From positions 4,328,001-4,392,000 of the forward strand of contig BNHL01000001.1 in assembly GCA_015472025.1 (NCBI GenBank): 64,000 nucleotides of DNA, read 5' to 3'. The position numbers and the translations under genes are program-made. Below are positions 1 through 64,000 of the stretch, in pieces. Each line of letters starts with the position of its first letter. Positions within the stretch are counted from its first letter, which is position 1. A model generated the notes under the pieces. The model did no database searches, was not told the DNA's origin, and worked only from the letters and a program-made list of their open reading frames with translations. The stretch is from Cytophagales bacterium WSM2-2 (GTDB taxonomy: Bacteria > Bacteroidota > Bacteroidia > Cytophagales > Cyclobacteriaceae).

Positions 1-1580
1 GTGATAATGGTTATGGTATCCGCGTCACGATGTATTATCCCTATGACAACGATGAAATGATGGGGCAGGGTGGAACACCTTATCCCGACACTGAACGGAG
101 AGATATTGCCCACTACAATGTAACCCCTGGCAATACACAGCTAGCCGCTCCCTTTAACCAAATGTACACCGGAATTGAGAGAGCGAACATTTGCATCTAC
201 TATATTCCTAAAATGTCGCTGTACAGTGGTGGCACAGGTGAAGAGCAGGCCGCCTTGAAAAGGCTACATGGTGAAGCATTAACTCTTCGTGCACAATACT
301 ACTATGAGCTTATCCGCAACTGGGGAGATGTGCCTGCACAGTTCCTTCCTTCCAGCTACGAAAAAGATCTTTTCAAATCACGTGAAGACAGAGATGTGAT
401 CTACGATCAACTGCTGACTGATCTGGAGCTTGCGGCAACGCTAGTACCCTGGAGAAGCCAGGTGCCCGTAGATGAACGCATTACACAAGGAGCTGTTCGT
501 GCGCTGAGAGCACGCATTGCGTTGGCAAAAGGTGGCTATTCATTGCGTTCGGACAATACCATGAAGCGTCCCTCTAACTATAAAGACTATTACCAGATTG
601 CCATGAACGAATGCCTCGCTGTAATGCAGTCAGGTGACCATCATTTAAACTCAAGCTATCAGTCTGTGTTTAAAGACGCCATTGCTGCACACACACTTGA
701 GCCCAATGGTGAGATACTTTGGGAAGTGGCGATGACAGGTGGAAGCAGTGCTACAGGCGACAGTAAATTCGCGTATTACAATGGTCCACGCGTGGCCGGA
801 AATGGAAACGGAGCCTTGACTATCCTACCAACTTACTTCTATTCTTTCGATGTAAACGATACACGCAGAGATGTGACTTGTGCACCTTATGATGTCAACC
901 TGGACGGAACCATTGCTGCAAGGACAGCAGCCACAATCGTGGATGGAAAATTCCGCAGAGATTGGATTACTAATCCCACACCATCACCTACTTCCACGCA
1001 GCAATATTTTGGACTTAACTGGCCCATGATCCGGTTTTCCGATGTGTTGCTGATGTATGCTGAAGCGGACAATGAAATAAATGGTGCTCCGAGTGGAGCT
1101 GCGATTATAGCTTTCGAGCAAGTACGTAAGCGTGCTTTTGGAAACGCTTCTATTGGCACAACACCAGCCGACTACAATGGTTTCTTTAATGCGATCGTGA
1201 ATGAGCGCTCCTGGGAATTGGGAGGCGAGGGAATCAGGAAGTACGATTTGATCCGCTGGAATATGCTCGGTCAAAAGATTGCAGACACAAAAGCCAAGCT
1301 TACACTGATGTATCAAAGCCTGCCTCCATACAATAACTATCCTACTACGATGTACTACAAAACAAATTCAGCCAGCTTGATCTGGCTTAACCCGCTCAAC
1401 CAACCGACACCTGCAGTACAACCGGCAGGTTCGACCAGCGTTTCGTGGATAGGAGCTAGCATTAACACGACAATACTTCAGTTTTATGCAGTTGCGTTTA
1501 CGCCTGGCAAGAATGAGTTATTACCTATAGCTACCAGCGTACTTAACTCCAATCCGAACCTGACACAAAACAATTTTTAA
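1..1580 (+). CDS. SusD/RagB-family outer-membrane glycan-binding lipoprotein, 5' partial (pectin locus)
   Basis: SusD-like proteins sit on the outer face of the outer membrane and hand oligosaccharides to a SusC TonB-dependent channel. The reading frame is open from base 3 of the window (DNGYGIRVT before the first internal Met at base 30), so the lipoprotein signal and the N-terminal TPR part lie upstream and are not seen. Family features visible are the TPR-like helical stretch with LKRLHGEALTLRAQYYYELI, the block RFSDVLLMYAEADNEING, and the C-terminal ERSWELGGEGIRKYDLIRWN typical of SusD C-terminal regions. The stop codon overlaps the next start by one base (TAATG), implying translational coupling. 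The SusC partner should lie directly upstream of the window. Substrate assignment to pectin is inferred from the genes that follow. Confidence 0.93.
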   Translation, partial: DNGYGIRVTMYYPYDNDEMMGQGGTPYPDTERRDIAHYNVTPGNTQLAAPFNQMYTGIERANICIYYIPKMSLYSGGTGEEQAALKRLHGEALTLRAQYYYELIRNWGDVPAQFLPSSYEKDLFKSREDRDVIYDQLLTDLELAATLVPWRSQVPVDERITQGAVRALRARIALAKGGYSLRSDNTMKRPSNYKDYYQIAMNECLAVMQSGDHHLNSSYQSVFKDAIAAHTLEPNGEILWEVAMTGGSSATGDSKFAYYNGPRVAGNGNGALTILPTYFYSFDVNDTRRDVTCAPYDVNLDGTIAARTAATIVDGKFRRDWITNPTPSPTSTQQYFGLNWPMIRFSDVLLMYAEADNEINGAPSGAAIIAFEQVRKRAFGNASIGTTPADYNGFFNAIVNERSWELGGEGIRKYDLIRWNMLGQKIADTKAKLTLMYQSLPPYNNYPTTMYYKTNSASLIWLNPLNQPTPAVQPAGSTSVSWIGASINTTILQFYAVAFTPGKNELLPIATSVLNSNPNLTQNNF

Positions 1581-3265
1581 TGAGGCTTAAAGACATGAAT
1601 GTTATGAAGAAGATCAATAACACATCGCGTTTTGCAATAGTAATTCTCCTGTTACTCACCATAGCGTGTAGTAAAAAGGAAACTGAGCTCGCCCTCTCGC
1701 GTCAATTTGCTCCGGCTAAAATCAGTTCCACCAATGCTGAAACCCAGGTTAGTTTGACATGGTCAGCGGCACTGTTTACGATCGCCGGTGATGTGAGCTA
1801 CGCGATAGAAATATCTGACAAAGTGGACGATTTTAGCAATCCGATATACACCACTACCACTTCGGATTTGACCGTGACGATCACGGACGAAACCCTCGTC
1901 ATAAAGAAAAATTATTACGCGAGGGTAAAGGCAGTTGGGAAAGGCAATACAGGCGATAGCAACTGGCTGATTAGTTCTTCCTTCAGAATACTTGGCGAAC
2001 AGTTTTTGGCACCGGTTACTATAGATAATGTGATCGACAAATCGGTCCGTTTGACGTGGAGGCAAAGTCCTGATTTGACCAAGATTGTTATTACACCTAC
2101 AGCGGGCGGAACTCCAATTGAAGTTAGCCTGACCGCTGCAGACTTGACTGCGATGGTCAAACAAGTGGATAATCTTGCACAGAAAACAGCTTATACAGCA
2201 GAGATTTTTGCAGGTGCAAAAACGAAGGGGGTTATCCCGTTTACAACCAAACCAAGTATTTCGGGTAATATCATTGATTTGTCCGGAACCACCGGAAACC
2301 CTGGGATACTAGCTACTACTCTTACTACGGCACCTTCAGGAAGTGTGATTGTTTTGAGGAGGGGTGAGCCGTATACTATGTCTGCATCCTTTTCATTTGG
2401 TAAATCACTCACGATTATAAGTGCACTTGGTTTTGGTAATAATTTGGCCACGATCAGGATGGCGGATCCAAGTACAGTAGCGACTACCGTTAGCTTCAAT
2501 TTCGTAGCAAGTAGCGTCATTGATTCATTGGTCTTTAAGGACCTAGTTATCAAAGGTGGGAGAGCAAACCTCGGAGGATACAACGCGGATTATGTTTTCA
2601 ATGCGAGTAATGCGGCAACCATAACTAAAATCAAATTTGATAACTGTACCATAAAAGTGTTGCGCGGAATATTGCGTCTTACAGCCACGGGCGGAGGGGG
2701 ACAGGTTACAAATTTCTCTATGAACAATTGCCTGATGGACAGTATTCGCGAATTTAATATTGTAACAGCCGGAACTAGTGTTATTCAGAATATTGCGATT
2801 ACGAATAGCACATTGTATAAGGCCAGGAAATTCATTGGTTTGACCATTGCCGGAAACAAATCTATCAGTATTAGCAATTGTACATTTAATGAAATGGTAG
2901 CAGGCGTTGCAGCAGCGACCCCGGCTAATTTCTTTATTGATTTAGGAAGCACATCAATTAATAGCCTTCCTAACGGCATATCAATCACTAATACTATTTT
3001 AGGAAATGTATGGTCCAATGAACCATCCACTACAGGGCCAGGCACAGTTATTGGCGGAATTAGGGCCGGAACGCAAACTCCAATCGTGGTGACAAATACC
3101 TACACTACTTCTGATTTTGTGAATACAACCAACCCGGTACCTGGTGTATCAGCTTACAGCGGAGCGGCAACAGCATTGTTCACCGATCCAAGCACTGGAA
3201 ATTTCAAGATCAAGGATAGCAACTTTGTGGGTAAAGCAAGCTCAGGCGATCCAAGATGGCGTTAG
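1580..3265 (+). CDS. Surface lipoprotein with FnIII-like modules and a right-handed beta-helix (DUF4957/DUF5123-like)
   Basis: The product is 561 aa and starts with a lipoprotein signal whose lipobox ends at Cys30 (LLLTIAC), so it is probably anchored in the outer membrane. Residues about 40-220 look like two fibronectin type III-type modules (VSLTWSAALF, VRLTWRQSPDL). Residues about 225-560 form a parallel beta-helix-like region with many short N/T/S-rich turns, resembling the DUF4957 plus DUF5123 pair found in pectin loci of Bacteroidota. No catalytic lyase motif was recognised, so a pectin-binding role is more likely than an enzyme, but this is inference. The ATG at 1580 overlaps the SusD stop by one base; ATG 1604 (MKKINNTS) is an alternative start that gives a more ordinary signal peptide. 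A terminator-like hairpin follows. Confidence 0.85.
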   Translation: MRLKDMNVMKKINNTSRFAIVILLLLTIACSKKETELALSRQFAPAKISSTNAETQVSLTWSAALFTIAGDVSYAIEISDKVDDFSNPIYTTTTSDLTVTITDETLVIKKNYYARVKAVGKGNTGDSNWLISSSFRILGEQFLAPVTIDNVIDKSVRLTWRQSPDLTKIVITPTAGGTPIEVSLTAADLTAMVKQVDNLAQKTAYTAEIFAGAKTKGVIPFTTKPSISGNIIDLSGTTGNPGILATTLTTAPSGSVIVLRRGEPYTMSASFSFGKSLTIISALGFGNNLATIRMADPSTVATTVSFNFVASSVIDSLVFKDLVIKGGRANLGGYNADYVFNASNAATITKIKFDNCTIKVLRGILRLTATGGGGQVTNFSMNNCLMDSIREFNIVTAGTSVIQNIAITNSTLYKARKFIGLTIAGNKSISISNCTFNEMVAGVAAATPANFFIDLGSTSINSLPNGISITNTILGNVWSNEPSTTGPGTVIGGIRAGTQTPIVVTNTYTTSDFVNTTNPVPGVSAYSGAATALFTDPSTGNFKIKDSNFVGKASSGDPRWR

Positions 3266-3289
3266 TTTTGATTAGGGTTTAAGTTTCTT

Positions 3290-3322
3290 AAAGTGTGACT
3301 GGAGGGTCACACTTTTCATTTC
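3290..3322 (+). terminator. Rho-independent-like terminator or attenuator inside the pectin locus
   Basis: Perfect 10-bp stem AAAGTGTGAC (3290-3299) and GTCACACTTT (3306-3315) with a 6-base TGGAGG loop, followed by T-rich sequence. It separates the binding-protein genes (SusD, DUF5123) from the enzyme genes. The T-run is short and interrupted by a C, so partial read-through is likely. Confidence 0.7.
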
Positions 3323-3335
3323 AAAATAGTTAGAT

Positions 3336-4085
3336 ATGAATTTGAAAAGCATAAGTCTGATTTGTCTGATGTTAGGACTCATTCAACCGGGGCCTAAAAA
3401 AATAACAGTGTACCTGATTGGAGACTCCACAATGTCTATTAAAAAGACGGAAGCGTACCCTGAAACCGGATGGGGTATGCCCTTCACGTATTTTTTTGAT
3501 TCTACCGTGACGATAGACAACCGTGCCCGAAATGGCAGAAGCACTCGCTCATTTCTTGCTGAAGGATTATGGCAGCCCGTTGCTGATCGACTGAAAGAAG
3601 GAGACTACGTGTTCATTCAATTTGGTCACAACGATGAATCGAAAGAGAAGGGTGAGCGCTATGCAACACCGGAAGAGTATAAAAACAACCTGATTAAATT
3701 TGTTAACGAAACGAGGGCAAAGAAAGCCAATCCGATTTTGCTCAGTCCTGTGACACGTAGAAAATTTAAAGAAGGACAAATTCAAGAAACGCATAAAGAA
3801 TACTCTCCTTTGGTGGCCGAAGTTGCGAAACAAATGAATGTGCCTTTTCTCGACATGGATACCAAAAGTCGCGAGTTGCTTCAAAGCTGGGGGGAAGAGA
3901 AATCTAAATTACTTTTTCTTCAGTTAGCTCCCGGGGAGCATCCTAATTACCCGGAAGGGAAAATTGACAACACTCACTTCAACGAAATGGGAGCGCGGCT
4001 GATCGCTCAGATTACATTGAATGAAATTAAGAACCAGAAAATCGAACTTGCCGATAGAATTGTAAAACCAGTTATAAAGAAATGA
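3336..4085 (+). CDS. Rhamnogalacturonan/pectin acetylesterase, SGNH hydrolase (CE12-like)
   Basis: A 249-aa GDSL/SGNH hydrolase predicted to remove acetyl groups from pectin (rhamnogalacturonan acetylesterase type). The four SGNH blocks are visible: nucleophile Ser31 in VYLIGDSTMS, the Gly-containing NGRSTRSF block (residues 67-73), Asn99 in FGHND, and the Asp211-x-x-His214 pair in DNTHFNEMG. The N-terminus (MNLKSISLICLMLGLIQPG) is a short signal peptide, consistent with export to the periplasm. The length matches CE12 enzymes such as RhgT/YesT. Its last four bases overlap the start of the following pectinesterase (ATGA), so the two are coupled. Assignment to family CE12 is from motif recognition and context. 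Confidence 0.88.
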   Translation: MNLKSISLICLMLGLIQPGPKKITVYLIGDSTMSIKKTEAYPETGWGMPFTYFFDSTVTIDNRARNGRSTRSFLAEGLWQPVADRLKEGDYVFIQFGHNDESKEKGERYATPEEYKNNLIKFVNETRAKKANPILLSPVTRRKFKEGQIQETHKEYSPLVAEVAKQMNVPFLDMDTKSRELLQSWGEEKSKLLFLQLAPGEHPNYPEGKIDNTHFNEMGARLIAQITLNEIKNQKIELADRIVKPVIKK

Positions 4086-5032
4086 GACGACTCAGTATCT
4101 TTTTGATTTTTATTTCATTCAATGCTGCAGTAGCACAGAAGAAAATAACTGTGGCGCAGGATGGAAGTGGGGATTACAAAACAGTGCAGCAAGCCTTTGA
4201 TGCTATTCCTTCAAAAAACAAGAAGCCTGTTAGCATCTTCATAAAGAAAGGAATTTATAAAGAGCGCCTTGTTCTCGATACGCTTAAAGATTATGTGACA
4301 CTGATTGGAGAGGACAAAGATCAAACCGTCCTCACCTACAATAATCATACAGGCACCATTCTTCCCAATGGAGACACAGTGAATACCTGGACATCCGCCA
4401 GTTTTTTTATTTATGCTTCTCATTTCAGAGCTGAGAACATCACGTATGAAAACAATGCTGGTTTTACCGCAGGACAGGCAGTGGCGGTTCGTGCAATCGG
4501 TGATCAACTCTCCTTTTTCAATTGCCGTTTTGTTGGCTTCCAGGATGTATTGTTTTGCAGTGGCGCAGGCAGCAGGCAGTACTACAAAGATTGCTACATT
4601 GAAGGCACTACTGATTTTATCTTCGGAGCAGCGACTGTTGTATTTCAAAACTGTCATATTCACAGCAAGAAAAAATCACATGTGACGGCTGCTTCCACAC
4701 CAAAAGAAATCAAGTATGGATTTGTATTCTTTGACTGCAAACTCACGGGAGATTCAGGTTTAAAAGATGTTTCCCTCGGAAGACCCTGGAGACCTTATGG
4801 CAGCGTGACGTATATCCGGTGCGAGATGGCAGATCACATCTTAGCAGAAGGCTGGAATAACTGGCGTAATCCTGAAAATGAAAAGACAGCCCGTTATGCC
4901 GAATACAAAAGCTCTGGCCCGGGAGGAGACGCCAATGCCAGGTTCAAATGGATAAAGCAATTGAATGACGAGGAAGTAAAGACTTATACGTTGAAGAATA
5001 TTTTTAACGGTTGGAATCCGGAGAAGAAATGA
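4082..5032 (+). CDS. Pectin methylesterase (CE8), first copy
   Basis: A 316-aa pectinesterase that hydrolyses methyl esters of homogalacturonan to give polygalacturonate and methanol. It has a signal peptide (cleavage near Ala18-Gln19) followed by the usual VAQDGSGDYKTVQQA opening. The catalytic set is complete: Gln132 (GQAVA), Gln154 and Asp155 (GFQDVL), Asp178 (TDFIFG) and Arg234 (LGRPW). The fold is a right-handed beta-helix of normal length. The gene overlaps the upstream acetylesterase and the downstream GH43 by four bases each, so it is in the middle of a tightly coupled operon. A second CE8 lies at 8023; that copy has the classical QDTL sequence where this one has QDVL. Confidence 0.95.
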   Translation: MRRLSIFLIFISFNAAVAQKKITVAQDGSGDYKTVQQAFDAIPSKNKKPVSIFIKKGIYKERLVLDTLKDYVTLIGEDKDQTVLTYNNHTGTILPNGDTVNTWTSASFFIYASHFRAENITYENNAGFTAGQAVAVRAIGDQLSFFNCRFVGFQDVLFCSGAGSRQYYKDCYIEGTTDFIFGAATVVFQNCHIHSKKKSHVTAASTPKEIKYGFVFFDCKLTGDSGLKDVSLGRPWRPYGSVTYIRCEMADHILAEGWNNWRNPENEKTARYAEYKSSGPGGDANARFKWIKQLNDEEVKTYTLKNIFNGWNPEKK

Positions 5033-6645
5033 AGCATATTCTTCTGCTAATCGGCTGCTGTTTTGCAACGAGTCTTTTCCCGCAAGACAACTACGTATCA
5101 CAAGTGTGGGCAGCTGACTTGGGAAATGGTTCCTATAAAAATCCGGTTCTTCACGCTGACTATTCCGATCCGGATGCAATAAGAGTAGGTGATGATTTTT
5201 ATATGACTGCTTCCAGTTTCGATGCTGTCCCAGGCTTGCCGATACTTCATTCCAAAGACTTAGTGAATTGGCGCATTATTGGGCATGCATTGAAACGCCA
5301 GGTACCGGTCGAATACTATTCAAAGACACAGCACGGAAATGGTGTGTGGGCTCCAGCGATTCGCTATCATAACAACGAGTTTTATATTTATTATCCAGAT
5401 CCTGATTTTGGTATTTATATGGTCAAGTCGAAAGCACCTGAAGTTGGATGGAGCGAACCTGTTTTAGTCGAAGGAGGAAAAGGTTTGATCGATCCATGCC
5501 CGCTTTGGGATGGGGATGGAAAAAATTACCTGGTACACGCTTATGCCGGAAGTAGAGCGGGCATCAAAAGTGTATTGGTTATAAAGCGACTAAGCGAAGA
5601 TGGATCTCGCGTGATCGATGAGGGGAAAATCATTTATGATGGTCATGAAATCGATCCCACGATTGAAGGTCCGAAGTTTTATAAGCGAAACGGGTATTAC
5701 TACATATTCGCGCCTGCTGGTGGAGTTTCAACCGGATGGCAATTAGCCTTGCGATCGAAAAACATTTACGGACCCTACGAAAGAAAAATTATAATGGACC
5801 GGGGATCGACCAGTATCAATGGTCCGCATCAAGGTGCCTGGGTGAACACAGCATCGGGTGAAGATTGGTTTCTGCATTTTCAGGATAAGGAAGTTTATGG
5901 GCGTGTAGTTCATCTTCAGCCAATGACTTGGAAGAATGATTGGCCGATTACTGGATTCGATAAAGACGGTGATGGTAAAGGCGAACCGGTTTCCACTTAC
6001 AAAAAGCCTGACGTTGGGAAATTTCCGATACATACTCCGGCAGAGAGTGACGAATTCAATTCAGGAAAACTGGGACTTCAATGGCAATGGCAAGCGAACC
6101 CCAAATCGACCTGGTACTTTTTGAATGAGTCAACAGGCTCGCTGCGGCTGTACTCACAAATGGAGTTACCTGAAGCACGGAATTTGTGGGAAGTTCCAAA
6201 TCTATTGATGCAAAAATTTCCGTCTGAGGAATTTACGGTAATAACTAAGATGGTGTTTCATCCGAATACAAAATTGGAAGGTGAAAAGGCCGGATTGTTA
6301 GTAATGGGGCAGAGCTATGCACACCTGTCGCTGAAGAGCACAAAAACTGGTACCCAACTCGTATATGCGGTTGCAAAGGGGGCAGATGCCGGTAATGCAG
6401 AAGAAGAGATTATTATTTCTCCAGCAAAGAAACAGGAAATCGTCCTGCGTATTACTGTTGCAAAAGGAGGGATGTGTACATTCAGTTATAGCTGGGATGG
6501 TGAGAAATACGAGAGCATTAATGATACATTTCAAGCCAAAGCCGGAAAATGGATTGGCGCGAAAATTGGTTTGTATTGTACAAGATCTTCTCAGACCAAT
6601 GACTCAGGTTATGTCGATATCGACTGGTTTAGAGTTATGAAGTAA
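5029..6645 (+). CDS. GH43 glycosidase with C-terminal beta-sandwich (arabinosidase/xylosidase type)
   Basis: ATG 5029 was chosen because it makes an ATGA overlap with the preceding stop and is followed directly by a signal peptide (MKHILLLIGCCFATSLFPQ); an upstream in-frame ATG at 5011 is less likely. The 538-aa product has an N-terminal five-bladed propeller with the three GH43 carboxylates: Asp47 (YSDPDA, general base), Asp155 (LIDPCP, pKa modulator) and Glu213 (IEGP, general acid). From about residue 340 a concanavalin-like sandwich follows (ESDEFNSGKLGLQWQW), as in GH43 subfamilies with a beta-xylosidase C-terminal domain. In this locus the probable targets are arabinose- or xylose-containing pectin side chains. 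Exact specificity cannot be read from the sequence. Confidence 0.88.
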   Translation: MKHILLLIGCCFATSLFPQDNYVSQVWAADLGNGSYKNPVLHADYSDPDAIRVGDDFYMTASSFDAVPGLPILHSKDLVNWRIIGHALKRQVPVEYYSKTQHGNGVWAPAIRYHNNEFYIYYPDPDFGIYMVKSKAPEVGWSEPVLVEGGKGLIDPCPLWDGDGKNYLVHAYAGSRAGIKSVLVIKRLSEDGSRVIDEGKIIYDGHEIDPTIEGPKFYKRNGYYYIFAPAGGVSTGWQLALRSKNIYGPYERKIIMDRGSTSINGPHQGAWVNTASGEDWFLHFQDKEVYGRVVHLQPMTWKNDWPITGFDKDGDGKGEPVSTYKKPDVGKFPIHTPAESDEFNSGKLGLQWQWQANPKSTWYFLNESTGSLRLYSQMELPEARNLWEVPNLLMQKFPSEEFTVITKMVFHPNTKLEGEKAGLLVMGQSYAHLSLKSTKTGTQLVYAVAKGADAGNAEEEIIISPAKKQEIVLRITVAKGGMCTFSYSWDGEKYESINDTFQAKAGKWIGAKIGLYCTRSSQTNDSGYVDIDWFRVMK

Positions 6646-6676
6646 TGGACGATTGAATATTTGAAATGAATTGAGA

Positions 6677-8026
6677 ATGATAAACCGGATTTTCTTACTG
6701 TCTTGTCTTTGTTGGGTTTCTTGTGTTTCTGATAACTCTATTTCGTCAGCGCAAGATGTTAAGACCGAAGGTGCGCTGGCCTTTCCCGGAGCTGATGGCT
6801 TTGGCAAATACACTACTGGTGGTCGTGGTGGCAAGGTCTATGTCGTAAGCAATCTCAATGATGACGGGCCTGGCAGCTTGCGGGAAGCCATTCTCAAAAA
6901 AGAAACTCGCATTATCGTATTTGCAGTCTCAGGAACGATCGCCTTGAAATCAGCTTTGAACATTAGCAGTCCAAACGTAACTATTGCAGGACAATCTGCT
7001 CCCGGTGATGGAATTTGCATTCGTAATTACCCGGTGAAGATAATTGCTGATAATGTGATCGTTCGGTTTATCCGTTTCCGCCTGGGTGATGAAGCACGGC
7101 AGCAGGAGGATTCTTTTTCCGGAAACAGCCGCAACAAAAATATTATTATTGATCACTGCTCCATGAGTTGGGCTGTGGATGAGTGTGCTTCCTTTTATCG
7201 CAACAAAAATTTCACGCTCCAGTGGTGCATTATCTCGGAGAGTCTCAACCATTCAGTTCATGAAAAAGGAGATCATGGTTATGGTGGCATTTGGGGAGGT
7301 GAGGGTGCAACATTTCACCACAATTTGCTGGCAAGCCACACGAGTCGCCTTCCACGGTTCAGTGGATCATCAACAACACCTAATTCTCCTGAAGAGCTCG
7401 TAGACTTTACTAACAATGTGATCTACAATTGGGAAGGGAACAGTACTTATGGTGGAGAGAAAGGCAGGTACAACATGGTTGGCAATTATTATAAGCCAGG
7501 CCCGGCCACGAAGTCGTCAAGGCCATGGATGCTTAATCCGTTCTCACCGGTGGGAAAATTTTTTCTCTATGGAAATTATTTCTTCAAGGATGACGTGATC
7601 ACCAAAAACAACTGGCGCGGTGTGAAATTCGATCACCCTGACTCAGCCCGTGCGACTGTACCTTTCACCGTGACATTCCTTCCGCAACAAAGCGCAGCAG
7701 ATGCTTTTGAAGAAGTGTTGAAATATGCAGGCGCGAGCTACAGGCGTGATCCGATCGACAGCCGGATAGTGGATGAAGTGCGAAGCGGCAAGTCCGTTAA
7801 AGGAAAAAAAAGAAACGGCATTATTGATTCACAACGCGAAGTTGGAGGTTGGCCGGAACTGAAACAACTTACGCCATTAGCTGATGCCGACCAGGATGGG
7901 ATGCCTGACGATTGGGAGACAAAAAATCACCTTGATCCAAAAGATGCAGGTGATGCAGGCCGGTTTGATTTGAGCAAAGGCTATAGCAACATTGAAGTGT
8001 ACCTTAACGAATTGGTGAAGCAATGA
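6677..8026 (+). CDS. Pectate lyase, polysaccharide lyase family 1-like, with C-terminal Ca-binding segment
   Basis: A pectate lyase cleaves polygalacturonate by beta-elimination. The start was placed at ATG 6677 rather than at the upstream TTG 6671. The N-terminus is a signal peptide, possibly of lipoprotein type (Cys16, atypical lipobox). The FPGADGFGKYTTGGRGGKVY opening, the beta-helix block NIIIDHCSMSWAVDE and the Arg-rich strand SRLPRFSG are typical of Bacteroidota PL1 lyases. The C-terminal 50 residues carry DADQDGMPDDWE, an Asp-rich calcium-binding motif, with a GYSNIEVYLN tail common in these lyases. It follows the GH43 by about 30 bp and overlaps the next CE8 gene by four bases (ATGA). 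Confidence 0.9.
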   Translation: MINRIFLLSCLCWVSCVSDNSISSAQDVKTEGALAFPGADGFGKYTTGGRGGKVYVVSNLNDDGPGSLREAILKKETRIIVFAVSGTIALKSALNISSPNVTIAGQSAPGDGICIRNYPVKIIADNVIVRFIRFRLGDEARQQEDSFSGNSRNKNIIIDHCSMSWAVDECASFYRNKNFTLQWCIISESLNHSVHEKGDHGYGGIWGGEGATFHHNLLASHTSRLPRFSGSSTTPNSPEELVDFTNNVIYNWEGNSTYGGEKGRYNMVGNYYKPGPATKSSRPWMLNPFSPVGKFFLYGNYFFKDDVITKNNWRGVKFDHPDSARATVPFTVTFLPQQSAADAFEEVLKYAGASYRRDPIDSRIVDEVRSGKSVKGKKRNGIIDSQREVGGWPELKQLTPLADADQDGMPDDWETKNHLDPKDAGDAGRFDLSKGYSNIEVYLNELVKQ

Positions 8027-8976
8027 AGAAATTGCTGGCGTTATTGTTTTTTGTTCTTTGTGCTGAACTGCAAGCTCAAAAGTCTGCTTACGATTTTGTG
8101 GTTGCCAAAGATGGTTCAGGAAATTTTGTGACGGTGCAAGAAGCTTTCAATGCTGTTCCCGATTTTAGAAAAAATACGACTACCATTTTCGTAAAAAACG
8201 GAACTTACAAAGAGAAGCTTATTTTGGCCGGATCAAAGACGAATGTGCGACTGACCGGTGAGGATGTGCTGAAGACGATTATAACGTATGATGATTTTGC
8301 TCTGAAGAAGAACAAGTTTGGTGAGGAGATAGGCACAACCGGGTCGACCAGTTTCTACGCTTTTGGTGATGGGTTTACTGCGGAGAATCTGACTTTTGAA
8401 AACTCATCAGGGCCTGTAGGACAAGCGGTGGCGGTTCGCGTAGATGGAGACATGACCAGGTTTATCAACTGCAGGTTTATTGGATTCCAGGATACGCTTT
8501 ATCCGCATGGCGAGAAGAGCAGGCAATACTATAAAGATTGCTACATTGAAGGAACAGTGGATTATATTTTCGGATGGTCGACAGCCGTGTTTGAAAATTG
8601 TACGATTCATACTAAGAAAAATGGCCTCTATGTCACAGCTGCCTCCACCCTGGAAAATACACCGTATGGTTTTGTATTCATCAATTGTAAAATCACCGGT
8701 GATGCTCCTGAGGCTTCGATTTATTTAGGAAGGCCTTGGCGGCCTTTTGCCAAAACAGTGTTCATTAACTGCTCACTCGATAAAATAATCAAACCTGAAG
8801 GTTGGCATAACTGGAACAAACCTGACGCAGAAAAAACTTCATTCTATGCCGAATATAAATCGACAGGAGCGGGAGCGAATGAAAAATCAAGAGTGGCATG
8901 GTCACATCAATTGACGGACGATGAAGTGAAGAATTATACTTTGGAAAAAATATTTGGTGACTGGAAAGTAAATTAA
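8023..8976 (+). CDS. Pectin methylesterase (CE8), second copy
   Basis: A 317-aa pectinesterase with signal peptide MKKLLALLFFVLCAELQAQ. Catalytic residues are complete: Gln134 (GQAVA), Gln156 and Asp157 (GFQDTL), Asp180 (VDYIFG) and Arg237 (LGRPW). It is clearly paralogous to the CE8 at 4082 but divergent over the whole length, so the duplication is not recent. Two CE8 enzymes in one locus could reflect different methylation patterns or processive versus random modes of action, which is inference. The gene overlaps the pectate lyase by four bases and is followed 11 bp later by the polygalacturonase. Confidence 0.95.
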   Translation: MKKLLALLFFVLCAELQAQKSAYDFVVAKDGSGNFVTVQEAFNAVPDFRKNTTTIFVKNGTYKEKLILAGSKTNVRLTGEDVLKTIITYDDFALKKNKFGEEIGTTGSTSFYAFGDGFTAENLTFENSSGPVGQAVAVRVDGDMTRFINCRFIGFQDTLYPHGEKSRQYYKDCYIEGTVDYIFGWSTAVFENCTIHTKKNGLYVTAASTLENTPYGFVFINCKITGDAPEASIYLGRPWRPFAKTVFINCSLDKIIKPEGWHNWNKPDAEKTSFYAEYKSTGAGANEKSRVAWSHQLTDDEVKNYTLEKIFGDWKVN

Positions 8977-8987
8977 ATCTTATTTGT

Positions 8988-10658
8988 ATGAAATCTTTAG
9001 CAGGAATTCTTTTTGCTCTTTTGATCGCAGGATCGGCATGGTCGCAATCAGCCAGTGGCATCTATGATGATCTCGGGTTCAAGATGCAGAAAGTGGCTGA
9101 GCCTTCATTTCCCAACAACGCTGTTTCAATAAAAGACTTCGGTGCGGTACCTGGTGGATCGACAAATAATACAAAAGCATTCGCGGATGCGATAGATGCC
9201 ATTTCAAAGAAAGGTGGCGGCAAAGTAATTATTCCCCGTGGGATTTGGCTTACCGGCCCTATTCAGTTGAAGAGCAATATCAATCTCTACAGCGAAGAAG
9301 GAGCGTTGATCATCTTCAGTAAGAACTACGATGAATATCCTCTGATTGAAACTTCATTTGAAGGATTAAATACCGTTCGATGCCTTTCGCCCATTTACGG
9401 CAAGGGATTAGAAAATATTGCGATTACCGGTCGTGGTGTGTTTGACGGATCAGGTGAAGCATGGCGCCCGGTAAAAAAATCTAAACTGACGGGAGATGAA
9501 TGGAAGAAATTGACAGCTTCGGGTGGGTTGTTGAATGAAGCCAAAAACACCTGGTATCCCACAGAGAAATCACTTAAAGGAGCAAGGGCCACTGAGAATT
9601 TCAATGTGCCCTCAAATTTAAAATCAAAAGAGGAATGGGAATCAGTGAAAGACTTTTTAAGGCCCGTGATGGTGAGCCTGGTGAATTGCAAGCGCGTGAT
9701 GCTGGATGGCCCCACGTTCCAAAATTCACCCGCCTGGTGTCTGCATCCACTAATGAGTGAGGAAGTAACGTTACGGAATCTTACGGTTCGCAATCCGTGG
9801 TACTCGCAAAACGGAGATGGCCTTGATCTCGAATCATGTAAAAACGTGGTGATCGAGAAATGCAATTTTGATGTGGGCGATGACGCGATCTGTTTTAAGT
9901 CAGGAAAAGATAAAGACGGAAGGCTACGTGCAATGCCAACGCAAAACGTGATCGTTGACAACTGCATCGTCTATCACGGCCATGGTGGTTTTGTGGTAGG
10001 CAGCGAAATGTCTGGTGGGGTGAAAAATGTGAAAGTGGCGAACTGCACTTTTATTGGTACGGATGTCGGGCTTCGTTTTAAGAGTACACGGGGCAGGGGC
10101 GGTGTAGTGGAAAATATCTACATCGACAATATTTCAATGATCGACATCCCCGCCGAAGCACTACTGTTCGACTTGTATTATGGCGGTAACTCGCCCGTTC
10201 CCACAGTTGAGGAGAAAACAATTGATAAAGAGAAACTCGCAGCGATGGTTCCTCCTGTTACGGAAGAAACGCCTGCCTTCAATAACATCTTTATCAACAA
10301 TGTGATGTGCAAGGGCGCAGGTCGTGCTGTCTTTCTCCAAGGTCTTCCGGAAATGAACCTGAAGAATATCAAGCTTAACAACGTTCGTATTGAAGCTGAT
10401 AAAGGCATTGAAATCGTTGACGCTGATGGTATTGAAATGAAGAATGTATTTGTGTCTGCAACGAAAGGGCCTGCTGTGCAAATGAAGAACGTGAAGAACA
10501 CATCCTTTGCCAGTTTTAGTTCGAAGGCTGATGAAGGTGTGAAAATCAGCGGTGACTTGACTGCAAATATTTCATTTAAAAAGCAGGATTTTAAGAATGC
10601 AGAACAACAGATTGTTCTGAGTGCCGAGGTAAATAAGAAGAATGTTAAGATTGATTGA
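8988..10658 (+). CDS. GH28 polygalacturonase, probably exo-acting
   Basis: A 556-aa GH28 enzyme that hydrolyses alpha-1,4-galacturonosyl bonds. Signal peptide residues 1-20 (GSAWSQ cleavage) indicate export. The parallel beta-helix carries the GH28 signature: Asp277 (NGDGLD), Asp298 and Asp299 (VGDDAICFKSGKD), His332 (HGHGG) and Arg363-x-Lys365 (LRFKSTRGRGG). It is longer than simple endo-polygalacturonases, with an insertion at residues about 160-225 and a beta-strand-rich tail of about 130 residues after the active-site coils, a layout seen in exo-polygalacturonases. It is the last gene of the pectin operon. The released galacturonate would enter the pathway encoded immediately to the right. 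Confidence 0.93.
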   Translation: MKSLAGILFALLIAGSAWSQSASGIYDDLGFKMQKVAEPSFPNNAVSIKDFGAVPGGSTNNTKAFADAIDAISKKGGGKVIIPRGIWLTGPIQLKSNINLYSEEGALIIFSKNYDEYPLIETSFEGLNTVRCLSPIYGKGLENIAITGRGVFDGSGEAWRPVKKSKLTGDEWKKLTASGGLLNEAKNTWYPTEKSLKGARATENFNVPSNLKSKEEWESVKDFLRPVMVSLVNCKRVMLDGPTFQNSPAWCLHPLMSEEVTLRNLTVRNPWYSQNGDGLDLESCKNVVIEKCNFDVGDDAICFKSGKDKDGRLRAMPTQNVIVDNCIVYHGHGGFVVGSEMSGGVKNVKVANCTFIGTDVGLRFKSTRGRGGVVENIYIDNISMIDIPAEALLFDLYYGGNSPVPTVEEKTIDKEKLAAMVPPVTEETPAFNNIFINNVMCKGAGRAVFLQGLPEMNLKNIKLNNVRIEADKGIEIVDADGIEMKNVFVSATKGPAVQMKNVKNTSFASFSSKADEGVKISGDLTANISFKKQDFKNAEQQIVLSAEVNKKNVKID

Positions 10659-10727
10659 AACTGAGAATTATAACCGAAATTGCGCGTTAATCTGCGTTGA
10701 ATTCCATCAGCGCCAATCAGCTGGAAA
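10659..10727. other. Short convergent spacer with CTGCG/AATCTG-rich sequence
   Basis: Spacer between the convergent GH28 and altronate dehydratase genes. It contains TTAATCTGCGTTGAATTCC-type sequence resembling the degenerate ATCTG-rich intergenic sequence common in Bacteroidota (compare 16562-16650). No clear terminator hairpin was found. Confidence 0.35.
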
Positions 10728-12374
10728 CTACAACGACACACCCCGCTTCCACGGAATAAAATCATCCTGCCCTAACTCCACTGCTTTAGCTGCAATTCTT
10801 CCGCTTGCTACTTCGATAATGAAGTTTAGGATTTCTTCTCCCACCTGGCTGATGGTTTTTTCTCCTGTGATAATAGATCCGGTATTGAAGTCAATGATAT
10901 CCGGCATCTTTTCTGCCAGACGCGTATTGGATGATAATTTGATCACTTGAGAAACCGGGTTGCCGGTTGGTGTTCCTAGGCCTGTTGTAAATAAAATGAT
11001 CTGGGCTCCGGAACCGGTAGTGCCTGTCGTACTTTCTACGTCATTGCCCGGAGTGCATAACAAATTAAGCCCTGGTTTTTTGATGTATTCAGCATATTGC
11101 AAAACATCTGCTACCGGGGCGGTGCCTCCCTTTTTGGCAGCGCCTGCCGATTTCATTGCATCCGTTATCAGGCCATCCTTGATGTTGCCGGGAGAAGGGT
11201 TCATATCAAATCCGGACCCCACTGCTTCTGCTGAACTGGCATAAGTGCGCATGAGCTTGATGAATAATTCTCCGTCAGTTTCATTTTCGCAACGGTTGAT
11301 CAGCTCTTGCTCAACGCCACACAATTCAGGGAACTCAGACAAAATGGTACTTCCACCAAGGGCAACCAGCAAATCGGAAGTGTGACCAATGGCAGGATTA
11401 GCAGAGATGCCTGAGAAGCCATCTGATCCACCGCATTTCAATCCAACAGTTAGTTTGCTCAGTGGGGCAGGCTTGCGTTCATTCTTATTGGCTTCAATAA
11501 GAGCCAGGAAGGTTTTTTGTATGGCGAGACTTAGTAGGTCTTGTTCAGTACCTGTTAGCTGCTGGTCGAGGATGATCACAGGCTTTTTACCTTCCGGATC
11601 AACCGCTTTTAATTTCTCCTGGATGATTTTGACTTCCGCGTTCTGACATCCAAGACTTAAGATGGTGGCACCCGCTACATTCGGGTTGTGTATGTACCCG
11701 GCCAGAAGTGCGCACAACGTATTTGCATCCTGTCGCGTGCCTCCGCAGCCGCCTTCGTGAAGCAGCATTTTTACACCATCTATATTTTTGAAGATTCGAG
11801 TACTGTTATTTGATTGCACTACTTGCATTGATGCGCCTGAAATAGAATCTGATTTGCCTGCGGCATAAAGACGGGCGAGTTCATTTACATAGTTTTTATA
11901 TGGATCAGGTTTTCCAAAGCCAAGTCCTTCTTCAAATGCTTGACGGATTACATTTATATTTCTGTTCTCGCAAAAAACCAAAGGGATAAGGAGCCAGTAG
12001 TTAGCTGTTCCCACTTGTCCGTCTGCTCGATGATAGCCGTCAAAAGTTTTGTTCCTGAATTTGGAAGCATCCGGTGGGGTCCATGAATAAGTTTTTGTCT
12101 TCCCGGAAAAAGTAGCCGACTTATGTTTAGTGTTATGTGTAGCGATGGCACCGCCCGCCTTGATCAGTTGCATAGCTTTGCCTACAACTATTCCATACAT
12201 CGTGATTTCATCCTCAGGCTGAAGATCCCGTTCGACAAATTTGTGTTTAGCGGGAATATCGTTGATTAGTTTGAGCGGAGATGAGGGGAGGGATAACGTC
12301 TCACCAGCCTTGAGGTCGGTGAGTGCAACCCAAACATTATCAGCGGGATGAATTTTGAGAAATCGGTTTGACAT
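10728..12374 (-). CDS. uxaA: Altronate dehydratase (UxaA family)
   Basis: The enzyme converts D-altronate to 2-keto-3-deoxygluconate in the galacturonate pathway. The 548-aa product contains both usual parts: an N-terminal SAF-like domain (residues 1 to about 95, FLKIHPADNVWVALTDLKAG with ATHNTKHK at its end) and the larger C-terminal dehydratase domain, with VGTANYWLLIPLVFCENRN, the Cys-rich motif EGGCGGTRQD and the highly conserved LKCGGSDGFSGISANPA. Length is normal for a fused UxaA. It is transcribed divergently from the oxidoreductase/kdgK/eda/exuT group; the intergenic region carries a perfect 20-bp palindrome starting 19 bases upstream of the start codon. Uronate isomerase (UxaC) and tagaturonate reductase (UxaB), needed before this step, are not encoded in the window. 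Confidence 0.95.
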   Translation of the reverse strand: MSNRFLKIHPADNVWVALTDLKAGETLSLPSSPLKLINDIPAKHKFVERDLQPEDEITMYGIVVGKAMQLIKAGGAIATHNTKHKSATFSGKTKTYSWTPPDASKFRNKTFDGYHRADGQVGTANYWLLIPLVFCENRNINVIRQAFEEGLGFGKPDPYKNYVNELARLYAAGKSDSISGASMQVVQSNNSTRIFKNIDGVKMLLHEGGCGGTRQDANTLCALLAGYIHNPNVAGATILSLGCQNAEVKIIQEKLKAVDPEGKKPVIILDQQLTGTEQDLLSLAIQKTFLALIEANKNERKPAPLSKLTVGLKCGGSDGFSGISANPAIGHTSDLLVALGGSTILSEFPELCGVEQELINRCENETDGELFIKLMRTYASSAEAVGSGFDMNPSPGNIKDGLITDAMKSAGAAKKGGTAPVADVLQYAEYIKKPGLNLLCTPGNDVESTTGTTGSGAQIILFTTGLGTPTGNPVSQVIKLSSNTRLAEKMPDIIDFNTGSIITGEKTISQVGEEILNFIIEVASGRIAAKAVELGQDDFIPWKRGVSL

Positions 12375-12392
12375 TTCGATATAAGTCTTAAA

Positions 12393-12412
12393 TTGCGCAA
12401 TCGATTGCGCAA
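12393..12412. promoter_or_regulatory. Perfect 20-bp palindrome, probable LacI-family operator of the hexuronate genes
   Basis: TTGCGCAATCGATTGCGCAA is a perfect palindrome with central CG, the layout typical of LacI/GalR-family operators. It lies 19 bases upstream of uxaA and about 100 bases upstream of the divergent oxidoreductase gene. Its core GCAATCGATTGC is nearly identical to the palindrome at 46481-46504 in front of the xylan genes. No LacI-type regulator gene is in the window. Operator function is inferred. Confidence 0.7.
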
Positions 12413-12477
12413 GGTAGGAAAAATATAAATAAATAGCACCACTCTACCCAAGATGTGTACCTTTCAACTTAACAATC

Positions 12478-12499
12478 ATGCAACAACAAAAAGTTGCAT
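12478..12499. promoter_or_regulatory. Inverted repeat in the leader of the oxidoreductase gene
   Basis: ATGCAAC (12478-12484) and GTTGCAT (12493-12499) flank an 8-base A-rich spacer. The half-sites resemble those of the two LacI-type palindromes, but the spacing is different. It could be an mRNA hairpin just before the ATG at 12515 or a second regulator site. A near match to the Bacteroidota -7 box (TACCTTTC, 12458-12465) lies upstream. Confidence 0.35.
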
Positions 12500-12514
12500 A
12501 AACTTTCAATACTC

Positions 12515-13564
12515 ATGAATTCATTTCCCGTCATCACGGCACTGCTTTCCTACGGTATGTCGGGCGAAATCTTTCATGCTCCCTTTCTTACTACGCACTC
12601 CGGCTTTCAACTCAGGAAAGTAGTTGAGCGGAGCAAGCAAAAAATCAGGCAACGTTATCCCCAAGTCATCTCCGTCAGCAATATTGATGATGTTCTCAAC
12701 GATTCCATGATTGAGTTGATCATTGTTAACACACCCAATGAGACACATTACAGTTTTGTAAAAGAGGCTTTAAAAGCAGGCAAGCATGTAGTGGTTGAAA
12801 AACCATTTACTCTAACCTCAAAGGAGGCAGAAGAATTAATTGACTTGTCGAAAGCAAAGAACAAAGTCCTCACCGTATTTCAAAGCAGACGATTCGATGG
12901 AGATTTCATGACACTCCAAAACGTACTAAAGCAAAACCTTGTAGGGAAAGTTGTTGAGTTTGAAGCACACTACGATCGCTTTCGCAATTATATTGAGGCT
13001 AATACGTGGAAAGAAGAGTCTGCGCCTGGAACGGGAATTCTATATAATCTCGGTTCGCACATGCTGGACCAAGTGTTGTTGTTATTTGGCAAACCAAGTG
13101 AAGTTGATGCACGCATCGGAATTCAACGGCCGGGTGGAGTGGTCGATGATTTTTATGATATTCGGTTGACTTATTCCGGAATGCTCGCCATCGTGAAGTC
13201 GAGTTACCTGGTGCGTGAGGCAGGTCCCCGCTATATCCTTCATGGAACGAATGGCTCATTTGTAAAATGCGGCCTCGATCCGCAAGAGCAGGATTTGAAA
13301 GACGGTAAGACTCCTGACAGCCCAAACTGGGGACAAGAAGAAGATCGATGGTGGGGGAAGCTCAATAGTACGATAGACAATACATCGGTTGAAAAGAAAA
13401 TAGAAACACTTCCGGGTAACTACAAAATGTTCTACGACAATCTATGCGATGCCATCCGGAATAAAAAGCCGTTGATAGTGAAGGCAGAAGAAGCCAAAGA
13501 AGTAATACGACTGATCGAGACTTGTTACGAAAGCAACAAGCAGAGGCGGGCGATTAAGTTTTAA
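12515..13564 (+). CDS. Gfo/Idh/MocA-family NAD(P)-dependent oxidoreductase
   Basis: A 349-aa dehydrogenase (counted from ATG 12515). The start was preferred over TTG 12494 because it aligns with the usual family N-terminus (VITALLSYGMSGEIFHAPF, a Rossmann loop with GMSG in place of the more common GxGxxG). The motif VVEKPFTLT contains the conserved EKP lysine, and the C-terminal half has GTGILYNLGSHMLDQ, typical of family members with substrate-binding His in this position. Its first place in an operon with kdgK, eda and exuT suggests a role with sugar acids, possibly a reductase of a uronate intermediate, but the family is broad and the substrate cannot be told. It is 9 bp from the KDG kinase. 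Confidence 0.85.
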   Translation: MNSFPVITALLSYGMSGEIFHAPFLTTHSGFQLRKVVERSKQKIRQRYPQVISVSNIDDVLNDSMIELIIVNTPNETHYSFVKEALKAGKHVVVEKPFTLTSKEAEELIDLSKAKNKVLTVFQSRRFDGDFMTLQNVLKQNLVGKVVEFEAHYDRFRNYIEANTWKEESAPGTGILYNLGSHMLDQVLLLFGKPSEVDARIGIQRPGGVVDDFYDIRLTYSGMLAIVKSSYLVREAGPRYILHGTNGSFVKCGLDPQEQDLKDGKTPDSPNWGQEEDRWWGKLNSTIDNTSVEKKIETLPGNYKMFYDNLCDAIRNKKPLIVKAEEAKEVIRLIETCYESNKQRRAIKF

Positions 13565-13573
13565 ATTTGACGA

Positions 13574-14575
13574 ATGACTAAACCCCATAAAATAGTAACT
13601 CTGGGAGAGATCATGATGCGTTTATCAACACCTGGTAGCGCTCGATTCACTCAAGCAACCAACTTGAATATCCTTTATGCAGGATCAGAAGCAAACGTAG
13701 CTGCCTCACTGGCGCTGTTCGGAGTAAAAGCTGAACATATCACACGTTTCCCAGACAATGACTTGGGACTTGCAGCAACACAAACCCTGAAACGTTGGGG
13801 AGTTGATACTTCGCACATCATATACGGTCCGGAACGAATGGGTTTGTATTTCCTGGAAAACGGAAATATGCAACGCTCTTCACGAATTGTATATGACCGT
13901 TTCAACTCTGCCTTCGCGCACATCAAACCCGGCATGATCAACTGGAGCGAAGTCTTTAAAGATGCCTCCTGGTTTCATTGGACAGGAATTACACCCGCAA
14001 TCTCACAAGGTGCAGCAGATATTTGTTTAGAAGCACTGGCTGCAGCAAAAAAAGCCGGGCTGACTATTTCGGGTGATATTAACTACAGGAGAAATCTCTG
14101 GCAGTATGGAAAGACAGCTCAGCTGGTAATGCCTGCGCTGATCGAACACACACAGATTGTCATTGCAGGAATTACGGACATGGAGAACAGTGCTAAAATT
14201 TCGGGGAATACATTCGAAGAGGCTTGCAAGAATTTTGTGGCTCGCTTTCCTAATGTAAAAAGAATAGCAACTACCGAGCGCAACTCGATCAGTTCATCGC
14301 ATAATAAGATTTTGGCCTTGCTCTGGAATGAAAAACTTCTTCAATCCAAAGAATACGATTTAACACACATCGTTGACCGGGTAGGAGCAGGCGATGCTTT
14401 CATGGCCGGATTGATTTACGGGTTGATGACAAGACAGAACGACCAGCAGGCGTTGGAGTTTGCCACGGCAGCATGTGCCTGGAAACATTCTGTAGAAGGC
14501 GATGTAAATATCGCCACAGTAGCTGAAATCGATGCACTGGTAAAAGGCGAAAACGTTGGTAAACTTCTCAGATAA
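13574..14575 (+). CDS. kdgK: 2-keto-3-deoxygluconate kinase (PfkB family)
   Basis: Phosphorylates KDG to KDPG with ATP. The 333-aa protein has the PfkB/ribokinase fold: N-terminal IVTLGEIMMRLSTPG, the substrate-binding glycine stretch YAGSEANVAASLA (residues 35-47), and the C-terminal anion-hole motif DRVGAGDAFMAGL with catalytic Asp274. The residues GDINYRRNLW (167-176) are characteristic of KDG kinases. It lies between the oxidoreductase and KDPG aldolase genes on the same strand with gaps of 9 and 19 bases, completing the route altronate to KDG to KDPG to pyruvate plus glyceraldehyde-3-phosphate. Confidence 0.94.
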   Translation: MTKPHKIVTLGEIMMRLSTPGSARFTQATNLNILYAGSEANVAASLALFGVKAEHITRFPDNDLGLAATQTLKRWGVDTSHIIYGPERMGLYFLENGNMQRSSRIVYDRFNSAFAHIKPGMINWSEVFKDASWFHWTGITPAISQGAADICLEALAAAKKAGLTISGDINYRRNLWQYGKTAQLVMPALIEHTQIVIAGITDMENSAKISGNTFEEACKNFVARFPNVKRIATTERNSISSSHNKILALLWNEKLLQSKEYDLTHIVDRVGAGDAFMAGLIYGLMTRQNDQQALEFATAACAWKHSVEGDVNIATVAEIDALVKGENVGKLLR

Positions 14576-14594
14576 AATAAGTAGTTAAAAAGAA

Positions 14595-15257
14595 ATGCCA
14601 TTTACGAACGAACAAATAGTTAATGCGATGAGGACCACCCGCCTCGTCCCTCTCTTCTCGGATGATAATGCAGAGACAGTTCAACAGGTGGTGCAAGCCA
14701 TTTACAAAGGAGGTATTCGTGTTTTCGAGTTTACGAATCGAAAGAAGAACTCGTTTGAAGTCTTTCAGCATTTGATTAGTCAGCGTAAATCCTATCCTGA
14801 AATGATGTTGGGAGTAGGGACAGTTATGGATGGATCAACTGCTAAAAAGTTCATCGATGCAGGAGCCGATTTCATTATCTCACCGATATTGAAACCTGAG
14901 ATGGCAGATGTTTGCAAGAAGCATGATAAGCATTGGATACCGGGTTGCGCTACACTCACCGAAATTGTCACAGCCCAAGAACACGGTGCGGAAGTGATCA
15001 AAGTATTTCCCGGTTCGGTATTAGGTCCCGGTTTTGTTTCGGCAATTATGCCGGTGGTTCCGGATCTTCAATTGATGATTACGGGAGGAGTGGAGCCGAA
15101 TGAAAAAAATCTTAGCACCTGGTTTAACGCCGGAGCCATGTGTGTAGGCTTAGGCTCACAGTTGTTTACCAAAGAAATTATGGGAAGTAAAGACTGGAGC
15201 CAACTCCAGCGGAAATCTGAAGAAGCACTGACAATTATTCAGCAATTGAAAAAATAA
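14595..15257 (+). CDS. eda: KDPG aldolase (2-dehydro-3-deoxyphosphogluconate aldolase)
   Basis: A 220-aa class I aldolase that splits KDPG into pyruvate and glyceraldehyde-3-phosphate. Glu45 (FEFTNR) and the Schiff-base Lys136 (VIKVFPGS) are in place, as is the GVGTVMDGSTAKKFIDAGADFIISP strand-loop region of the family (GVGTV at 73-77) and the phosphate-binding TGGV near residue 160. Length and motifs match Eda/KdgA enzymes. It directly follows kdgK and precedes the hexuronate transporter by five bases, so the operon order is oxidoreductase, kinase, aldolase, transporter. Confidence 0.95.
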   Translation: MPFTNEQIVNAMRTTRLVPLFSDDNAETVQQVVQAIYKGGIRVFEFTNRKKNSFEVFQHLISQRKSYPEMMLGVGTVMDGSTAKKFIDAGADFIISPILKPEMADVCKKHDKHWIPGCATLTEIVTAQEHGAEVIKVFPGSVLGPGFVSAIMPVVPDLQLMITGGVEPNEKNLSTWFNAGAMCVGLGSQLFTKEIMGSKDWSQLQRKSEEALTIIQQLKK

Positions 15258-15262
15258 CTATC

Positions 15263-16561
15263 GTGGAGACACAACAACAAATGGGAAAGTATCGATGGAC
15301 GATCTGTGCGTTGGTATTCTTTGCTACAACAGTCAACTACCTCGATCGGGCGGTGATCAGTTTGCTGAAGCCCGTTTTGTCCAAGGAGTTTACCTGGGAC
15401 GATGGCGACTACGCCAATATTGAGATTGCCTTTAAGCTCATGTACGCGCTCGGAATGCTTGGCGCAGGCCGTGTCATCGACAAGCTTGGCAGTAAGATCG
15501 GATACCTGGTAGCAACATTCACGTGGAGTCTGGCAGCCGTTGGGCATGCTTTTGTGCAAAGTACCATCGGGTTCATTGTGGCGCGTGCCACACTGGGTGT
15601 GACTGAGTCAGGCAATTTTCCAGCAGCTATTAAGTCTGTTGCAGAGTGGTTTCCCAAAAAAGAACGAGCACTGGCTACAGGTATATTCAACTCAGGAGCC
15701 AATGTCGGAGCTATCCTGGCGCCTGCTACAGTTCCCTTCATTGCAGAAGCCTGGGGGTGGAAGTGGGCATTCGTGATCACCGGATCATTCGGTTTCATTT
15801 GGCTCATCTTGTGGTTCATGATCTACGACAAACCCGAAAAGCACAAGAACGTGTCGAAGGAGGAATTGGCCTACATTAACAGCGACAAAGAAGAAGCATC
15901 GGCCAACAATGAAGAGAAAGTGTCGTGGTTTAAACTGCTGACTTTCAGACAAACATGGGCATTCGTTTTAGGTAAATTTATCACAGATCCAATCTGGTGG
16001 TTCTATCTTTTCTGGCTACCGGACTTTCTGGTCAGCCAATACGGACTCACCGGTACAGAGGTGTCGATGCCTGTTGCAATCGTGTATATCATATCCACTT
16101 TTGGAAGTGTTGGTGGTGGTTGGCTACCGCTGAAGCTCATCAGGAGCAACTGGCCTGTATTTAAAGCACGCAAGACATCCATGCTCGTTTATGCAATTTC
16201 CGTTTTACCCATCGTATTTGCGCAAGTGCTTGGCGAGATGAATATGTGGTTTGCGGTGATCGTCATCGGCTTGGCTACATCATCACACCAGGCATGGAGC
16301 GCCAACATATTTACCACCGTATCTGACATGTTTCCCAAAAAAGCCGTGGCTTCCGTTACCGGCATTGGCGGTATGTTCGGTGGGATGGGTGGGATTTTGC
16401 TCACGCTGCTTGTACAGAAAAACATGTTCGTATACTACCGAAGCGTTGGTCAGATCGAAACGGCTTACCTGATCATGTTCTTTATCTGCGGTGGAGCTTA
16501 TCTGCTGGCATGGACAGTAATGCATTTGTTAATCCCGAAGATGGAACCGGTTAAGTTGTAA
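15263..16561 (+). CDS. exuT: Hexuronate MFS transporter (ExuT-like)
   Basis: A 432-aa inner-membrane permease of the major facilitator superfamily, anion:cation symporter type, predicted to import galacturonate or glucuronate with protons. About 12 hydrophobic helices are visible, beginning with RWTICALVFFATTVNYLDRA, a sequence characteristic of hexuronate transporters. MFS loop motifs GRVIDKLGSKIG and the family motif LGVTESGNFPAAIK in helix 4 are present. The start is GTG 15263; ATG 15281 is also possible and would shorten the cytoplasmic tail by six residues. It is the last gene of the operon; a weak hairpin (CTCTTC/GAAGAG, 16656-16671) lies about 95 bp downstream. Confidence 0.92.
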   Translation: METQQQMGKYRWTICALVFFATTVNYLDRAVISLLKPVLSKEFTWDDGDYANIEIAFKLMYALGMLGAGRVIDKLGSKIGYLVATFTWSLAAVGHAFVQSTIGFIVARATLGVTESGNFPAAIKSVAEWFPKKERALATGIFNSGANVGAILAPATVPFIAEAWGWKWAFVITGSFGFIWLILWFMIYDKPEKHKNVSKEELAYINSDKEEASANNEEKVSWFKLLTFRQTWAFVLGKFITDPIWWFYLFWLPDFLVSQYGLTGTEVSMPVAIVYIISTFGSVGGGWLPLKLIRSNWPVFKARKTSMLVYAISVLPIVFAQVLGEMNMWFAVIVIGLATSSHQAWSANIFTTVSDMFPKKAVASVTGIGGMFGGMGGILLTLLVQKNMFVYYRSVGQIETAYLIMFFICGGAYLLAWTVMHLLIPKMEPVKL

Positions 16562-16870
16562 TACACTTGAACAGATTTTACAGATTGGACGCTATGTAAG
16601 CAACCTTCTGAACTATCTGTGCTCATCTGAGTAATCTGCCGCAAACTTCTGCATTCTCTTCCGGAGAAGAGTACTTGCATCTATTCAGAACAAAATTTGC
16701 TCCTGGTCTGCTGAAGCCAATTTACTTTTGAAATAAAAAATCTTCGCGAAACTTCTTTTCACACAACCACTTCCCTGTTAAATCTTCACTCGTTTTGTTC
16801 AATGAGATTTAACTACTCAGGAACAACCAAGTAAAGGCCGTTCCGTCTATTTGTGTAAAAAAAAGACCAA
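16562..16870. other. 309-bp intergenic region with ATCTG-rich repeats, no gene
   Basis: The first 90 bases contain repeated ATCTG-like words (CAGATTTTACAGATTGG, ATCTGTGCTCATCTGAGTAATCTGCC), resembling degenerate extragenic sequence found in many Bacteroidota. A 6-bp hairpin CTCTTC-CGGA-GAAGAG lies at 16656-16671. A near match to a -7 box (TCTATTTG, 16846-16853) precedes the next gene. No credible ORF was seen. Confidence 0.45.
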
Positions 16871-17452
16871 ATGAAAAAGATCAGTTTAGTGTTGGCAGGT
16901 ATCATGATGAGTGCGCTTGCGTCTGCCAAAGAAATCGACAAGCCAGTTCCTGCAGCTTCATCAGTAGTTGTGACCAATAGCAACGGATCTTCATTGTTTA
17001 AAGTGCACTACCACTCGGGGAAAGAGCAGAATGTGAGAATCACCGTGCTGGACAAAGAAGGTAACGAAATCTTTACAGAGACTTTGCAAAAAACTAACCG
17101 GTTCATCCGTCCCTACAATTTCAGGGAAATGGAGGAAGGTCAATATGTGATCCGGGTGGAAGACGAGAACGGCAAGGTCGTTGAGAAGGTTAATTTCAGT
17201 AAGGTAAAAGTGGAAAAATGGGTAAACATCGTAAAGGTGATAGGTATGGAAAATAAATTCACTCTGATGGTGAGTTCTTCAAAGAAAGATACCGTGACTA
17301 TCAGCATTTTCGACCAGGAAAGGAATCTTGTTCATAGCGAAACCCGAGAGGTGAATAAGACCTTTGCTCAAATGTATAATGTTAAAGGAATGGATTCATT
17401 CAGCATTGAAGTAGCTGACTCGAATGGCCTTGTAAAATCAATGACATATTAG
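16871..17452 (+). CDS. Small secreted protein with two similar beta-sandwich-like repeats, function unknown
   Basis: I do not recognise a named family. The 193-aa product has a clear signal peptide (MKKISLVLAGIMMSALASA, cleavage near Ala19). The mature part shows two related halves of about 80 residues: NVRITVLDKEGNEIFTETL...NFREMEEGQYVIRVEDENGKVV and TVTISIFDQERNLVHSETR...VKGMDSFSIEVADSNGLV. Each has the strand pattern of the C-terminal sorting and filament-like Ig folds seen in secreted Bacteroidota proteins. The body is rich in Lys and Glu. It stands alone, ending in a strong rho-independent terminator. Export to periplasm or surface is likely; function is not known. Confidence 0.8.
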   Translation: MKKISLVLAGIMMSALASAKEIDKPVPAASSVVVTNSNGSSLFKVHYHSGKEQNVRITVLDKEGNEIFTETLQKTNRFIRPYNFREMEEGQYVIRVEDENGKVVEKVNFSKVKVEKWVNIVKVIGMENKFTLMVSSSKKDTVTISIFDQERNLVHSETREVNKTFAQMYNVKGMDSFSIEVADSNGLVKSMTY

Positions 17453-17493
17453 AACTCAGAATTTAGTTTAGTTTAGTTTAGTTATAGGAAACG

Positions 17494-17527
17494 AGCCCTG
17501 GCCTGGAGCCAGGGCTTTATTTTTTTG
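17494..17527 (+). terminator. Rho-independent terminator after the small secreted protein gene
   Basis: Perfect 8-bp stem AGCCCTGG (17494-17501) and CCAGGGCT (17509-17516), 7-base loop, then a T-rich tract to 17527. Just upstream is a short tandem of four TTTAG units (17462-17481). Confidence 0.88.
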
Positions 17528-17558
17528 GTGCTATGCTAAAAGACTTTCGTTACTTTTG
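17524..17558 (+). promoter_or_regulatory. Bacteroidota-type promoter for the 65-aa gene
   Basis: TTTG (17524-17527) and TACTTTTG (17551-17558) match the -33 TTTG and -7 TAnnTTTG consensus of the primary Bacteroidota sigma factor, with a 23-base spacer. The predicted transcription start is about 14 bases before the ATG at 17579. The -33 element overlaps the T-tract of the upstream terminator. Confidence 0.55.
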
Positions 17559-17578
17559 AATTGTAAATAAACATCTCC

Positions 17579-17776
17579 ATGACGGAACGTGAACTCATCA
17601 AACTAGAAGCTACCATTCGTAAGAAAATGGAGGACATCAGAAGTCAACGCGTAAGCCTAAAAGATTCAGGTATTGGTGGGCTTATGAACACGCTAAAGAA
17701 AGTGGACGAAGCATCGTATGAAAAGATCATGCCTGAGTATAAAAAAATGGCCGCAGAAAAAAGCATTTTTAAGTAG
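17579..17776 (+). CDS. Small highly charged cytoplasmic protein, function unknown
   Basis: A 65-aa ORF without signal peptide or membrane segment, rich in Lys and Glu, likely helical (MTERELIKLEATIRKKMEDI, then a Gly-containing break SGIGGLM, then KKVDEASYEKIMPEYKKM). No family was recognised. It is judged a real gene because a well-formed Bacteroidota promoter lies at the right distance upstream, a terminator isolates it from the previous gene, and it begins with ATG in an otherwise non-coding gap. It is convergent with katG, whose terminator starts about 50 bases downstream. Confidence 0.62.
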   Translation: MTERELIKLEATIRKKMEDIRSQRVSLKDSGIGGLMNTLKKVDEASYEKIMPEYKKMAAEKSIFK

Positions 17777-17823
17777 CCGTAAACTCCTTTCCATTAAAGA
17801 ACGCAACCTGAAAAGGATGAAAT

Positions 17824-17856
17824 AAAAAAAAGGCGGACCGTTGCCAGTCCACCTTT
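17824..17856 (-). terminator. Rho-independent terminator of katG
   Basis: Read on the minus strand, the stem AAAGG-T-GGAC pairs with GTCC-G-CCTTT (one internal mismatch) with an 8-base loop, followed by a run of Ts (plus-strand A-run 17824-17831). It begins 23 bases after the katG stop. Confidence 0.85.
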
Positions 17857-17879
17857 GATAAGCAATTACCTAATAGAAT

Positions 17880-20096
<2,217 letters not shown>

Positions 20097-20323
20097 TTAT
20101 AAAATTTATTTTAGTGGTAGTTGTTATATGGTACAAAGATCAAAATCCCGGTCGTAGGGAATCCTTTTCAAGATTACACCGGACTGGTCAATAAATCAAA
20201 TTGATTATTTTTATGATGACATAGGTGTTGTCTATGTTGTTATCAAGACTATGGCCGTTTGGCTTAAGCAAGGCCTAAGGTTGATGAGAGTGGAATTGAA
20301 ATAAGTACTCTACAATACTGAAC

Positions 20324-20956
20324 TTAAACCAAATTGTTGGAATAGGCGTAGTGTACCAACTGCACGGAAGAAGAGATTTTCAGTTTTCGCATGAGGTTGT
20401 TGCGATGAGTATCGACTGTGCGTTTACTTATGAAAAGCTCGCTGGCGATTTGCTTGTTGGTCTTACCTTGGGCTACCAGTTTCAAAATATGAGTCTCGCG
20501 CATCGTTAAAGCATCAATGCTTTTGTTTTCGGAAGGATTTGCTGAACTGGCCTGTCCAGTTTCTATTCCTGAGAAAACTTCTCCCTTCATCACTTTGTGT
20601 ACACAATCTGCAAATACCTCCCGGTTAATATTTTTTGACAAATAGGCATCAGCTCCTTCTCTCACAGCGCGGTTGAAATAAAAGGACTCTTCGTGCATGG
20701 TTAGAACAATGACTTTGACCAATGGAAATTTCTCTTTCACGACCTTCATCGTTGCCAGGCCACCCATGCCCGGCATTTCAATATCAATAACGCAGACCTG
20801 TGGTAACTCTTTCGTTTTCATCAACGTGTCTATCAGTTCTTCTCCTGAACAGGCCTTTCCGCATAATTCAAAACCGTTGATTCCGCTAATGAGCGATTCC
20901 AGGCCGTCACGTATCAGTTGGTGATCATCAGCAATAAATAATTTAGTTGAGCTCAT
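20324..20956 (-). CDS. NarL/FixJ-type two-component response regulator
   Basis: A 210-aa DNA-binding regulator. The N-terminal receiver domain has acidic residues Asp10-Asp11, phospho-acceptor Asp58 (VCVIDIEMPGM) and conserved Thr and Lys (VLTMHE; YLSKN). The C-terminal LuxR-type helix-turn-helix is at about residues 148-205 (LTMRETHILKLVAQGKTNKQ, then SELFISKRTVDTHRNNLMRKL). Its ATG overlaps the TGA of the upstream histidine kinase by four bases, so the two form a cognate pair translated together. Target genes are not evident from the sequence. Confidence 0.95.
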   Translation of the reverse strand: MSSTKLFIADDHQLIRDGLESLISGINGFELCGKACSGEELIDTLMKTKELPQVCVIDIEMPGMGGLATMKVVKEKFPLVKVIVLTMHEESFYFNRAVREGADAYLSKNINREVFADCVHKVMKGEVFSGIETGQASSANPSENKSIDALTMRETHILKLVAQGKTNKQIASELFISKRTVDTHRNNLMRKLKISSSVQLVHYAYSNNLV

Positions 20957-22932
20957 GTCAGTGGAATTTGAATAATTGTCGTTGTGCCTTCGCCAGGTTT
21001 GGATTCAATGCGCATCGTACCACGAATGGATTGCAACCGACTCCGGATATTCAGCAGTCCTGCACCCGGTTCCGCTGTCTTTGGATCAAATCCGGCTCCG
21101 TCATCATTCACACTCATCAGTAAATGATTGCTTTGTTGTGCGAGGTAAACGTGAACTTGATTAGCATGCGCGTGCTTAAAAATATTATTGATCAGTTCCT
21201 GGGCAATCCGGTAAAGGTTTACTTCGATGTCGGATTGAAAGCGCAATGATGTGGTTTCTTGCTTGAAGATGAATTGTTCTCCATTCTTGCGAGGATGTTT
21301 TTCAAGAAGTTCCTGGAGAGCCATAGCCAGTCCGTGCTTCTCGAGAGAATAAGGCAATAGCTGGTGTGCGATAGTCCGGGCATCCTGACAGGCACGATCA
21401 ATAATAGTAGTCGTTTCTGCAATTTTCGTGACAAACTCAGGAGAGGTGCTTAACATTTTTACGGACTCGAGATTTATCTTCGCAGCACCCAATACTTGTA
21501 CGAAGCTGTCGTGAAGATCACGGGCGATTTTCTGCTGAATTCTTTCTTGAGCAATGACGATCGCGACAAGCTTTTGTTTCTGCTGCTGTTCTTGCACGAT
21601 GGTTTCTTTAAGCCGTGTTCTCCGTCTGGCGACCAGATAAATAATGCAACCCGAAATTGTTACCAGGATCAGTACGATTATAAATAGTTGTTCTTTCGAG
21701 CGTTGTTGATCTATAATGTGTTTTTGTTCGTCAATGATTTTTGCCTTCTTGTCAGCCTCGAATTTCTTGTTCACCTCCTCAGTCATTTTAGCCTTCTCCA
21801 GCGTGAAAAGAGAATCTTTGCTTTGAACGAATTTTTGAAAATAATTAAGAGCAGAACGGAAATCTCCGCGTGTGGAGTCGAGAGCCGTCCGGAGACGGTA
21901 AATGGATTGGAGCCCGATGATGTGATGATGGCTTTCTGCGATCTGTTGGCTTTCATTCAGAAAAACCTCAGCCAGGCGAAAGTTTTTTAAGCGAACATTG
22001 CAATCGGCCAGCTGCATCAGGATTGACTCCAATTGATCCCACATATTTAACTTTCGCTGGATAAGAAGCGCCTCATTGAATATCTTCATGGCCTCGTGCA
22101 CCTTGCCCTGTTCCAGGTAGAGAATTCCAAGTGATTCACAGGCATAGGATTCTGAGTCTGGCAGGTTCAGCCGCTTGATGATCGCCAATGACCTCTTCAG
22201 GATTTTTTCAGCCTGATCATAATTTCTCATCGCCAGGTATGCATCACCTGCAAAGACCGAAATCCCGGAAATCGTCATGGCATGCTTTGAGGAGTCGAGC
22301 AGTAACAGCGCTTTTTGGTAATATTCCAACGCACGCGCAGGCTCCTTCTGTTCGATGTAAATGTTTCCAATGTTAGCTAGGGTACGTGCGGACGATAGAC
22401 TGTCGTGTCGTTTTTCACTGATAGTCAGCGACCGGATATAATATTCAATCGCTTGGCCGTTTAATTGTCTCCGTTTGAAATTCACACCGAGCCTGCCGTA
22501 GGCTATCAGCAGCATATCATCCTCCAGTTCTGGAATATTCACAATTTGCATCAATATTTGCTCTGCGGAGTCATATTCTCCGAGCTTAGAGAGATCAGAT
22601 GCAATATTGGACAGTGCTTTTGCTTGTAAATTAGCGTTGTCAAGGTCATCCGCAATTGCCAGCCCTTTCTTGTGAAGTTGTTGAGCCTTTCTTAACCAGC
22701 CACGCCTGAATTCGATGCTTCCCATCAGCGAATAGCTTCTAAAAAGCTCTTCCTGAAGTTCTAAGCGCTCACCTATGGATTTTGCCTGTACAGCCATTTT
22801 CCAGGCTTTGTCAAACTGGCTGTGATCGTAGTAGTATTGTGCCGAGTCATTGCATTCTTTTGCATTCATACCTGTTTGCGAGAACAGGAGAGATGGAGCA
22901 GAAAAGAAAGCGCAAAAAATAAGGCATCGCAT
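20953..22932 (-). CDS. TPR-repeat sensor histidine kinase (HisKA_3 type)
   Basis: Start placed at the ATG at 22932, giving signal peptide MRCLIFCAFFSAPSLLFSQ and 659 aa; a longer frame begins at 22986. The periplasmic part (about residues 25-380) is made of tetratricopeptide repeats (for example LAYGRLGVN-like helices, ALEYYQKALLLLD, HEAMKIFNEALLIQ). A coiled segment and one transmembrane helix (LFIIVLILVTISGCIIYLV) follow. The cytoplasmic kinase core has the phospho-acceptor His474 in ARDLHDSF, as in NarX/DesK-type kinases, and an ATPase domain (ELINNIFKHAHAN, NDDGAGFDP, GAGLLNIRSR). This Bacteroidota TPR-kinase architecture pairs with the NarL-type regulator encoded directly downstream. The signal sensed is unknown. 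Confidence 0.92.
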   Translation of the reverse strand: MRCLIFCAFFSAPSLLFSQTGMNAKECNDSAQYYYDHSQFDKAWKMAVQAKSIGERLELQEELFRSYSLMGSIEFRRGWLRKAQQLHKKGLAIADDLDNANLQAKALSNIASDLSKLGEYDSAEQILMQIVNIPELEDDMLLIAYGRLGVNFKRRQLNGQAIEYYIRSLTISEKRHDSLSSARTLANIGNIYIEQKEPARALEYYQKALLLLDSSKHAMTISGISVFAGDAYLAMRNYDQAEKILKRSLAIIKRLNLPDSESYACESLGILYLEQGKVHEAMKIFNEALLIQRKLNMWDQLESILMQLADCNVRLKNFRLAEVFLNESQQIAESHHHIIGLQSIYRLRTALDSTRGDFRSALNYFQKFVQSKDSLFTLEKAKMTEEVNKKFEADKKAKIIDEQKHIIDQQRSKEQLFIIVLILVTISGCIIYLVARRRTRLKETIVQEQQQKQKLVAIVIAQERIQQKIARDLHDSFVQVLGAAKINLESVKMLSTSPEFVTKIAETTTIIDRACQDARTIAHQLLPYSLEKHGLAMALQELLEKHPRKNGEQFIFKQETTSLRFQSDIEVNLYRIAQELINNIFKHAHANQVHVYLAQQSNHLLMSVNDDGAGFDPKTAEPGAGLLNIRSRLQSIRGTMRIESKPGEGTTTIIQIPLT

Positions 22933-22988
22933 AGCGCACACGGAAATGCTACAAATGTGATATGTATGGAATTCAATGTGTAGCACTT

Positions 22989-23105
22989 ATGGGTCTAAAG
23001 CAGGTGAATTTGGATCAACAGTTGTTAGTTACAGCAAAAGGATTTGCCGAACACCCGTTTATGCGTGATGTGCCAGAAAAATTTAGCCAGCTCACATTTC
23101 AATGA
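22989..23105 (+). CDS. Possible 38-aa small ORF divergent from the sensor kinase
   Basis: ATG 22989 to TGA 23105 encodes 38 residues with protein-like composition (QLLVTAKGFAEHPFMRDVPE and a KFSQLTFQ tail). It lies in the gap between the sensor kinase start and the permease stop. No promoter or family was recognised; it could be a gene remnant or chance. Confidence 0.25.
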   Translation: MGLKQVNLDQQLLVTAKGFAEHPFMRDVPEKFSQLTFQ

Positions 23106-23176
23106 GCGTGATTTGCTGGGAAGATTTTGTATTTACTGGATTAAGGCTAGTACCCCTAAAGCCGCGCTTAACATGC

Positions 23177-25606
23177 TCATTCGTTTTTCAGATTGTCCAC
23201 AGGTTTGACAAAAGTGGCACGAATAGTTTGCGATCCAATGGTGACAGCGCCAAACAAAGCCAGGGTCATTACACTTATGCTAATGACGCCAATTCCAATT
23301 GTCGTGTGGTTGGCTATCAATTCAAGCCAAAAGTTATTAACGAAATAGGAGAGAGGCACACCAATTCCAATGGCAATAGCAAGGATTGACAAGAACCCGC
23401 GGGATAGCAATAGAACCAAAGCTGCACTACTGGAGCCCAGTACTTTTCGAATGGAAATTTCCCTGATCCGAGTTTCGGTAGCATATGTTGCCATACCCAA
23501 CATCCCAAGACATGAAATTAGAATAGCCAGGAACGAAACAAAACCCAGAACCTTCAGCAAATCGCCAAAGACAACATCATAGTATTTGTTGATTTCGGAT
23601 TCCACTTCCCGGTAGTCGATCTTCAGCCCGGGGTTTACAGTAGCCCATGCTTTCTCAATGGATTTGCTGGCGTTATCATAAGTTCCGAAGTAGGCTACCT
23701 GCAGGAGATTGAACTCGCGCGGTTCGTAAAGCAGTAACATCGGGCTTATCTCACGTGTCAGGTCGCGATGATTGTAGTTACTCACAACACCGAGGATCGT
23801 TCTGGTGGTGGTGTCATTTAAATACTGGATAGGCTCACCGATGGCTTCTTGTGCGGTTTTAAACTTCAACTTCTTAACGGCTGCTTCATTGATCACAACA
23901 AAATTCTTATTGGATTCACCTTTCCTCTCACTGAAGAAATTACCAGCAAGAAGTTTCACCTTCATATTTTCAGCATAATCTTCATCTACCATGAAATAGT
24001 TGACATCGATTATGTCAGGGTCACTTGGATTTCTCTTGATGCCTGCACCCCAGGATGTACCTGCTGCCGGCACATGTGATGCCGCCGATACAGATATGAT
24101 ATTGCTGTATTTCTGCAATTCGGTTTTTAACGCACTGCTTGAAGTACTGTTGAGTGTCACCAGGATGTTACTTTTCATGTTGAATCCATGGTCTTTGTGT
24201 GTGAACAGATTCAACTGATTGTACATGACGATGACAGTGATAATAAAAAACAATGATAAAGTGAATTGAGAAACCAACAGGGCCTTGCGCATGCCCATGC
24301 GTGAGAACAACTTAATATTGGTCAGGTTCTTTAAGACTTTAATAGGTTGAAATCCCGATAACACCACGGCAGGGAAGAAACCGGCCAATAACCCAACGAC
24401 TAATGCAAAAACTGCAAAGACAGCATACACCGTAAATCCATTGTACAAATCCCACCGGAATAGTTTTGCGAAATTCAATTCGAGGATCATCGGTTTCAAT
24501 ACTACCAAAAGCACCAATGCAAAAACCAATGCTGCAAAAGCAACAGCGACCGATTCAACAATGAACTGAGTAAAAATCTGCCTGCGTGCCGCGCCTACAA
24601 CCTTGCGTACACCGATCTCCCGGGCGCGCGTGAGCGAACGGGCAATAGATAAATTAGTGAAATTAAAACAGGAGGTAAGCAGGATTACCAAAGCCAAGCC
24701 ACCAAGAAAGTAAACAAAAGCCCATGGCAACTGAGGGCCGATGCTATTGTTCATGATATCACCAGGAGTGATGTCAAGTATGTGTTGTAGGCCAAAAGTC
24801 ATTTTAAAAACTCCTGGTCGGTTGTTAGAGCCGATGTGTTGTGCATATATCTTGTCAAGGTGTGATTGGATTTCTGCTTCCGATTTTCCTTTTTCAACCA
24901 TGATGTAAGTCCAGCTTTGCCAGTAAGTAGTCCAGCTCTCAGAAGTTTTATTCAGCTTACCGGAGGCCTCTAGGCTTTTCATGGATGCCATGCTGGCAAG
25001 TCCTTCGAAAACGATATGCGATTTTCTACCTGTTTCTTTTAATACTCCTGTGACAGTATAGGTTCCGAGATCTCCGACTTTGATCGTTTGCCCTACAGGA
25101 TTTTCTTGTTTGAAAAGTTTGTTGGAAGCCTGGCGTGTCAGCACTACGGTGAAAGGCTCTTTCAACGCTGTTGCTGCATCACCGAATTGAAGTTCGTATT
25201 GAAAGAAGTCAAGCGTTCCGGCATCGGCAAAGAATCCGGCCAGGGGAATATTTACATTTTGATTTTCAAACTCAAGCCAGCCATTTCCAAAACCACGTGT
25301 TAGGCTTACGGCTTTTTCCACTCCGGTATACTTCTCAACCAGTTCCCGCCCAACGGGAATAGGGCTTCCGGAATTCCATTGGTTTTCCAACATGACTCTG
25401 CCCTTGTCGTCCACATCGATGGTTTTCACACGGTAAATACGATCAGCGTTTGTATTGTACCTGTCGTAACTCATTTGGTCCGCCACCAACATGATCATGC
25501 TCATACATATGGACATCGCCACAGCCAATCCAAAAATGTTAATGGCCGAAAAAAAGCGGTGACGAAGCAGGCTGCGAATAGCGGTCTTGATGTAGTTGAT
25601 GAACAT
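23177..25606 (-). CDS. FtsX/MacB-type ABC transporter permease
   Basis: An 809-aa inner-membrane protein of the Bacteroidota FtsX-like permease group. It opens with FINYIKTAIRSLLRHRFFSA and a first transmembrane helix, followed by a large periplasmic MacB-PCD domain (about residues 50-280). Three further helices form the FtsX core (near 285-420, with the AREIGVRKVVGAARRQIFTQ motif), and a second copy of the PCD plus FtsX unit ends the protein (ETRIREISIRKVLGSSSAAL). The duplicated architecture is full length. No ABC ATPase gene is adjacent, which is usual for this group. It is divergent from the PadR/permease pair to its right, and both permeases may be under that regulator. Confidence 0.9.
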   Translation of the reverse strand: MFINYIKTAIRSLLRHRFFSAINIFGLAVAMSICMSMIMLVADQMSYDRYNTNADRIYRVKTIDVDDKGRVMLENQWNSGSPIPVGRELVEKYTGVEKAVSLTRGFGNGWLEFENQNVNIPLAGFFADAGTLDFFQYELQFGDAATALKEPFTVVLTRQASNKLFKQENPVGQTIKVGDLGTYTVTGVLKETGRKSHIVFEGLASMASMKSLEASGKLNKTSESWTTYWQSWTYIMVEKGKSEAEIQSHLDKIYAQHIGSNNRPGVFKMTFGLQHILDITPGDIMNNSIGPQLPWAFVYFLGGLALVILLTSCFNFTNLSIARSLTRAREIGVRKVVGAARRQIFTQFIVESVAVAFAALVFALVLLVVLKPMILELNFAKLFRWDLYNGFTVYAVFAVFALVVGLLAGFFPAVVLSGFQPIKVLKNLTNIKLFSRMGMRKALLVSQFTLSLFFIITVIVMYNQLNLFTHKDHGFNMKSNILVTLNSTSSSALKTELQKYSNIISVSAASHVPAAGTSWGAGIKRNPSDPDIIDVNYFMVDEDYAENMKVKLLAGNFFSERKGESNKNFVVINEAAVKKLKFKTAQEAIGEPIQYLNDTTTRTILGVVSNYNHRDLTREISPMLLLYEPREFNLLQVAYFGTYDNASKSIEKAWATVNPGLKIDYREVESEINKYYDVVFGDLLKVLGFVSFLAILISCLGMLGMATYATETRIREISIRKVLGSSSAALVLLLSRGFLSILAIAIGIGVPLSYFVNNFWLELIANHTTIGIGVISISVMTLALFGAVTIGSQTIRATFVKPVDNLKNE

Positions 25607-25931
25607 GAGGGTTTAGTTTTAGTTATTCTGTGCCTTTTGAATCAAAAAGCGCACCCTTTTCATTTTATCGGAATGCACAGTAAAATGAGCGACTGGCAAA
25701 ACTCAAGTGCACAAAAGTGAACAGTACCATGAAATAAATTGAACACTTGAAAGCCTTGAGGCGAGCTGCATGTCTAAAAATAGATAGAGACCGGTAGTTC
25801 TGCGACTATCATTCTGGGTTAATCTTTTCTTGTCCGAGAAAAAAAGACAACCTAAATCTCTATTGCTTCGTATACTTTGGTATTCTATGTATATTGAAAT
25901 AAAAGTATTTACTAATTGATTGGATATCAAT
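25607..25931. other. 325-bp divergent promoter region between two permease units
   Basis: No gene seen. Near the PadR start there is an inverted repeat TATAC (25871-25875) ... GTATA (25889-25893), a possible operator for the PadR regulator, which usually controls its own promoter. The region next to the left permease is T-rich with no clear promoter box. Confidence 0.4.
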
Positions 25932-26267
25932 ATGATTCCTAAAAACCTGACCGCGGCTTCTACCAAACTTATTATTCTTGGAATACTCAGGCAAGGGAAT
26001 AGTTATGGCTATCTCATTATTAAAAAAATCAAGGAATTGTCAGGGGGTAAAATGGAATACTCTGACGGCATGCTTTATCCTGTGCTTCACAATCTCGAGA
26101 AGAGCGGCTTGATTGAATCCAAGTGGGTAATGGAAGATGATACGAGGCCGAGAAAGTATTATGAAATCACTGAGATGGGCAAAAAGGAATTGGTAGCTGA
26201 AAAGGAGCATTGGTCGAACGTGAATTCAGTGCTCGATGGGATTTGGAAACTCAAACCGGTAAAATAG
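25932..26267 (+). CDS. PadR-family transcriptional regulator
   Basis: A 111-aa winged-helix regulator (counted from ATG 25932; an in-frame TTG at 25920 is the alternative start). The PadR motif is clear: LIILGILRQGNSYGYLIIKK and SDGMLYPVLHNLEKSGLIES, followed by the wing DDTRPRKYYEITEMGKKEL. A short C-terminal helix for dimerisation follows. PadR proteins usually repress a neighbouring transporter and their own gene. Here the stop lies six bases before the start of an FtsX-type permease, so co-transcription is very likely. The divergent permease on the left may also be a target. Confidence 0.93.
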   Translation: MIPKNLTAASTKLIILGILRQGNSYGYLIIKKIKELSGGKMEYSDGMLYPVLHNLEKSGLIESKWVMEDDTRPRKYYEITEMGKKELVAEKEHWSNVNSVLDGIWKLKPVK

Positions 26268-26273
26268 CATAGT

Positions 26274-28964
26274 ATGTTTGATTTGGAGAAAGCCATACTG
26301 CAATGGGTCAAGTCGTTCGGCAAGCACCAGGCTTTCGACCACGGGGCAATACGGGAAATGGAATTGCACCTTCGTGATCACATCACAGATCTCATCTCAC
26401 AGGGTCATTCGGAACAAGAAGCATTCAAGCTTGCAGTTGCTGAATTTGGTGACATCCGCGGAATGGCTCAAGAGGAATTCCAAAATCTTCAAAGGAAAAG
26501 AACAGTGAGTTCGGTGATGCATGCTGCCATGATCAGGAGTTTTTACTTCACAGGAGTCCGTCATTTCTTCAAGCATAAAAACTATTTTCTCATCAGTACT
26601 TCTGGGCTGGCATTAGGTATCGCCTGCTTTATTATGATCTCATTGTATGTTGTCAGTGAACTTAGTTATGACAACTTTCATACGAAGTTAAAAAACGTCT
26701 ACAGGGTCAATACCAGGTTCAGCAACCCAAAGGGATCGGGCGACCGTGCCACCAGCCATTCACCTTTGGCGAGAACGATGTTAAACACGTATCCCGAAGT
26801 CGCCCAGGCGACTCGCGTGCTGCGCATCGGTTCTTTGCGGATTGGAACGGCTGGCTCCGGAAGAGAACATTACAGTGAAGACGGAATATTATTTGCGGAC
26901 TCGACTTTTTTTGACGTCTTCGATTTCAAATTGATAAAAGGAAATCCGAGGACTGCATTGGTTAAACCGGCATCGCTGGTATTAACAGAGACGTATGCTA
27001 AAAAATATTTTGGTGACGAAGATCCCATCGGGCAGCAGATCACAGTCGAAGATGATGACCGTTTTTTCTATGTAGTAACTGGAGTTGTGGCCGATGTGCC
27101 CGCCAATTCTCACCTTCAGTTTGACATATTGATCTCTTTGAGTACAGGTGAACAATGGAATGACGACCGCTGGATTGCTTCAACAAGTGTTCATACCTAT
27201 GTGGTGCTCAGAGATGATGCCAACGAAAAAGCATTTGAAAAGAAACTGCGGGATATCATTTATAAATATTTAGGGCCAGAAATAGAGCGCTACTCCGGTC
27301 TCACGATGGCCCAATGGGAGAAAGCCGGTGGCTATACCGGGTACTACCTGATTCCACTTAAGAATATTCACTTGTATTCTACCAGCACGGAAGAGCTGGA
27401 GCCGGGGGGCAACATTTCTTATATATACATGTACGGATTGATTGCATTGATCATCTTGTTCATAGCCGTATTCAATTTCGTCAATATGGCCATAGCCCAA
27501 TCAGCTTTAAGAGCAAAAGAAGTAGGCATAAGAAAAGTAATTGGGTCAACGAGATCAGGGTTGATATTCCAATTCATCGTTGAGTCTGTCATGGTTTCTG
27601 TTTTTGCGACAGTTCTGGCTTCCATATTAGTTGTGTTGCTCAAACCTTCGTTCACAGCATTGGTGCATAAAGAACTTGCTTTCAGTGTTATTTCAAATTA
27701 CACAGGAGCTTTGGCGCTATTCGGACTTGCTATTATTGTTGGTATACTGGCCGGTTCGTATCCCGCATTTGTGCTATCCGCTTTTCAACCAACTGACGTG
27801 TTAAAAGGAACCTTTAACAAGGGGACTAGAGCAGGATGGATTAGAAACCTACTGGTCGTTACACAGTTTACCGCCTCCATCGTCATCATTATCAGTACAA
27901 TGGTGGTGTACAAACAACTGGATTTTATGCTCACCAGGAATCTTGGTTTTACGAAAGACAACGTCCTGGTGATACAGAGGCCCGACAAATTAAAAACTGG
28001 CCAGGAGACATTTAAAAACGATCTCCTAACGAATCCTGACATTGTCACAGTGGCCCATTCGAATACTCTTCCCGGAAAGCTATATCCTGAAAGGTCATAC
28101 CGGGTCAAGGGCGATGACGAAAGTTTTGTATTCAAGTTCAATCACGCGAGCTATTCTTTCCAGGAAGTAATGGGTTTCCAGTTGATCGCCGGCCGATTTT
28201 TTTCAAAAGAGCACAGGCTCGATTCAAGTGCGGTGGTGATCAATGAAGCTGCTGCAAAGAAATTGGGGTTCGATGATCCGATAGGCAAAGAACTGACTTC
28301 CGCCTGGCATAAGAAGGGCGAGCTCTTAACGATCATCGGTGTAGTGAAAGATTTTAATATCGAATCGCTTCATAAGAATATTGATCCCATTGCTATGGAA
28401 CTAATGCCTGAAAATTCAATTGAAGGCGGGTTTATTACAGTACGAATCAGTAGTGGTGAAAATATCAGGAAAACGGTACAGTCTATTGCGGACACATGGT
28501 CAAAGCACTCCAACGGAAAACTCTTTGAGGCTTTTTTCCTGGATCAGGACTATGAGAATATCTACCAATCAGAATTTACTACGGGAAATGTTCTGGTCGT
28601 ATTTGCAGGTCTGTCTATTTTTATTGCTTGCCTCGGTTTGGTTGGGCTGCTTGCCTTCACCGCCACTGTGCGGAAGAAAGAAATGGGCATTCGCAAAATT
28701 CTTGGTGCGGGACCAGGCCAGTTGATCAATCTGTTATCGGCAGATGTATTGAGACTTATTGCAGCCGCTACAGTAGTGGCCTGGCCTTTGGCTTATGTGG
28801 CTGCCAGCTATTGGCTTAGGAATTTTATTGTACGAATAGAAATCAATCCTTGGTTGTATTTCCTGGCGACACTGACAGTAGCGTTGATGTGTGCAGCTGC
28901 GATCAGCTTTCAGGTTGTAAAAGCTGCTACTGGAAATCCGGTTCACTCTCTTCGCCAGGAGTAG
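26274..28964 (+). CDS. FtsX/MacB-type permease with N-terminal cytosolic prefix domain
   Basis: An 896-aa permease. Residues 1-85 form a soluble helical prefix (HGAIREMELHLRDHITDLIS, QGHSEQEAFKLAVAEFGD), the permease-prefix domain typical of permeases paired with PadR regulators. A first transmembrane helix follows near residue 105, then MacB-PCD, an FtsX core (LRAKEVGIRKVIGSTRSGLI), a second PCD and a second FtsX core (RKKEMGIRKILGAGPGQLIN). It shares the duplicated plan of the permease at 23177 but has the added prefix. No ATPase partner is encoded nearby. The substrate is unknown; family members act in export or in mechanotransmission of lipoproteins, peptides or drugs. Confidence 0.9.
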   Translation: MFDLEKAILQWVKSFGKHQAFDHGAIREMELHLRDHITDLISQGHSEQEAFKLAVAEFGDIRGMAQEEFQNLQRKRTVSSVMHAAMIRSFYFTGVRHFFKHKNYFLISTSGLALGIACFIMISLYVVSELSYDNFHTKLKNVYRVNTRFSNPKGSGDRATSHSPLARTMLNTYPEVAQATRVLRIGSLRIGTAGSGREHYSEDGILFADSTFFDVFDFKLIKGNPRTALVKPASLVLTETYAKKYFGDEDPIGQQITVEDDDRFFYVVTGVVADVPANSHLQFDILISLSTGEQWNDDRWIASTSVHTYVVLRDDANEKAFEKKLRDIIYKYLGPEIERYSGLTMAQWEKAGGYTGYYLIPLKNIHLYSTSTEELEPGGNISYIYMYGLIALIILFIAVFNFVNMAIAQSALRAKEVGIRKVIGSTRSGLIFQFIVESVMVSVFATVLASILVVLLKPSFTALVHKELAFSVISNYTGALALFGLAIIVGILAGSYPAFVLSAFQPTDVLKGTFNKGTRAGWIRNLLVVTQFTASIVIIISTMVVYKQLDFMLTRNLGFTKDNVLVIQRPDKLKTGQETFKNDLLTNPDIVTVAHSNTLPGKLYPERSYRVKGDDESFVFKFNHASYSFQEVMGFQLIAGRFFSKEHRLDSSAVVINEAAAKKLGFDDPIGKELTSAWHKKGELLTIIGVVKDFNIESLHKNIDPIAMELMPENSIEGGFITVRISSGENIRKTVQSIADTWSKHSNGKLFEAFFLDQDYENIYQSEFTTGNVLVVFAGLSIFIACLGLVGLLAFTATVRKKEMGIRKILGAGPGQLINLLSADVLRLIAAATVVAWPLAYVAASYWLRNFIVRIEINPWLYFLATLTVALMCAAAISFQVVKAATGNPVHSLRQE

Positions 28965-29019
28965 CGGTAACGTATTCTAAGTATCGAGTGTCTTTGATTG
29001 AAAATGAAATGGAGATCAA

Positions 29020-29718
29020 TCAATGAAAGTCTGAACCAAAAGTTCCGGATGTCTTTTTACGGGCGGGGTTACCTTTGCAAGATACGGAAGCGCCAAAGTT
29101 CGCAGAGGCATCAAGCTCGCGTTCGGCAAATACTTTGACATCGGCTCCCATCGAGGCTGTCACGGTCACGTCCTGGCACTTGAGAAGATAAGCATCAACA
29201 TCACTTCCCATCTTAGCTGTGAGTTCAAAACTAGAGGCCGTGCCCGAAAGATCAACATCACTCCCCATAGAAGAGTCAAGTGAAAGATCCTGTACTTTCA
29301 AATCAAGTTTTACTTCTGAGCCCATGCTGCTTTTCAGCTCCATCCGCTCGGCTACGATCGTTTCGCTGGCCCGCAATGAGGCTCCTTGCTTTGCCTCAAT
29401 GCTTTTCAGGGACGTATAATAAATCGTAACGGTAGCATATTTCCGATTACGGCCACGGTCATTATACCTGTCAAAATCGAAAAGTCCTTGCTTTACTTTA
29501 ACGAGCAACTCACCACCACGGGAATTCACAATGACGTCTTCCTCATCGAGTTCGTTATAATTTATCTCCAGTTTGCACTTATCAGATTTCACGAGCGTAG
29601 TTCTGAATGGCCCGGAAATCGTGAGTTCTGAAAAATCAGAAATCGAGACCGATTTGGTCTGTGCAGTGGAATAGCCAACAGCAACAGCCAGGATAAGTGT
29701 AAAAAGTAAGGCGCGCAT
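29020..29718 (-). CDS. Secreted GIN-domain protein (DUF2807-like)
   Basis: Start placed at the ATG at 29718, which gives a clean signal peptide (MRALLFTLILAVAVGYSTAQ); the open frame extends to 29748. The 232-aa product fits the Bacteroidota head-GIN/DUF2807 group: FSELTISGPFRTTLVKSD at the start, then a ladder of short strands in which the motif [S/K]MGS[D/E]V or a variant recurs about every 18-20 residues (SMGSEV, SMGSDV, KMGSDV, SMGADV, then FGAS and FGSDF). This pattern predicts a right-handed beta-solenoid or trimeric stack. No enzymatic residues are evident. It converges with the permease gene on its left (55-bp gap). Function is not established for the family. Confidence 0.85.
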   Translation of the reverse strand: MRALLFTLILAVAVGYSTAQTKSVSISDFSELTISGPFRTTLVKSDKCKLEINYNELDEEDVIVNSRGGELLVKVKQGLFDFDRYNDRGRNRKYATVTIYYTSLKSIEAKQGASLRASETIVAERMELKSSMGSEVKLDLKVQDLSLDSSMGSDVDLSGTASSFELTAKMGSDVDAYLLKCQDVTVTASMGADVKVFAERELDASANFGASVSCKGNPARKKTSGTFGSDFH

Positions 29719-29827
29719 TAGGTAGTGTTTTAAGACTAAGACGCGCAATATCTCAAATAGGTTGCACTACAGCTAAATGCAAATCCTAGCCCATTTGATT
29801 GTGGTCATTTTCGAACATAATCTCGTG

Positions 29828-30526
29828 TCATTTTTTTGGCCCGACCACGATTTTGAAATTGAACATGGGGTTTTGCAAGGCGGTATACAAGCGAATCCAA
29901 ATGGGGAGTAGTTGTTCAGTACCCCTGGCCGTTGTGATATCACCCAAATCAATGATGGTGCTATCATTCCACCCGAAGGATTTCAGAATTTCTTTTGCTG
30001 CTTTTTTAGCACCATCATCGTTACCACTTACAAATACATTGTGGTCGCCAGGAAGTGCAGCGGGATTGACCATCAGAAAACAATTCATTGTATTAAGAGT
30101 CTTCACCACTTTCGCTTCAGGAAAAGTCCTTTGAATCAGTTCACCCAACGAGTCGGTGTTTACAGGCGATAATGATGGAGGTGCCCCTTTGGAGAAATCC
30201 AACGGGTTAGAAATATCAATGATCGTCTTGCCCTTCAGATTAGTATCGCCTGCCTGTTTCAAAGCTTCTACAGAACCTTGTCCCATCGTACAAAGGAAGA
30301 TGATATCCGATGATGAAGCAGCGTTGGCGTAGGTGCTCAACTGAAGATTGTTTTTATTCTGATTGTACCATTCGCCAAAAGACGGATTTCCGTACATGTC
30401 TTTCTCGGTACGCGATAAGGTCTTGTTCACATCACGAGTTCCAATAGTCACAGAATGGTTCAGCCCTACCAAACGGTTGGCGATAGTCTGGCCTACAATA
30501 CCTGTTCCGAATACAGCAATTTTCAT
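29828..30526 (-). CDS. NADP/F420-type oxidoreductase (coenzyme F420-dependent-like family)
   Basis: A 232-aa cytoplasmic protein with an N-terminal Rossmann motif GTGIVGQTIANRL followed by the arginine-containing loop GTRDVNK that usually selects NADP(H). The block TIIDISNPLDFSKGAPPSL and the helix VVKTLNTMNCFLMVNP are typical of this family, which includes F420:NADP oxidoreductase relatives found in organisms without F420. The real hydride acceptor here is unknown. It is divergent from an HxlR regulator, a common pairing that suggests induction by reactive electrophiles or oxidants. A good Bacteroidota promoter and an inverted repeat lie directly upstream. Confidence 0.87.
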   Translation of the reverse strand: MKIAVFGTGIVGQTIANRLVGLNHSVTIGTRDVNKTLSRTEKDMYGNPSFGEWYNQNKNNLQLSTYANAASSSDIIFLCTMGQGSVEALKQAGDTNLKGKTIIDISNPLDFSKGAPPSLSPVNTDSLGELIQRTFPEAKVVKTLNTMNCFLMVNPAALPGDHNVFVSGNDDGAKKAAKEILKSFGWNDSTIIDLGDITTARGTEQLLPIWIRLYTALQNPMFNFKIVVGPKK

Positions 30527-30572
30527 AATTGTAAAATTTTAATCTGAACGTTTTTATTTACTTTTATCACTA

Positions 30573-30589
30573 ACTATAGTTTTGATAGT
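30573..30589. promoter_or_regulatory. Inverted repeat, candidate HxlR operator
   Basis: ACTAT (30573-30577) and ATAGT (30585-30589) flank AGTTTTG. A related half-site, ACTATCATTTTTG, lies at 30646-30658. The site sits at the predicted transcription start of the minus-strand oxidoreductase gene. Operator role is inferred from position and from the adjacent HxlR gene. Confidence 0.45.
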
Positions 30590-30593
30590 AAGT

Positions 30594-30625
30594 CAAAAAT
30601 AGAAGAGCACTTTGCCAATTTCAAT
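30594..30625 (-). promoter_or_regulatory. Bacteroidota-type promoter of the oxidoreductase gene
   Basis: On the minus strand, TATTTTTG (30601-30594) matches the -7 box TAnnTTTG exactly, and ATTG (30625-30622) is a 3-of-4 match to the -33 box with a 20-base spacer. The start site would fall inside the inverted repeat at 30573-30589. Confidence 0.5.
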
Positions 30626-30654
30626 ACCTGTCATGGGTTACATGTACTATCATT

Positions 30655-30682
30655 TTTGACGGAATTGAGAAATTTGAATTTG
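30655..30682 (+). promoter_or_regulatory. Probable promoter of the HxlR regulator gene
   Basis: TTTG (30655-30658) followed after 16 bases by TGAATTTG (30675-30682), a 7-of-8 match to TAnnTTTG. The spacer is slightly short. The half-site ACTATCAT directly precedes and touches the -33 element. Confidence 0.4.
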
Positions 30683-30710
30683 TAGCCAAGTATTTTCTTA
30701 AAAGAATTTT

Positions 30711-31106
30711 ATGCTGATCGATAATAAAGAAAAGGTTTTCGTCCTCGAAGGAAAAGAATACCACTGTGCCATGGATGTGACGATGGACTACATTGGAGGA
30801 AAATGGAAAGTAGTAGTGCTTTGGTATTTGAGAAAAGATAAGAAGAGGTTTAGCGAATTAAGAAAACTCATTCCTGGTATTACAGAAAAGATGCTTAGCC
30901 TGCAATTGAAAAGCCTTGAGAGCGATGGCGTTGTGGGAAGGAAGATCTATCCTGAAGTGCCTCCCAAAGTGGAATACTTCCTGACCGATTTCGGAAAATC
31001 GCTGATTCCAATGCTGGAAGAGATAGCGAAATGGGGGCGCAATCTTGCCCAATCCAAAGGCAAGATGGTAGACAAGGACAGGAAAAAGAAGGTGAAGAAA
31101 GCCTAA
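30711..31106 (+). CDS. HxlR-family transcriptional regulator
   Basis: A 131-aa winged-helix regulator with the HxlR signature: a Cys-containing start (YHCAMDVTMDYIGGKWKVVV), FSELRKLIPGITEKMLSLQL as the recognition region, and EVPPKVEYFLTDFGKSLIPM as the wing and following helix. The single conserved Cys19 is the residue used in redox- or electrophile-sensing HxlR proteins. The C-terminus is lysine-rich. It is divergent from the NADP-type oxidoreductase, with candidate operator sites between them, so it probably represses that gene and possibly itself. Confidence 0.93.
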   Translation: MLIDNKEKVFVLEGKEYHCAMDVTMDYIGGKWKVVVLWYLRKDKKRFSELRKLIPGITEKMLSLQLKSLESDGVVGRKIYPEVPPKVEYFLTDFGKSLIPMLEEIAKWGRNLAQSKGKMVDKDRKKKVKKA

Positions 31107-31146
31107 AAGACATTGGCCTTCCGTTAAAAATAAATTCAATCAAAAA

Positions 31147-31178
31147 TTTGCGTAGTTATTTGACTACATATAAATTTG
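31147..31178 (+). promoter_or_regulatory. Bacteroidota-type promoter of the arsR-like operon
   Basis: TTTG (31147-31150), a 20-base spacer, and TAAATTTG (31171-31178) are exact matches to the -33 and -7 consensus. The -7 box fills the spacer of the long inverted repeat at 31152-31193, so regulator binding would block RNA polymerase. Confidence 0.7.
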
Positions 31179-31193
31179 TAGTCAAATAACTAC
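31152..31193. promoter_or_regulatory. Long perfect inverted repeat, autoregulatory operator of the ArsR-type regulator
   Basis: Two perfect 16-base arms, GTAGTTATTTGACTAC and GTAGTCAAATAACTAC, are separated by 10 bases (31168-31177). Each arm is itself a partial dyad (GTAGT...ACTAC), so the site could hold two dimers. The left arm fills most of the space between the -33 and -7 boxes; the right arm covers the expected transcription start and ends three bases before the ATG. Confidence 0.85.
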
Positions 31194-31196
31194 ATA

Positions 31197-31520
31197 ATGA
31201 ATCTAAGACGAGATGTTTTCCAGGCCATTGCAGACCCGACCAGGCGGGCCATACTCTTGTTAGTTGCATCGCAATCCATGACAGCCGGTGCCATCGCTTC
31301 CAACTTTGACACTGCACGACCTACTGTTTCAAAACACCTGCAAATACTCACGGAGTGTGAGTTGCTAAAGCAAGAGCAAACCGGCAGGGAGATTTACTAC
31401 CTTATTAATGCAAAAAAAATGAAAGAAGTAGCCGATTTCATTGAGCCGTTCCGCAAGATGTGGGATGACAGGTTTAATAAACTGGAAGCAGTTATGAAAA
31501 AATACAAATCCAAGAAATAA
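31197..31520 (+). CDS. ArsR-family (HTH_5) transcriptional regulator
   Basis: A 107-aa winged-helix repressor: [20 protein letters not shown], then [20 protein letters not shown] as the helix-turn-helix, and [20 protein letters not shown] as the wing. It lacks the metal-binding CVC motif, so it is not an arsenic or metal sensor; this subgroup is regularly paired with AHSA1/SRPBCC proteins. It is the first gene of a same-strand run with such a protein (8-bp gap) and a DoxX-like membrane protein. The long inverted repeat overlapping its promoter points to tight autoregulation. Confidence 0.93.
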
Positions 31521-31528
31521 TAACAGCC

Positions 31529-31993
31529 ATGGAGTATAAAACAAAAATCAATGCTGAAGACGGTAAGCAGGAGCTAACAATTACCCGCGAATTTGATTTG
31601 CCTTTGGAGCTGCTTTTCAAAGCATACGAAGAAGCAGAAATTGTTGAACAATGGATGGGAACGAAAGTCCTTAAACTGGAAAATAAGAAGTACGGCAGTT
31701 ATCAGTTTGAAACAACCGACCCTAAGGGGAACAAACACAGGTTCAGCGGGACGATCCATGAGTTTATTCCGAACCTGAGAATCATCAGGACATTCGAAAT
31801 GGAGAATACACCTTTTGGCGTACAACTGGAATTCCTGGAGTTTGAAAAACTTACCGATGACACCAGCAAACTCAATATGCATGTCATTTACAAGTCTGTT
31901 GCACTCCGGGACCAAATGCTGCAGCTGCCTTTTGCCCAGGGCATCAATATGGCACACAACCGCATACAAGACATCCTACACAAACTAAAATAA
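31529..31993 (+). CDS. SRPBCC/AHSA1-domain protein
   Basis: A 154-aa protein of the START-like SRPBCC superfamily, AHSA1 branch: ITREFDLPLELLFKAYEEAE, then VEQWMGTKVLKLENKKYGSY, and FSGTIHEFIPNLRIIRTFEM; a C-terminal long helix (MLQLPFAQGINMAHNRIQDI) closes the ligand cavity. No signal peptide. These proteins bind small hydrophobic ligands or act on unknown substrates; the Hsp90 activator name is only by homology. Encoded directly after the ArsR-type regulator and six bases before the DoxX-like gene. Confidence 0.9.
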   Translation: MEYKTKINAEDGKQELTITREFDLPLELLFKAYEEAEIVEQWMGTKVLKLENKKYGSYQFETTDPKGNKHRFSGTIHEFIPNLRIIRTFEMENTPFGVQLEFLEFEKLTDDTSKLNMHVIYKSVALRDQMLQLPFAQGINMAHNRIQDILHKLK

Positions 31994-31999
31994 TAAGTT

Positions 32000-32392
32000 A
32001 TGACAAAGAGAAATAAAATCATCTATTGGGTTGCTACCCTTTGGCTCGCACTGGGTATGGTATCGACTGGAGCAGTGCAGTTCTTTAAAGCAAAAGAAGG
32101 GGCCGGGGGAGTAGATAGTATTGTACACCTCGGCTATCCCATCTATTTCCTGACCCTATTGGCTATCTGGAAAATTTTAGGAGTCGTAGCAGTGCTTGTT
32201 CCTAAATCTCCATTACTCAAAGAATGGGCTTACGCAGGTTTCTTCTTTGCTATGTCTGGAGCAATATATTCACATATTGCATCGGGAGATCCCATAAGTG
32301 AAATACTGCCTCCATTGTTGCTGCTTGCACTGACGATACTTTCGTGGTACTTCAGGCCTGATGATCGAAAGATGATTTCGGCCAATTCTTAA
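32000..32392 (+). CDS. DoxX-like integral membrane protein
   Basis: A 130-aa protein with four hydrophobic segments (IIYWVATLWLALGMVSTGA, LTLLAIWKILGVVAVLV, WAYAGFFFAMSGAIYSHIA, LPPLLLLALTILSWYF), matching the four-helix DoxX-like family of inner-membrane proteins. It follows the AHSA1 gene by six bases in a frequent Bacteroidota arrangement of ArsR, AHSA1 and DoxX-like genes. The biochemical role is not known; relatives have been connected to redox and thiol stress. Confidence 0.88.
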   Translation: MTKRNKIIYWVATLWLALGMVSTGAVQFFKAKEGAGGVDSIVHLGYPIYFLTLLAIWKILGVVAVLVPKSPLLKEWAYAGFFFAMSGAIYSHIASGDPISEILPPLLLLALTILSWYFRPDDRKMISANS

Positions 32393-32430
32393 TACTTTAA
32401 CCTTAAAACTTTAAAATAAATCCACAACCG

Positions 32431-33009
32431 ATGAATCCCAAAGTTGATTGGTATTTCAATAAAGCCAAAAAGTGGCAGAAGGAGTTAGAGCAACTGCGCG
32501 CGATTGCTCTCAGCTGCGATCTGATTGAAGAATTGAAATGGGGTTGCCCTTGCTACACGTTCGAGAAAAGCAATATCGTACTGATACATGCCTTTAAAGA
32601 ATATTGTGCGTTGCTGTTTTTCAAAGGTGTCTTGCTGAAAGACGCTAAAAAAATCCTGGTACAGCAAACTGAAAATGTACAGGCTGCCCGCCAGATTCGA
32701 TTCACCAGTACTGCAGAAATAGTGAAGATGAAACGTACCGTGCAGTCCTACATTTACGAAGCTGTTAAGGTGGAAGAGTCTGGCGTGAAAGTGGACTTCA
32801 AGAAAACGAAAGAGTTCAATATGCCCGAAGAGTTTCAAAGAAAACTGGACAAGCATCCTGCTTTGAAAAAAGCATTTGAAGCGCTGACACCAGGAAGGCA
32901 ACGAGGATATCTCCTGTATTTTTCTTCAGCTAAACAATCCAAGACCCGAGAAGAGAGAGTTGAGAAATATATGAAGCCGATTCTCAACGGGAAGGGACTG
33001 GAGGACTAA
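32431..33009 (+). CDS. YdeI/OmdA-family protein with DUF1801-like domain
   Basis: A 192-aa cytoplasmic protein. The first 110 residues resemble DUF1801/YdhG (WQKELEQLRAIALSCDLIEE, LKWGCPCYTFEKSNIVLIHA, CALLFFKGVLLKDAKKIL), and the C-terminus has the YdeI/OmpD-associated helical motif (FNMPEEFQRKLDKHPALKKA, then LTPGRQRGYLLYFSSAKQSK, with RVEKYMKPILNGKG). The family's molecular role is unknown. It lies 38 bp after the DoxX-like gene on the same strand and may belong to the same transcription unit. Confidence 0.88.
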   Translation: MNPKVDWYFNKAKKWQKELEQLRAIALSCDLIEELKWGCPCYTFEKSNIVLIHAFKEYCALLFFKGVLLKDAKKILVQQTENVQAARQIRFTSTAEIVKMKRTVQSYIYEAVKVEESGVKVDFKKTKEFNMPEEFQRKLDKHPALKKAFEALTPGRQRGYLLYFSSAKQSKTREERVEKYMKPILNGKGLED

Positions 33010-33042
33010 AGTATCGGCAGTTTAACAGAAACAATACAAAGT

Positions 33043-33603
33043 ATGAGTAAGAAGAAATTATCACCGGGAGAAAGTAAAGAACTGCTCGGTATACTAATGG
33101 CCCGCTTTGAAAAAAACAGGAAACGTCATGAGGGTCTTGAATGGGATAAAATCCAGGCAAAGCTTCAGGCTAGCCCTGAGAAATTATGGACGCTCAATGA
33201 AATGGAAACTACAGGAGGGGAGCCCGATGTTATAGGTCAGAATAAAAAGACAGGTGAATTTGTCTTTTACGATTGCTCAGCGGAAAGCCCTGGTGGTCGC
33301 AGAAGTATTTGTTATGACCATGAAGCGCTGGAGTCAAGGAAAGAGAATAAACCAGGGAACAGCGCAATCCAAATGGCGAAAGACATGGGCGTTGAGATTT
33401 TGACAGAAGAAGAGTATCGTGAATTGCAAAAACTTGGAAGCTTCGACACAAAAACATCGAGCTGGGTGAAAACACCTGTCGCTATCCGAAAATTGGGTGG
33501 CGCTATTTTTTGTGATCGCAGGTACGATCACGTCTTCACGTATCACAACGGAGCAGAATCTTACTATGCAGCCAGGGGATTCCGTGGTTCTCTAAAGATC
33601 TAG
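33043..33603 (+). CDS. DUF4256-family protein
   Basis: A 186-aa soluble protein matching the DUF4256 family by sequence feel and length: ESKELLGILMARFEKNRKRH, the conserved GGEPDVIGQNKKTGEFVFYD, SPGGRRSICYDHEALESRKE and the C-terminal GGAIFCDRRYDHVFTYHNGA. No signal peptide or known catalytic motif. The family is uncharacterised. It is 33 bp downstream of the YdeI-like gene. Directly behind its stop are two palindromes (33605-33661) that probably end the transcript. Confidence 0.87.
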   Translation: MSKKKLSPGESKELLGILMARFEKNRKRHEGLEWDKIQAKLQASPEKLWTLNEMETTGGEPDVIGQNKKTGEFVFYDCSAESPGGRRSICYDHEALESRKENKPGNSAIQMAKDMGVEILTEEEYRELQKLGSFDTKTSSWVKTPVAIRKLGGAIFCDRRYDHVFTYHNGAESYYAARGFRGSLKI

Positions 33604-33604
33604 T

Positions 33605-33661
33605 GTCCAATACAAGCTTCGGCAAGCTCAGTTGGACAGAACCAAAAATTTGAATTTTTGG
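33605..33661. repeat. Composite extragenic palindromes after the DUF4256 gene
   Basis: First element: GTCCAA (33605-33610) ... TTGGAC (33632-33637) enclosing a second stem AGCTT/AAGCT, similar to CTTCG...GCTCAG-type palindromic repeats scattered in many Bacteroidota genomes. Second element: CCAAAAATT-TG-AATTTTTGG (33642-33661), a perfect 9-bp stem. It may end the upstream transcript, and it also contains the -33 box of the next gene. Confidence 0.6.
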
Positions 33662-33679
33662 CTACTTGCGCTAGATTTG
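33649..33679 (+). promoter_or_regulatory. Bacteroidota-type promoter of the small secreted protein gene
   Basis: TTTG (33649-33652), 19-base spacer, and TAGATTTG (33672-33679), both exact consensus matches. The expected start site is about ten bases before ATG 33697, which supports that start over the upstream in-frame TTG 33658. Confidence 0.62.
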
Positions 33680-33696
33680 AGTTGTCAAATTATTCT

Positions 33697-34110
33697 ATGA
33701 AGCTCTTGATTTCTCTTTTACTGATCATCGCATTTCAGCAAAGCATTGCGCAACGTCCTACACGAGATTATACAAAGTATGTCGCGCAGGCAGAAATCCT
33801 TTATCATCGAAAGGATTACAAAGGATCGGGGATGACTTACAATGCTGCATTTATGATGTTTGGCAGAAAGGGGTTTGAGAAAGACCGTTACAATGCTGCC
33901 TGCTCTTGGGCAATGGCGTCCATGCCTGACAGTGCATTTTCAAACCTCAACCGGATCGTTTTCTCCGTGGTCATGTATTCCAACTATGATCACATCGTGA
34001 ACGATACCGATCTGAACTCACTTCATGATGATCCCCGTTGGCAGCCTATGATTGATAAGGTGAAAGAAAATCAGGCTAAAGGCGGCACACTCTTCAAGCC
34101 AGCGAATTAA
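33697..34110 (+). CDS. Small secreted protein with TPR-like helices, function unknown
   Basis: Start at ATG 33697 is supported by a signal peptide (MKLLISLLLIIAFQQSIAQ) and by a well-placed promoter. The 137-aa product has a mature part resembling one TPR-type helical hairpin (YVAQAEILYHRKDYKGSGMT, YNAAFMMFGRKGFEKDRYNA, ACSWAMASMPDSAFSNLNRI) with a C-terminal HDDPRWQPMIDKVKENQ, a sequence often seen at the end of TPR units in Bacteroidota hydrolases. It may be a free-standing TPR protein of the periplasm or a remnant of a larger protein. No partner is evident. Confidence 0.8.
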   Translation: MKLLISLLLIIAFQQSIAQRPTRDYTKYVAQAEILYHRKDYKGSGMTYNAAFMMFGRKGFEKDRYNAACSWAMASMPDSAFSNLNRIVFSVVMYSNYDHIVNDTDLNSLHDDPRWQPMIDKVKENQAKGGTLFKPAN

Positions 34111-34255
34111 GCACTGCTTTTAATCTCATCTGAACTGTTTCGGCTTTAAGTTCTGAGCGGAATTTCGTCAATCCTTTTTTGCCGGGTTACAGGTTTAATT
34201 GAGCAATGTTTGAATTGCACAGTTACTATCCGTACCCGTATGACACGAACAACTA

Positions 34256-34275
34256 GTCCCGATAGTTATCGGGAC
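34256..34275. repeat. GTCCCGATA palindrome in the convergent spacer
   Basis: GTCCCGATAGTTATCGGGAC has 9-base arms with a 2-base centre. It belongs to the CCCGATA-TATCGGG type of extragenic palindromes that recur in Bacteroidota. It lies between two convergent genes and has no T-tract on either side, so it is better called a repeat than a terminator. Confidence 0.6.
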
Positions 34276-34299
34276 CATCAACGAATAACCAACAACAGA

Positions 34300-35406
34300 T
34301 TAGAACTTAACCACCTCCCAGTACACTTTCTTAGGTTTCAAGTTCTGATCGAAGAGCAGGGGATAGTCTTTTCGTTCTTTCACGGGGAAGCTGTCGAGCC
34401 AACTGCTGCGGTCTGAAATATTCCAGAAGGTGACTCCGGTGATGGAGGCTTTGTATTTTCTGAAAAGCTCAAAGCACATCGCATATACTTCCATCTGCTT
34501 CTTTTCCTTTTCAGGGGAGAACGCAGTGTCGCTGTCTTCCGATTTTTGTTCGCGTGCATTGTGCTCTTTCGGATAGACCGAAATATCCAGTTCGGTGATT
34601 TGAAGTTTTAATTTCAGATCGGTAAAGCGTTTCAGTGTTTTCTCCAGTTGCGCTTTGGAAGGTTCGTTCACAGCCCAATGTCCTTGCAGACCTACACCAT
34701 GAATGGGAACTCCCGCTTTCTGCAAGCCCTGCACCATCTTAATGATCTTCTCCCGCTTGACTGAATCTATTTCATTGTAGTCATTGTAAAAGAGTAGCGC
34801 GTCAGGATCGGCTTCATGTGCATATTGAAAAGCTTTCGCAACAAACTCTTCTCCACAGATATCAAACCATTTTGTTTTTCTGAAATACTCGTCACGTTTG
34901 TCAGAGATGACTTCGTTGACCACATCCCAGGCATAAATCTTTCCTTTGTAACGGGTGACCACTGCAGTGATGTGATCCTTCAGGCGCTTGAGCACTGTTT
35001 CCTTAGAGGAAGGTTTCCCATCGGCATCTTTGAAAAACCAATCGCCGGTTTGGTTATGCCAGCATAGCGTATGTCCACGCATCTTGAGTCCATTCGCTTG
35101 TGCGAAGTTTACAATCTCATCGGCAGGTGCCCAGTTGTACCGGTTTTCTTCCGGGTGAATTGGTCCCGGCTTCATCACGTTCTCTGGTGTAAGACTGTTG
35201 AACTGACTAAGGATCAACTTCGCTTCGTCACCTTTTAAAGATTGCGGAGTGACTGAAGCTCCCATAGGAAAATAGTTTTGATAATAATCTTTCAAACCTT
35301 TGCCTGGATCCTGGTCTTCATTTGAACTCAAGCGCAAAACCGTTGGGTAGGCGAGGAGCACTGCTCCCGCGACTGCCATGTAAATAAATTTGATTTTTAG
35401 TATCAT
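34300..35406 (-). CDS. GH10 endo-1,4-beta-xylanase
   Basis: A 368-aa xylanase that cleaves the beta-1,4-xylan backbone. GH10 barrel motifs are all present: substrate-site residues in GHTLCWHNQTGDWF (111-124), acid/base Glu165 (WDVVNEVISD), YNDYN (207-211), His243 (LQGHW) and nucleophile Glu272 (LQITELDISVYP). The N-terminus (FIYMAVAGAVLLAYPTVL) is a signal anchor or uncleaved signal without a lipobox. The ATG overlaps the stop of the GH115 gene by four bases, so both are made from one transcript. It is the last gene of the xylan operon on this strand. Confidence 0.97.
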   Translation of the reverse strand: MILKIKFIYMAVAGAVLLAYPTVLRLSSNEDQDPGKGLKDYYQNYFPMGASVTPQSLKGDEAKLILSQFNSLTPENVMKPGPIHPEENRYNWAPADEIVNFAQANGLKMRGHTLCWHNQTGDWFFKDADGKPSSKETVLKRLKDHITAVVTRYKGKIYAWDVVNEVISDKRDEYFRKTKWFDICGEEFVAKAFQYAHEADPDALLFYNDYNEIDSVKREKIIKMVQGLQKAGVPIHGVGLQGHWAVNEPSKAQLEKTLKRFTDLKLKLQITELDISVYPKEHNAREQKSEDSDTAFSPEKEKKQMEVYAMCFELFRKYKASITGVTFWNISDRSSWLDSFPVKERKDYPLLFDQNLKPKKVYWEVVKF

Positions 35407-38273
35407 TTTGTATTGATAAGGGTTGGAATGTGAATGCTTTCAGGTGGCCCAAGGTAGCTTGGCTTTAGACCACCGGCATCAATAATAATCTTTTGCAAGA
35501 CAATTCCCGGATCAATCATCCAGTATTTCAGAATGTGTTTCCCAGGCTTTGTTATTTTCCACGTGGAGTTTATAGCACGCATATTGTCCTCTACTGACCT
35601 GGCCCATGTTTTCTGTGTTTCACTTCTGTGAATGTTAATCACCCGGGGAGTTTCATCATCCAGGGAGACGGCCAGTAATAATCCTTTGCTTCCATTGTAG
35701 TTCAGCGTAGGGCTTAGTTGTAACTGCACACGGATAGTCGCAGAGTCCACAAGTAATAAGTTGTATTCCAGGTGAGGGCTGTTGCCTCCAGGAGTTTGCA
35801 CACTGGCAGTAACAGGAAACGGCACTACACCCGACAATGTCCTTCCATAGTCGGGGAGGATTTGCCACTGAACATCATTTGTTTTTACTGCTTTGTCAAA
35901 GTGCTCCGCCTCGATCGACAGGTAATGATCTGTTTCAATAAAACCTGTTTCCGTAACCTTTGTATTATTGATCTTACAAGCAATGCTTATTTTCTTTCCG
36001 CCGGGACCGCTAATCGTGACCATTGATTGAGAAAGACCGGAAGGAACCGATGACCAGTCGACTGATACGGTTATCCGCTCTTCATTCTTAATTGCTCCAC
36101 TGGCCTTAGATAGCTTTATCCACTTCACATCTGCGGAAGCAGAGAAATTAAACTCTGATGGGCCGCGATTGAAAATTTCAAAGTAGTGTTCTGACTTTTG
36201 GTAAGAGTTGAATTCAGGGAGAACAGCCTGTGAAGTTGATGTCGGCCATGACTCGGTTAAGCCTTCAACAGCAATTCCCATTTCCGGTTCGTTTCCATTA
36301 ACGATCTGTTTTACTTCTGGCATCAGCTGCTTCGGAGGATCTTGCCAGTAAGTGTAGCCGAAATGGATCTGGTTCATCATGTTGTTCCATTTTCCACCGG
36401 CAAGCGTCTTGTTATAGTAAGCTGACAGGAGTGAGTCCTCTTTGTACATTTTTTTTACTTTGTCCGCGAGCATATTTGTCAATACTCTTCCCTGGTCTGC
36501 ATACAGTTTGTTCTTTCCGGTGGTGACGTAAATGTCGTAGAGATTGGCGCACGCTTTCACGGGATAGAGCACCAGTTGATAAAAAGCATCGCGTTGCGAC
36601 TCCGGTATTTTTGAATAGATGTCATCCGCTCTTTTTTCCAAAGCGCGATAGTCAGCAACTACATTCTCTGCTTCATGATAGTTGACCTGGCTGAATGTCT
36701 CTGGACTTATCAATTCGGGTTTTCTCCGGCCGTTGTATTTCGTGTACTTGGAGATGATGTCTGCGATATCAGTTGCGTAAGCTTCTCCGAATTGCTCAGC
36801 ACACCATTGGCGGGTATACTCTTCCAGGTTGTTCTGGTTCCATTTATTGGTGTCCCATGCATAGTCAAGAAAGAAGCTGATCGGAAACTCCATCGGCTTG
36901 AGGTCGCCTACATTCACGATCCAGATACGGTCTGCACCATACTCCTTTGCCATGTGCATTTGTTCCCACACTTTGGCAATGGGGTTAGTATTAAGCCACT
37001 TGTAGTTTCTTGGGTCGCCAACATAGTCGAAGTGATAGTAGATTCCATAACCACCTGGCCGGGCTTTGTCTTTGAGCGCAGGAAGTTTGCGGATATTGCC
37101 CCAGTTGTCGTCACAGAAGAGCAGCGTGACATCGTCAGGGACTCGCATGCCTTTGTCGTAGTAATCCTGAACCTCTTTGTAGATGGCCCACAACTGTGGA
37201 ATTTGGGTAATGTTTTTCTTCGTGACATCAGCGATGATGCCACGCTGGTCTTTGACTATTTTTTCCAGCAATGCGGTCTTGGTGTCTTCCGACATCGCCA
37301 TGTCACCGTCACCACGCATGGCTAGTGTTACGATGCTTTCGCGGTTGCCCATCCGCTCGATGCCTTCCCTCCAGAATTTTTGAAGTACAGCCGTGTTCGT
37401 TTCGTAGTTCCAGTCACCTGCTTTCAGTTTTCTCCATTCGGCATGGGCGCGCATCATTGGCTCATGGTGGGAGGTGCCCATCACAATTCCATATTCATCG
37501 GCAAGCTCAGGATTCAACGGGTCATCCGCATTGAATGCAGGCCACCACATCGCGGGCCACAGGTAATTTCCTTTGAGCCGCAACAGGAGTTCAAATATTT
37601 TTTCGTACAACTCGTGCTTGAAGCCTCCGTACTTCTCTACTGCCCAGCGTCCGAGTGAAGGTTCTTCGTCATTGAGAAAAATACCGCGGTACTTTACAGA
37701 AGGCTCACCTGAAACGTAACGCACCGATGAAACGAAGACGTTTTTATTTTTCTTTACGGGCACGTCTGCCCACCAATACCAGGGTGACACTCCGATTTGT
37801 TTTGAGAGATCGTAAATGCCAAAGATGGTGCCTCGCTTGTCGCTGCCCACAATAACCAAAGCGCGATCAACTTTTGGAAAAGGCTTTTCAACGGTTTGAA
37901 TTAAAAAATCTTCCCACTTCCCTGTGAGAGATGAGACATCTATTTTCTTGCTCTGAATGAGTTGATCAATCAGCGGGTTCTTACCCAGTGTTCCAACGAT
38001 GACTACTTCCTTTTCAGAAGGGCTCTTATCCGTAATTAATTGTGGCTCTGCCTCGGTGACAAGAGTGATGTCTGTCTTCAGGCTTTTTAAAGCCCGGATT
38101 ACTCCGGGAAAATCAGAGCTGCTCGCATAGAGCGGAGATGATTTCCCTGAAGTAGACAAAGTAAAACTCCCTGACTTTTTTTGGAATGAGACGTAATTGC
38201 TTTGAGCCAAACTTTGTTGGCCAAGCAACAAAAGCCAAGCGAAAGAACAGATATTGAATGACATCCTATTCAT
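35403..38273 (-). CDS. GH115 alpha-glucuronidase
   Basis: A 956-aa enzyme that removes (4-O-methyl)glucuronic acid from xylan, including internal residues. A signal peptide (LLLLGQQSLAQ cleavage near residue 24) indicates periplasmic or surface location. Family features are visible: an N-terminal domain with EVVIVGTLGKNPLIDQLI and DKRGTIFGIYDLSKQIGVSP, then the catalytic barrel with RGIFLNDEEPSLGRWAVEKY, RLKGNYLWPAMWWPAFNADD, TLLFCDDNWGNIRKLP and YGADRIWIVNVGDLKPMEFP. The C-terminal beta-domains (about 650-950) are normal for GH115. It follows GH2 by 57 bases and overlaps GH10 by four. Glucuronate freed here could feed the hexuronate genes at 10728-16561. Confidence 0.96.
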   Translation of the reverse strand: MNRMSFNICSFAWLLLLGQQSLAQSNYVSFQKKSGSFTLSTSGKSSPLYASSSDFPGVIRALKSLKTDITLVTEAEPQLITDKSPSEKEVVIVGTLGKNPLIDQLIQSKKIDVSSLTGKWEDFLIQTVEKPFPKVDRALVIVGSDKRGTIFGIYDLSKQIGVSPWYWWADVPVKKNKNVFVSSVRYVSGEPSVKYRGIFLNDEEPSLGRWAVEKYGGFKHELYEKIFELLLRLKGNYLWPAMWWPAFNADDPLNPELADEYGIVMGTSHHEPMMRAHAEWRKLKAGDWNYETNTAVLQKFWREGIERMGNRESIVTLAMRGDGDMAMSEDTKTALLEKIVKDQRGIIADVTKKNITQIPQLWAIYKEVQDYYDKGMRVPDDVTLLFCDDNWGNIRKLPALKDKARPGGYGIYYHFDYVGDPRNYKWLNTNPIAKVWEQMHMAKEYGADRIWIVNVGDLKPMEFPISFFLDYAWDTNKWNQNNLEEYTRQWCAEQFGEAYATDIADIISKYTKYNGRRKPELISPETFSQVNYHEAENVVADYRALEKRADDIYSKIPESQRDAFYQLVLYPVKACANLYDIYVTTGKNKLYADQGRVLTNMLADKVKKMYKEDSLLSAYYNKTLAGGKWNNMMNQIHFGYTYWQDPPKQLMPEVKQIVNGNEPEMGIAVEGLTESWPTSTSQAVLPEFNSYQKSEHYFEIFNRGPSEFNFSASADVKWIKLSKASGAIKNEERITVSVDWSSVPSGLSQSMVTISGPGGKKISIACKINNTKVTETGFIETDHYLSIEAEHFDKAVKTNDVQWQILPDYGRTLSGVVPFPVTASVQTPGGNSPHLEYNLLLVDSATIRVQLQLSPTLNYNGSKGLLLAVSLDDETPRVINIHRSETQKTWARSVEDNMRAINSTWKITKPGKHILKYWMIDPGIVLQKIIIDAGGLKPSYLGPPESIHIPTLINTK

Positions 38274-38330
38274 AGTATCGAAGTTAGATCAATTTTATGG
38301 TTGCTATTATTAACATATTTCATGCGTTAC

Positions 38331-41084
38331 TCACTTTACAATCTCGCTGGTTACAGAAACAATAGTGCTTTTCAGCGATCCGGATTTCGCAGTTAGCCTG
38401 ATGATCCCAGGTTGTCCTTGTATTCCGCGGACAACCACCAGGCAAAGCCCATTAAATGCTTCGCGCGTATTTGATACAAACGAAACCATGCTGGTTGGGT
38501 CACCATTATCGGTTGATACTATTTCTCCCGGTCCATCAATACTAAACTCAATTGAATTATTCGAGCGCGGCACCACGATTCCATTAGCATCTGTTACTTG
38601 CACGGTTATGAAGGTCAAATCTTTTCCATCTGCTTTGATAACCTGGTGATCTGCTGTAGCGACTAGCTTCATTGGGTTACCTGAAGTTGTGATCGTACTT
38701 TCTGTCCATGGCTTGCCATTTTTGTAAGCAACTGCTTTTAGTTTACCTGGTTCATAGCGTACGCTATCCCAACGCAAACGATATTCATACGGGTTCTTTT
38801 TCTTACGGCCTAACGATTTACCATTCAGGAATAACTCAGCCTCGTTGCCGGAAGTGAAGATGTGTACGGGTGTAATCTCTCCAATGCGTTCTGGCCAATT
38901 CCAATGTGGCAGAATGTGAACCATTGGCAAGTCGGGAAGCCAGTGCGATTGGTATAAATAGAAACGGTCCTTTTTAAAACCTGCCAGGTCGATGATGCCA
39001 CAATAGGAGCTCCGCGCATCGTAGTACGGTGTTGGTTCGCCTAGGTAGTCCCAGCCACACCAAACAAATTCTCCTGCTACGAAAGGATGTCGCTCAACGG
39101 AACTAAAAACCTTGTCAGTACTCGCGCCAAAGTCTACGGCATAAAGCTCATATGAACTGACCTGGTGAATGTTTGAGTCACCACCTCGTCCATCACGAAC
39201 GATCGAGCTCGATTCTTTCGTCACCGGGAACAGATAGACTCCACGGCTACTGAAAGCAGAAGCAGTTTCAGTACTCAGAATTACCTTGCCAGGGAATTGT
39301 TTATGGAACGCATCGTATTGAGGTGTAGTACGAATGCGTTCGGTTCCTTCAAATTCCGGAGATTGACGAATTCCTTCGCCCTGGTAATTCAAACCTATAA
39401 TGTCTACGACCTCGGGTAAGGCCATGTCGGGCTTTGCGTAGTTCATCGCTGACGTTGTCGGGCGAGTTGGGTCTTCTTCTTTTATAATGTCGTATAGTCG
39501 TTTGGCCACGGCACCTCCTGCTTCAGCGGTATATTGCTCACCCACCTCATTGCCAAAACTCCACATGATTACAGAAGGAGAGTTCCTGTCTCTTCGCACA
39601 AAAGAACGTGCATCAGGTTCAGACCATTCCGGGAATATCAGGTGAAAATCATGAGGCGTTTTCTTTCGTTCCCATGAATCAAATATTTCATCGATCACCA
39701 GGAATCCCATTCGGTCGGTTAGCTCAAGCAATTCCGGTGCAGGTGGATTGTGCGCCATACGAATAGCATTGCATCCCATTTCTCGAAGTATTTCCAACTG
39801 GCGTTCAGCAGCGCGTATATTGAATGCAGCACCCAATGAGCCCAGATCATGGTGTTGATTCACGCCTTTTATCTGGATGCGTTCTCCGTTAACGAATATT
39901 CCTTTGTCCGGATTAAACTCCAGTGACCGGATACCAAATTTTGTTTCATAGGTATCGATCGGTTTATTGTTTTGCATCAACGTTGTTACTGCAACATAAA
40001 GGTTAGGCTGCTGCGTAGGAGGGGGACCCCATAGTTTAGGGTTTTCAATAGATACGGAGCCGATGATTTTTTTGCTTTCACCTGCGGCAATCGTTGTGTT
40101 CAGGGTTGATGAATTGACAATTTCTTTTCCCGTGATGCTGCCTTTGGCATTTGCCAAATAGATTCGGGTTATTGCATTGATAATAGCCGTTGCCTTTGAG
40201 TCATTATCAACCGTAATCTCCAGGTCAACGGCAGCTGATTTTTTTGAAACGTTTTTAGTTGTGATATAAGTGCCCCACTGACCAACGTGAACAGGATTTG
40301 TTTTGGTTAACCAGACGTTGCGATAGATACCTCCACCGGGATACCAGCGGGCTGAATGGTTTGGATTGTCCAAACGGATGGCCAGTTGATTCACTCCGCC
40401 AGGAATCACATAAGGCGTAAGATCAAGTCGCCAGGAATTGTAACCATAAGGCCAACCTCCCACTAAATTACCATTCAACCAAACCATAGCATACGACATT
40501 GCACCATCGACATCGAGAAAGATAGATTTCCCGTTATCACTTGCCGGTATATCTAATTTTTTTCTGTACCACGCTACACCAGGACTGGGTAGTCGTCCCA
40601 TTCCTCCACTTACTTCCGGATTCTTTACAGGCATAAATGGTCCTTTAATGGCCCAGTCGTGTGGCAGGTTTATTTTCTCCCACGTTCTGTCATCAAATTC
40701 ATTTTTTACAAAACGAAAATTGCTTCCCGGGTTTCCTTCCGGACGAGCATGCCGGTTTAACTGATCTTTTATAAAACGATTTCCGGTTGGTAATATCCAG
40801 GGCCTAAGTACTTCCTGAGTAGCTTCTGCTTTTACAGCCTCTGTGGGTTTGGCATCGGCTACCCTGTTTTCAACATTGTCTGAAATCTTTGGGCGGACAT
40901 CATAGATCAGGTTGTCTGCTTTTGTTGACGAATCGTATTTATAAAAATGCCAGCCTTCATTGATCGAAATACGCTGACGTATCAGACTTTCTGAAGAAGA
41001 CTGCGCATTCACACTGATACTTAAAAGCAAGGTGAAGCATATTAATCCAAAATAGGTAAGCGCGGTTGAAGCAGATTTCATCAT
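38331..41084 (-). CDS. GH2 family beta-glycosidase (beta-galactosidase-like)
   Basis: A 917-aa secreted GH2 enzyme (signal peptide about residues 1-28). Domains in order: sugar-binding jelly roll (to about 265, with NLPHDWAIKGPF and GGGIYRNVWL), Ig-like domain, TIM barrel (about 390-700), then DUF4982-like and bacterial Ig-like C-terminal domains. The acid/base is Glu513 (MWSFGNEVGEQ) and the nucleophile Glu606 (ILSTETASAF). Residues about 55-120 form an extra segment common in one Bacteroidota beta-galactosidase subgroup. In a glucuronoxylan locus it probably trims galactose or another side-chain residue; exact specificity cannot be assigned from sequence. Confidence 0.93.
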   Translation of the reverse strand: MMKSASTALTYFGLICFTLLLSISVNAQSSSESLIRQRISINEGWHFYKYDSSTKADNLIYDVRPKISDNVENRVADAKPTEAVKAEATQEVLRPWILPTGNRFIKDQLNRHARPEGNPGSNFRFVKNEFDDRTWEKINLPHDWAIKGPFMPVKNPEVSGGMGRLPSPGVAWYRKKLDIPASDNGKSIFLDVDGAMSYAMVWLNGNLVGGWPYGYNSWRLDLTPYVIPGGVNQLAIRLDNPNHSARWYPGGGIYRNVWLTKTNPVHVGQWGTYITTKNVSKKSAAVDLEITVDNDSKATAIINAITRIYLANAKGSITGKEIVNSSTLNTTIAAGESKKIIGSVSIENPKLWGPPPTQQPNLYVAVTTLMQNNKPIDTYETKFGIRSLEFNPDKGIFVNGERIQIKGVNQHHDLGSLGAAFNIRAAERQLEILREMGCNAIRMAHNPPAPELLELTDRMGFLVIDEIFDSWERKKTPHDFHLIFPEWSEPDARSFVRRDRNSPSVIMWSFGNEVGEQYTAEAGGAVAKRLYDIIKEEDPTRPTTSAMNYAKPDMALPEVVDIIGLNYQGEGIRQSPEFEGTERIRTTPQYDAFHKQFPGKVILSTETASAFSSRGVYLFPVTKESSSIVRDGRGGDSNIHQVSSYELYAVDFGASTDKVFSSVERHPFVAGEFVWCGWDYLGEPTPYYDARSSYCGIIDLAGFKKDRFYLYQSHWLPDLPMVHILPHWNWPERIGEITPVHIFTSGNEAELFLNGKSLGRKKKNPYEYRLRWDSVRYEPGKLKAVAYKNGKPWTESTITTSGNPMKLVATADHQVIKADGKDLTFITVQVTDANGIVVPRSNNSIEFSIDGPGEIVSTDNGDPTSMVSFVSNTREAFNGLCLVVVRGIQGQPGIIRLTAKSGSLKSTIVSVTSEIVK

Positions 41085-41168
41085 GAAACTCGAAATTCAG
41101 GCAGAGTAATTTACATCTTCAATTAATAACATAGTTTATCAGCACATAGCATGTCGGAAATAAATGAA

Positions 41169-41190
41169 GAGAGCGAATTGCTTCGCTCTC
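41169..41190 (-). promoter_or_regulatory. Intercistronic hairpin between SusD and GH2 genes
   Basis: Perfect 9-bp stem GAGAGCGAA (41169-41177) and TTCGCTCTC (41182-41190) with a TTGC loop, about 34 bases after the SusD stop in the direction of transcription. The following sequence is only weakly T-rich on the minus strand. It may lower expression of the enzyme genes relative to SusC/SusD by partial termination or protect the upstream mRNA. Confidence 0.55.
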
Positions 41191-41223
41191 TTTCCTAACT
41201 AAAAACAAACCTAGAAGTAAACC

Positions 41224-43128
41224 CTAGTACCCTAGATTCTGCGGATAGGCAGGACCAACCGTTACCAGGTTTATTTCATCGAGTGGTATCGGACGAAGCA
41301 TGTGCGTTGGTTTGATGTTCGTACCAGCTTCTATCGGGTTCCACGCAGCTACGCGAGAAACCAATGATTGTGTGCGAACGAGGTCGAGCCAACGTACAGA
41401 CTCACCGAAAAATTCACGAGTACGTTCATCAAGGATGAAGTCTAAGGTGATCTGTGCAGGCAATGCTGTCAATGCAGCCTGAGCAGTGGTCAATGTTACA
41501 CCGGCAGGGTAGGGATCTCCAACCATGGTAGCAGGTGTTGATGTCAAGCCAAACGCACCACCGGCAACATAGGCAGCACCTGTGCGATAGGCAGCTCTTT
41601 TCCTCACCACGTTGATCATGTCAGCTGCATTTTGCAATTGACCAAGTTTAAACGCTGCTTCAGCAGCAATAAGATAAACGTCTGAGAAACGAGCGATAAC
41701 TACCGGCCTGGTTGAAGGGTCGTTTTGATTGACACGGCTTGGGTCAGCAAGCTTCTTCATGTAAGGATAGGCGGTATTGTTTTGCAAGCTTGGCGGAATA
41801 ATAATGCCTTTGAAGTTTCTTGTTCCTGATTTCTGTGGAGCACCGACAACTTCATAATCCGGGAACCAAATGGCAGTATCCACTCCGCAGGTCAATTGAC
41901 CGCGTGATCCGGTAACGCCAGGGCCGCTATAAACGCCACTCACGATTGAGTTACCATGGTTGGCATCTGTTCCGTTTTCCAACCATACGGTCTGGAAAGT
42001 TTTGAGGTAGCGTGAGTCGTTAGTTCTGTCCGCAAATGCCTGATCCAACAAATAACTTTTGCCAGAGTTAGGGCCTGATGTGAGTCGTGGCATGTTAGGT
42101 CTGATACGCGTAAAAGGCCGGCCAAACTGAACATCCCTGTTTAGCAATGTATTGCCCGCAGATGCCAGAAGCCCTGAGGCATTTACAGTTGAATTGACAC
42201 CAACAACACTCACGAGGTTTGCAAGCCCCATCCATGGAGTGACATTGATACCAGCGCCACCGGCAGGTTGACCTGCAGCATAAGCGCCATATTTTACATC
42301 CGTACTGTGATCGCTTACGAAAAGTGTTTCTTTTCCGTAATCGTTAGCCGGCTTGAATGCGTCAGCATAATCCTGCCACAGGTCAAGACCATAAGTTGCT
42401 CTGTTATCGATCAGGTCTTTGGCAGTATTGTAAGCTAAAGTGAAATCGTTGCTGTTACCGGTAAGCCAGCCCCTGGTGAGGTACACTTTTGCCAACAGCC
42501 ATTTGGCAGCGCCAGCAGTAGCAGCTTTGCCAAGGAAAGGTGCCGTAGGAGTGTTGGGCAAGTTGGTGATCGCATCATTCAGATCCTGTACGATCACATT
42601 ATAGATGTCCGTTGCAGCGGCTGGAGCATCCGATTGTGTAGGTACAGTAATGAAAGTAGTATGCATCGGAATATTGCCGTAAGTCTGTACCAGGTAGAAG
42701 TAGAGGAAAGCTCTAAGGAACTGTGCTTGTCCCTGGTATGCTTTCACTGTGCTTGCATCCAGTCCGGCAGTAGGTGCATAGAGGAGTATTCCATTCAGTG
42801 AGTTGATGTCTGAATAAAAACCAAAGCCACCACCAAAATCACCTCCTGTAATACCGTTGTAATTAAATAAGCGCAGGTTACCTGCACTTCCTCCTGCAAG
42901 ATGCTCATCCGTGCCAGCCATCTGGCTGATGGTGAACCCTTCGGTTCCCCACGCGCCACGAATGTCGCTATATACACCCGCGATACCGGCCAAAAGACCA
43001 GCCGGAGTACCGAATGCAGACGGAACTATATTTGATTGAGGTTTCTCTTTCAATAAATCTGTACAACTGTTGCTTATCAGCATCGTGGCCAGTAGGAGCG
43101 AGCAGCTGAATATTTTATTGTGTTTCAT
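41224..43128 (-). CDS. SusD/RagB-family glycan-binding lipoprotein (xylan locus)
   Basis: A 634-aa outer-membrane lipoprotein with lipobox ending at Cys22 (MLISNSC). The SusD fold is visible: N-terminal TPR-like helices (VKAYQGQAQFLRAFLYFYLV), the central insert, and the C-terminal block with ARFSDVYLIAAEAAFKLGQL, INVVRKRAAYR and FILDERTREFFGESVRWLDL. It lies 13 bases downstream of its SusC partner. Larger than many SusD proteins (usually 500-600 aa), with inserts around residues 240-400. The substrate is inferred to be xylan or xylo-oligosaccharides from the GH10, GH115 and XylA/XylB context. Confidence 0.96.
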   Translation of the reverse strand: MKHNKIFSCSLLLATMLISNSCTDLLKEKPQSNIVPSAFGTPAGLLAGIAGVYSDIRGAWGTEGFTISQMAGTDEHLAGGSAGNLRLFNYNGITGGDFGGGFGFYSDINSLNGILLYAPTAGLDASTVKAYQGQAQFLRAFLYFYLVQTYGNIPMHTTFITVPTQSDAPAAATDIYNVIVQDLNDAITNLPNTPTAPFLGKAATAGAAKWLLAKVYLTRGWLTGNSNDFTLAYNTAKDLIDNRATYGLDLWQDYADAFKPANDYGKETLFVSDHSTDVKYGAYAAGQPAGGAGINVTPWMGLANLVSVVGVNSTVNASGLLASAGNTLLNRDVQFGRPFTRIRPNMPRLTSGPNSGKSYLLDQAFADRTNDSRYLKTFQTVWLENGTDANHGNSIVSGVYSGPGVTGSRGQLTCGVDTAIWFPDYEVVGAPQKSGTRNFKGIIIPPSLQNNTAYPYMKKLADPSRVNQNDPSTRPVVIARFSDVYLIAAEAAFKLGQLQNAADMINVVRKRAAYRTGAAYVAGGAFGLTSTPATMVGDPYPAGVTLTTAQAALTALPAQITLDFILDERTREFFGESVRWLDLVRTQSLVSRVAAWNPIEAGTNIKPTHMLRPIPLDEINLVTVGPAYPQNLGY

Positions 43129-43141
43129 ATTCTTTGTGATT

Positions 43142-46100
43142 TTAGAATTTGAGATTCAAGCCAAACAATATTTGTCTTGTTGACGGGACGTTGGCATTCA
43201 CCGTGACAGCACGGCTTACGATTGCATTCGCACCTGAAGTTCCGGTAGAACTGATAGCCCCGCCAAAACCGTTTCCTTCAGGATCAGGCCCATAACCTTG
43301 CTGAACAAAAGGTGCCCAGATGACGAAAGGGTTAGTCGCCTGTACGTAGAACCGGAGTGATGTAATACCTGCTTTGCTTAACAAGGATGAAGGTACTTCA
43401 TATCCCAAATTGATTGACCTGCACTTGATAAACGATCCATCGACATAGCCAAGGGTTGAAGCGTAGTATGCTACGCCTGTACCTGCATCAGGCTGAGGAA
43501 ATGCATTCGTAGGATTAGTAGGTGTCCAGTAGTCAACCTTCAACTGGTTTTGACGGCTCTGATTGAAGAAACTGTATCCCGTAAAATTAGCACCACCGGG
43601 TTCGCTCGTTACATAAGGCACTACTACTTTCATTCCCATCCTTGCATAAATGCTGATGGAGAAATCGAAGCGCTTGTAGGTAACTTTATTAGTCATCCCG
43701 GCATCAAACTGGGGTTGGAAGTTTCCAATAATAGTGCGGTCATCGGGAGTGATTTTACCATCGGCCACACCATAATTTGCTGTGCCTGGATTTGCTCCAG
43801 CTGTATTCCAATCGAGTACTTTGATTTGACCAGGACGTTGTACCGGAGAAGTTTGTACGCTGAGGTCATCGCTGGTTTGCCAGATTCCTATTTTCTTATA
43901 GTCGTAAATCACCGTAAGAGGCTGTCCAACGAACCATCCATTGCCAACATCAAAACTTTGGCCCGGAGTGAGTGCAACAATTTTTTCCCTGTTGAAGAAA
44001 TAGTTGAATTCAGTTGACCATGTAAGGCCAGATGAAGTCCTGACATTGACACTATTGATGCTCAACTCAATACCATTGCTTTGAGTTTTTCCTGCATTCT
44101 TCACAATTGATCCTCCACCGTTGGAAGCGGGCAGGGATACTGGCAATAGAATGTCGGAAGTTTCGCTACCGTAAACTTCGAAAGCACCTGTGATTCTGTT
44201 TTCAAGTACACCAAACTCCAATCCTATATTCCAGCCTTTTGTATTCTGCCATTTCAACGCATTGTTTGGCAAATTACTGATCGTGTATGCTCCTTGTTGG
44301 CCTGCAGTTCCCTGACCGAAGTTATAGGCAGCAGAACTTAACCCTCCAAGGGTAGAGTAAGGATTGATATTTTGACTTGCAGTGATACCCCAACCGGCCC
44401 TTAATTTCAAACTGGAAACGACAGGAAGGTTTGACATGAATTTTTCATTGCTGATATTCCATGCTGCTGAAAAAGCAGGGTACGTGTAATACTGATTGCC
44501 AGGTGAAAGGACTGAAGATCCGTCTGAACGTACAGTTGCAGTCGCACTAAAACGTCCGTCATAACTGTATGTACCCCGAGCCATGTATGAGATCAAACCA
44601 CGCTCTGAGAAGAAGTTATCAAACTGACCGCCAACAGTGACCGAAGCCGCTTGAAATAAATTGGTATTCTGTATATAGTCGAATGGGATTCCTTGGCCAA
44701 ATACATAGTTGGCCTGTGAATGGTTCTTTTGGAAGCTGTAAAGTCCGGTGAAACCTATTTTGTGCTTTTCGTTGATTGTCTTATCAAACAGAATCAGGTT
44801 CTCAACGGTATACTGCCAGTTTTCGGTGTTTCTTACGCTGCCTTGTGACTGCGCCTGAGAGAGTGAAGTGTTAACAAAGGTGCCAGGACCTGAGTAACCG
44901 TCACTTTTGTCCTGGAAATAATCCAGACCTACGTTTACTCTGTATTTCAATCCTTTAATAATATCAACTTCGCCATAGAAGCTGTTGAATGTTCTCAAGC
45001 GCCTGGTTCTTGACAGAATCGATCCAGCCTTTGAAAGTAAGGTCAGGGGGTTTATCGCTGAAGCATCTGTTTGGCCTGTTTGTGGTTGCAAGTTGACTGT
45101 GCCATCCGTATTGTAAGGAGAGGCGAGTGGCGTCATCCTCATCAGACCTCCCGTTACACCAGCACCACCTGGCGTGTTTTGGTAAGAGACTGTATTAATA
45201 GTGTTAAGACCTACTTTAATGCGTTTGTTCAGCTGATGGTCCATAGTACTTCTGACTGTATAGCGTGTATAATCCTGATTAGGAATGATACCGCTCTGTT
45301 GGAAGTAGCCGGCACTTAATGAGTATTTGCTCTTATCATTACCACCGCTCACACCAAATGTGTGATTGGTGATCGCACCGGTTTTATAAATCAGTTTTTG
45401 CCAGTCTGTAGAAACACCGGCATCAAGAGCGGCCTGTTCCGCAGTTGTTATTCCATAATTAGTAGTATTAGGGGTAACACTGTTTCCAGCCTGAGCATCT
45501 AATTTAAACTGTGCATATTCTGCTCCGTTGAAAACGCGCAACTCTTTCATAACCGATGAGGTACCATAATAGGCATCGTAGTTAAATACAATTTTGCCTG
45601 ATGTGCCACGCTTGGTAGTGACCAGAATTACACCATTAGAACCTCTGGAACCATAGATTGCCGTGGCAGATGCATCTTTCAAAACCTCCATGCTTGCAAT
45701 ATCATTGGGACTAATGTCATTGAGGTTTCCGTTGTAAGGGATACCATCCACAACTAATAATGGTTGGTCAGCGAGGTCAGCATTACTTCCGTCTGTTGAG
45801 GCGCTCGTAGCCGATACGTTGTTGGAGTTTGATGCAGAAGTTTGTGTCATGGTACGATTACCGCGAATACGAATGACCGAACCACCACCGGGAACGGAGC
45901 TGGCTGTGATAATGTCTACACCGGCAGCATGGCCTTTTAACTGATCAATGGCATTGGGTGAAGCAGTTTGCAACAGAACGTCAGAGTTAACCTTTAGGAT
46001 TGCACCTGTTACGTCCCGCTTGTTCTGTGTTCCATATCCAACTACTACAACCTCGGAAAGTTCTTTCGCATCAGGAGACATTTTCACGTCTACTACAGTG

Positions 46101-46414
46101 CGTCCCTCAATCGGTAATTCCTGTGTAGAATATCCAATGAAAGAAAAGATGATGCTCGACTGAGCACTCTCTGCGGGGACGTTCAATACATAGTTACCGT
46201 CTCCGTCGGTAGCTGTGCCTACGGTGGTTCCTTTGATCACCACGTTTACACCGGGTATTCCGGTATTGTTCTCATCCGTTACTTTTCCCTTAATAGTAGT
46301 CTGTGCCAGGAGAGTCTGTGCCAGGAAGAAAGTCCATAATAATAGGATCATCTTCCCGAAGTACCCCGGGCTACTACTCAACCTCAGTTTTGCTAGTAGT
46401 TGTTTTTTTTCCAT
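43142..46414 (-). CDS. SusC/RagA-family TonB-dependent outer-membrane transporter (xylan locus)
   Basis: A 1090-aa importer of oligosaccharides. In order: signal peptide (to about residue 38), a carboxypeptidase-regulatory-like beta-sandwich (TTIKGKVTDENNTGIPGVNV), the TonB-box region ending VVVVGYGTQ, a plug domain (about 125-260) and the SusC signature SPNDIASMEVLKDASATAIY followed by GSRGSNGVILVTTK. A 22-strand barrel fills the rest and ends with the aromatic residue of LFGLNLKF. It is the first gene of the minus-strand operon; the 24-bp palindrome at 46481 lies 66 bases upstream of its start codon. No anti-sigma or HTCS regulator is adjacent, so control by a LacI-type repressor is likely. 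Confidence 0.97.
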   Translation of the reverse strand: MEKKQLLAKLRLSSSPGYFGKMILLLWTFFLAQTLLAQTTIKGKVTDENNTGIPGVNVVIKGTTVGTATDGDGNYVLNVPAESAQSSIIFSFIGYSTQELPIEGRTVVDVKMSPDAKELSEVVVVGYGTQNKRDVTGAILKVNSDVLLQTASPNAIDQLKGHAAGVDIITASSVPGGGSVIRIRGNRTMTQTSASNSNNVSATSASTDGSNADLADQPLLVVDGIPYNGNLNDISPNDIASMEVLKDASATAIYGSRGSNGVILVTTKRGTSGKIVFNYDAYYGTSSVMKELRVFNGAEYAQFKLDAQAGNSVTPNTTNYGITTAEQAALDAGVSTDWQKLIYKTGAITNHTFGVSGGNDKSKYSLSAGYFQQSGIIPNQDYTRYTVRSTMDHQLNKRIKVGLNTINTVSYQNTPGGAGVTGGLMRMTPLASPYNTDGTVNLQPQTGQTDASAINPLTLLSKAGSILSRTRRLRTFNSFYGEVDIIKGLKYRVNVGLDYFQDKSDGYSGPGTFVNTSLSQAQSQGSVRNTENWQYTVENLILFDKTINEKHKIGFTGLYSFQKNHSQANYVFGQGIPFDYIQNTNLFQAASVTVGGQFDNFFSERGLISYMARGTYSYDGRFSATATVRSDGSSVLSPGNQYYTYPAFSAAWNISNEKFMSNLPVVSSLKLRAGWGITASQNINPYSTLGGLSSAAYNFGQGTAGQQGAYTISNLPNNALKWQNTKGWNIGLEFGVLENRITGAFEVYGSETSDILLPVSLPASNGGGSIVKNAGKTQSNGIELSINSVNVRTSSGLTWSTEFNYFFNREKIVALTPGQSFDVGNGWFVGQPLTVIYDYKKIGIWQTSDDLSVQTSPVQRPGQIKVLDWNTAGANPGTANYGVADGKITPDDRTIIGNFQPQFDAGMTNKVTYKRFDFSISIYARMGMKVVVPYVTSEPGGANFTGYSFFNQSRQNQLKVDYWTPTNPTNAFPQPDAGTGVAYYASTLGYVDGSFIKCRSINLGYEVPSSLLSKAGITSLRFYVQATNPFVIWAPFVQQGYGPDPEGNGFGGAISSTGTSGANAIVSRAVTVNANVPSTRQILFGLNLKF

Positions 46415-46480
46415 AGATGTTTTGGTTTAACTCGGTTATTCGGACCATTTACATGTGTACTAAGGTCTAAGATTAAATTA

Positions 46481-46504
46481 AATTATGCAACCGATTGCAT
46501 AATT
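46481..46504. promoter_or_regulatory. 24-bp palindrome in the divergent xylan/xylose promoter, probable LacI-type operator
   Basis: Perfect 10-base arms AATTATGCAA and TTGCATAATT around CCGA. The core GCAACCGATTGC differs by one base from the core of the palindrome in front of uxaA (12393-12412). It lies 66 bases from the SusC start and 120 bases from the SDR start, so one regulator could control both arms. Confidence 0.7.
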
Positions 46505-46550
46505 ATTTCTTAAAAAATTAATAATTTTGCCCTGCAGAGCTTAATTTCAA

Positions 46551-46560
46551 TGCAATCGAT
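46551..46560. promoter_or_regulatory. Half-site related to the xylan operator
   Basis: TGCAATCGAT matches the left half plus centre of the two LacI-type palindromes. Its centre is about 64 bases, roughly six helical turns, from the centre of the full site, a distance that would permit looping. Degenerate on the right side, so this is weak evidence. Confidence 0.35.
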
Positions 46561-46624
46561 CTATAAAAACTGTGTCGATTTGAGCCATTTTTTTACATCT
46601 TTGAACTCTTAAAATCTTTTACTT

Positions 46625-47380
46625 ATGCCCCAATCTTTGAAGGGAAAGAAAATCGCGCTGATCACGGGAGGCGCCTCCGGAATTGGCCTTGCCATCGCCA
46701 CTAAATTTGTGAATGAAGGCATCGTCACCATTATCACCGGGAGAGATCAGAACAAACTCAGCGATGCAAAAGAAGCACTAGGAGAACTGTGCATTCCCGT
46801 GCGCATGGATGTCACTAAGTTCAAGCAAGTCCCCGGTCAGATCGAAAAGCTGGCCAAGCGTTTTGGAAGAATAGACATACTCGTCAACAATGCCGGCATC
46901 AATCTGAAGAAAGAATTGGTCCAGGTCACTGACGAAGAATTTGAACGTATTATCATGACCAACCTCACCGGGGTCTTTGTTATTTCACGCGAGGTGGCCA
47001 AAGTGATGATTCATCAGAAGAAAGGATTTATATTGAACATCAGTTCGATGGCTGCACAGTACGGTCTGCCTAAAGTAATCGCCTATGCCGCTTCGAAAAC
47101 AGCAATAGAAGGAATGACACGAAGTATGGCTGTAGAACTTTCGCCCCTGGGCATCCTTGTGAATTGTATTGCTCCCGGTTTTATCAAGACAAACATGTCG
47201 TCCAAAGCACTCGATAGCGATCCCGAACGTAAGAAGCGCGTACTCAAGCGCACTCCTATGGGCAAACTGGGATTGCCTGAAGACGTTGCCAATACTGCTT
47301 ATTTCTTAGTGTCTGACCAAAACGCATACATCACCGGCACAGTCATCCCGGTGGATGGCGGTAATTCAATTGGATTTTAA
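46625..47380 (+). CDS. Short-chain dehydrogenase/reductase (SDR) of the xylose operon
   Basis: A 251-aa classical SDR: cofactor loop ITGGASGIGLAIA (residues 14-26), TGRD at the end of the second strand (Arg suggests NADP(H) is possible), structural NNAG (89-92), catalytic Ser142 area (NISSMAAQYG) and the Tyr-x-x-x-Lys pair in IAYAASKTAIEG, ending with the usual VIPVDGGNSIGF. It is first in an operon with xylulokinase and xylose isomerase; its stop overlaps the xylulokinase ATG by one base (TAATG). Resemblance is to gluconate 5-dehydrogenase/KduD-like sugar dehydrogenases, so it may act on a uronate- or pentose-derived intermediate. The substrate is not known. Confidence 0.88.
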   Translation: MPQSLKGKKIALITGGASGIGLAIATKFVNEGIVTIITGRDQNKLSDAKEALGELCIPVRMDVTKFKQVPGQIEKLAKRFGRIDILVNNAGINLKKELVQVTDEEFERIIMTNLTGVFVISREVAKVMIHQKKGFILNISSMAAQYGLPKVIAYAASKTAIEGMTRSMAVELSPLGILVNCIAPGFIKTNMSSKALDSDPERKKRVLKRTPMGKLGLPEDVANTAYFLVSDQNAYITGTVIPVDGGNSIGF

Positions 47381-48891
47381 TGAATTCGTCAAACGGATAT
47401 CTGCTCGGTCTTGATATCGGGAGTTCTTCTGTAAAAGCTTCGCTCGTATCCATTTCCACAGGCGCGTCTGTTGCGTCAGCGCAGTCTCCACAAGAAGAGA
47501 TGCAGATCATTGCAACACAGGCCGGATGGGCCGAACAAGATCCTCACCTCTGGTGGGAGCACGTGGTGAAGAGCGTGAAGATGTGCTTGCAGAAGTCAGG
47601 CGCAAAACCGGAAAGTATTCTCGCTATCGGCATCGCTTATCAAATGCATGGGCTGGTCGTTGTTGACCGTGATCTTAACCCGCTGCGTCACTCTATAATA
47701 TGGTGTGACAGTCGCGCGGTTGAAACTGGCGAGAAGGCGTTTTCTGATTTGGGCAAACACTATTGCCTGCAGCACTATCTCAATTCCCCTGGAAATTTCA
47801 CCGCATCCAAGCTGAAGTGGATCAAAGAGAACGAGCCAAAGACGTACGAGCGGATTTATAAGATCATGTTGCCCGGTGACTTTATCGCGCTGAAGATGAC
47901 GGGAGAAGTGACCACCACGGAAACAGGTTTGTCTGAAGGCATTCTTTGGGATTTTGAAAAAAAAGAGATCGCAAAGAAGCTGCTTGAATATTATGGCATT
48001 GAAACTTCGTTCCTCGCAAAAGTAACGCCTGTATTTTCGAAACAAGGCGAGCTGAGTAAAGCGGCAGCAGCAGAATTGGGCCTCGCTCCGAAGACGCCCA
48101 TTGCCTACCGCGCAGGAGATCAACCTAACAATGCTTTCTCATTGAATGTACTCAACCCCGGTGAAACCGCGGCTACGGCCGGAACGTCCGGAGTCGTGTA
48201 CAGTGTCACAGATAAAAATGCATTCGACACCGAATCGCGCGTCAATTCATTCCTGCACGTCAACAATGATTACCACTCGAAAAGAAACGGTGTGCTGCTC
48301 TGCGTGAATGGAACAGGGATTCAGAACAGCTGGCTCCGGAAAAATATCAAAGGAGCTAACTCCGCCAACGACTATGCCGAGATGAATAAGATCGCTTCAC
48401 AGTCACCTATAGGATCAGGTGGGGTGGCAGTGCTTCCGTTTGGCAATGGCGCTGAACGTATCCTCGGCAATAAAGAGATAGGGGGCTCAGTTCACGGACT
48501 GAATTTCAATACACATCACCAATCGCATTTATTCAGGGCGGCACAGGAGGGAATTGTTTTTGCTTTGCGCTACGGGTTTGATATCCTTTCTGAAATGGGA
48601 TTGAAAACAAAAGTCATTAAGGCAGGCAAAGCAAATATGTTCTTAAGCCCGGTGTTCCGCGAAGCGTTTGTCAATACACTGGAAGCACGGTTGGAGTTGT
48701 ACGACACTGACGGTGCAAAAGGCGCAGCGCTGGGTTCAGGAATAGGCTCCGGAATTTATTCATCTTCAACAGAGGCTTTCAAAGGATTGCATCTGATTGA
48801 ATCGGAAGAGCCGGATGCAGGAAAAAAAGAATCCTACAAAGGTGCCTATGATCACTGGCGAAAGATCCTGAACGAATCATTAGAAAATTAA
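47380..48891 (+). CDS. xylB: Xylulokinase
   Basis: Phosphorylates D-xylulose to xylulose-5-phosphate for the pentose phosphate pathway. The 503-aa FGGY kinase has the phosphate-binding [15 protein letters not shown] with Asp12, the substrate loop [14 protein letters not shown] (84-97) and WCDSRA, catalytic Asp247 (AGDQPNNAF), and the C-terminal adenosine motif [20 protein letters not shown]. Length is normal. The ATG overlaps the SDR stop by one base, and the gene ends 22 bases before xylose isomerase. Confidence 0.96.
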
Positions 48892-48913
48892 TCACTTAAA
48901 ACAGATAATCGAA

Positions 48914-50242
48914 ATGAAACTATCCATTGGCAACAAAGAATACTTCAAAGGAATCGGCAAGATCAAATACGAAGGAAAAGACTCTGACAACCCGCTGGCA
49001 TTTAAATTTTATGATGCCCAGAAAAAAGTGGGAAAGAAAACCATGGAAGAGCATTTCAGGTTTGCTATCGCTTACTGGCATACCTTCTGCGGCACCGGTG
49101 GAGATCCGTTTGGTGCGCCAACCAAAAACTTTCCGTGGTTACAGAACAGCAACCCTGTTGAGCGCGCCAAAGATAAGATGGATGCTGCCTTTGAATTCAT
49201 CACCAAAATTGGTGTTCCTTTTTATTGCTTCCACGATTATGACATTGTAGATGAAGCTCCGACTTTGAAAGAATCGGAAAAGAGATTGACAGAGGTTGTT
49301 TCTTATGCCAAGAGCAAACAGAAAGCATCAGGTGTGAAATTACTTTGGGGAACAGCAAACCTCTTTTCAAACCCGAGGTACATGAATGGCGCTGCCACCA
49401 ACCCCGACTTTAATGTGGTATGTCATGCAGGTGCACAGGTTAAAAACGCAATAGACGCAACGATAGAGTTGGGCGGATCTAATTACGTGTTCTGGGGCGG
49501 GAGAGAAGGCTACCTCTCATTGCTGAATACCAACATGAAGCGCGAACTGGATCACCTGGCGCGCTTCCTTCACGCGGCCAGGGATTACGGAAGGAAAAAC
49601 GGATTCAAAGGAACATTCCTGATCGAACCCAAACCAATGGAGCCGTCCAAGCATCAATATGATTTCGATGCTGCCACCGTGATTTCGTTTTTGAGAGAAT
49701 ACGACCTGATGGCCGACTTCAAACTGAACCTGGAAGTAAACCATGCAACATTAGCCCAGCACTCGTTCCAGCACGAACTGCAAGTGGCTGCCAATGCCAA
49801 TGTGCTTGGGAGCATGGATGCGAACCGTGGCGACTATCAGAACGGATGGGACACCGATCAATTCCCTAATAATGTATACGAGTTGGTCGAGTCAATGCTC
49901 GTGATTATGGAAGCGGGTGGTTTCAAGACCGGTGGTATCAACTTTGACGCGAAGACGCGCAGGAACTCTACCGATCTCAAAGACATCTTCTATGCACACA
50001 TTGGAGGCATGGATACGTTCGCACGTGCACTCCTGATAGCTAATGATGTTCTGGAAAAATCAGAATACAAAGCTTTGCGAAAAAATCGCTACGCTTCTTT
50101 CGATACAGGCAAAGGCAAGCAGTTCGAAAACGGCAAGCTTACCCTGGATGCCCTGCGTTCACTGGCGCACGCCAATGGCGAGCCTGAGCAAATCAGCGGC
50201 AGACAGGAATACTTTGAGAACATCATCAACAAGTATCTCTGA
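48914..50242 (+). CDS. xylA: Xylose isomerase
   Basis: Interconverts D-xylose and D-xylulose. The 442-aa protein is a class II isomerase (longer N-terminus, as in Bacteroidota and Enterobacteria). Catalytic His107 and Asp110 ([12 protein letters not shown]), and metal and substrate residues Glu238 and Lys240 in [16 protein letters not shown] are present, as is WGGREGY (194-200). The order SDR, xylB, xylA places both steps of xylose entry next to the xylan-degrading genes. It is followed after a short gap by the secreted acetylesterase gene. Confidence 0.97.
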
Positions 50243-50296
50243 TAGCCAGTGGTGAGACGCAAGACACAAGATATAAGAACCTGTTACCTGGGGATC

Positions 50297-52222
50297 ATGC
50301 GTTCGTTATTGATCGTCTCTCTTCTGCATGCCGGATTCAGTTACGCGCAGTTACGACTGCCGCGTCTGGTCAGTGATGGTATGGTTTTGCAACGGGATGC
50401 AAAGGTTAAAATCTGGGGATGGGCTGAGCCCGCTGAGAAAATAGCCCTGCGTTTCGCTTCGAAACAGTATAGTACAATTGCCGGGACAGATGGAAAATGG
50501 CAGATCGAATTGCCATCCCACAAAGCCGGTGGGCCTTATGAGATGATGCTGTCTGCATCCAACACCATTCAACTAAAGAACATTTTGTTTGGCGATGTGT
50601 GGCTCTGCAGCGGGCAATCAAATATGGAGCTGGGCATGGACCGGTTGCAAGACAAATATCCCGAGGTAATTGCCAGCGCCAACAACCCGGAGATCAGGCA
50701 ATTCCTGGTTCCGGACAAATACAATTTCAATGCACCGAATGAAGATGTAGAGAGTGGCGAGTGGTTGTCAGTAAATCGCGACAATATATTCCGGTTTTCA
50801 GGTGTTGGTTATTTCTTCGCTACTGAGTTGTATGCGAAGTACAAGGTCCCGATCGGGTTGATCAACTCAGCTTTGGGTGGCGCACCGGCCGAAGCCTGGA
50901 TCAGCGAAGAGCAGATCAAAAAATTCCCGGACTACTATGCGGAGCTGCAGAAATTCAAGAGCAAAGAACTCATTGACCAGATAGAATCAAACGACAGGAA
51001 TGCCGGCCGTGATTGGTTCATGCAACTGAACAGCACAGACCCGGGAGTGCGTGAGCGTTGGTCAAAAGCAGACCTGGATGATCAGAACTGGGCCGAAGTA
51101 AACCTTCCTGCCTATTTTGATATGCCTGACTTCGTCAATACAAACGGCTCGGTATGGTTCAGGAAAGAAATAATTGTACCCAAGTCAATGATTGGAAAGC
51201 CCTGCAGGCTATGGTTGGGGAGAATTGTTGATTCGGATTCAGCTTTTGTCAACGGTGCCTTTGTTGGAACGACAAGCTACCAGTATCCGCCAAGAAAATA
51301 CATGGTGAAAGAGAATTTGCTGAAAGAAGGAAAGAACGTCATCGCTGTTCGCGTTATCAGCTCCGGGGGCAAAGGCGCTTTCATTCCAGACAAGCCTTAC
51401 TTCTTGTTTTCAGGAAAAGACTCTGTCGATCTGAAAGGAAAGTGGAAGTACAAAGTGGGAGCGAAGCTGAAACCGATGTCCGGCTCGACAACCGTTCGCT
51501 GGAAGCCTTCCGGGTTATACAACGCGATGATCGCACCACTCACCAACTTCGCGATCAAGGGAGCGCTCTGGTACCAGGGCGAAGCAAACACAAGGAAGCC
51601 CCTGGAGTATACCGAACTGATGCGCACGCTGATCACCGATTGGCGTACACGATGGAATGAAGGTGATTTCCCATTTATCGTAGTAGAGCTTGCCAATTTC
51701 ATGAATGAAAAAAGGGAGCCTTCGGAAAGCGGTTGGGCCCAGCTCCGGCAGGCGCAGCTTGATACGAGGCATTTATCAAATACGGCTGTGACGGTGAGTA
51801 TTGATGTGGGCGAGTGGAATGACATTCACCCGTTGAATAAGAAGGAAGTGGGCAGGCGTCTTGCCTTGCAGGCCATGCGAATCGCTTATAACGATAAAAA
51901 AATCATTTCTTCAGGGCCGATTGCCGAATCGGTAAAGCGAAGCGGCAATCAATTGATAGTTGAATTTTCAAATACAGGCTCGGGACTTGTTGCCGGTGAT
52001 GGCAAAGCGCTGAAGTATTTCGCCATTGCAGGCAAGGACAGGAAATTTGTGTGGGCGAAAGCCGAGATCAAAAAGAATACGGTTATCGTCTCGAGTGAAA
52101 ACGTCTCTGATCCCGTCACCGTACGTTATGCCTGGGCCGATAATCCATCGGGGGCAAATCTTTGCAATAAAGAAAAATTACCGGCATCACCGTTTGAGAT
52201 TTCAATAGCGGTGTTGAAGTAG
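50297..52222 (+). CDS. Secreted SGNH acetylesterase (sialate O-acetylesterase/CE20-like)
   Basis: The ATG at 50297 starts a signal peptide (MRSLLIVSLLHAGFSYAQ); an upstream in-frame GTG at 50249 would bury it. The 641-aa product has the bipartite SGNH esterase domain: nucleophile Ser108 in LCSGQSNMELG, GALGGAPAEAWIS-type oxyanion loop, ALWYQGEANTRKPLEYTELM, and the C-terminal Asp-x-x-His in WNDIHPLNK. Between them (about 235-395) is an inserted jelly-roll (WFRKEIIVPKSMIGKPCRLW), as in CE20-type acetylxylan esterases. In this locus removal of acetyl groups from xylan is the most probable role; action on sialic acid is unlikely without other sialic acid genes. Confidence 0.88.
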   Translation: MRSLLIVSLLHAGFSYAQLRLPRLVSDGMVLQRDAKVKIWGWAEPAEKIALRFASKQYSTIAGTDGKWQIELPSHKAGGPYEMMLSASNTIQLKNILFGDVWLCSGQSNMELGMDRLQDKYPEVIASANNPEIRQFLVPDKYNFNAPNEDVESGEWLSVNRDNIFRFSGVGYFFATELYAKYKVPIGLINSALGGAPAEAWISEEQIKKFPDYYAELQKFKSKELIDQIESNDRNAGRDWFMQLNSTDPGVRERWSKADLDDQNWAEVNLPAYFDMPDFVNTNGSVWFRKEIIVPKSMIGKPCRLWLGRIVDSDSAFVNGAFVGTTSYQYPPRKYMVKENLLKEGKNVIAVRVISSGGKGAFIPDKPYFLFSGKDSVDLKGKWKYKVGAKLKPMSGSTTVRWKPSGLYNAMIAPLTNFAIKGALWYQGEANTRKPLEYTELMRTLITDWRTRWNEGDFPFIVVELANFMNEKREPSESGWAQLRQAQLDTRHLSNTAVTVSIDVGEWNDIHPLNKKEVGRRLALQAMRIAYNDKKIISSGPIAESVKRSGNQLIVEFSNTGSGLVAGDGKALKYFAIAGKDRKFVWAKAEIKKNTVIVSSENVSDPVTVRYAWADNPSGANLCNKEKLPASPFEISIAVLK

Positions 52223-52335
52223 CCAGCTCCGTGTTCCATCCTCACTAGGATCTCTTTGCAATCCCGTATAAGCTTTCGTCCTTACTCGTTGATCTGAAAT
52301 AGACATCTCTCTGTGGTATCCGGATTTATCACTGT

Positions 52336-52381
52336 AATGATTAAATGGCAAGAAATTATAATTCCTTGCCAATGATTAAAT
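52336..52381. repeat. Hairpin flanked by 11-bp direct repeats
   Basis: The stem TGGCAAG...CTTGCCA (52346-52371) encloses the inner palindrome AATTATAATT with a single A/C mismatch, and is bracketed by direct repeats AATGATTAAAT (52336-52346 and 52371-52381). It may terminate the xylose operon; the direct repeats also resemble a small insertion footprint. Confidence 0.55.
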
Positions 52382-52559
52382 ATTCTTTGACAAAGAACCC
52401 CTCAACCTTGCCTGAATATTAGAACTCCTGGTCAAAATTGCTTGCATTATAAGAGGGGTATTCTGCATTGTAGGGCGGAATAAGCTCAATGTCGTCAACT
52501 TATTCTGCAAGGCGCCACGTAATGATATCAATGTCAACGGTTTATCTTTCATTCCGAGC

Positions 52560-52707
52560 AGAAATGAAAGCAATGTCTTCGATTCATTCTGCATTCCATG
52601 AGAGAATGAAAGCAATCCTGGCAAGAATGAGATCAATCCTGACAAGAATGAGATCAATCTTGGCAAGATTGAAATCAATCCTGGCAAGATTGAGAGCAAC
52701 GCTGTAT
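52560..52707. repeat. 21-bp tandem repeat array (five good units plus degenerate copies)
   Basis: Five contiguous units of 21 bp run from 52603 to 52707, consensus close to AGAATGAGATCAATCCTGGCA (units at 52603, 52624, 52645, 52666, 52687). A degenerate unit lies at 52560-52580, and more diverged AATGA...CAATGT...TTCATTC copies continue back to about 52465. In one frame on each strand the unit reads as a heptapeptide repeat, but no gene context supports translation. Confidence 0.8.
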
Positions 52708-52935
52708 GGATCAATTTGCTTGTGGCAATTCATGTGTGTACAAATTTTAATGCGAGAGAATAATTTTTTTATACCATAAAATAAATGACTGTAATAGAAA
52801 TGTTGTGGGAAGTTTAAAGACTAACGCCCGGTGAAATAATTGAGACGAAGCAACATCAACGAATCATCGAATTGCCAAATCATCAAATCATAAACCTGCC
52901 AATATTGACTCCTGTAAAATTATTGAATTGTGCAA

Positions 52936-52971
52936 CGGGTTTTTCCCATATCTGCTATGGGAAAATTCCCG
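52936..52971. repeat. Strong hairpin upstream of the RHS operon
   Basis: TTTTCCCATA and TATGGGAAAA pair perfectly around TCTGC, and the stem extends outward through CGGG and CCCG with a one-base bulge. It is 344 bases upstream of the first RHS gene. It may be a terminator or a structural element of the RHS leader. Confidence 0.5.
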
Positions 52972-53314
52972 GACGATTGATTCATTTAATAGAAAAATAA
53001 TGGAAAAGGATCATCGGGCTCTTGATGGCTTGGTTTGAAATAGTATGTTTGCCGAAAATTCTAAAGATCTACAGCGAATGGTGTGCAGCTGGGAGAGATA
53101 AATAGGATTTGTCGCCTAAGATTGAAGAGCTAACCTTATCATCTCCCGGAGCAGAATAAGATGATGGCTGATCTTAAAGCTTAAAGTACGCAGCATAAGT
53201 TGAGGAGTTGACCTTGTCAATTTTGAAACAGGAGGAAAGAGCGCAAGAACGGAATAGAATAATAAAACGTTGGAGGCTGCCAGAGAAAAATAGTATTAGT
53301 GCAAATAAAGATAT

Positions 53315-56300
53315 ATGAAAAGAAGTATTTTAATATATGTGTTATTGGTGGGCGTGTGGTCAAATTTGACTGCGCAAAACCAGAATTTCCGTGCTGATAT
53401 AAATAAGCCGGATTATCATCCGCCTTCACCGGAAGCAGCATCATTAGGTAAGTACGGCCAATATAATGTAAGTCTTAGCACGGGAATCCCCGATATCACC
53501 ATTCCTATTTACAATCTCAAAGTTGGAGGCTTCACATTGCCGATATCCATCTCTTATCATGCGGGCGGTATTAAGCTAACCGAAATAGCCAGCCGTGTGG
53601 GGCTGGGTTGGTCATTAAATGCAGGTGGTACCATTAGCCAAAATGCAATGGGGATTCCTGATGGATTTCAAAGCAGACTTATCCCTCCACAGACGTTTCA
53701 GCCGTTGTGCGAAACCATTAACTGTGCACCAAATGCGGACTATAATTTAGCAAAGGATATTATTGATAACCAGAGTTATGACACAGAGCCTGATATTTAT
53801 ACCTACAATTTTCTTGGCTTCACCGGCAAGTATGTAATTACGAATGAGGGTGTCGCAACCTTGCCATTCACCTCTGAAATCACTTTTGATGATGACATCA
53901 CCGACAAGAATGGGAATCGTTATATTTTTGGTGAAAGTGAAACCAGCAGTGTCATACGGACTTGTACAATGGCCACCGGATCTCAATTTTCAGGGGCTTC
54001 AGCATCTTACCTGACGAAAATAATAACAACCCAGGGCGACACCATTCAATTAATTTATGATCATGAGATCTATAGCTATTTTCAATCGACTTCTGAAAAG
54101 AAGTATTTTAGGGATATTAATGCAACAGGTACTGACCAGTCTTGCACTTTACCTCCCAATGTAGTTTGTAAAGATAAAAATGCAGTATACGTTCCCCGCT
54201 TGAAACAAATCGTATCTTCTAACGGGGTGGTGATCAATTTTCAATACAACGACCTGAGACTTGATGTTGAGACCAATGTGGCCAGCCCTGACCAGTACTC
54301 GGCCAGAGCACTCAATCAAATCACTGTTACCGAAGATGGAGTTTCTGTTTCTTATTCATTAACGTACGAGGTAATCAATTCCGGTCCTGGTGCGAATGGA
54401 GTAGCAGCCACAGGCAAGCGGATGTACCTGAAGAAATTGGTGGATAAAGACAAGGGTGTATACCAGTTCCAGTATACCACCAGAGAGCATTTACCGGCAC
54501 GCGATTCATATGCCATAGACTATTGGGGTTATTACAATGGAGGGACATCTAATACAACTCTGATTCCTTCTTACAATCTGGTCAATTTTATTGGAGGCGG
54601 ACGTTTAACCAGCCAGGCAGAGATACTCAGCGGTTCGCTCAACAAGATAATTTATCCTACAGGTGGTTACTCCAGTTTTGAACTGGAGCCGCACAAAGCA
54701 GATGTGTCCGGGATACTGGGTGGAGGTCTGCGTGTCAAATCTATTTCCAATTATGATGCTGATAACACAGTCATTTCAAAGAAGAACTATAAGTACACAT
54801 CGAATACAAACAACGGACCTACGGAAGATGCCATGGCTTTTCAATACATGGACATTTTGCGGCAGCGCAAAATGAATGAGAATAATGGAACATTCTATGA
54901 TCCAAGCATAGCGCAATGCGTTTTTTTGATCTTGTCCAGCAATACCAACCCACTTTTTGAAGGGATGATTCCCAGCGTTCAATACCCTGTTGTGGAGGTA
55001 ACCGATTCAGATTCAACGATGTCCGGGAAAAGCATCTTCTATTATGCCAACGTTGATTTTGGTTCGACAACCCCCGCAGTGCAGGCAGAAGGACGGCAGG
55101 ACTATAAGATTCAAAAGGAAGAACATTATCGTTTTGTTGGCCCCAATGCCAATGACTTTCAGAAGGTAACTGAAAAGCAATACACGTATCAGGGGTTCCC
55201 AAATGAAACAGCATTTTTTACCTACGACCCGAATAATGAGCTTAATTATAAACAGGCATTGGGTTTCCGGATAAAGTATGACTTACCGGAGCAAGCTGCC
55301 GGTCCTGAGGTTCCGGCATTTTATCCAGCTGTTTTTTCCTTTTATCACTACAAATACACCTCCATCTGGTGCTTCCTGAAAAGTATAACGGAGACGAGTT
55401 ATGATAACGTAGGAAGGGCCTTAATCACAACGACTAATTTCGATTGTGAAAATTTTATTCATGCACAACAAACGAAATCCACTACAACCAATGAGCGCGG
55501 TACACACACACAAATAACCCGCTACCCGCAAGATTATATTAATGGAGGCATCGCCGGAAGTAATGTACCCCAACAGTGGTTTAAAGGTGTGCCGGTGGAA
55601 GAACTCACGTTGGTTAACGGAAACCTTGTCTCCGGGCAACTCAATGAGATGACGTACGAGAACAGCGTATTGAAACTTTTAAAGAAGCACGTGTCAAATC
55701 TCAGCACTCCATTGAACGACCCAACGAACTATCCAGCAAGCAATACACATAATTTCAGTTTGTTTCCAGCGGGCAATCCCTACCGGGAATACTATCGTGT
55801 TGTATCGGTTGACAGCAAGGGGAATCCTACGGAGGTACGTTCCGTGGACGGGAACTTATCGCAGGCAATAATATGGAATACAAGAAAGAGGCAAGCCCTT
55901 GCGGTCATTGATAATGCTTCTTATTCAAGTGTAGCTTATACTGATTTTGATGGCACGAGTAAAGGGCAGTGGAAGTATTCAAATTCTTATGACTCAGGGG
56001 CTGGGTTTAATAATACAACCGGCTTTAATGGAACGAGTATCTGGCGCGACAATCTTAGTGCCGGAAAGTACAGAGTAAGTGTCTGGGCCAATGGTGCTGC
56101 ACCAACTGTAAGCAGCACAGGGGCAACGATTACACCCGTAGCCGGATCGCCATTTAACGGCAATGACAACTGGAAGCTATACGAGTGGACAGTGACCCTC
56201 AGCACGACCGGTACAGTGACAGTTACTAATGCATCAGGAGCATACCTCGATAATGCCCGCTTATATCCCGACAATAGCAAGATGGTGACGTTTAACTATG

Positions 56301-56452
56301 CGCCTGTTGTCGGATTATCTTTTAAGACAGACACCAATAACAGGTCGGAATATTATAACTATGATGCCAGTGGTCGCCTGATCAAAATCCGTGACGATGC
56401 CAACAATATCATTAAGTCTTTCGAATACCATGTCGTAAATACCAACCCCTGA
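53315..56452 (+). CDS. Secreted RHS-like protein (SpvB/RHS N-terminal type) with carbohydrate-binding-like module
   Basis: A 1045-aa exported protein (signal peptide MKRSILIYVLLVGVWSNLTAQ). Residues about 50-110 have the opening seen in Bacteroidota RHS proteins (VSLSTGIPDITIPIYNLKVG, ISYHAGGIKLTEIASRVGLG, WSLNAGG). A long strand-rich shell-like middle follows. Residues about 860-990 look like a jelly-roll (FDGTSKGQWKYSNSYDSGAG ... LSAGKYRVSVWANG). A single YD-type repeat (YYNYDASGRLIKIRDDANNI) closes the protein, with no RHS core or toxin domain. It is the first of four same-strand genes; its TGA overlaps the next ATG (TGATG). Function is unknown; shell formation with the downstream RHS proteins is conceivable but not shown. 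Confidence 0.87.
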   Translation: MKRSILIYVLLVGVWSNLTAQNQNFRADINKPDYHPPSPEAASLGKYGQYNVSLSTGIPDITIPIYNLKVGGFTLPISISYHAGGIKLTEIASRVGLGWSLNAGGTISQNAMGIPDGFQSRLIPPQTFQPLCETINCAPNADYNLAKDIIDNQSYDTEPDIYTYNFLGFTGKYVITNEGVATLPFTSEITFDDDITDKNGNRYIFGESETSSVIRTCTMATGSQFSGASASYLTKIITTQGDTIQLIYDHEIYSYFQSTSEKKYFRDINATGTDQSCTLPPNVVCKDKNAVYVPRLKQIVSSNGVVINFQYNDLRLDVETNVASPDQYSARALNQITVTEDGVSVSYSLTYEVINSGPGANGVAATGKRMYLKKLVDKDKGVYQFQYTTREHLPARDSYAIDYWGYYNGGTSNTTLIPSYNLVNFIGGGRLTSQAEILSGSLNKIIYPTGGYSSFELEPHKADVSGILGGGLRVKSISNYDADNTVISKKNYKYTSNTNNGPTEDAMAFQYMDILRQRKMNENNGTFYDPSIAQCVFLILSSNTNPLFEGMIPSVQYPVVEVTDSDSTMSGKSIFYYANVDFGSTTPAVQAEGRQDYKIQKEEHYRFVGPNANDFQKVTEKQYTYQGFPNETAFFTYDPNNELNYKQALGFRIKYDLPEQAAGPEVPAFYPAVFSFYHYKYTSIWCFLKSITETSYDNVGRALITTTNFDCENFIHAQQTKSTTTNERGTHTQITRYPQDYINGGIAGSNVPQQWFKGVPVEELTLVNGNLVSGQLNEMTYENSVLKLLKKHVSNLSTPLNDPTNYPASNTHNFSLFPAGNPYREYYRVVSVDSKGNPTEVRSVDGNLSQAIIWNTRKRQALAVIDNASYSSVAYTDFDGTSKGQWKYSNSYDSGAGFNNTTGFNGTSIWRDNLSAGKYRVSVWANGAAPTVSSTGATITPVAGSPFNGNDNWKLYEWTVTLSTTGTVTVTNASGAYLDNARLYPDNSKMVTFNYAPVVGLSFKTDTNNRSEYYNYDASGRLIKIRDDANNIIKSFEYHVVNTNP

Positions 56453-56883
56453 TGAACGAAATCATTATGCGACACATCTTTATTTTCTTTTTATTGTCTT
56501 ACTCCTCTGTTGCCGCACAAACACCATTGACCGGCACATGGAATATCGACTGGCAAGCCACCCGCTCGGCCATGACAATGGCTGAAAATCAAAAATTCTC
56601 CGGAATGTCTTCGGCTATGCAAACGAAAGTGCAACAAGGTTTTGAAAACAGATCTTATATATTTAATACGGACGGTCAATTTACAGCCAGCTGGCAAACT
56701 GGCGGACAACAAAAACAAGTGCAGGGAACCTGGAGCGTTATAAATACCAGGGTTACTATTGATGCCCAGGGTCAAACCAAACAATACGATTATTCAATCT
56801 CCGGAAATCAATTGACGCTTACGGAAGTATTATCGGGAACAGGCGGGTTATTTTCTACTTTGATTTTGAGCAGGGCTAATTGA
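56452..56883 (+). CDS. Small secreted lipocalin-like protein in the RHS operon
   Basis: A 143-aa product with signal peptide; the first Met overlaps the RHS stop (TGATG), while ATG 56467 (MRHIFIFFLLSYSSVAAQ) gives a tighter signal. The mature part of about 120 residues reads as a short lipocalin-like beta-barrel: PLTGTWNIDWQATRSAMTMA at the start and repeated strand pairs (RSYIFNTDGQFTASWQTGGQ, QVQGTWSVINTRVTIDAQGQ, YDYSISGNQLTLTEVL). It lies eight bases before the next RHS gene, so it is embedded in the operon. It could be a chaperone or immunity-like partner; that is speculation. Confidence 0.75.
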   Translation: MNEIIMRHIFIFFLLSYSSVAAQTPLTGTWNIDWQATRSAMTMAENQKFSGMSSAMQTKVQQGFENRSYIFNTDGQFTASWQTGGQQKQVQGTWSVINTRVTIDAQGQTKQYDYSISGNQLTLTEVLSGTGGLFSTLILSRAN

Positions 56884-56890
56884 TATTTTC

Positions 56891-59518
56891 ATGAAAAAAT
56901 TTTTTCCAGCAGTTTTATTGATCGTGCTACCGGTATATGCAGCATGGTCTCAATCAGCCGCGATTTCCGGTCCGTCAACTTCGATGTTGAATGAAACAAA
57001 AAATTATCACGTAGTTCTTTATGACAGGAATGGAGAGCCGCAAGTTCCAGTGGGAGGGGTAGATTGGCAAGTAACTCTGGGTGATTTGATTGACAATACC
57101 AATGCTTCGGCGAGTGTAAAATGGACACAGTATGGCACCGGTTTCATTGAATTTGGCTATCAGTCGTTTGATGATTATTACTATGGGGTAGCTTATACAG
57201 CAGTTGTTGTTCCGGATCCCAATCCCACGTCAACCTCGATTACTTATTACTGTAACAGCACAGCTTACACACTTAATAGCAGCCCACCTACAGGCGTGGA
57301 GTGGTACTGGCAGACTTCTATTGATGGTACCAGTACGTCTTTAGGCCATAGTGCTACAATAACCAGGACAACTACTGATCCTTTTTACTTGCGAGCCCGG
57401 GCCCTGGATGGTACATGGAGTGCGAATTCTCTATCCTTTACTACTGTCACTATAGTTGATTGGCCTACACAGGGGGGAAGTATCGGAAGCTCAACGACCA
57501 TATGTTCTTCCACTGCACCTGGTACACTGACGAATACTTCAAGTGCTCAGAGTGGTGATGGTATCGTGAGCTACCAGTGGGAGCAATCACTGGATAATAC
57601 TAATTGGAGTAATGTCTCCTCGGGAGGAAATTCGGCAACCTATTCGCCAGGCTCACTCTCTTCAAAAACATATTATCGCAGAAAAGCCTCTGCCATTTGT
57701 GGCGTAGCATATTCTAATGTTGTGATCATCGACATCTATCCCACGCTAAGTGCCGGAAGTATCAGCGGACCATCTACGATCTGTTACAATACATCCCCTG
57801 GTACTTTGAATGGTACTGCGGCTACAGGCGCCAACAACTATCAATGGTATTCTAAAACTGGAATAAACTGGTTCCTTATCTCCGGAGCAACAGGACAGTC
57901 GTACACCCCTCCTGGGAATTTTACCGGTTCGCATGACTATAAACGAATAGCCATAGGGCCATGCAACAGTCTTTCCTCCGACCCAATTACCATTAATGTT
58001 AGCCCGGATCTTGTGCCCGGATCGATCAGCGGTAATCAGACGATATGCTCTGGCTCCAGTGCCACGGCTTTGAGCGAATCACTTCCCACTGGAGGAGATG
58101 GTTCTTACAGTTACCAGTGGCAAAGCTCATCCGATGGCAGCACATTGTGGTCGGATATCAGCGGGGCTACATTACCTTCTTATACCAGCTCTTTCTCCAC
58201 GACTACATTTTTGAGAAGGAACGAATCCTCTTGCGGGCAAACCCGGAGCTATAACAGTGTTAACATAATTGTAGATGCAACTTCTAACGGAGGAACTCTG
58301 AACTCTTCGAGTTCAGTATTTTCTTCCTATAGCGGCTCACTGGCATTGAGTGGGAGTACAGGCAGTGTAGTGAAGTGGCAGAGCCGGGTGGGCGCAGGTA
58401 ACTGGACGGACTTAGCTAACACGGAGACGAGTCTTCTCCTTCTTGACGTTACGAAAACCACTTCTTACCGGGTGAATGTTAAAAGTGGAATTTGTGCAGA
58501 TACATTTTCCAGTGAGGCGCAAATTACGATCATCCCCATCCCCGTGATCACCGCATCCACGAACCGCATTAGTCTGGGGCCGGTGACAATGGATGCCGGT
58601 AGTGGCTATTCATCCTACGTGTGGAAGAACAGGGCAGGTGCGACACTGGGTACTGCTCGTACTTACAGTACTGCAGTCCCGGATTTTTATACAGTGACAG
58701 TAACGCAGGCTGGAGTGATTGGCACTGGATTATCGGCAGAGTTTAACCTGATCGATGAGATGGATGGCGTTCAACGCAATTACGTCATTACCAATACCGT
58801 ACTCAAGGGCGGGGTAACGACCAGCCAGGGTGTGAAAGACCTGGCAGTGACTGACCTGTCACAAAGCATACAATACTTTGACGGGATCGGGCGGCCTTTG
58901 CAGACGGTGATCACGCAAGGATCGCCATCGAGAAAGGATATTGTCCAGCCTGTCGAATACGATGTCATTGGGAGGGAAGCCAAAAAATACCTGCCATATG
59001 TTTCAGTAGAAGCCAACGGGCAATTTAAAGCCAATCCGACAAATGACCAGGCTGCTTTCTATACTACCGGTGGTAAAGTAGCAAGCGACACACGGCCATA
59101 TTCTGAAATTACTTTTGAACCTTCTCCACTCAATCGCCCGACACAACAATTTGGTCCCGGGTCAGACTGGAAAGACAATAATAAATTTGTGGGGCATCAG
59201 TATTTAGTAAATAGTGCTAACGAAGTGCTTTTGTTTACCTACAACCAGACCACTGGATTAGTGTCCACCGGATCGGGATCATCAGCCGGGTACTATGATG
59301 CAGGACAACTTCATGCCAATGTAACTACCGATGAACACGGCAACGAAGTGATCGAGTATATAGATAAACTCGGACATACGGTGTGCAAGAAAGTGCAGTA
59401 CAAAACGGATAGTGGCATGAAGCAATATGCAAGTACTTACTATGTCTACGATGATATTGGCAATCTTGTTGTTGTGCTGCCACCGGAGGCTACAACCAAA
59501 CTCGCCCAGCAACAATAG
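56891..59518 (+). CDS. Secreted protein with Ig/PKD-like repeats and DUF6443 (N-terminal part of an RHS protein)
   Basis: An 875-aa exported protein (signal peptide to about residue 20, VYAAWSQSA). Residues about 30-560 contain several Ig/PKD-like modules with the recurring plan 'SISGPSTICYNTSPGTLNG... YQWYSKTG' (GSISGNQTICSGSSATAL is another copy). Residues about 600-760 match the DUF6443 opening of Bacteroidota RHS proteins (SIQYFDGIGRPLQTVITQGS, PVEYDVIGREAKKYLPYVS). The ORF stops right after DDIGNLVVVLPPEATTKLAQ, a point where typical family members continue into YD repeats. The next gene, 49 bases on, resumes that sequence behind its own signal peptide. A split or truncated RHS gene is inferred. 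Confidence 0.85.
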   Translation: MKKFFPAVLLIVLPVYAAWSQSAAISGPSTSMLNETKNYHVVLYDRNGEPQVPVGGVDWQVTLGDLIDNTNASASVKWTQYGTGFIEFGYQSFDDYYYGVAYTAVVVPDPNPTSTSITYYCNSTAYTLNSSPPTGVEWYWQTSIDGTSTSLGHSATITRTTTDPFYLRARALDGTWSANSLSFTTVTIVDWPTQGGSIGSSTTICSSTAPGTLTNTSSAQSGDGIVSYQWEQSLDNTNWSNVSSGGNSATYSPGSLSSKTYYRRKASAICGVAYSNVVIIDIYPTLSAGSISGPSTICYNTSPGTLNGTAATGANNYQWYSKTGINWFLISGATGQSYTPPGNFTGSHDYKRIAIGPCNSLSSDPITINVSPDLVPGSISGNQTICSGSSATALSESLPTGGDGSYSYQWQSSSDGSTLWSDISGATLPSYTSSFSTTTFLRRNESSCGQTRSYNSVNIIVDATSNGGTLNSSSSVFSSYSGSLALSGSTGSVVKWQSRVGAGNWTDLANTETSLLLLDVTKTTSYRVNVKSGICADTFSSEAQITIIPIPVITASTNRISLGPVTMDAGSGYSSYVWKNRAGATLGTARTYSTAVPDFYTVTVTQAGVIGTGLSAEFNLIDEMDGVQRNYVITNTVLKGGVTTSQGVKDLAVTDLSQSIQYFDGIGRPLQTVITQGSPSRKDIVQPVEYDVIGREAKKYLPYVSVEANGQFKANPTNDQAAFYTTGGKVASDTRPYSEITFEPSPLNRPTQQFGPGSDWKDNNKFVGHQYLVNSANEVLLFTYNQTTGLVSTGSGSSAGYYDAGQLHANVTTDEHGNEVIEYIDKLGHTVCKKVQYKTDSGMKQYASTYYVYDDIGNLVVVLPPEATTKLAQQQ

Positions 59519-59567
59519 CTAAAGTCGGGTAGATAATCTCAGCAAATCAAAAAGATACAGCAGAATA

Positions 59568-62500
59568 ATGAAACATATATATATCCTCGTTACAGCCCTT
59601 ACGATATCCGTTGTTTTCGGGGCGGTCGCGCAAACGGGCCAGTCGGTTATCTGGAGAGAGCGTGCCGGAGCAGATGTAAATTCCAATGGTTCGCTTACCA
59701 AGACAGCAGCAGGGGGTTGGGGTAATGCAGGTGCTAATTCATTCAATGCATTGGCCGCTAGCACAGACGGATGGATCGAGTTTACCATTGCTGACAATAC
59801 AAGCCGCTATATCATCGCGTTCGGTGCAGCCGGCACCAACTTCCAGTACACGCAGTCAGTGCAGGGCATCCTGGTCAACGTAAGCGACCACGGGCTCTAC
59901 TTCATGCAAAGCAACAACGGGGGAAGCCTGGTCACGCACTGGCAGGTAGGCGATGTAATGCGTATCGCACGCGTGGCAGGCACGGTGCACTTTTACCAGA
60001 ACGGATCTGAGATCGGCTCGCCCGCATCGAATGTAAACGGATCGTTTATCGCCAAGTCGATCATTGATACGGGAAGCTCGCCCGCAGTTACCACTTCATT
60101 TGGTATACCAGTCACGCTGAGTGCCGGTATTACACCAACAGGCGTGAGCAGCAACACAGGCGCGATCTCCCTGACCTTAACTGGGGGTACTGCACCCTAT
60201 TCTTATTCCTGGTCATCAGGCGAACAAACCTCGGGTATATCCGGTAAGGCCGCTGGTGCCTACACAGTTACTGTGACCGATGCCGTCGGAGGCACTGCGG
60301 TGGGTACATTCTCCATTGGCTATAGTGTCAGCTGGACAGAACTGCAGGGCGTTACTGGTACGAGTACGCTCACGAAGACAGCCGCTGACGGTTGGGGCAA
60401 CGGAGGGGCCAATTCGTTCAACGTATTGCCTGCCAACACCGATGGCTGGATCGAGCTCACCGTTGCAGATGACGAGAGCCGTTACATTATATCTTTCGGC
60501 AAGGCCCACACCGATTTTCAGTACACGGAAGCTGATGCTGGTATTTTGATCAATGTGAGTGACCACGGGGAATATGAAATGCAACATGACAATGGTGGTT
60601 CGGTAATTGGCTATTGGCAGGTAGGCGATGTGATCCGTATTGCGCGGGTGGGGGGCACGGTTCGTTTCTACCAGAACAAGACAGAGATTGGCACACCGGT
60701 ACAAAATGCCAATGAGCTTGTTGCCAAGTCGATTATCTACAATGGAAGTTCGCCCGCAGTCACATCTTCTTTCAACATACCTGTTACACTCAGTGTTTCA
60801 GTGACCCCGACAGGTTCCTCAAGCCCCACGGGGGCTATTGCAGTGACCGCGAGTGGAGGTACAGCACCTTATACTTATTCGTGGTCTTCGGGAGAGCAGA
60901 CATCTACCATATCAAATAAAGGAGCCGGTAACTATTCCGTTACGGTATCAGATGCCACAGGTCGTACAACGGTCCGGGTATTCTCCATCGGCTACAATGT
61001 GAAGTGGACACAACAAACGGGTGTCACGGGTTCGGAAGGGATTCTCACCAAGACGGTCGATGACTGCTGGGGCAGTGGAGGGGCCAATTCGCTCAATGTG
61101 CTGCCCGCAGGCACCGATGGGTGGATCGAGTTTACCATTGCTGACAATACCAGCGATTACATCATTTCGCTTGCCATGGCCGACAATGATTTTCTATATA
61201 CTGCGGCTGTGCAGGGTATTGCGGTGAACGTGCCTGACCACGGGCTGTATGTCGTGCAGAGCAACGGGGGAGGATCGGTGTTAGGCTATTGGCAGGTAGG
61301 CGATGTGATCCGCATTGCGCGAATATCGGGTACAGTGCACTTCTACCATAACCAATCGGAAATAGGCACGCCTGCGCAGAACGTCAACAATGCTTTCATT
61401 ATTAAATCGATCATCGAGACCGGAATTTCTCCCGCTGTCTCGGTTTCATTTGGTGCTCCATTATCTGTGGCGGAAATTATAAACGTATATTCATTTCAAT
61501 ACAAGTATGACGGACGCAAGCGTATGATCGCCAAGAAAGTGCCGGGAGCCGATTGGGTATATATGGTGTATGACAATCGTGATAGGCTCGTACTCACTCA
61601 GGATGGGAACCAGCGGTTAAGTAATCAATGGACATTCACAAAATACGATGCACTTAACCGGCCGGTGATGACAGGAATCTATTCCCATGGTGCACCTGCA
61701 GAACAGGCCGATATGAATGCGCTGATCAGTACTACTAATTTCTCTGAGACGTACAATGGAGATGCTACCAATCACGGGTATACCAACACCGTTTTTCCTA
61801 ATGACCTTACTAAACTGGAGGCTTTATCTGTAACCTACTACGACAACTACAATTTTAAGTCAACGTTTACCACAGGCACTGACTATGATTATGGCGCTTC
61901 CGATATCTCCGGACTCCCATTGTCAGCTCAGAGTGCTGTTGTTGGCCAGGCCACGGGCACAAAAGTAAAAGTGCTCAAGATTGGCAACTGGTTAAAAACG
62001 GTAAGCTACTTCGATGAAAAATACCGGGTTATTCAAACCGTTGCCGACAACTCTAAGGCAGGCACCGACCGCACGAGCAATGTCTATGATTTCGTTGGTA
62101 AACTTCTGGCTACGCAAACGACCACGACTACCTCAAATCTGACCTGGAAAGATCCATCCAATGTTCTCTTATTCTCCAATGGCGTGCTCAGTACGCTCTC
62201 CGGGCAGGGCGCAGGTGTGGTATCTACACAAGTACTCCCGGCGAATACAGATGGCTGGGTTGAAACCAAAGTCAACCAGATAAAAACTACCCAGGAATTC
62301 GGGTTATCTGCGACCAACCCCGATAATCTTCAAAGCTCAATCAACTTTGGTATCAGAACGTCATTGAATACGCAATATGCGATGGAGAACGGTTCACAAA
62401 AAACGGGAACAGTTGTTGCTGTTGGCGATGTCTTGAGAATTGAGCGGGTAGGCGGGACGATCAGGTATTACAGGAACGGAACACTGACATATACTTCGCA

Positions 62501-64000
62501 AGTAACAAGCACGAGTGCGCTGATGCTGGACCTGGCTCTGGATACTTTTGGGAGTATCAATGAAATACGAACATCTTTTGGTGGTACCAGTACCAATGTG
62601 ATTTCAAGAACCTTCGAGTATGACCATGCCGGTCGCCTTGTAAATACCTGGCACAGCCTGAATAGTGCAACACCTGTATTACTGGCAAAGAACGAGTACA
62701 ACGAAGTAGGTCAGCTTGTTGACAAGAAATTGCACAGTACGAATGGTACGAGCTTCAAGCAAAGCACTGACTATCGTTATAACATCCGCGGGTGGCTCAC
62801 ATCCATCAATGACTCACAATTGTCTGTTACCGACACCGACAGTAATCGTGATCTGTTTGGTATGAACCTTTCGTACAATGATCCGGTAAGCGGACTTAAC
62901 AATGCTAAACAGTTTAATGGTAATATCTCTGCGATACGCTGGAGTAACAACCTGGCGCTGGGTACTATTAAAGACGTGGCTTACAACTATTGCTACGACA
63001 CCATGAACCGGATTAAGTCGGCATCATACCTGACCCACTCCGGCACGTGGACAGCATCGACAAACTTTGCGGAGAAGAATTTCTCGTATGACCAGAATGG
63101 AAACATCCGGAAACTGACCCGCACAGCTACGGCAGCCACAGCGATGGATGACCTTGCCTATACCTACCGCGGTAATCAATTGACTACCGTAACGGATGGG
63201 GGAGATGTGACCAAAGGCTTCACCGATGGCAATACGAGCGGAGACGACTACAGCTACGATATGAACGGCAATATGATTGCTGATAAAAATAAAAACATCA
63301 CGGCTATCACCTATAACTATCTCAACCTCCCGCAGCAAGTGACTAAAGGCACTGGTGAGAAGATCGTATACACCTATGATGCAGGTGGAGGAAAACTGAA
63401 GCAACAGGTATACAATGCAAGCAGTGTACTACAAAAGACAACCGACTACACCGGTGAATACATTTATCAAAATGACACGTTGCAATTCGTTAATCATGAG
63501 GAGGGAAGGGTAGTGATCAAGAATACGACCACGCCTGAATACCAATATCATTTAAAAGATCATCTGGGCAACGTGCGTGTGACGTTTACCACAAAGAATG
63601 ATATTGACCAGGCTCAAGCCACTTTTGAACCTGCTAACCAGAATGCAGAGCAAAGCAAATTTCTGCGCATGGATGATGCGCGTATCATCAACTCAGCTTT
63701 GTTCGATCATACCCACAACGGTACTACTGCTTACTCGGAAAGGTTAAGCGGCTTAGCGAACGAAAAGACAGGCATAGCACGCTCGATCAGCGTGATGCCG
63801 GGCGACACGATAAAGATGGAGGTGTTTGCGAAGTATGTCGATGCAAGCAACAGTAACAATACAGTAGCACTTAATCAATTGATTGCACAGATCATCGCAG
63901 GTACAGCGAGTGCAGGTACAGTAATAGACGGGGTAAACTATGCCACCAATGGAAATACGCCATTCCCGTATACCGGTCTTGCTGGCGAAGGTAGTAGCAC
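59568..64000 (+). CDS. Secreted RHS/YD-repeat protein with triplicated lectin-like/SprB cassette, 3' partial
   Basis: The frame is open from ATG 59568 to the window end (at least 1477 aa). In order: signal peptide MKHIYILVTALTISVVFGAV; three copies of a roughly 155-aa beta-sandwich module (from Trp29, Trp256 and Trp480), each with GWG(N/S)xGANS, DGWIE and the QVGDVxRIAR-GTVxFYxN motif; SprB repeats between them (TGGTAPYSYSWSSGEQTSGI); then, at residue 642, SFQYKYDGRKRMIAKKVPGA, the normal continuation of a DUF6443 RHS protein. A fourth module copy starts near residue 860, followed by YD repeats and the RHS core motif HLKDHLGNVRVTF at 1328-1340. The variable C-terminus, where a toxin could sit, lies beyond the window. 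Confidence 0.88.
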   Translation, partial: MKHIYILVTALTISVVFGAVAQTGQSVIWRERAGADVNSNGSLTKTAAGGWGNAGANSFNALAASTDGWIEFTIADNTSRYIIAFGAAGTNFQYTQSVQGILVNVSDHGLYFMQSNNGGSLVTHWQVGDVMRIARVAGTVHFYQNGSEIGSPASNVNGSFIAKSIIDTGSSPAVTTSFGIPVTLSAGITPTGVSSNTGAISLTLTGGTAPYSYSWSSGEQTSGISGKAAGAYTVTVTDAVGGTAVGTFSIGYSVSWTELQGVTGTSTLTKTAADGWGNGGANSFNVLPANTDGWIELTVADDESRYIISFGKAHTDFQYTEADAGILINVSDHGEYEMQHDNGGSVIGYWQVGDVIRIARVGGTVRFYQNKTEIGTPVQNANELVAKSIIYNGSSPAVTSSFNIPVTLSVSVTPTGSSSPTGAIAVTASGGTAPYTYSWSSGEQTSTISNKGAGNYSVTVSDATGRTTVRVFSIGYNVKWTQQTGVTGSEGILTKTVDDCWGSGGANSLNVLPAGTDGWIEFTIADNTSDYIISLAMADNDFLYTAAVQGIAVNVPDHGLYVVQSNGGGSVLGYWQVGDVIRIARISGTVHFYHNQSEIGTPAQNVNNAFIIKSIIETGISPAVSVSFGAPLSVAEIINVYSFQYKYDGRKRMIAKKVPGADWVYMVYDNRDRLVLTQDGNQRLSNQWTFTKYDALNRPVMTGIYSHGAPAEQADMNALISTTNFSETYNGDATNHGYTNTVFPNDLTKLEALSVTYYDNYNFKSTFTTGTDYDYGASDISGLPLSAQSAVVGQATGTKVKVLKIGNWLKTVSYFDEKYRVIQTVADNSKAGTDRTSNVYDFVGKLLATQTTTTTSNLTWKDPSNVLLFSNGVLSTLSGQGAGVVSTQVLPANTDGWVETKVNQIKTTQEFGLSATNPDNLQSSINFGIRTSLNTQYAMENGSQKTGTVVAVGDVLRIERVGGTIRYYRNGTLTYTSQVTSTSALMLDLALDTFGSINEIRTSFGGTSTNVISRTFEYDHAGRLVNTWHSLNSATPVLLAKNEYNEVGQLVDKKLHSTNGTSFKQSTDYRYNIRGWLTSINDSQLSVTDTDSNRDLFGMNLSYNDPVSGLNNAKQFNGNISAIRWSNNLALGTIKDVAYNYCYDTMNRIKSASYLTHSGTWTASTNFAEKNFSYDQNGNIRKLTRTATAATAMDDLAYTYRGNQLTTVTDGGDVTKGFTDGNTSGDDYSYDMNGNMIADKNKNITAITYNYLNLPQQVTKGTGEKIVYTYDAGGGKLKQQVYNASSVLQKTTDYTGEYIYQNDTLQFVNHEEGRVVIKNTTTPEYQYHLKDHLGNVRVTFTTKNDIDQAQATFEPANQNAEQSKFLRMDDARIINSALFDHTHNGTTAYSERLSGLANEKTGIARSISVMPGDTIKMEVFAKYVDASNSNNTVALNQLIAQIIAGTASAGTVIDGVNYATNGNTPFPYTGLAGEGSS
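59652..61463 (+). repeat. Large in-frame coding repeat, two full units and one partial
   Basis: Units start at 59652 (681 bp), 60333 (672 bp) and 61005 (partial, to about 61463; no SprB part). Each full unit encodes a lectin-like module plus an SprB repeat. Conservation is at DNA level: 59772-59800 and 61122-61150 are identical over 29 bases, and the segments around 60616, 61296 and 59946 are nearly so. A more diverged fourth module is at about 62145-62590. Confidence 0.85.

What the first reader, a model, noticed from the sequence alone, without database searches (positions are those of the whole stretch)
56891..64000. One DUF6443-type RHS protein appears split into two separately exported polypeptides
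Seen: the 875-aa ORF ends just after DDIGNLVVVLPPEAT, and the next ORF, which has its own signal peptide, resumes with SFQYKYDGRKRMIAKKVPGA at residue 642. From recognition of the family, these two blocks are normally close together in one chain. The junction is occupied here by a stop, a 49-bp gap, a new signal peptide and about 610 residues of repeated lectin-like/SprB modules. Inference: gene fission by insertion of a modular exported cassette, giving a two-part RHS shell comparable in principle to the TcB/TcC split of Tc toxins. Most of the separation is large new coding sequence, so a simple sequencing error is unlikely.
Basis: partly seen in the sequence, partly recalled or inferred. Interest (0 to 1): 0.78.

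Follow-up and report, generated by a model that had tools for sequence, protein, structure and literature searches.

The report
Toxin shell built from three chains
A hollow protein shell that these bacteria probably use to carry a toxin is encoded here as three separately exported pieces instead of two, cut at a point where a number of relatives also cut it, often with a different sticky arm attached.

Summary
ORF A (875 aa) and ORF B (full length 1874 aa, running past the window) match consecutive parts of a one-piece 1960-aa paralogue in the same genome; only 12 linker residues are unmatched. One piece is the usual state: 78 of 80 named loci. The split is still no local accident. 116 of the 120 best A-type proteins of a length-limited search, own included, end just past the same motif. 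At least 12 of 75 DUF6443 matches in the genus are split, B carrying lectin/SprB, LRR, fn3, Ig or no module after a signal-peptide-like start. Trees reject one split clade (AU p 0.0002). Two one-piece proteins hold such a lectin in the linker, so cutting and insertion are separable.

AlphaFold of the one-piece paralogue gives an RHS cocoon (pLDDT 88). The cut falls in a loop between two helices, about 60 residues after the point where TcC chains begin. With the upstream gene's model it tiles a TcB-TcC cocoon. Best reading: a three-chain Tc-like toxin cocoon. Assembly, export route and target are inferred, not shown.

The parts
53315..56452 (+). gene1, 1045 aa: first chain; model matches the first half of RHS cocoons including TcB; ends just after a YD repeat
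56452..56883 (+). 143-aa lipocalin-like small protein between gene1 and A; role unknown
   Evidence: Pfam Lipocalin_4 E 1.9e-8; 41% identical copy at the same place in the own-genome paralogous locus L036
56891..59518 (+). ORF A, 875 aa: second chain; signal-peptide-like start, Ig-like repeats (by eye), DUF6443, last YD repeat and C-terminal tail
   Evidence: signal peptide judged by eye
58814..59206 (+). DUF6443 domain (A residues 642-772)
   Evidence: Pfam PF20041, 153.4 bits
59489..59518 (+). A's C-terminal tail ATTKLAQQQ and stop, 9 residues after LPPE
   Evidence: 116 of the 120 best A-type proteins, own included, end 6-14 residues after this motif
59519..59567 (+). 49-bp gap; no terminator-like site listed in it
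59568..64000 (+). ORF B, third chain (first 1477 of 1874 aa; continues to L034:13192, equivalent to window position 65192)
59568..59633 (+). B signal-peptide-like start
   Evidence: by eye and a simple hydrophobicity count; no SignalP run
59634..60107 (+). lectin-like module 1 (B 23-180)
60150..60290 (+). SprB repeat 1 (about B 195-241)
   Evidence: Pfam PF13573, 7.6e-15, two stretches; limits approximate
60303..60782 (+). lectin-like module 2 (B 246-405), 65% identical to module 1
60819..60965 (+). SprB repeat 2 (about B 418-466)
   Evidence: limits approximate
60978..61463 (+). lectin-like module 3 (B 471-632), 63% identical to modules 1 and 2
61479..62144 (+). RHS restart of B (B 638-859 = P891-1111); SFQYKYDGR at 61491
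62142..62603 (+). internal lectin-like module elsewhere in the RHS part (B 859-1012), 29-39% identical to the N-terminal modules

Best explanation
Gene1, A and B are three Sec-exported chains of one RHS cocoon of the TcB-TcC type. Gene1 supplies the TcB-like first half; A's C-terminal 250 residues (DUF6443 and the next repeats) carry the strip on; B closes the barrel, carries the Rhs core and ends in an exchangeable toxin tip that is probably cut off inside the shell. A and B join where one-piece relatives have a short loop between two YD repeats. Chain ends at such repeat boundaries are tolerated, and each new N-terminus is a free place to hang adhesive modules (Ig-like on A, lectin/SprB on B), so the finished shell would bear extra binding arms. 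Shown: coding, homology to the one-piece form, repeated use of the same cut, predicted fold of the one-piece form and of gene1, Rhs core and variable tip. Inferred: export by the three N-termini, assembly of separate chains into one particle, autoproteolysis, outer-membrane crossing, use against competing cells.
Confidence: 0.7

Rival explanations
1. Fission by cassette insertion: the lectin/SprB cassette inserted into the linker of a one-piece gene and brought its own stop and signal peptide, creating the split in one step.
For: P0220 and P0221 are one-piece chains with one lectin-like module of the same family in the linker, so insertion at this site happens. The B_N1-3 modules are related to a module elsewhere in the RHS part.
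Against: In the quick tree of 93 rows the window's A sits in a group of 23 A-type rows that are all split (SH-aLRT 92). B chains of other split loci carry LRR, fn3, Ig or nothing; L080, L120 and P0231 have a signal-peptide-like start only. So the cut most likely predates this cassette; which B belongs to each of the 23 rows was not established.
Confidence: 0.13
2. A and B do not share a shell: each is an independent exported protein (A an Ig-type adhesin, B a lectin-armed Rhs toxin) that merely sits in one operon.
For: Each has its own signal-peptide-like start; in L264 one A is not followed by its own B; no co-structure exists.
Against: The DUF6443 region of A is 59-71% identical to its five best split relatives. 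A stops and B resumes exactly at a repeat boundary of one-piece relatives. In the one-piece model both parts belong to one chain that matches Tc cocoons from end to end.
Confidence: 0.14
3. Direction reversed: the split is the older state of this group and one-piece genes are re-fusions.
For: Trees need 8 changes (bootstrap 8-9), at least 5 forced, but cannot say gain or loss; fused rows lie inside the largest mostly split clade (19 of 122).
Against: One-piece forms fill the wider sampling (78 of 80 named loci, many Chitinophaga and Pedobacter). Each split has its own signal-peptide-like start and varied modules, which re-fusion would have to remove cleanly.
Confidence: 0.2
4. Artefact or decaying gene: a sequencing, assembly or nonsense error.
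For: One relative (G031:C39, L082) shows a frame break beside N bases and another (G325:C41) a frameshift-like break, so such errors exist in draft genomes.
Against: About 1.9 kb of open coding sequence with a new start separates the halves here; the same end point recurs in many contigs and in the cultured C. serpens DSM 24574.
Confidence: 0.02

Closest known systems
TcB-TcC (BC) cocoon of Tc toxins
   Same: RHS cocoon made from more than one chain; a cut in the same part of the barrel; TcB-like first part; PxxxxDPxG-type core and variable tip. Fold matches 4o9x, 4igl, 5kis, 6l7i. Natural tcB-tcC fusion genes are reported (PMC7861908, passages read).
   Different: Three chains, the cut about 60 residues later in the barrel, and a further cut inside the TcB-equivalent part; each chain has its own signal-peptide-like start and adhesive modules. 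No TcA found, but that search had no working control. No SpvB Pfam hit.
One-piece DUF6443 RHS proteins with an upstream gene1 (own paralogue L036; many Chitinophaga and Pedobacter loci)
   Same: Same domains in the same order; gene1 nearby in 72 of 80 named loci
   Different: DUF6443 and the RHS/toxin part are one chain, with a linker of 7-18 aa in 151 of 173 stretches
T6SS Rhs effectors (RhsA, Tse5, Tse15, RhsP)
   Same: RHS cocoon with C-terminal toxin; cocoon fold matched. RhsA is cleaved at both ends and stays sealed (PMC8765631, passages read).
   Different: Single translated chain delivered by T6SS; their cuts are proteolytic
TANFOR polymorphic toxins of Bacteroidetes (PMC7073777, passages read)
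   Same: Mostly Sec-exported Bacteroidetes polymorphic toxins; SprB, fn3 and PKD domains in the neighbourhood; sometimes the toxin is in the next gene
   Different: Other N-terminal domain; the separation described concerns the toxin domain, not the shell wall
Teneurins and teneurin-like proteins
   Same: RHS barrel with YD repeats
   Different: Single chains (recalled), not split

Membership tests
DUF6443 (PF20041) | PF20041 domain above the curated cut-off | tested here: met
   ORF A residues 642-772, 153.4 bits against cut-off 27.8
Rhs polymorphic toxins | RHS repeat-associated core domain | tested here: met
   TIGR03696, 47.4 bits against cut-off 32.5, in full-length B 1573-1653
Rhs polymorphic toxins | Variable C-terminal tip after the core | tested here: met
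   An orphan copy about 11 kb downstream is 92% identical over B1272-1477 and its homology stops just after DPDG; relatives carry M91, M23 or DUF6973 tips
Rhs polymorphic toxins | Cognate immunity gene after the tip | tested here: inconclusive
   A 223-aa ORF follows B directly; no Pfam or NCBIfam immunity family hit
Tc toxin BC cocoon | Closed RHS cocoon fold over TcB+TcC | tested here: inconclusive
Tc toxin BC cocoon | Two chains, TcB and TcC, with the break at the TcC start | tested here: not met
   Three chains; TcC start maps to model 199-204, the A|B break to 261-272
Tc toxin BC cocoon | TcB N-terminal SpvB domain by sequence (PF03534) | tested here: not met
Tc toxin BC cocoon | TcA pore partner | tested here: inconclusive
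   PF18276 not found, but no control genome rang either
T9SS cargo | Recognised C-terminal secretion domain | tested here: inconclusive
   No such Pfam hit on gene1, A, the window part of B or B's tip, although the genome has SprA; unrecognised signals cannot be excluded

The most novel reading that the evidence does not exclude
Bacteroidota have an undescribed class of multi-chain RHS cocoons in which the wall is repeatedly and independently cut at the same repeat boundaries, each cut being used to export the shell in pieces and to hang a new adhesive arm. The cut sites would be evolutionary docking points that retarget a conserved toxin shell, alongside the known exchange of its toxin tip. 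One cultured strain, Chryseolinea serpens DSM 24574, carries three arrangements of the same shell (gene1|A|B, gene1~A|B, gene1|A~B).
Probability: 0.42. Interest if true: 0.82.

Novelty: new variant of a known kind. Interest (0 to 1): 0.68.

Why it matters
RHS cocoons are known as one chain (T6SS Rhs, teneurins) or two (TcB-TcC). If three separately exported chains close one shell, the barrel can be assembled in trans outside the cytoplasm, which bears on how such large closed cages cross membranes and where they fold. Recurrent cutting at one site gives a natural series (bare linker, lectin in linker, signal peptide only, signal peptide plus module) for how multi-subunit cages arise from single chains. 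Source names often call A 'hypothetical' or 'DUF6443' and B 'RHS repeat-associated' or 'leucine-rich repeat' protein, so such systems are easily counted as separate genes.

Tried and rejected
Read-through or frameshift fusion of A and B: rejected; different frames and a stop just upstream of B. Pseudogene or sequencing error: rejected by recurrence. Single origin of the split: rejected (AU p 0.0405 on the quick tree; 0.0002 on the careful tree; that tree's bootstrap had not fully settled, correlation 0.964). The 98 rows are my choice: of 282 A-tails I kept 93, then left out two long or odd rows and added 7 new ones. Before or in the A trees: P0095 ('other') and L081 ('edge') were not used, L082 (N bases) was dropped, near-identical rows were merged; P0051 and P0066, which end 173 and 209 aa past the motif, counted as fused in the 282-row tree and were left out of the 93. 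In the B tree P0133, P0219, P0128, P0211, P0237, P0152 and B-only frames of other loci were left out. Single-sequence PDB searches with B's RHS part and with gene1 found nothing. DUF6443 in papers: 0; 'split Rhs' and five like phrases: 0; 'Chryseolinea serpens' with 'Rhs': 0. These cover open-licence PMC only. B's tip (L034:12488-13189, HELYGH motif seen by eye) has no Pfam match. 'SpvB-like' for gene1 was first recalled from memory and later supported by fold only. The homologue search admits 481-1531 aa, so it cannot give the share of split proteins, and only 120 of its 1973 hits were listed. The TcA search is uninformative.

Full report
WHAT IS THERE. The window ends in an operon-like run on the + strand: gene1 (53315-56452, 1045 aa), a 143-aa lipocalin-like gene (56452-56883), ORF A (56891-59518, 875 aa) and ORF B (from 59568). 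The window cuts B; in the genome it is 1874 aa, ending at L034:13192, and a 223-aa ORF follows directly. A carries DUF6443 (PF20041, 153.4 bits, residues 642-772). Full-length B carries the Rhs-associated core (TIGR03696, 47.4 bits, residues 1573-1653).

THE SPLIT IS REAL. The genome has three DUF6443 genes. One, P (L036:5614-11496, 1960 aa), is one piece with its own gene1 and lipocalin upstream. A1-871 aligns to P1-878 (53%), B638-859 to P891-1111, and B991-1655 to P1092-1744. Twelve residues of P have no partner. A and B are in different frames with a stop just upstream of B. What is new in B is a signal-peptide-like start, three lectin-like modules (63-65% identical to each other) and two SprB repeats. 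A fourth module of the same family (29-39% identical) lies elsewhere in the RHS part, B859-1012.

ONE PIECE IS THE USUAL STATE. 78 of the 80 are one piece; L092 and L120 are split. A gene1 match lies in 72 of the 80 loci, mostly just upstream but in a few on the other strand or further off. In 173 one-piece stretches (a redundant set) the linker is -1 to 23 aa in 167, 57-65 aa in four, and 168 and 170 aa in two. In a sample of 291 genomes of the order, 63 had a match; among the 30 loci fetched, only the window's own was classed as split.

BUT THE SPLIT IS COMMON AND PRECISE. A search with A's DUF6443 region gave 1973 proteins at E <= 1e-10, length-limited to 481-1531 aa. Of the 120 listed, 116 (the window's own included) end 6-14 residues after the LPPE motif: 115 by pattern, P0068 by eye. 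A search with B's RHS start listed 120 of 1794 proteins, of which 91 (own included) lack a DUF6443 annotation. Two of the 91 (P0133, P0219) look like fragments and several others start inside a module or without a clear signal peptide; most of the rest show a signal-peptide-like start, a module, then the same RHS start. P0231 has the start only, with the RHS head at residue 29. 17 of 115 A-type proteins share an exact contig length with a B-type protein, which suggests, but does not prove, the same contig.

THE GENUS. 62 genomes gave 75 DUF6443-region matches in 43 genomes. Two more A chains lie on L264 (gene1-A-gene1'-A'-start of B at the contig end). That makes at least 12 of 75; not all of the remaining 63 were fetched, and a few are at contig ends or broken (L081, L082, G325:C41, G028:C66). 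Gaps from A's stop to B's chosen start are 1-429 bp. B's modules: lectin/SprB (window), LRR (L078, L079, L256, L257), fn3 (L259; L264 by eye), Ig-like (L258, L260, weaker L261), none (L080; also L120 outside the genus). B is cut by a contig end in L080 and L120.

HOW OFTEN. The A-region tree of 282 rows needs 10 changes between split and one-piece against 90 in shuffles. A careful tree of 98 chosen rows needs 8 (bootstrap 8-9), at least 5 forced by well-supported branches, and rejects all split rows as one clade (AU p 0.0002). A separate tree of 199 B-start regions also needs 10, at least 5 forced. Direction cannot be told from these counts.

INTERMEDIATES. P0220 and P0221 are one-piece proteins with one module of the same family exactly in the linker (E 1e-22 and 1e-18 to the internal module of B). 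Natural gene1~A fusions exist (P0027, P0036, P0063, P0064, P0112). No gene1~A~B protein was seen among 86 gene1-containing frames or proteins, a set partly limited in length. The cultured Chryseolinea serpens DSM 24574 has four such loci: gene1|A|B (L269 and, more divergent and with gene1 by motif only, L271), gene1~A|B (L270) and gene1|A~B (L103).

PARTNERSHIP OF A AND B. Over 18 split pairs (14 by equal contig length, 4 by locus), A and B distances correlate at r 0.54, 0 of 5000 permutations as high; the halves of 45 one-piece proteins give r 0.28, 1 of 1000 as high. This shows co-inheritance at least as tight as within one chain, not contact.

TIP AND NEIGHBOURHOOD. About 11 kb past B lies an orphan C-terminal copy (L035:3959-5683) with another tip (Peptidase_M91). 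Its homology to B stops just after DPDG, as expected for tip exchange. Tyrosine-recombinase-like and ATPase-like ORFs lie between (named by eye). Relatives' tips include M91, M23 and DUF6973. T9SS SprA is present, but no chain shows a Pfam-known T9SS tail.

MECHANISM. Shown by sequence: the cut, its recurrence, the conserved ends, the core and tip. Shown by prediction: the cocoon fold of the one-piece form and a matching first-half fold of gene1. Inferred: three chains exported through Sec, assembled outside the cytoplasm into one cocoon around the tip, tip released by the conserved core motif as described for Rhs and Tc proteins (PMC8765631 and PMC7861908, passages read), arms projecting from each N-terminus. 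Signal peptides were judged by eye and a simple hydrophobicity count.

LITERATURE. DUF6443: no paper held. Split or bipartite Rhs phrases: none. TcB and TcC forming one cocoon is known (PMC8765631, passages). Natural tcB-tcC fusion genes are noted in PMC7861908 (passages). A Bacteroidetes toxin class with the toxin sometimes in the next gene is known (TANFOR, PMC7073777, passages). PMC3482391 surveys RHS toxins; the 12 of 53 places I saw describe no split RHS shell.

Noticed in passing
L035:3959-5683 (about 11 kb after B's end): Orphan C-terminal Rhs piece with an M91 tip; highly similar to B1281-1656 and diverging after DPDG, with a 168-aa ORF after it.
   Followed up: yes
L034:13998-17585: ATPase-like ORF and two tyrosine-recombinase-like ORFs between B's tip region and the orphan tip, suggesting an inserted mobile element (named by eye).
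   Followed up: no
window 56452-56883; L036:5192-5593: Lipocalin-like gene between gene1 and A, also present in the paralogous locus at 41% identity; role unknown.
   Followed up: partly
L264 (reverse strand) 87-16197: Tandem gene1-A-gene1'-A'-start of B: one A without its own B directly after it.
   Followed up: partly
L079 about 8181-8600: Small signal-peptide-like ORF in the gap between A and B in G003.
   Followed up: no
L080 about 9510-9750: Gap between A and B in G015 holds a truncated LRR-type chain start, as if an LRR-armed B had been replaced by one with a signal-peptide-like start only.
   Followed up: partly
P0220 residues 707-862, P0221 residues 631-784: Lectin-like module inserted in the linker of one-piece chains: insertion without fission.
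   Followed up: yes
G000:C1:94683-100766 (reverse): 2240-aa open frame with many stretches similar to B's SprB repeats elsewhere in the genome.
   Followed up: no
L034:12488-13189: B's tip carries a HELYGH motif by eye but no Pfam match; perhaps an undescribed zincin-type tip.
   Followed up: partly
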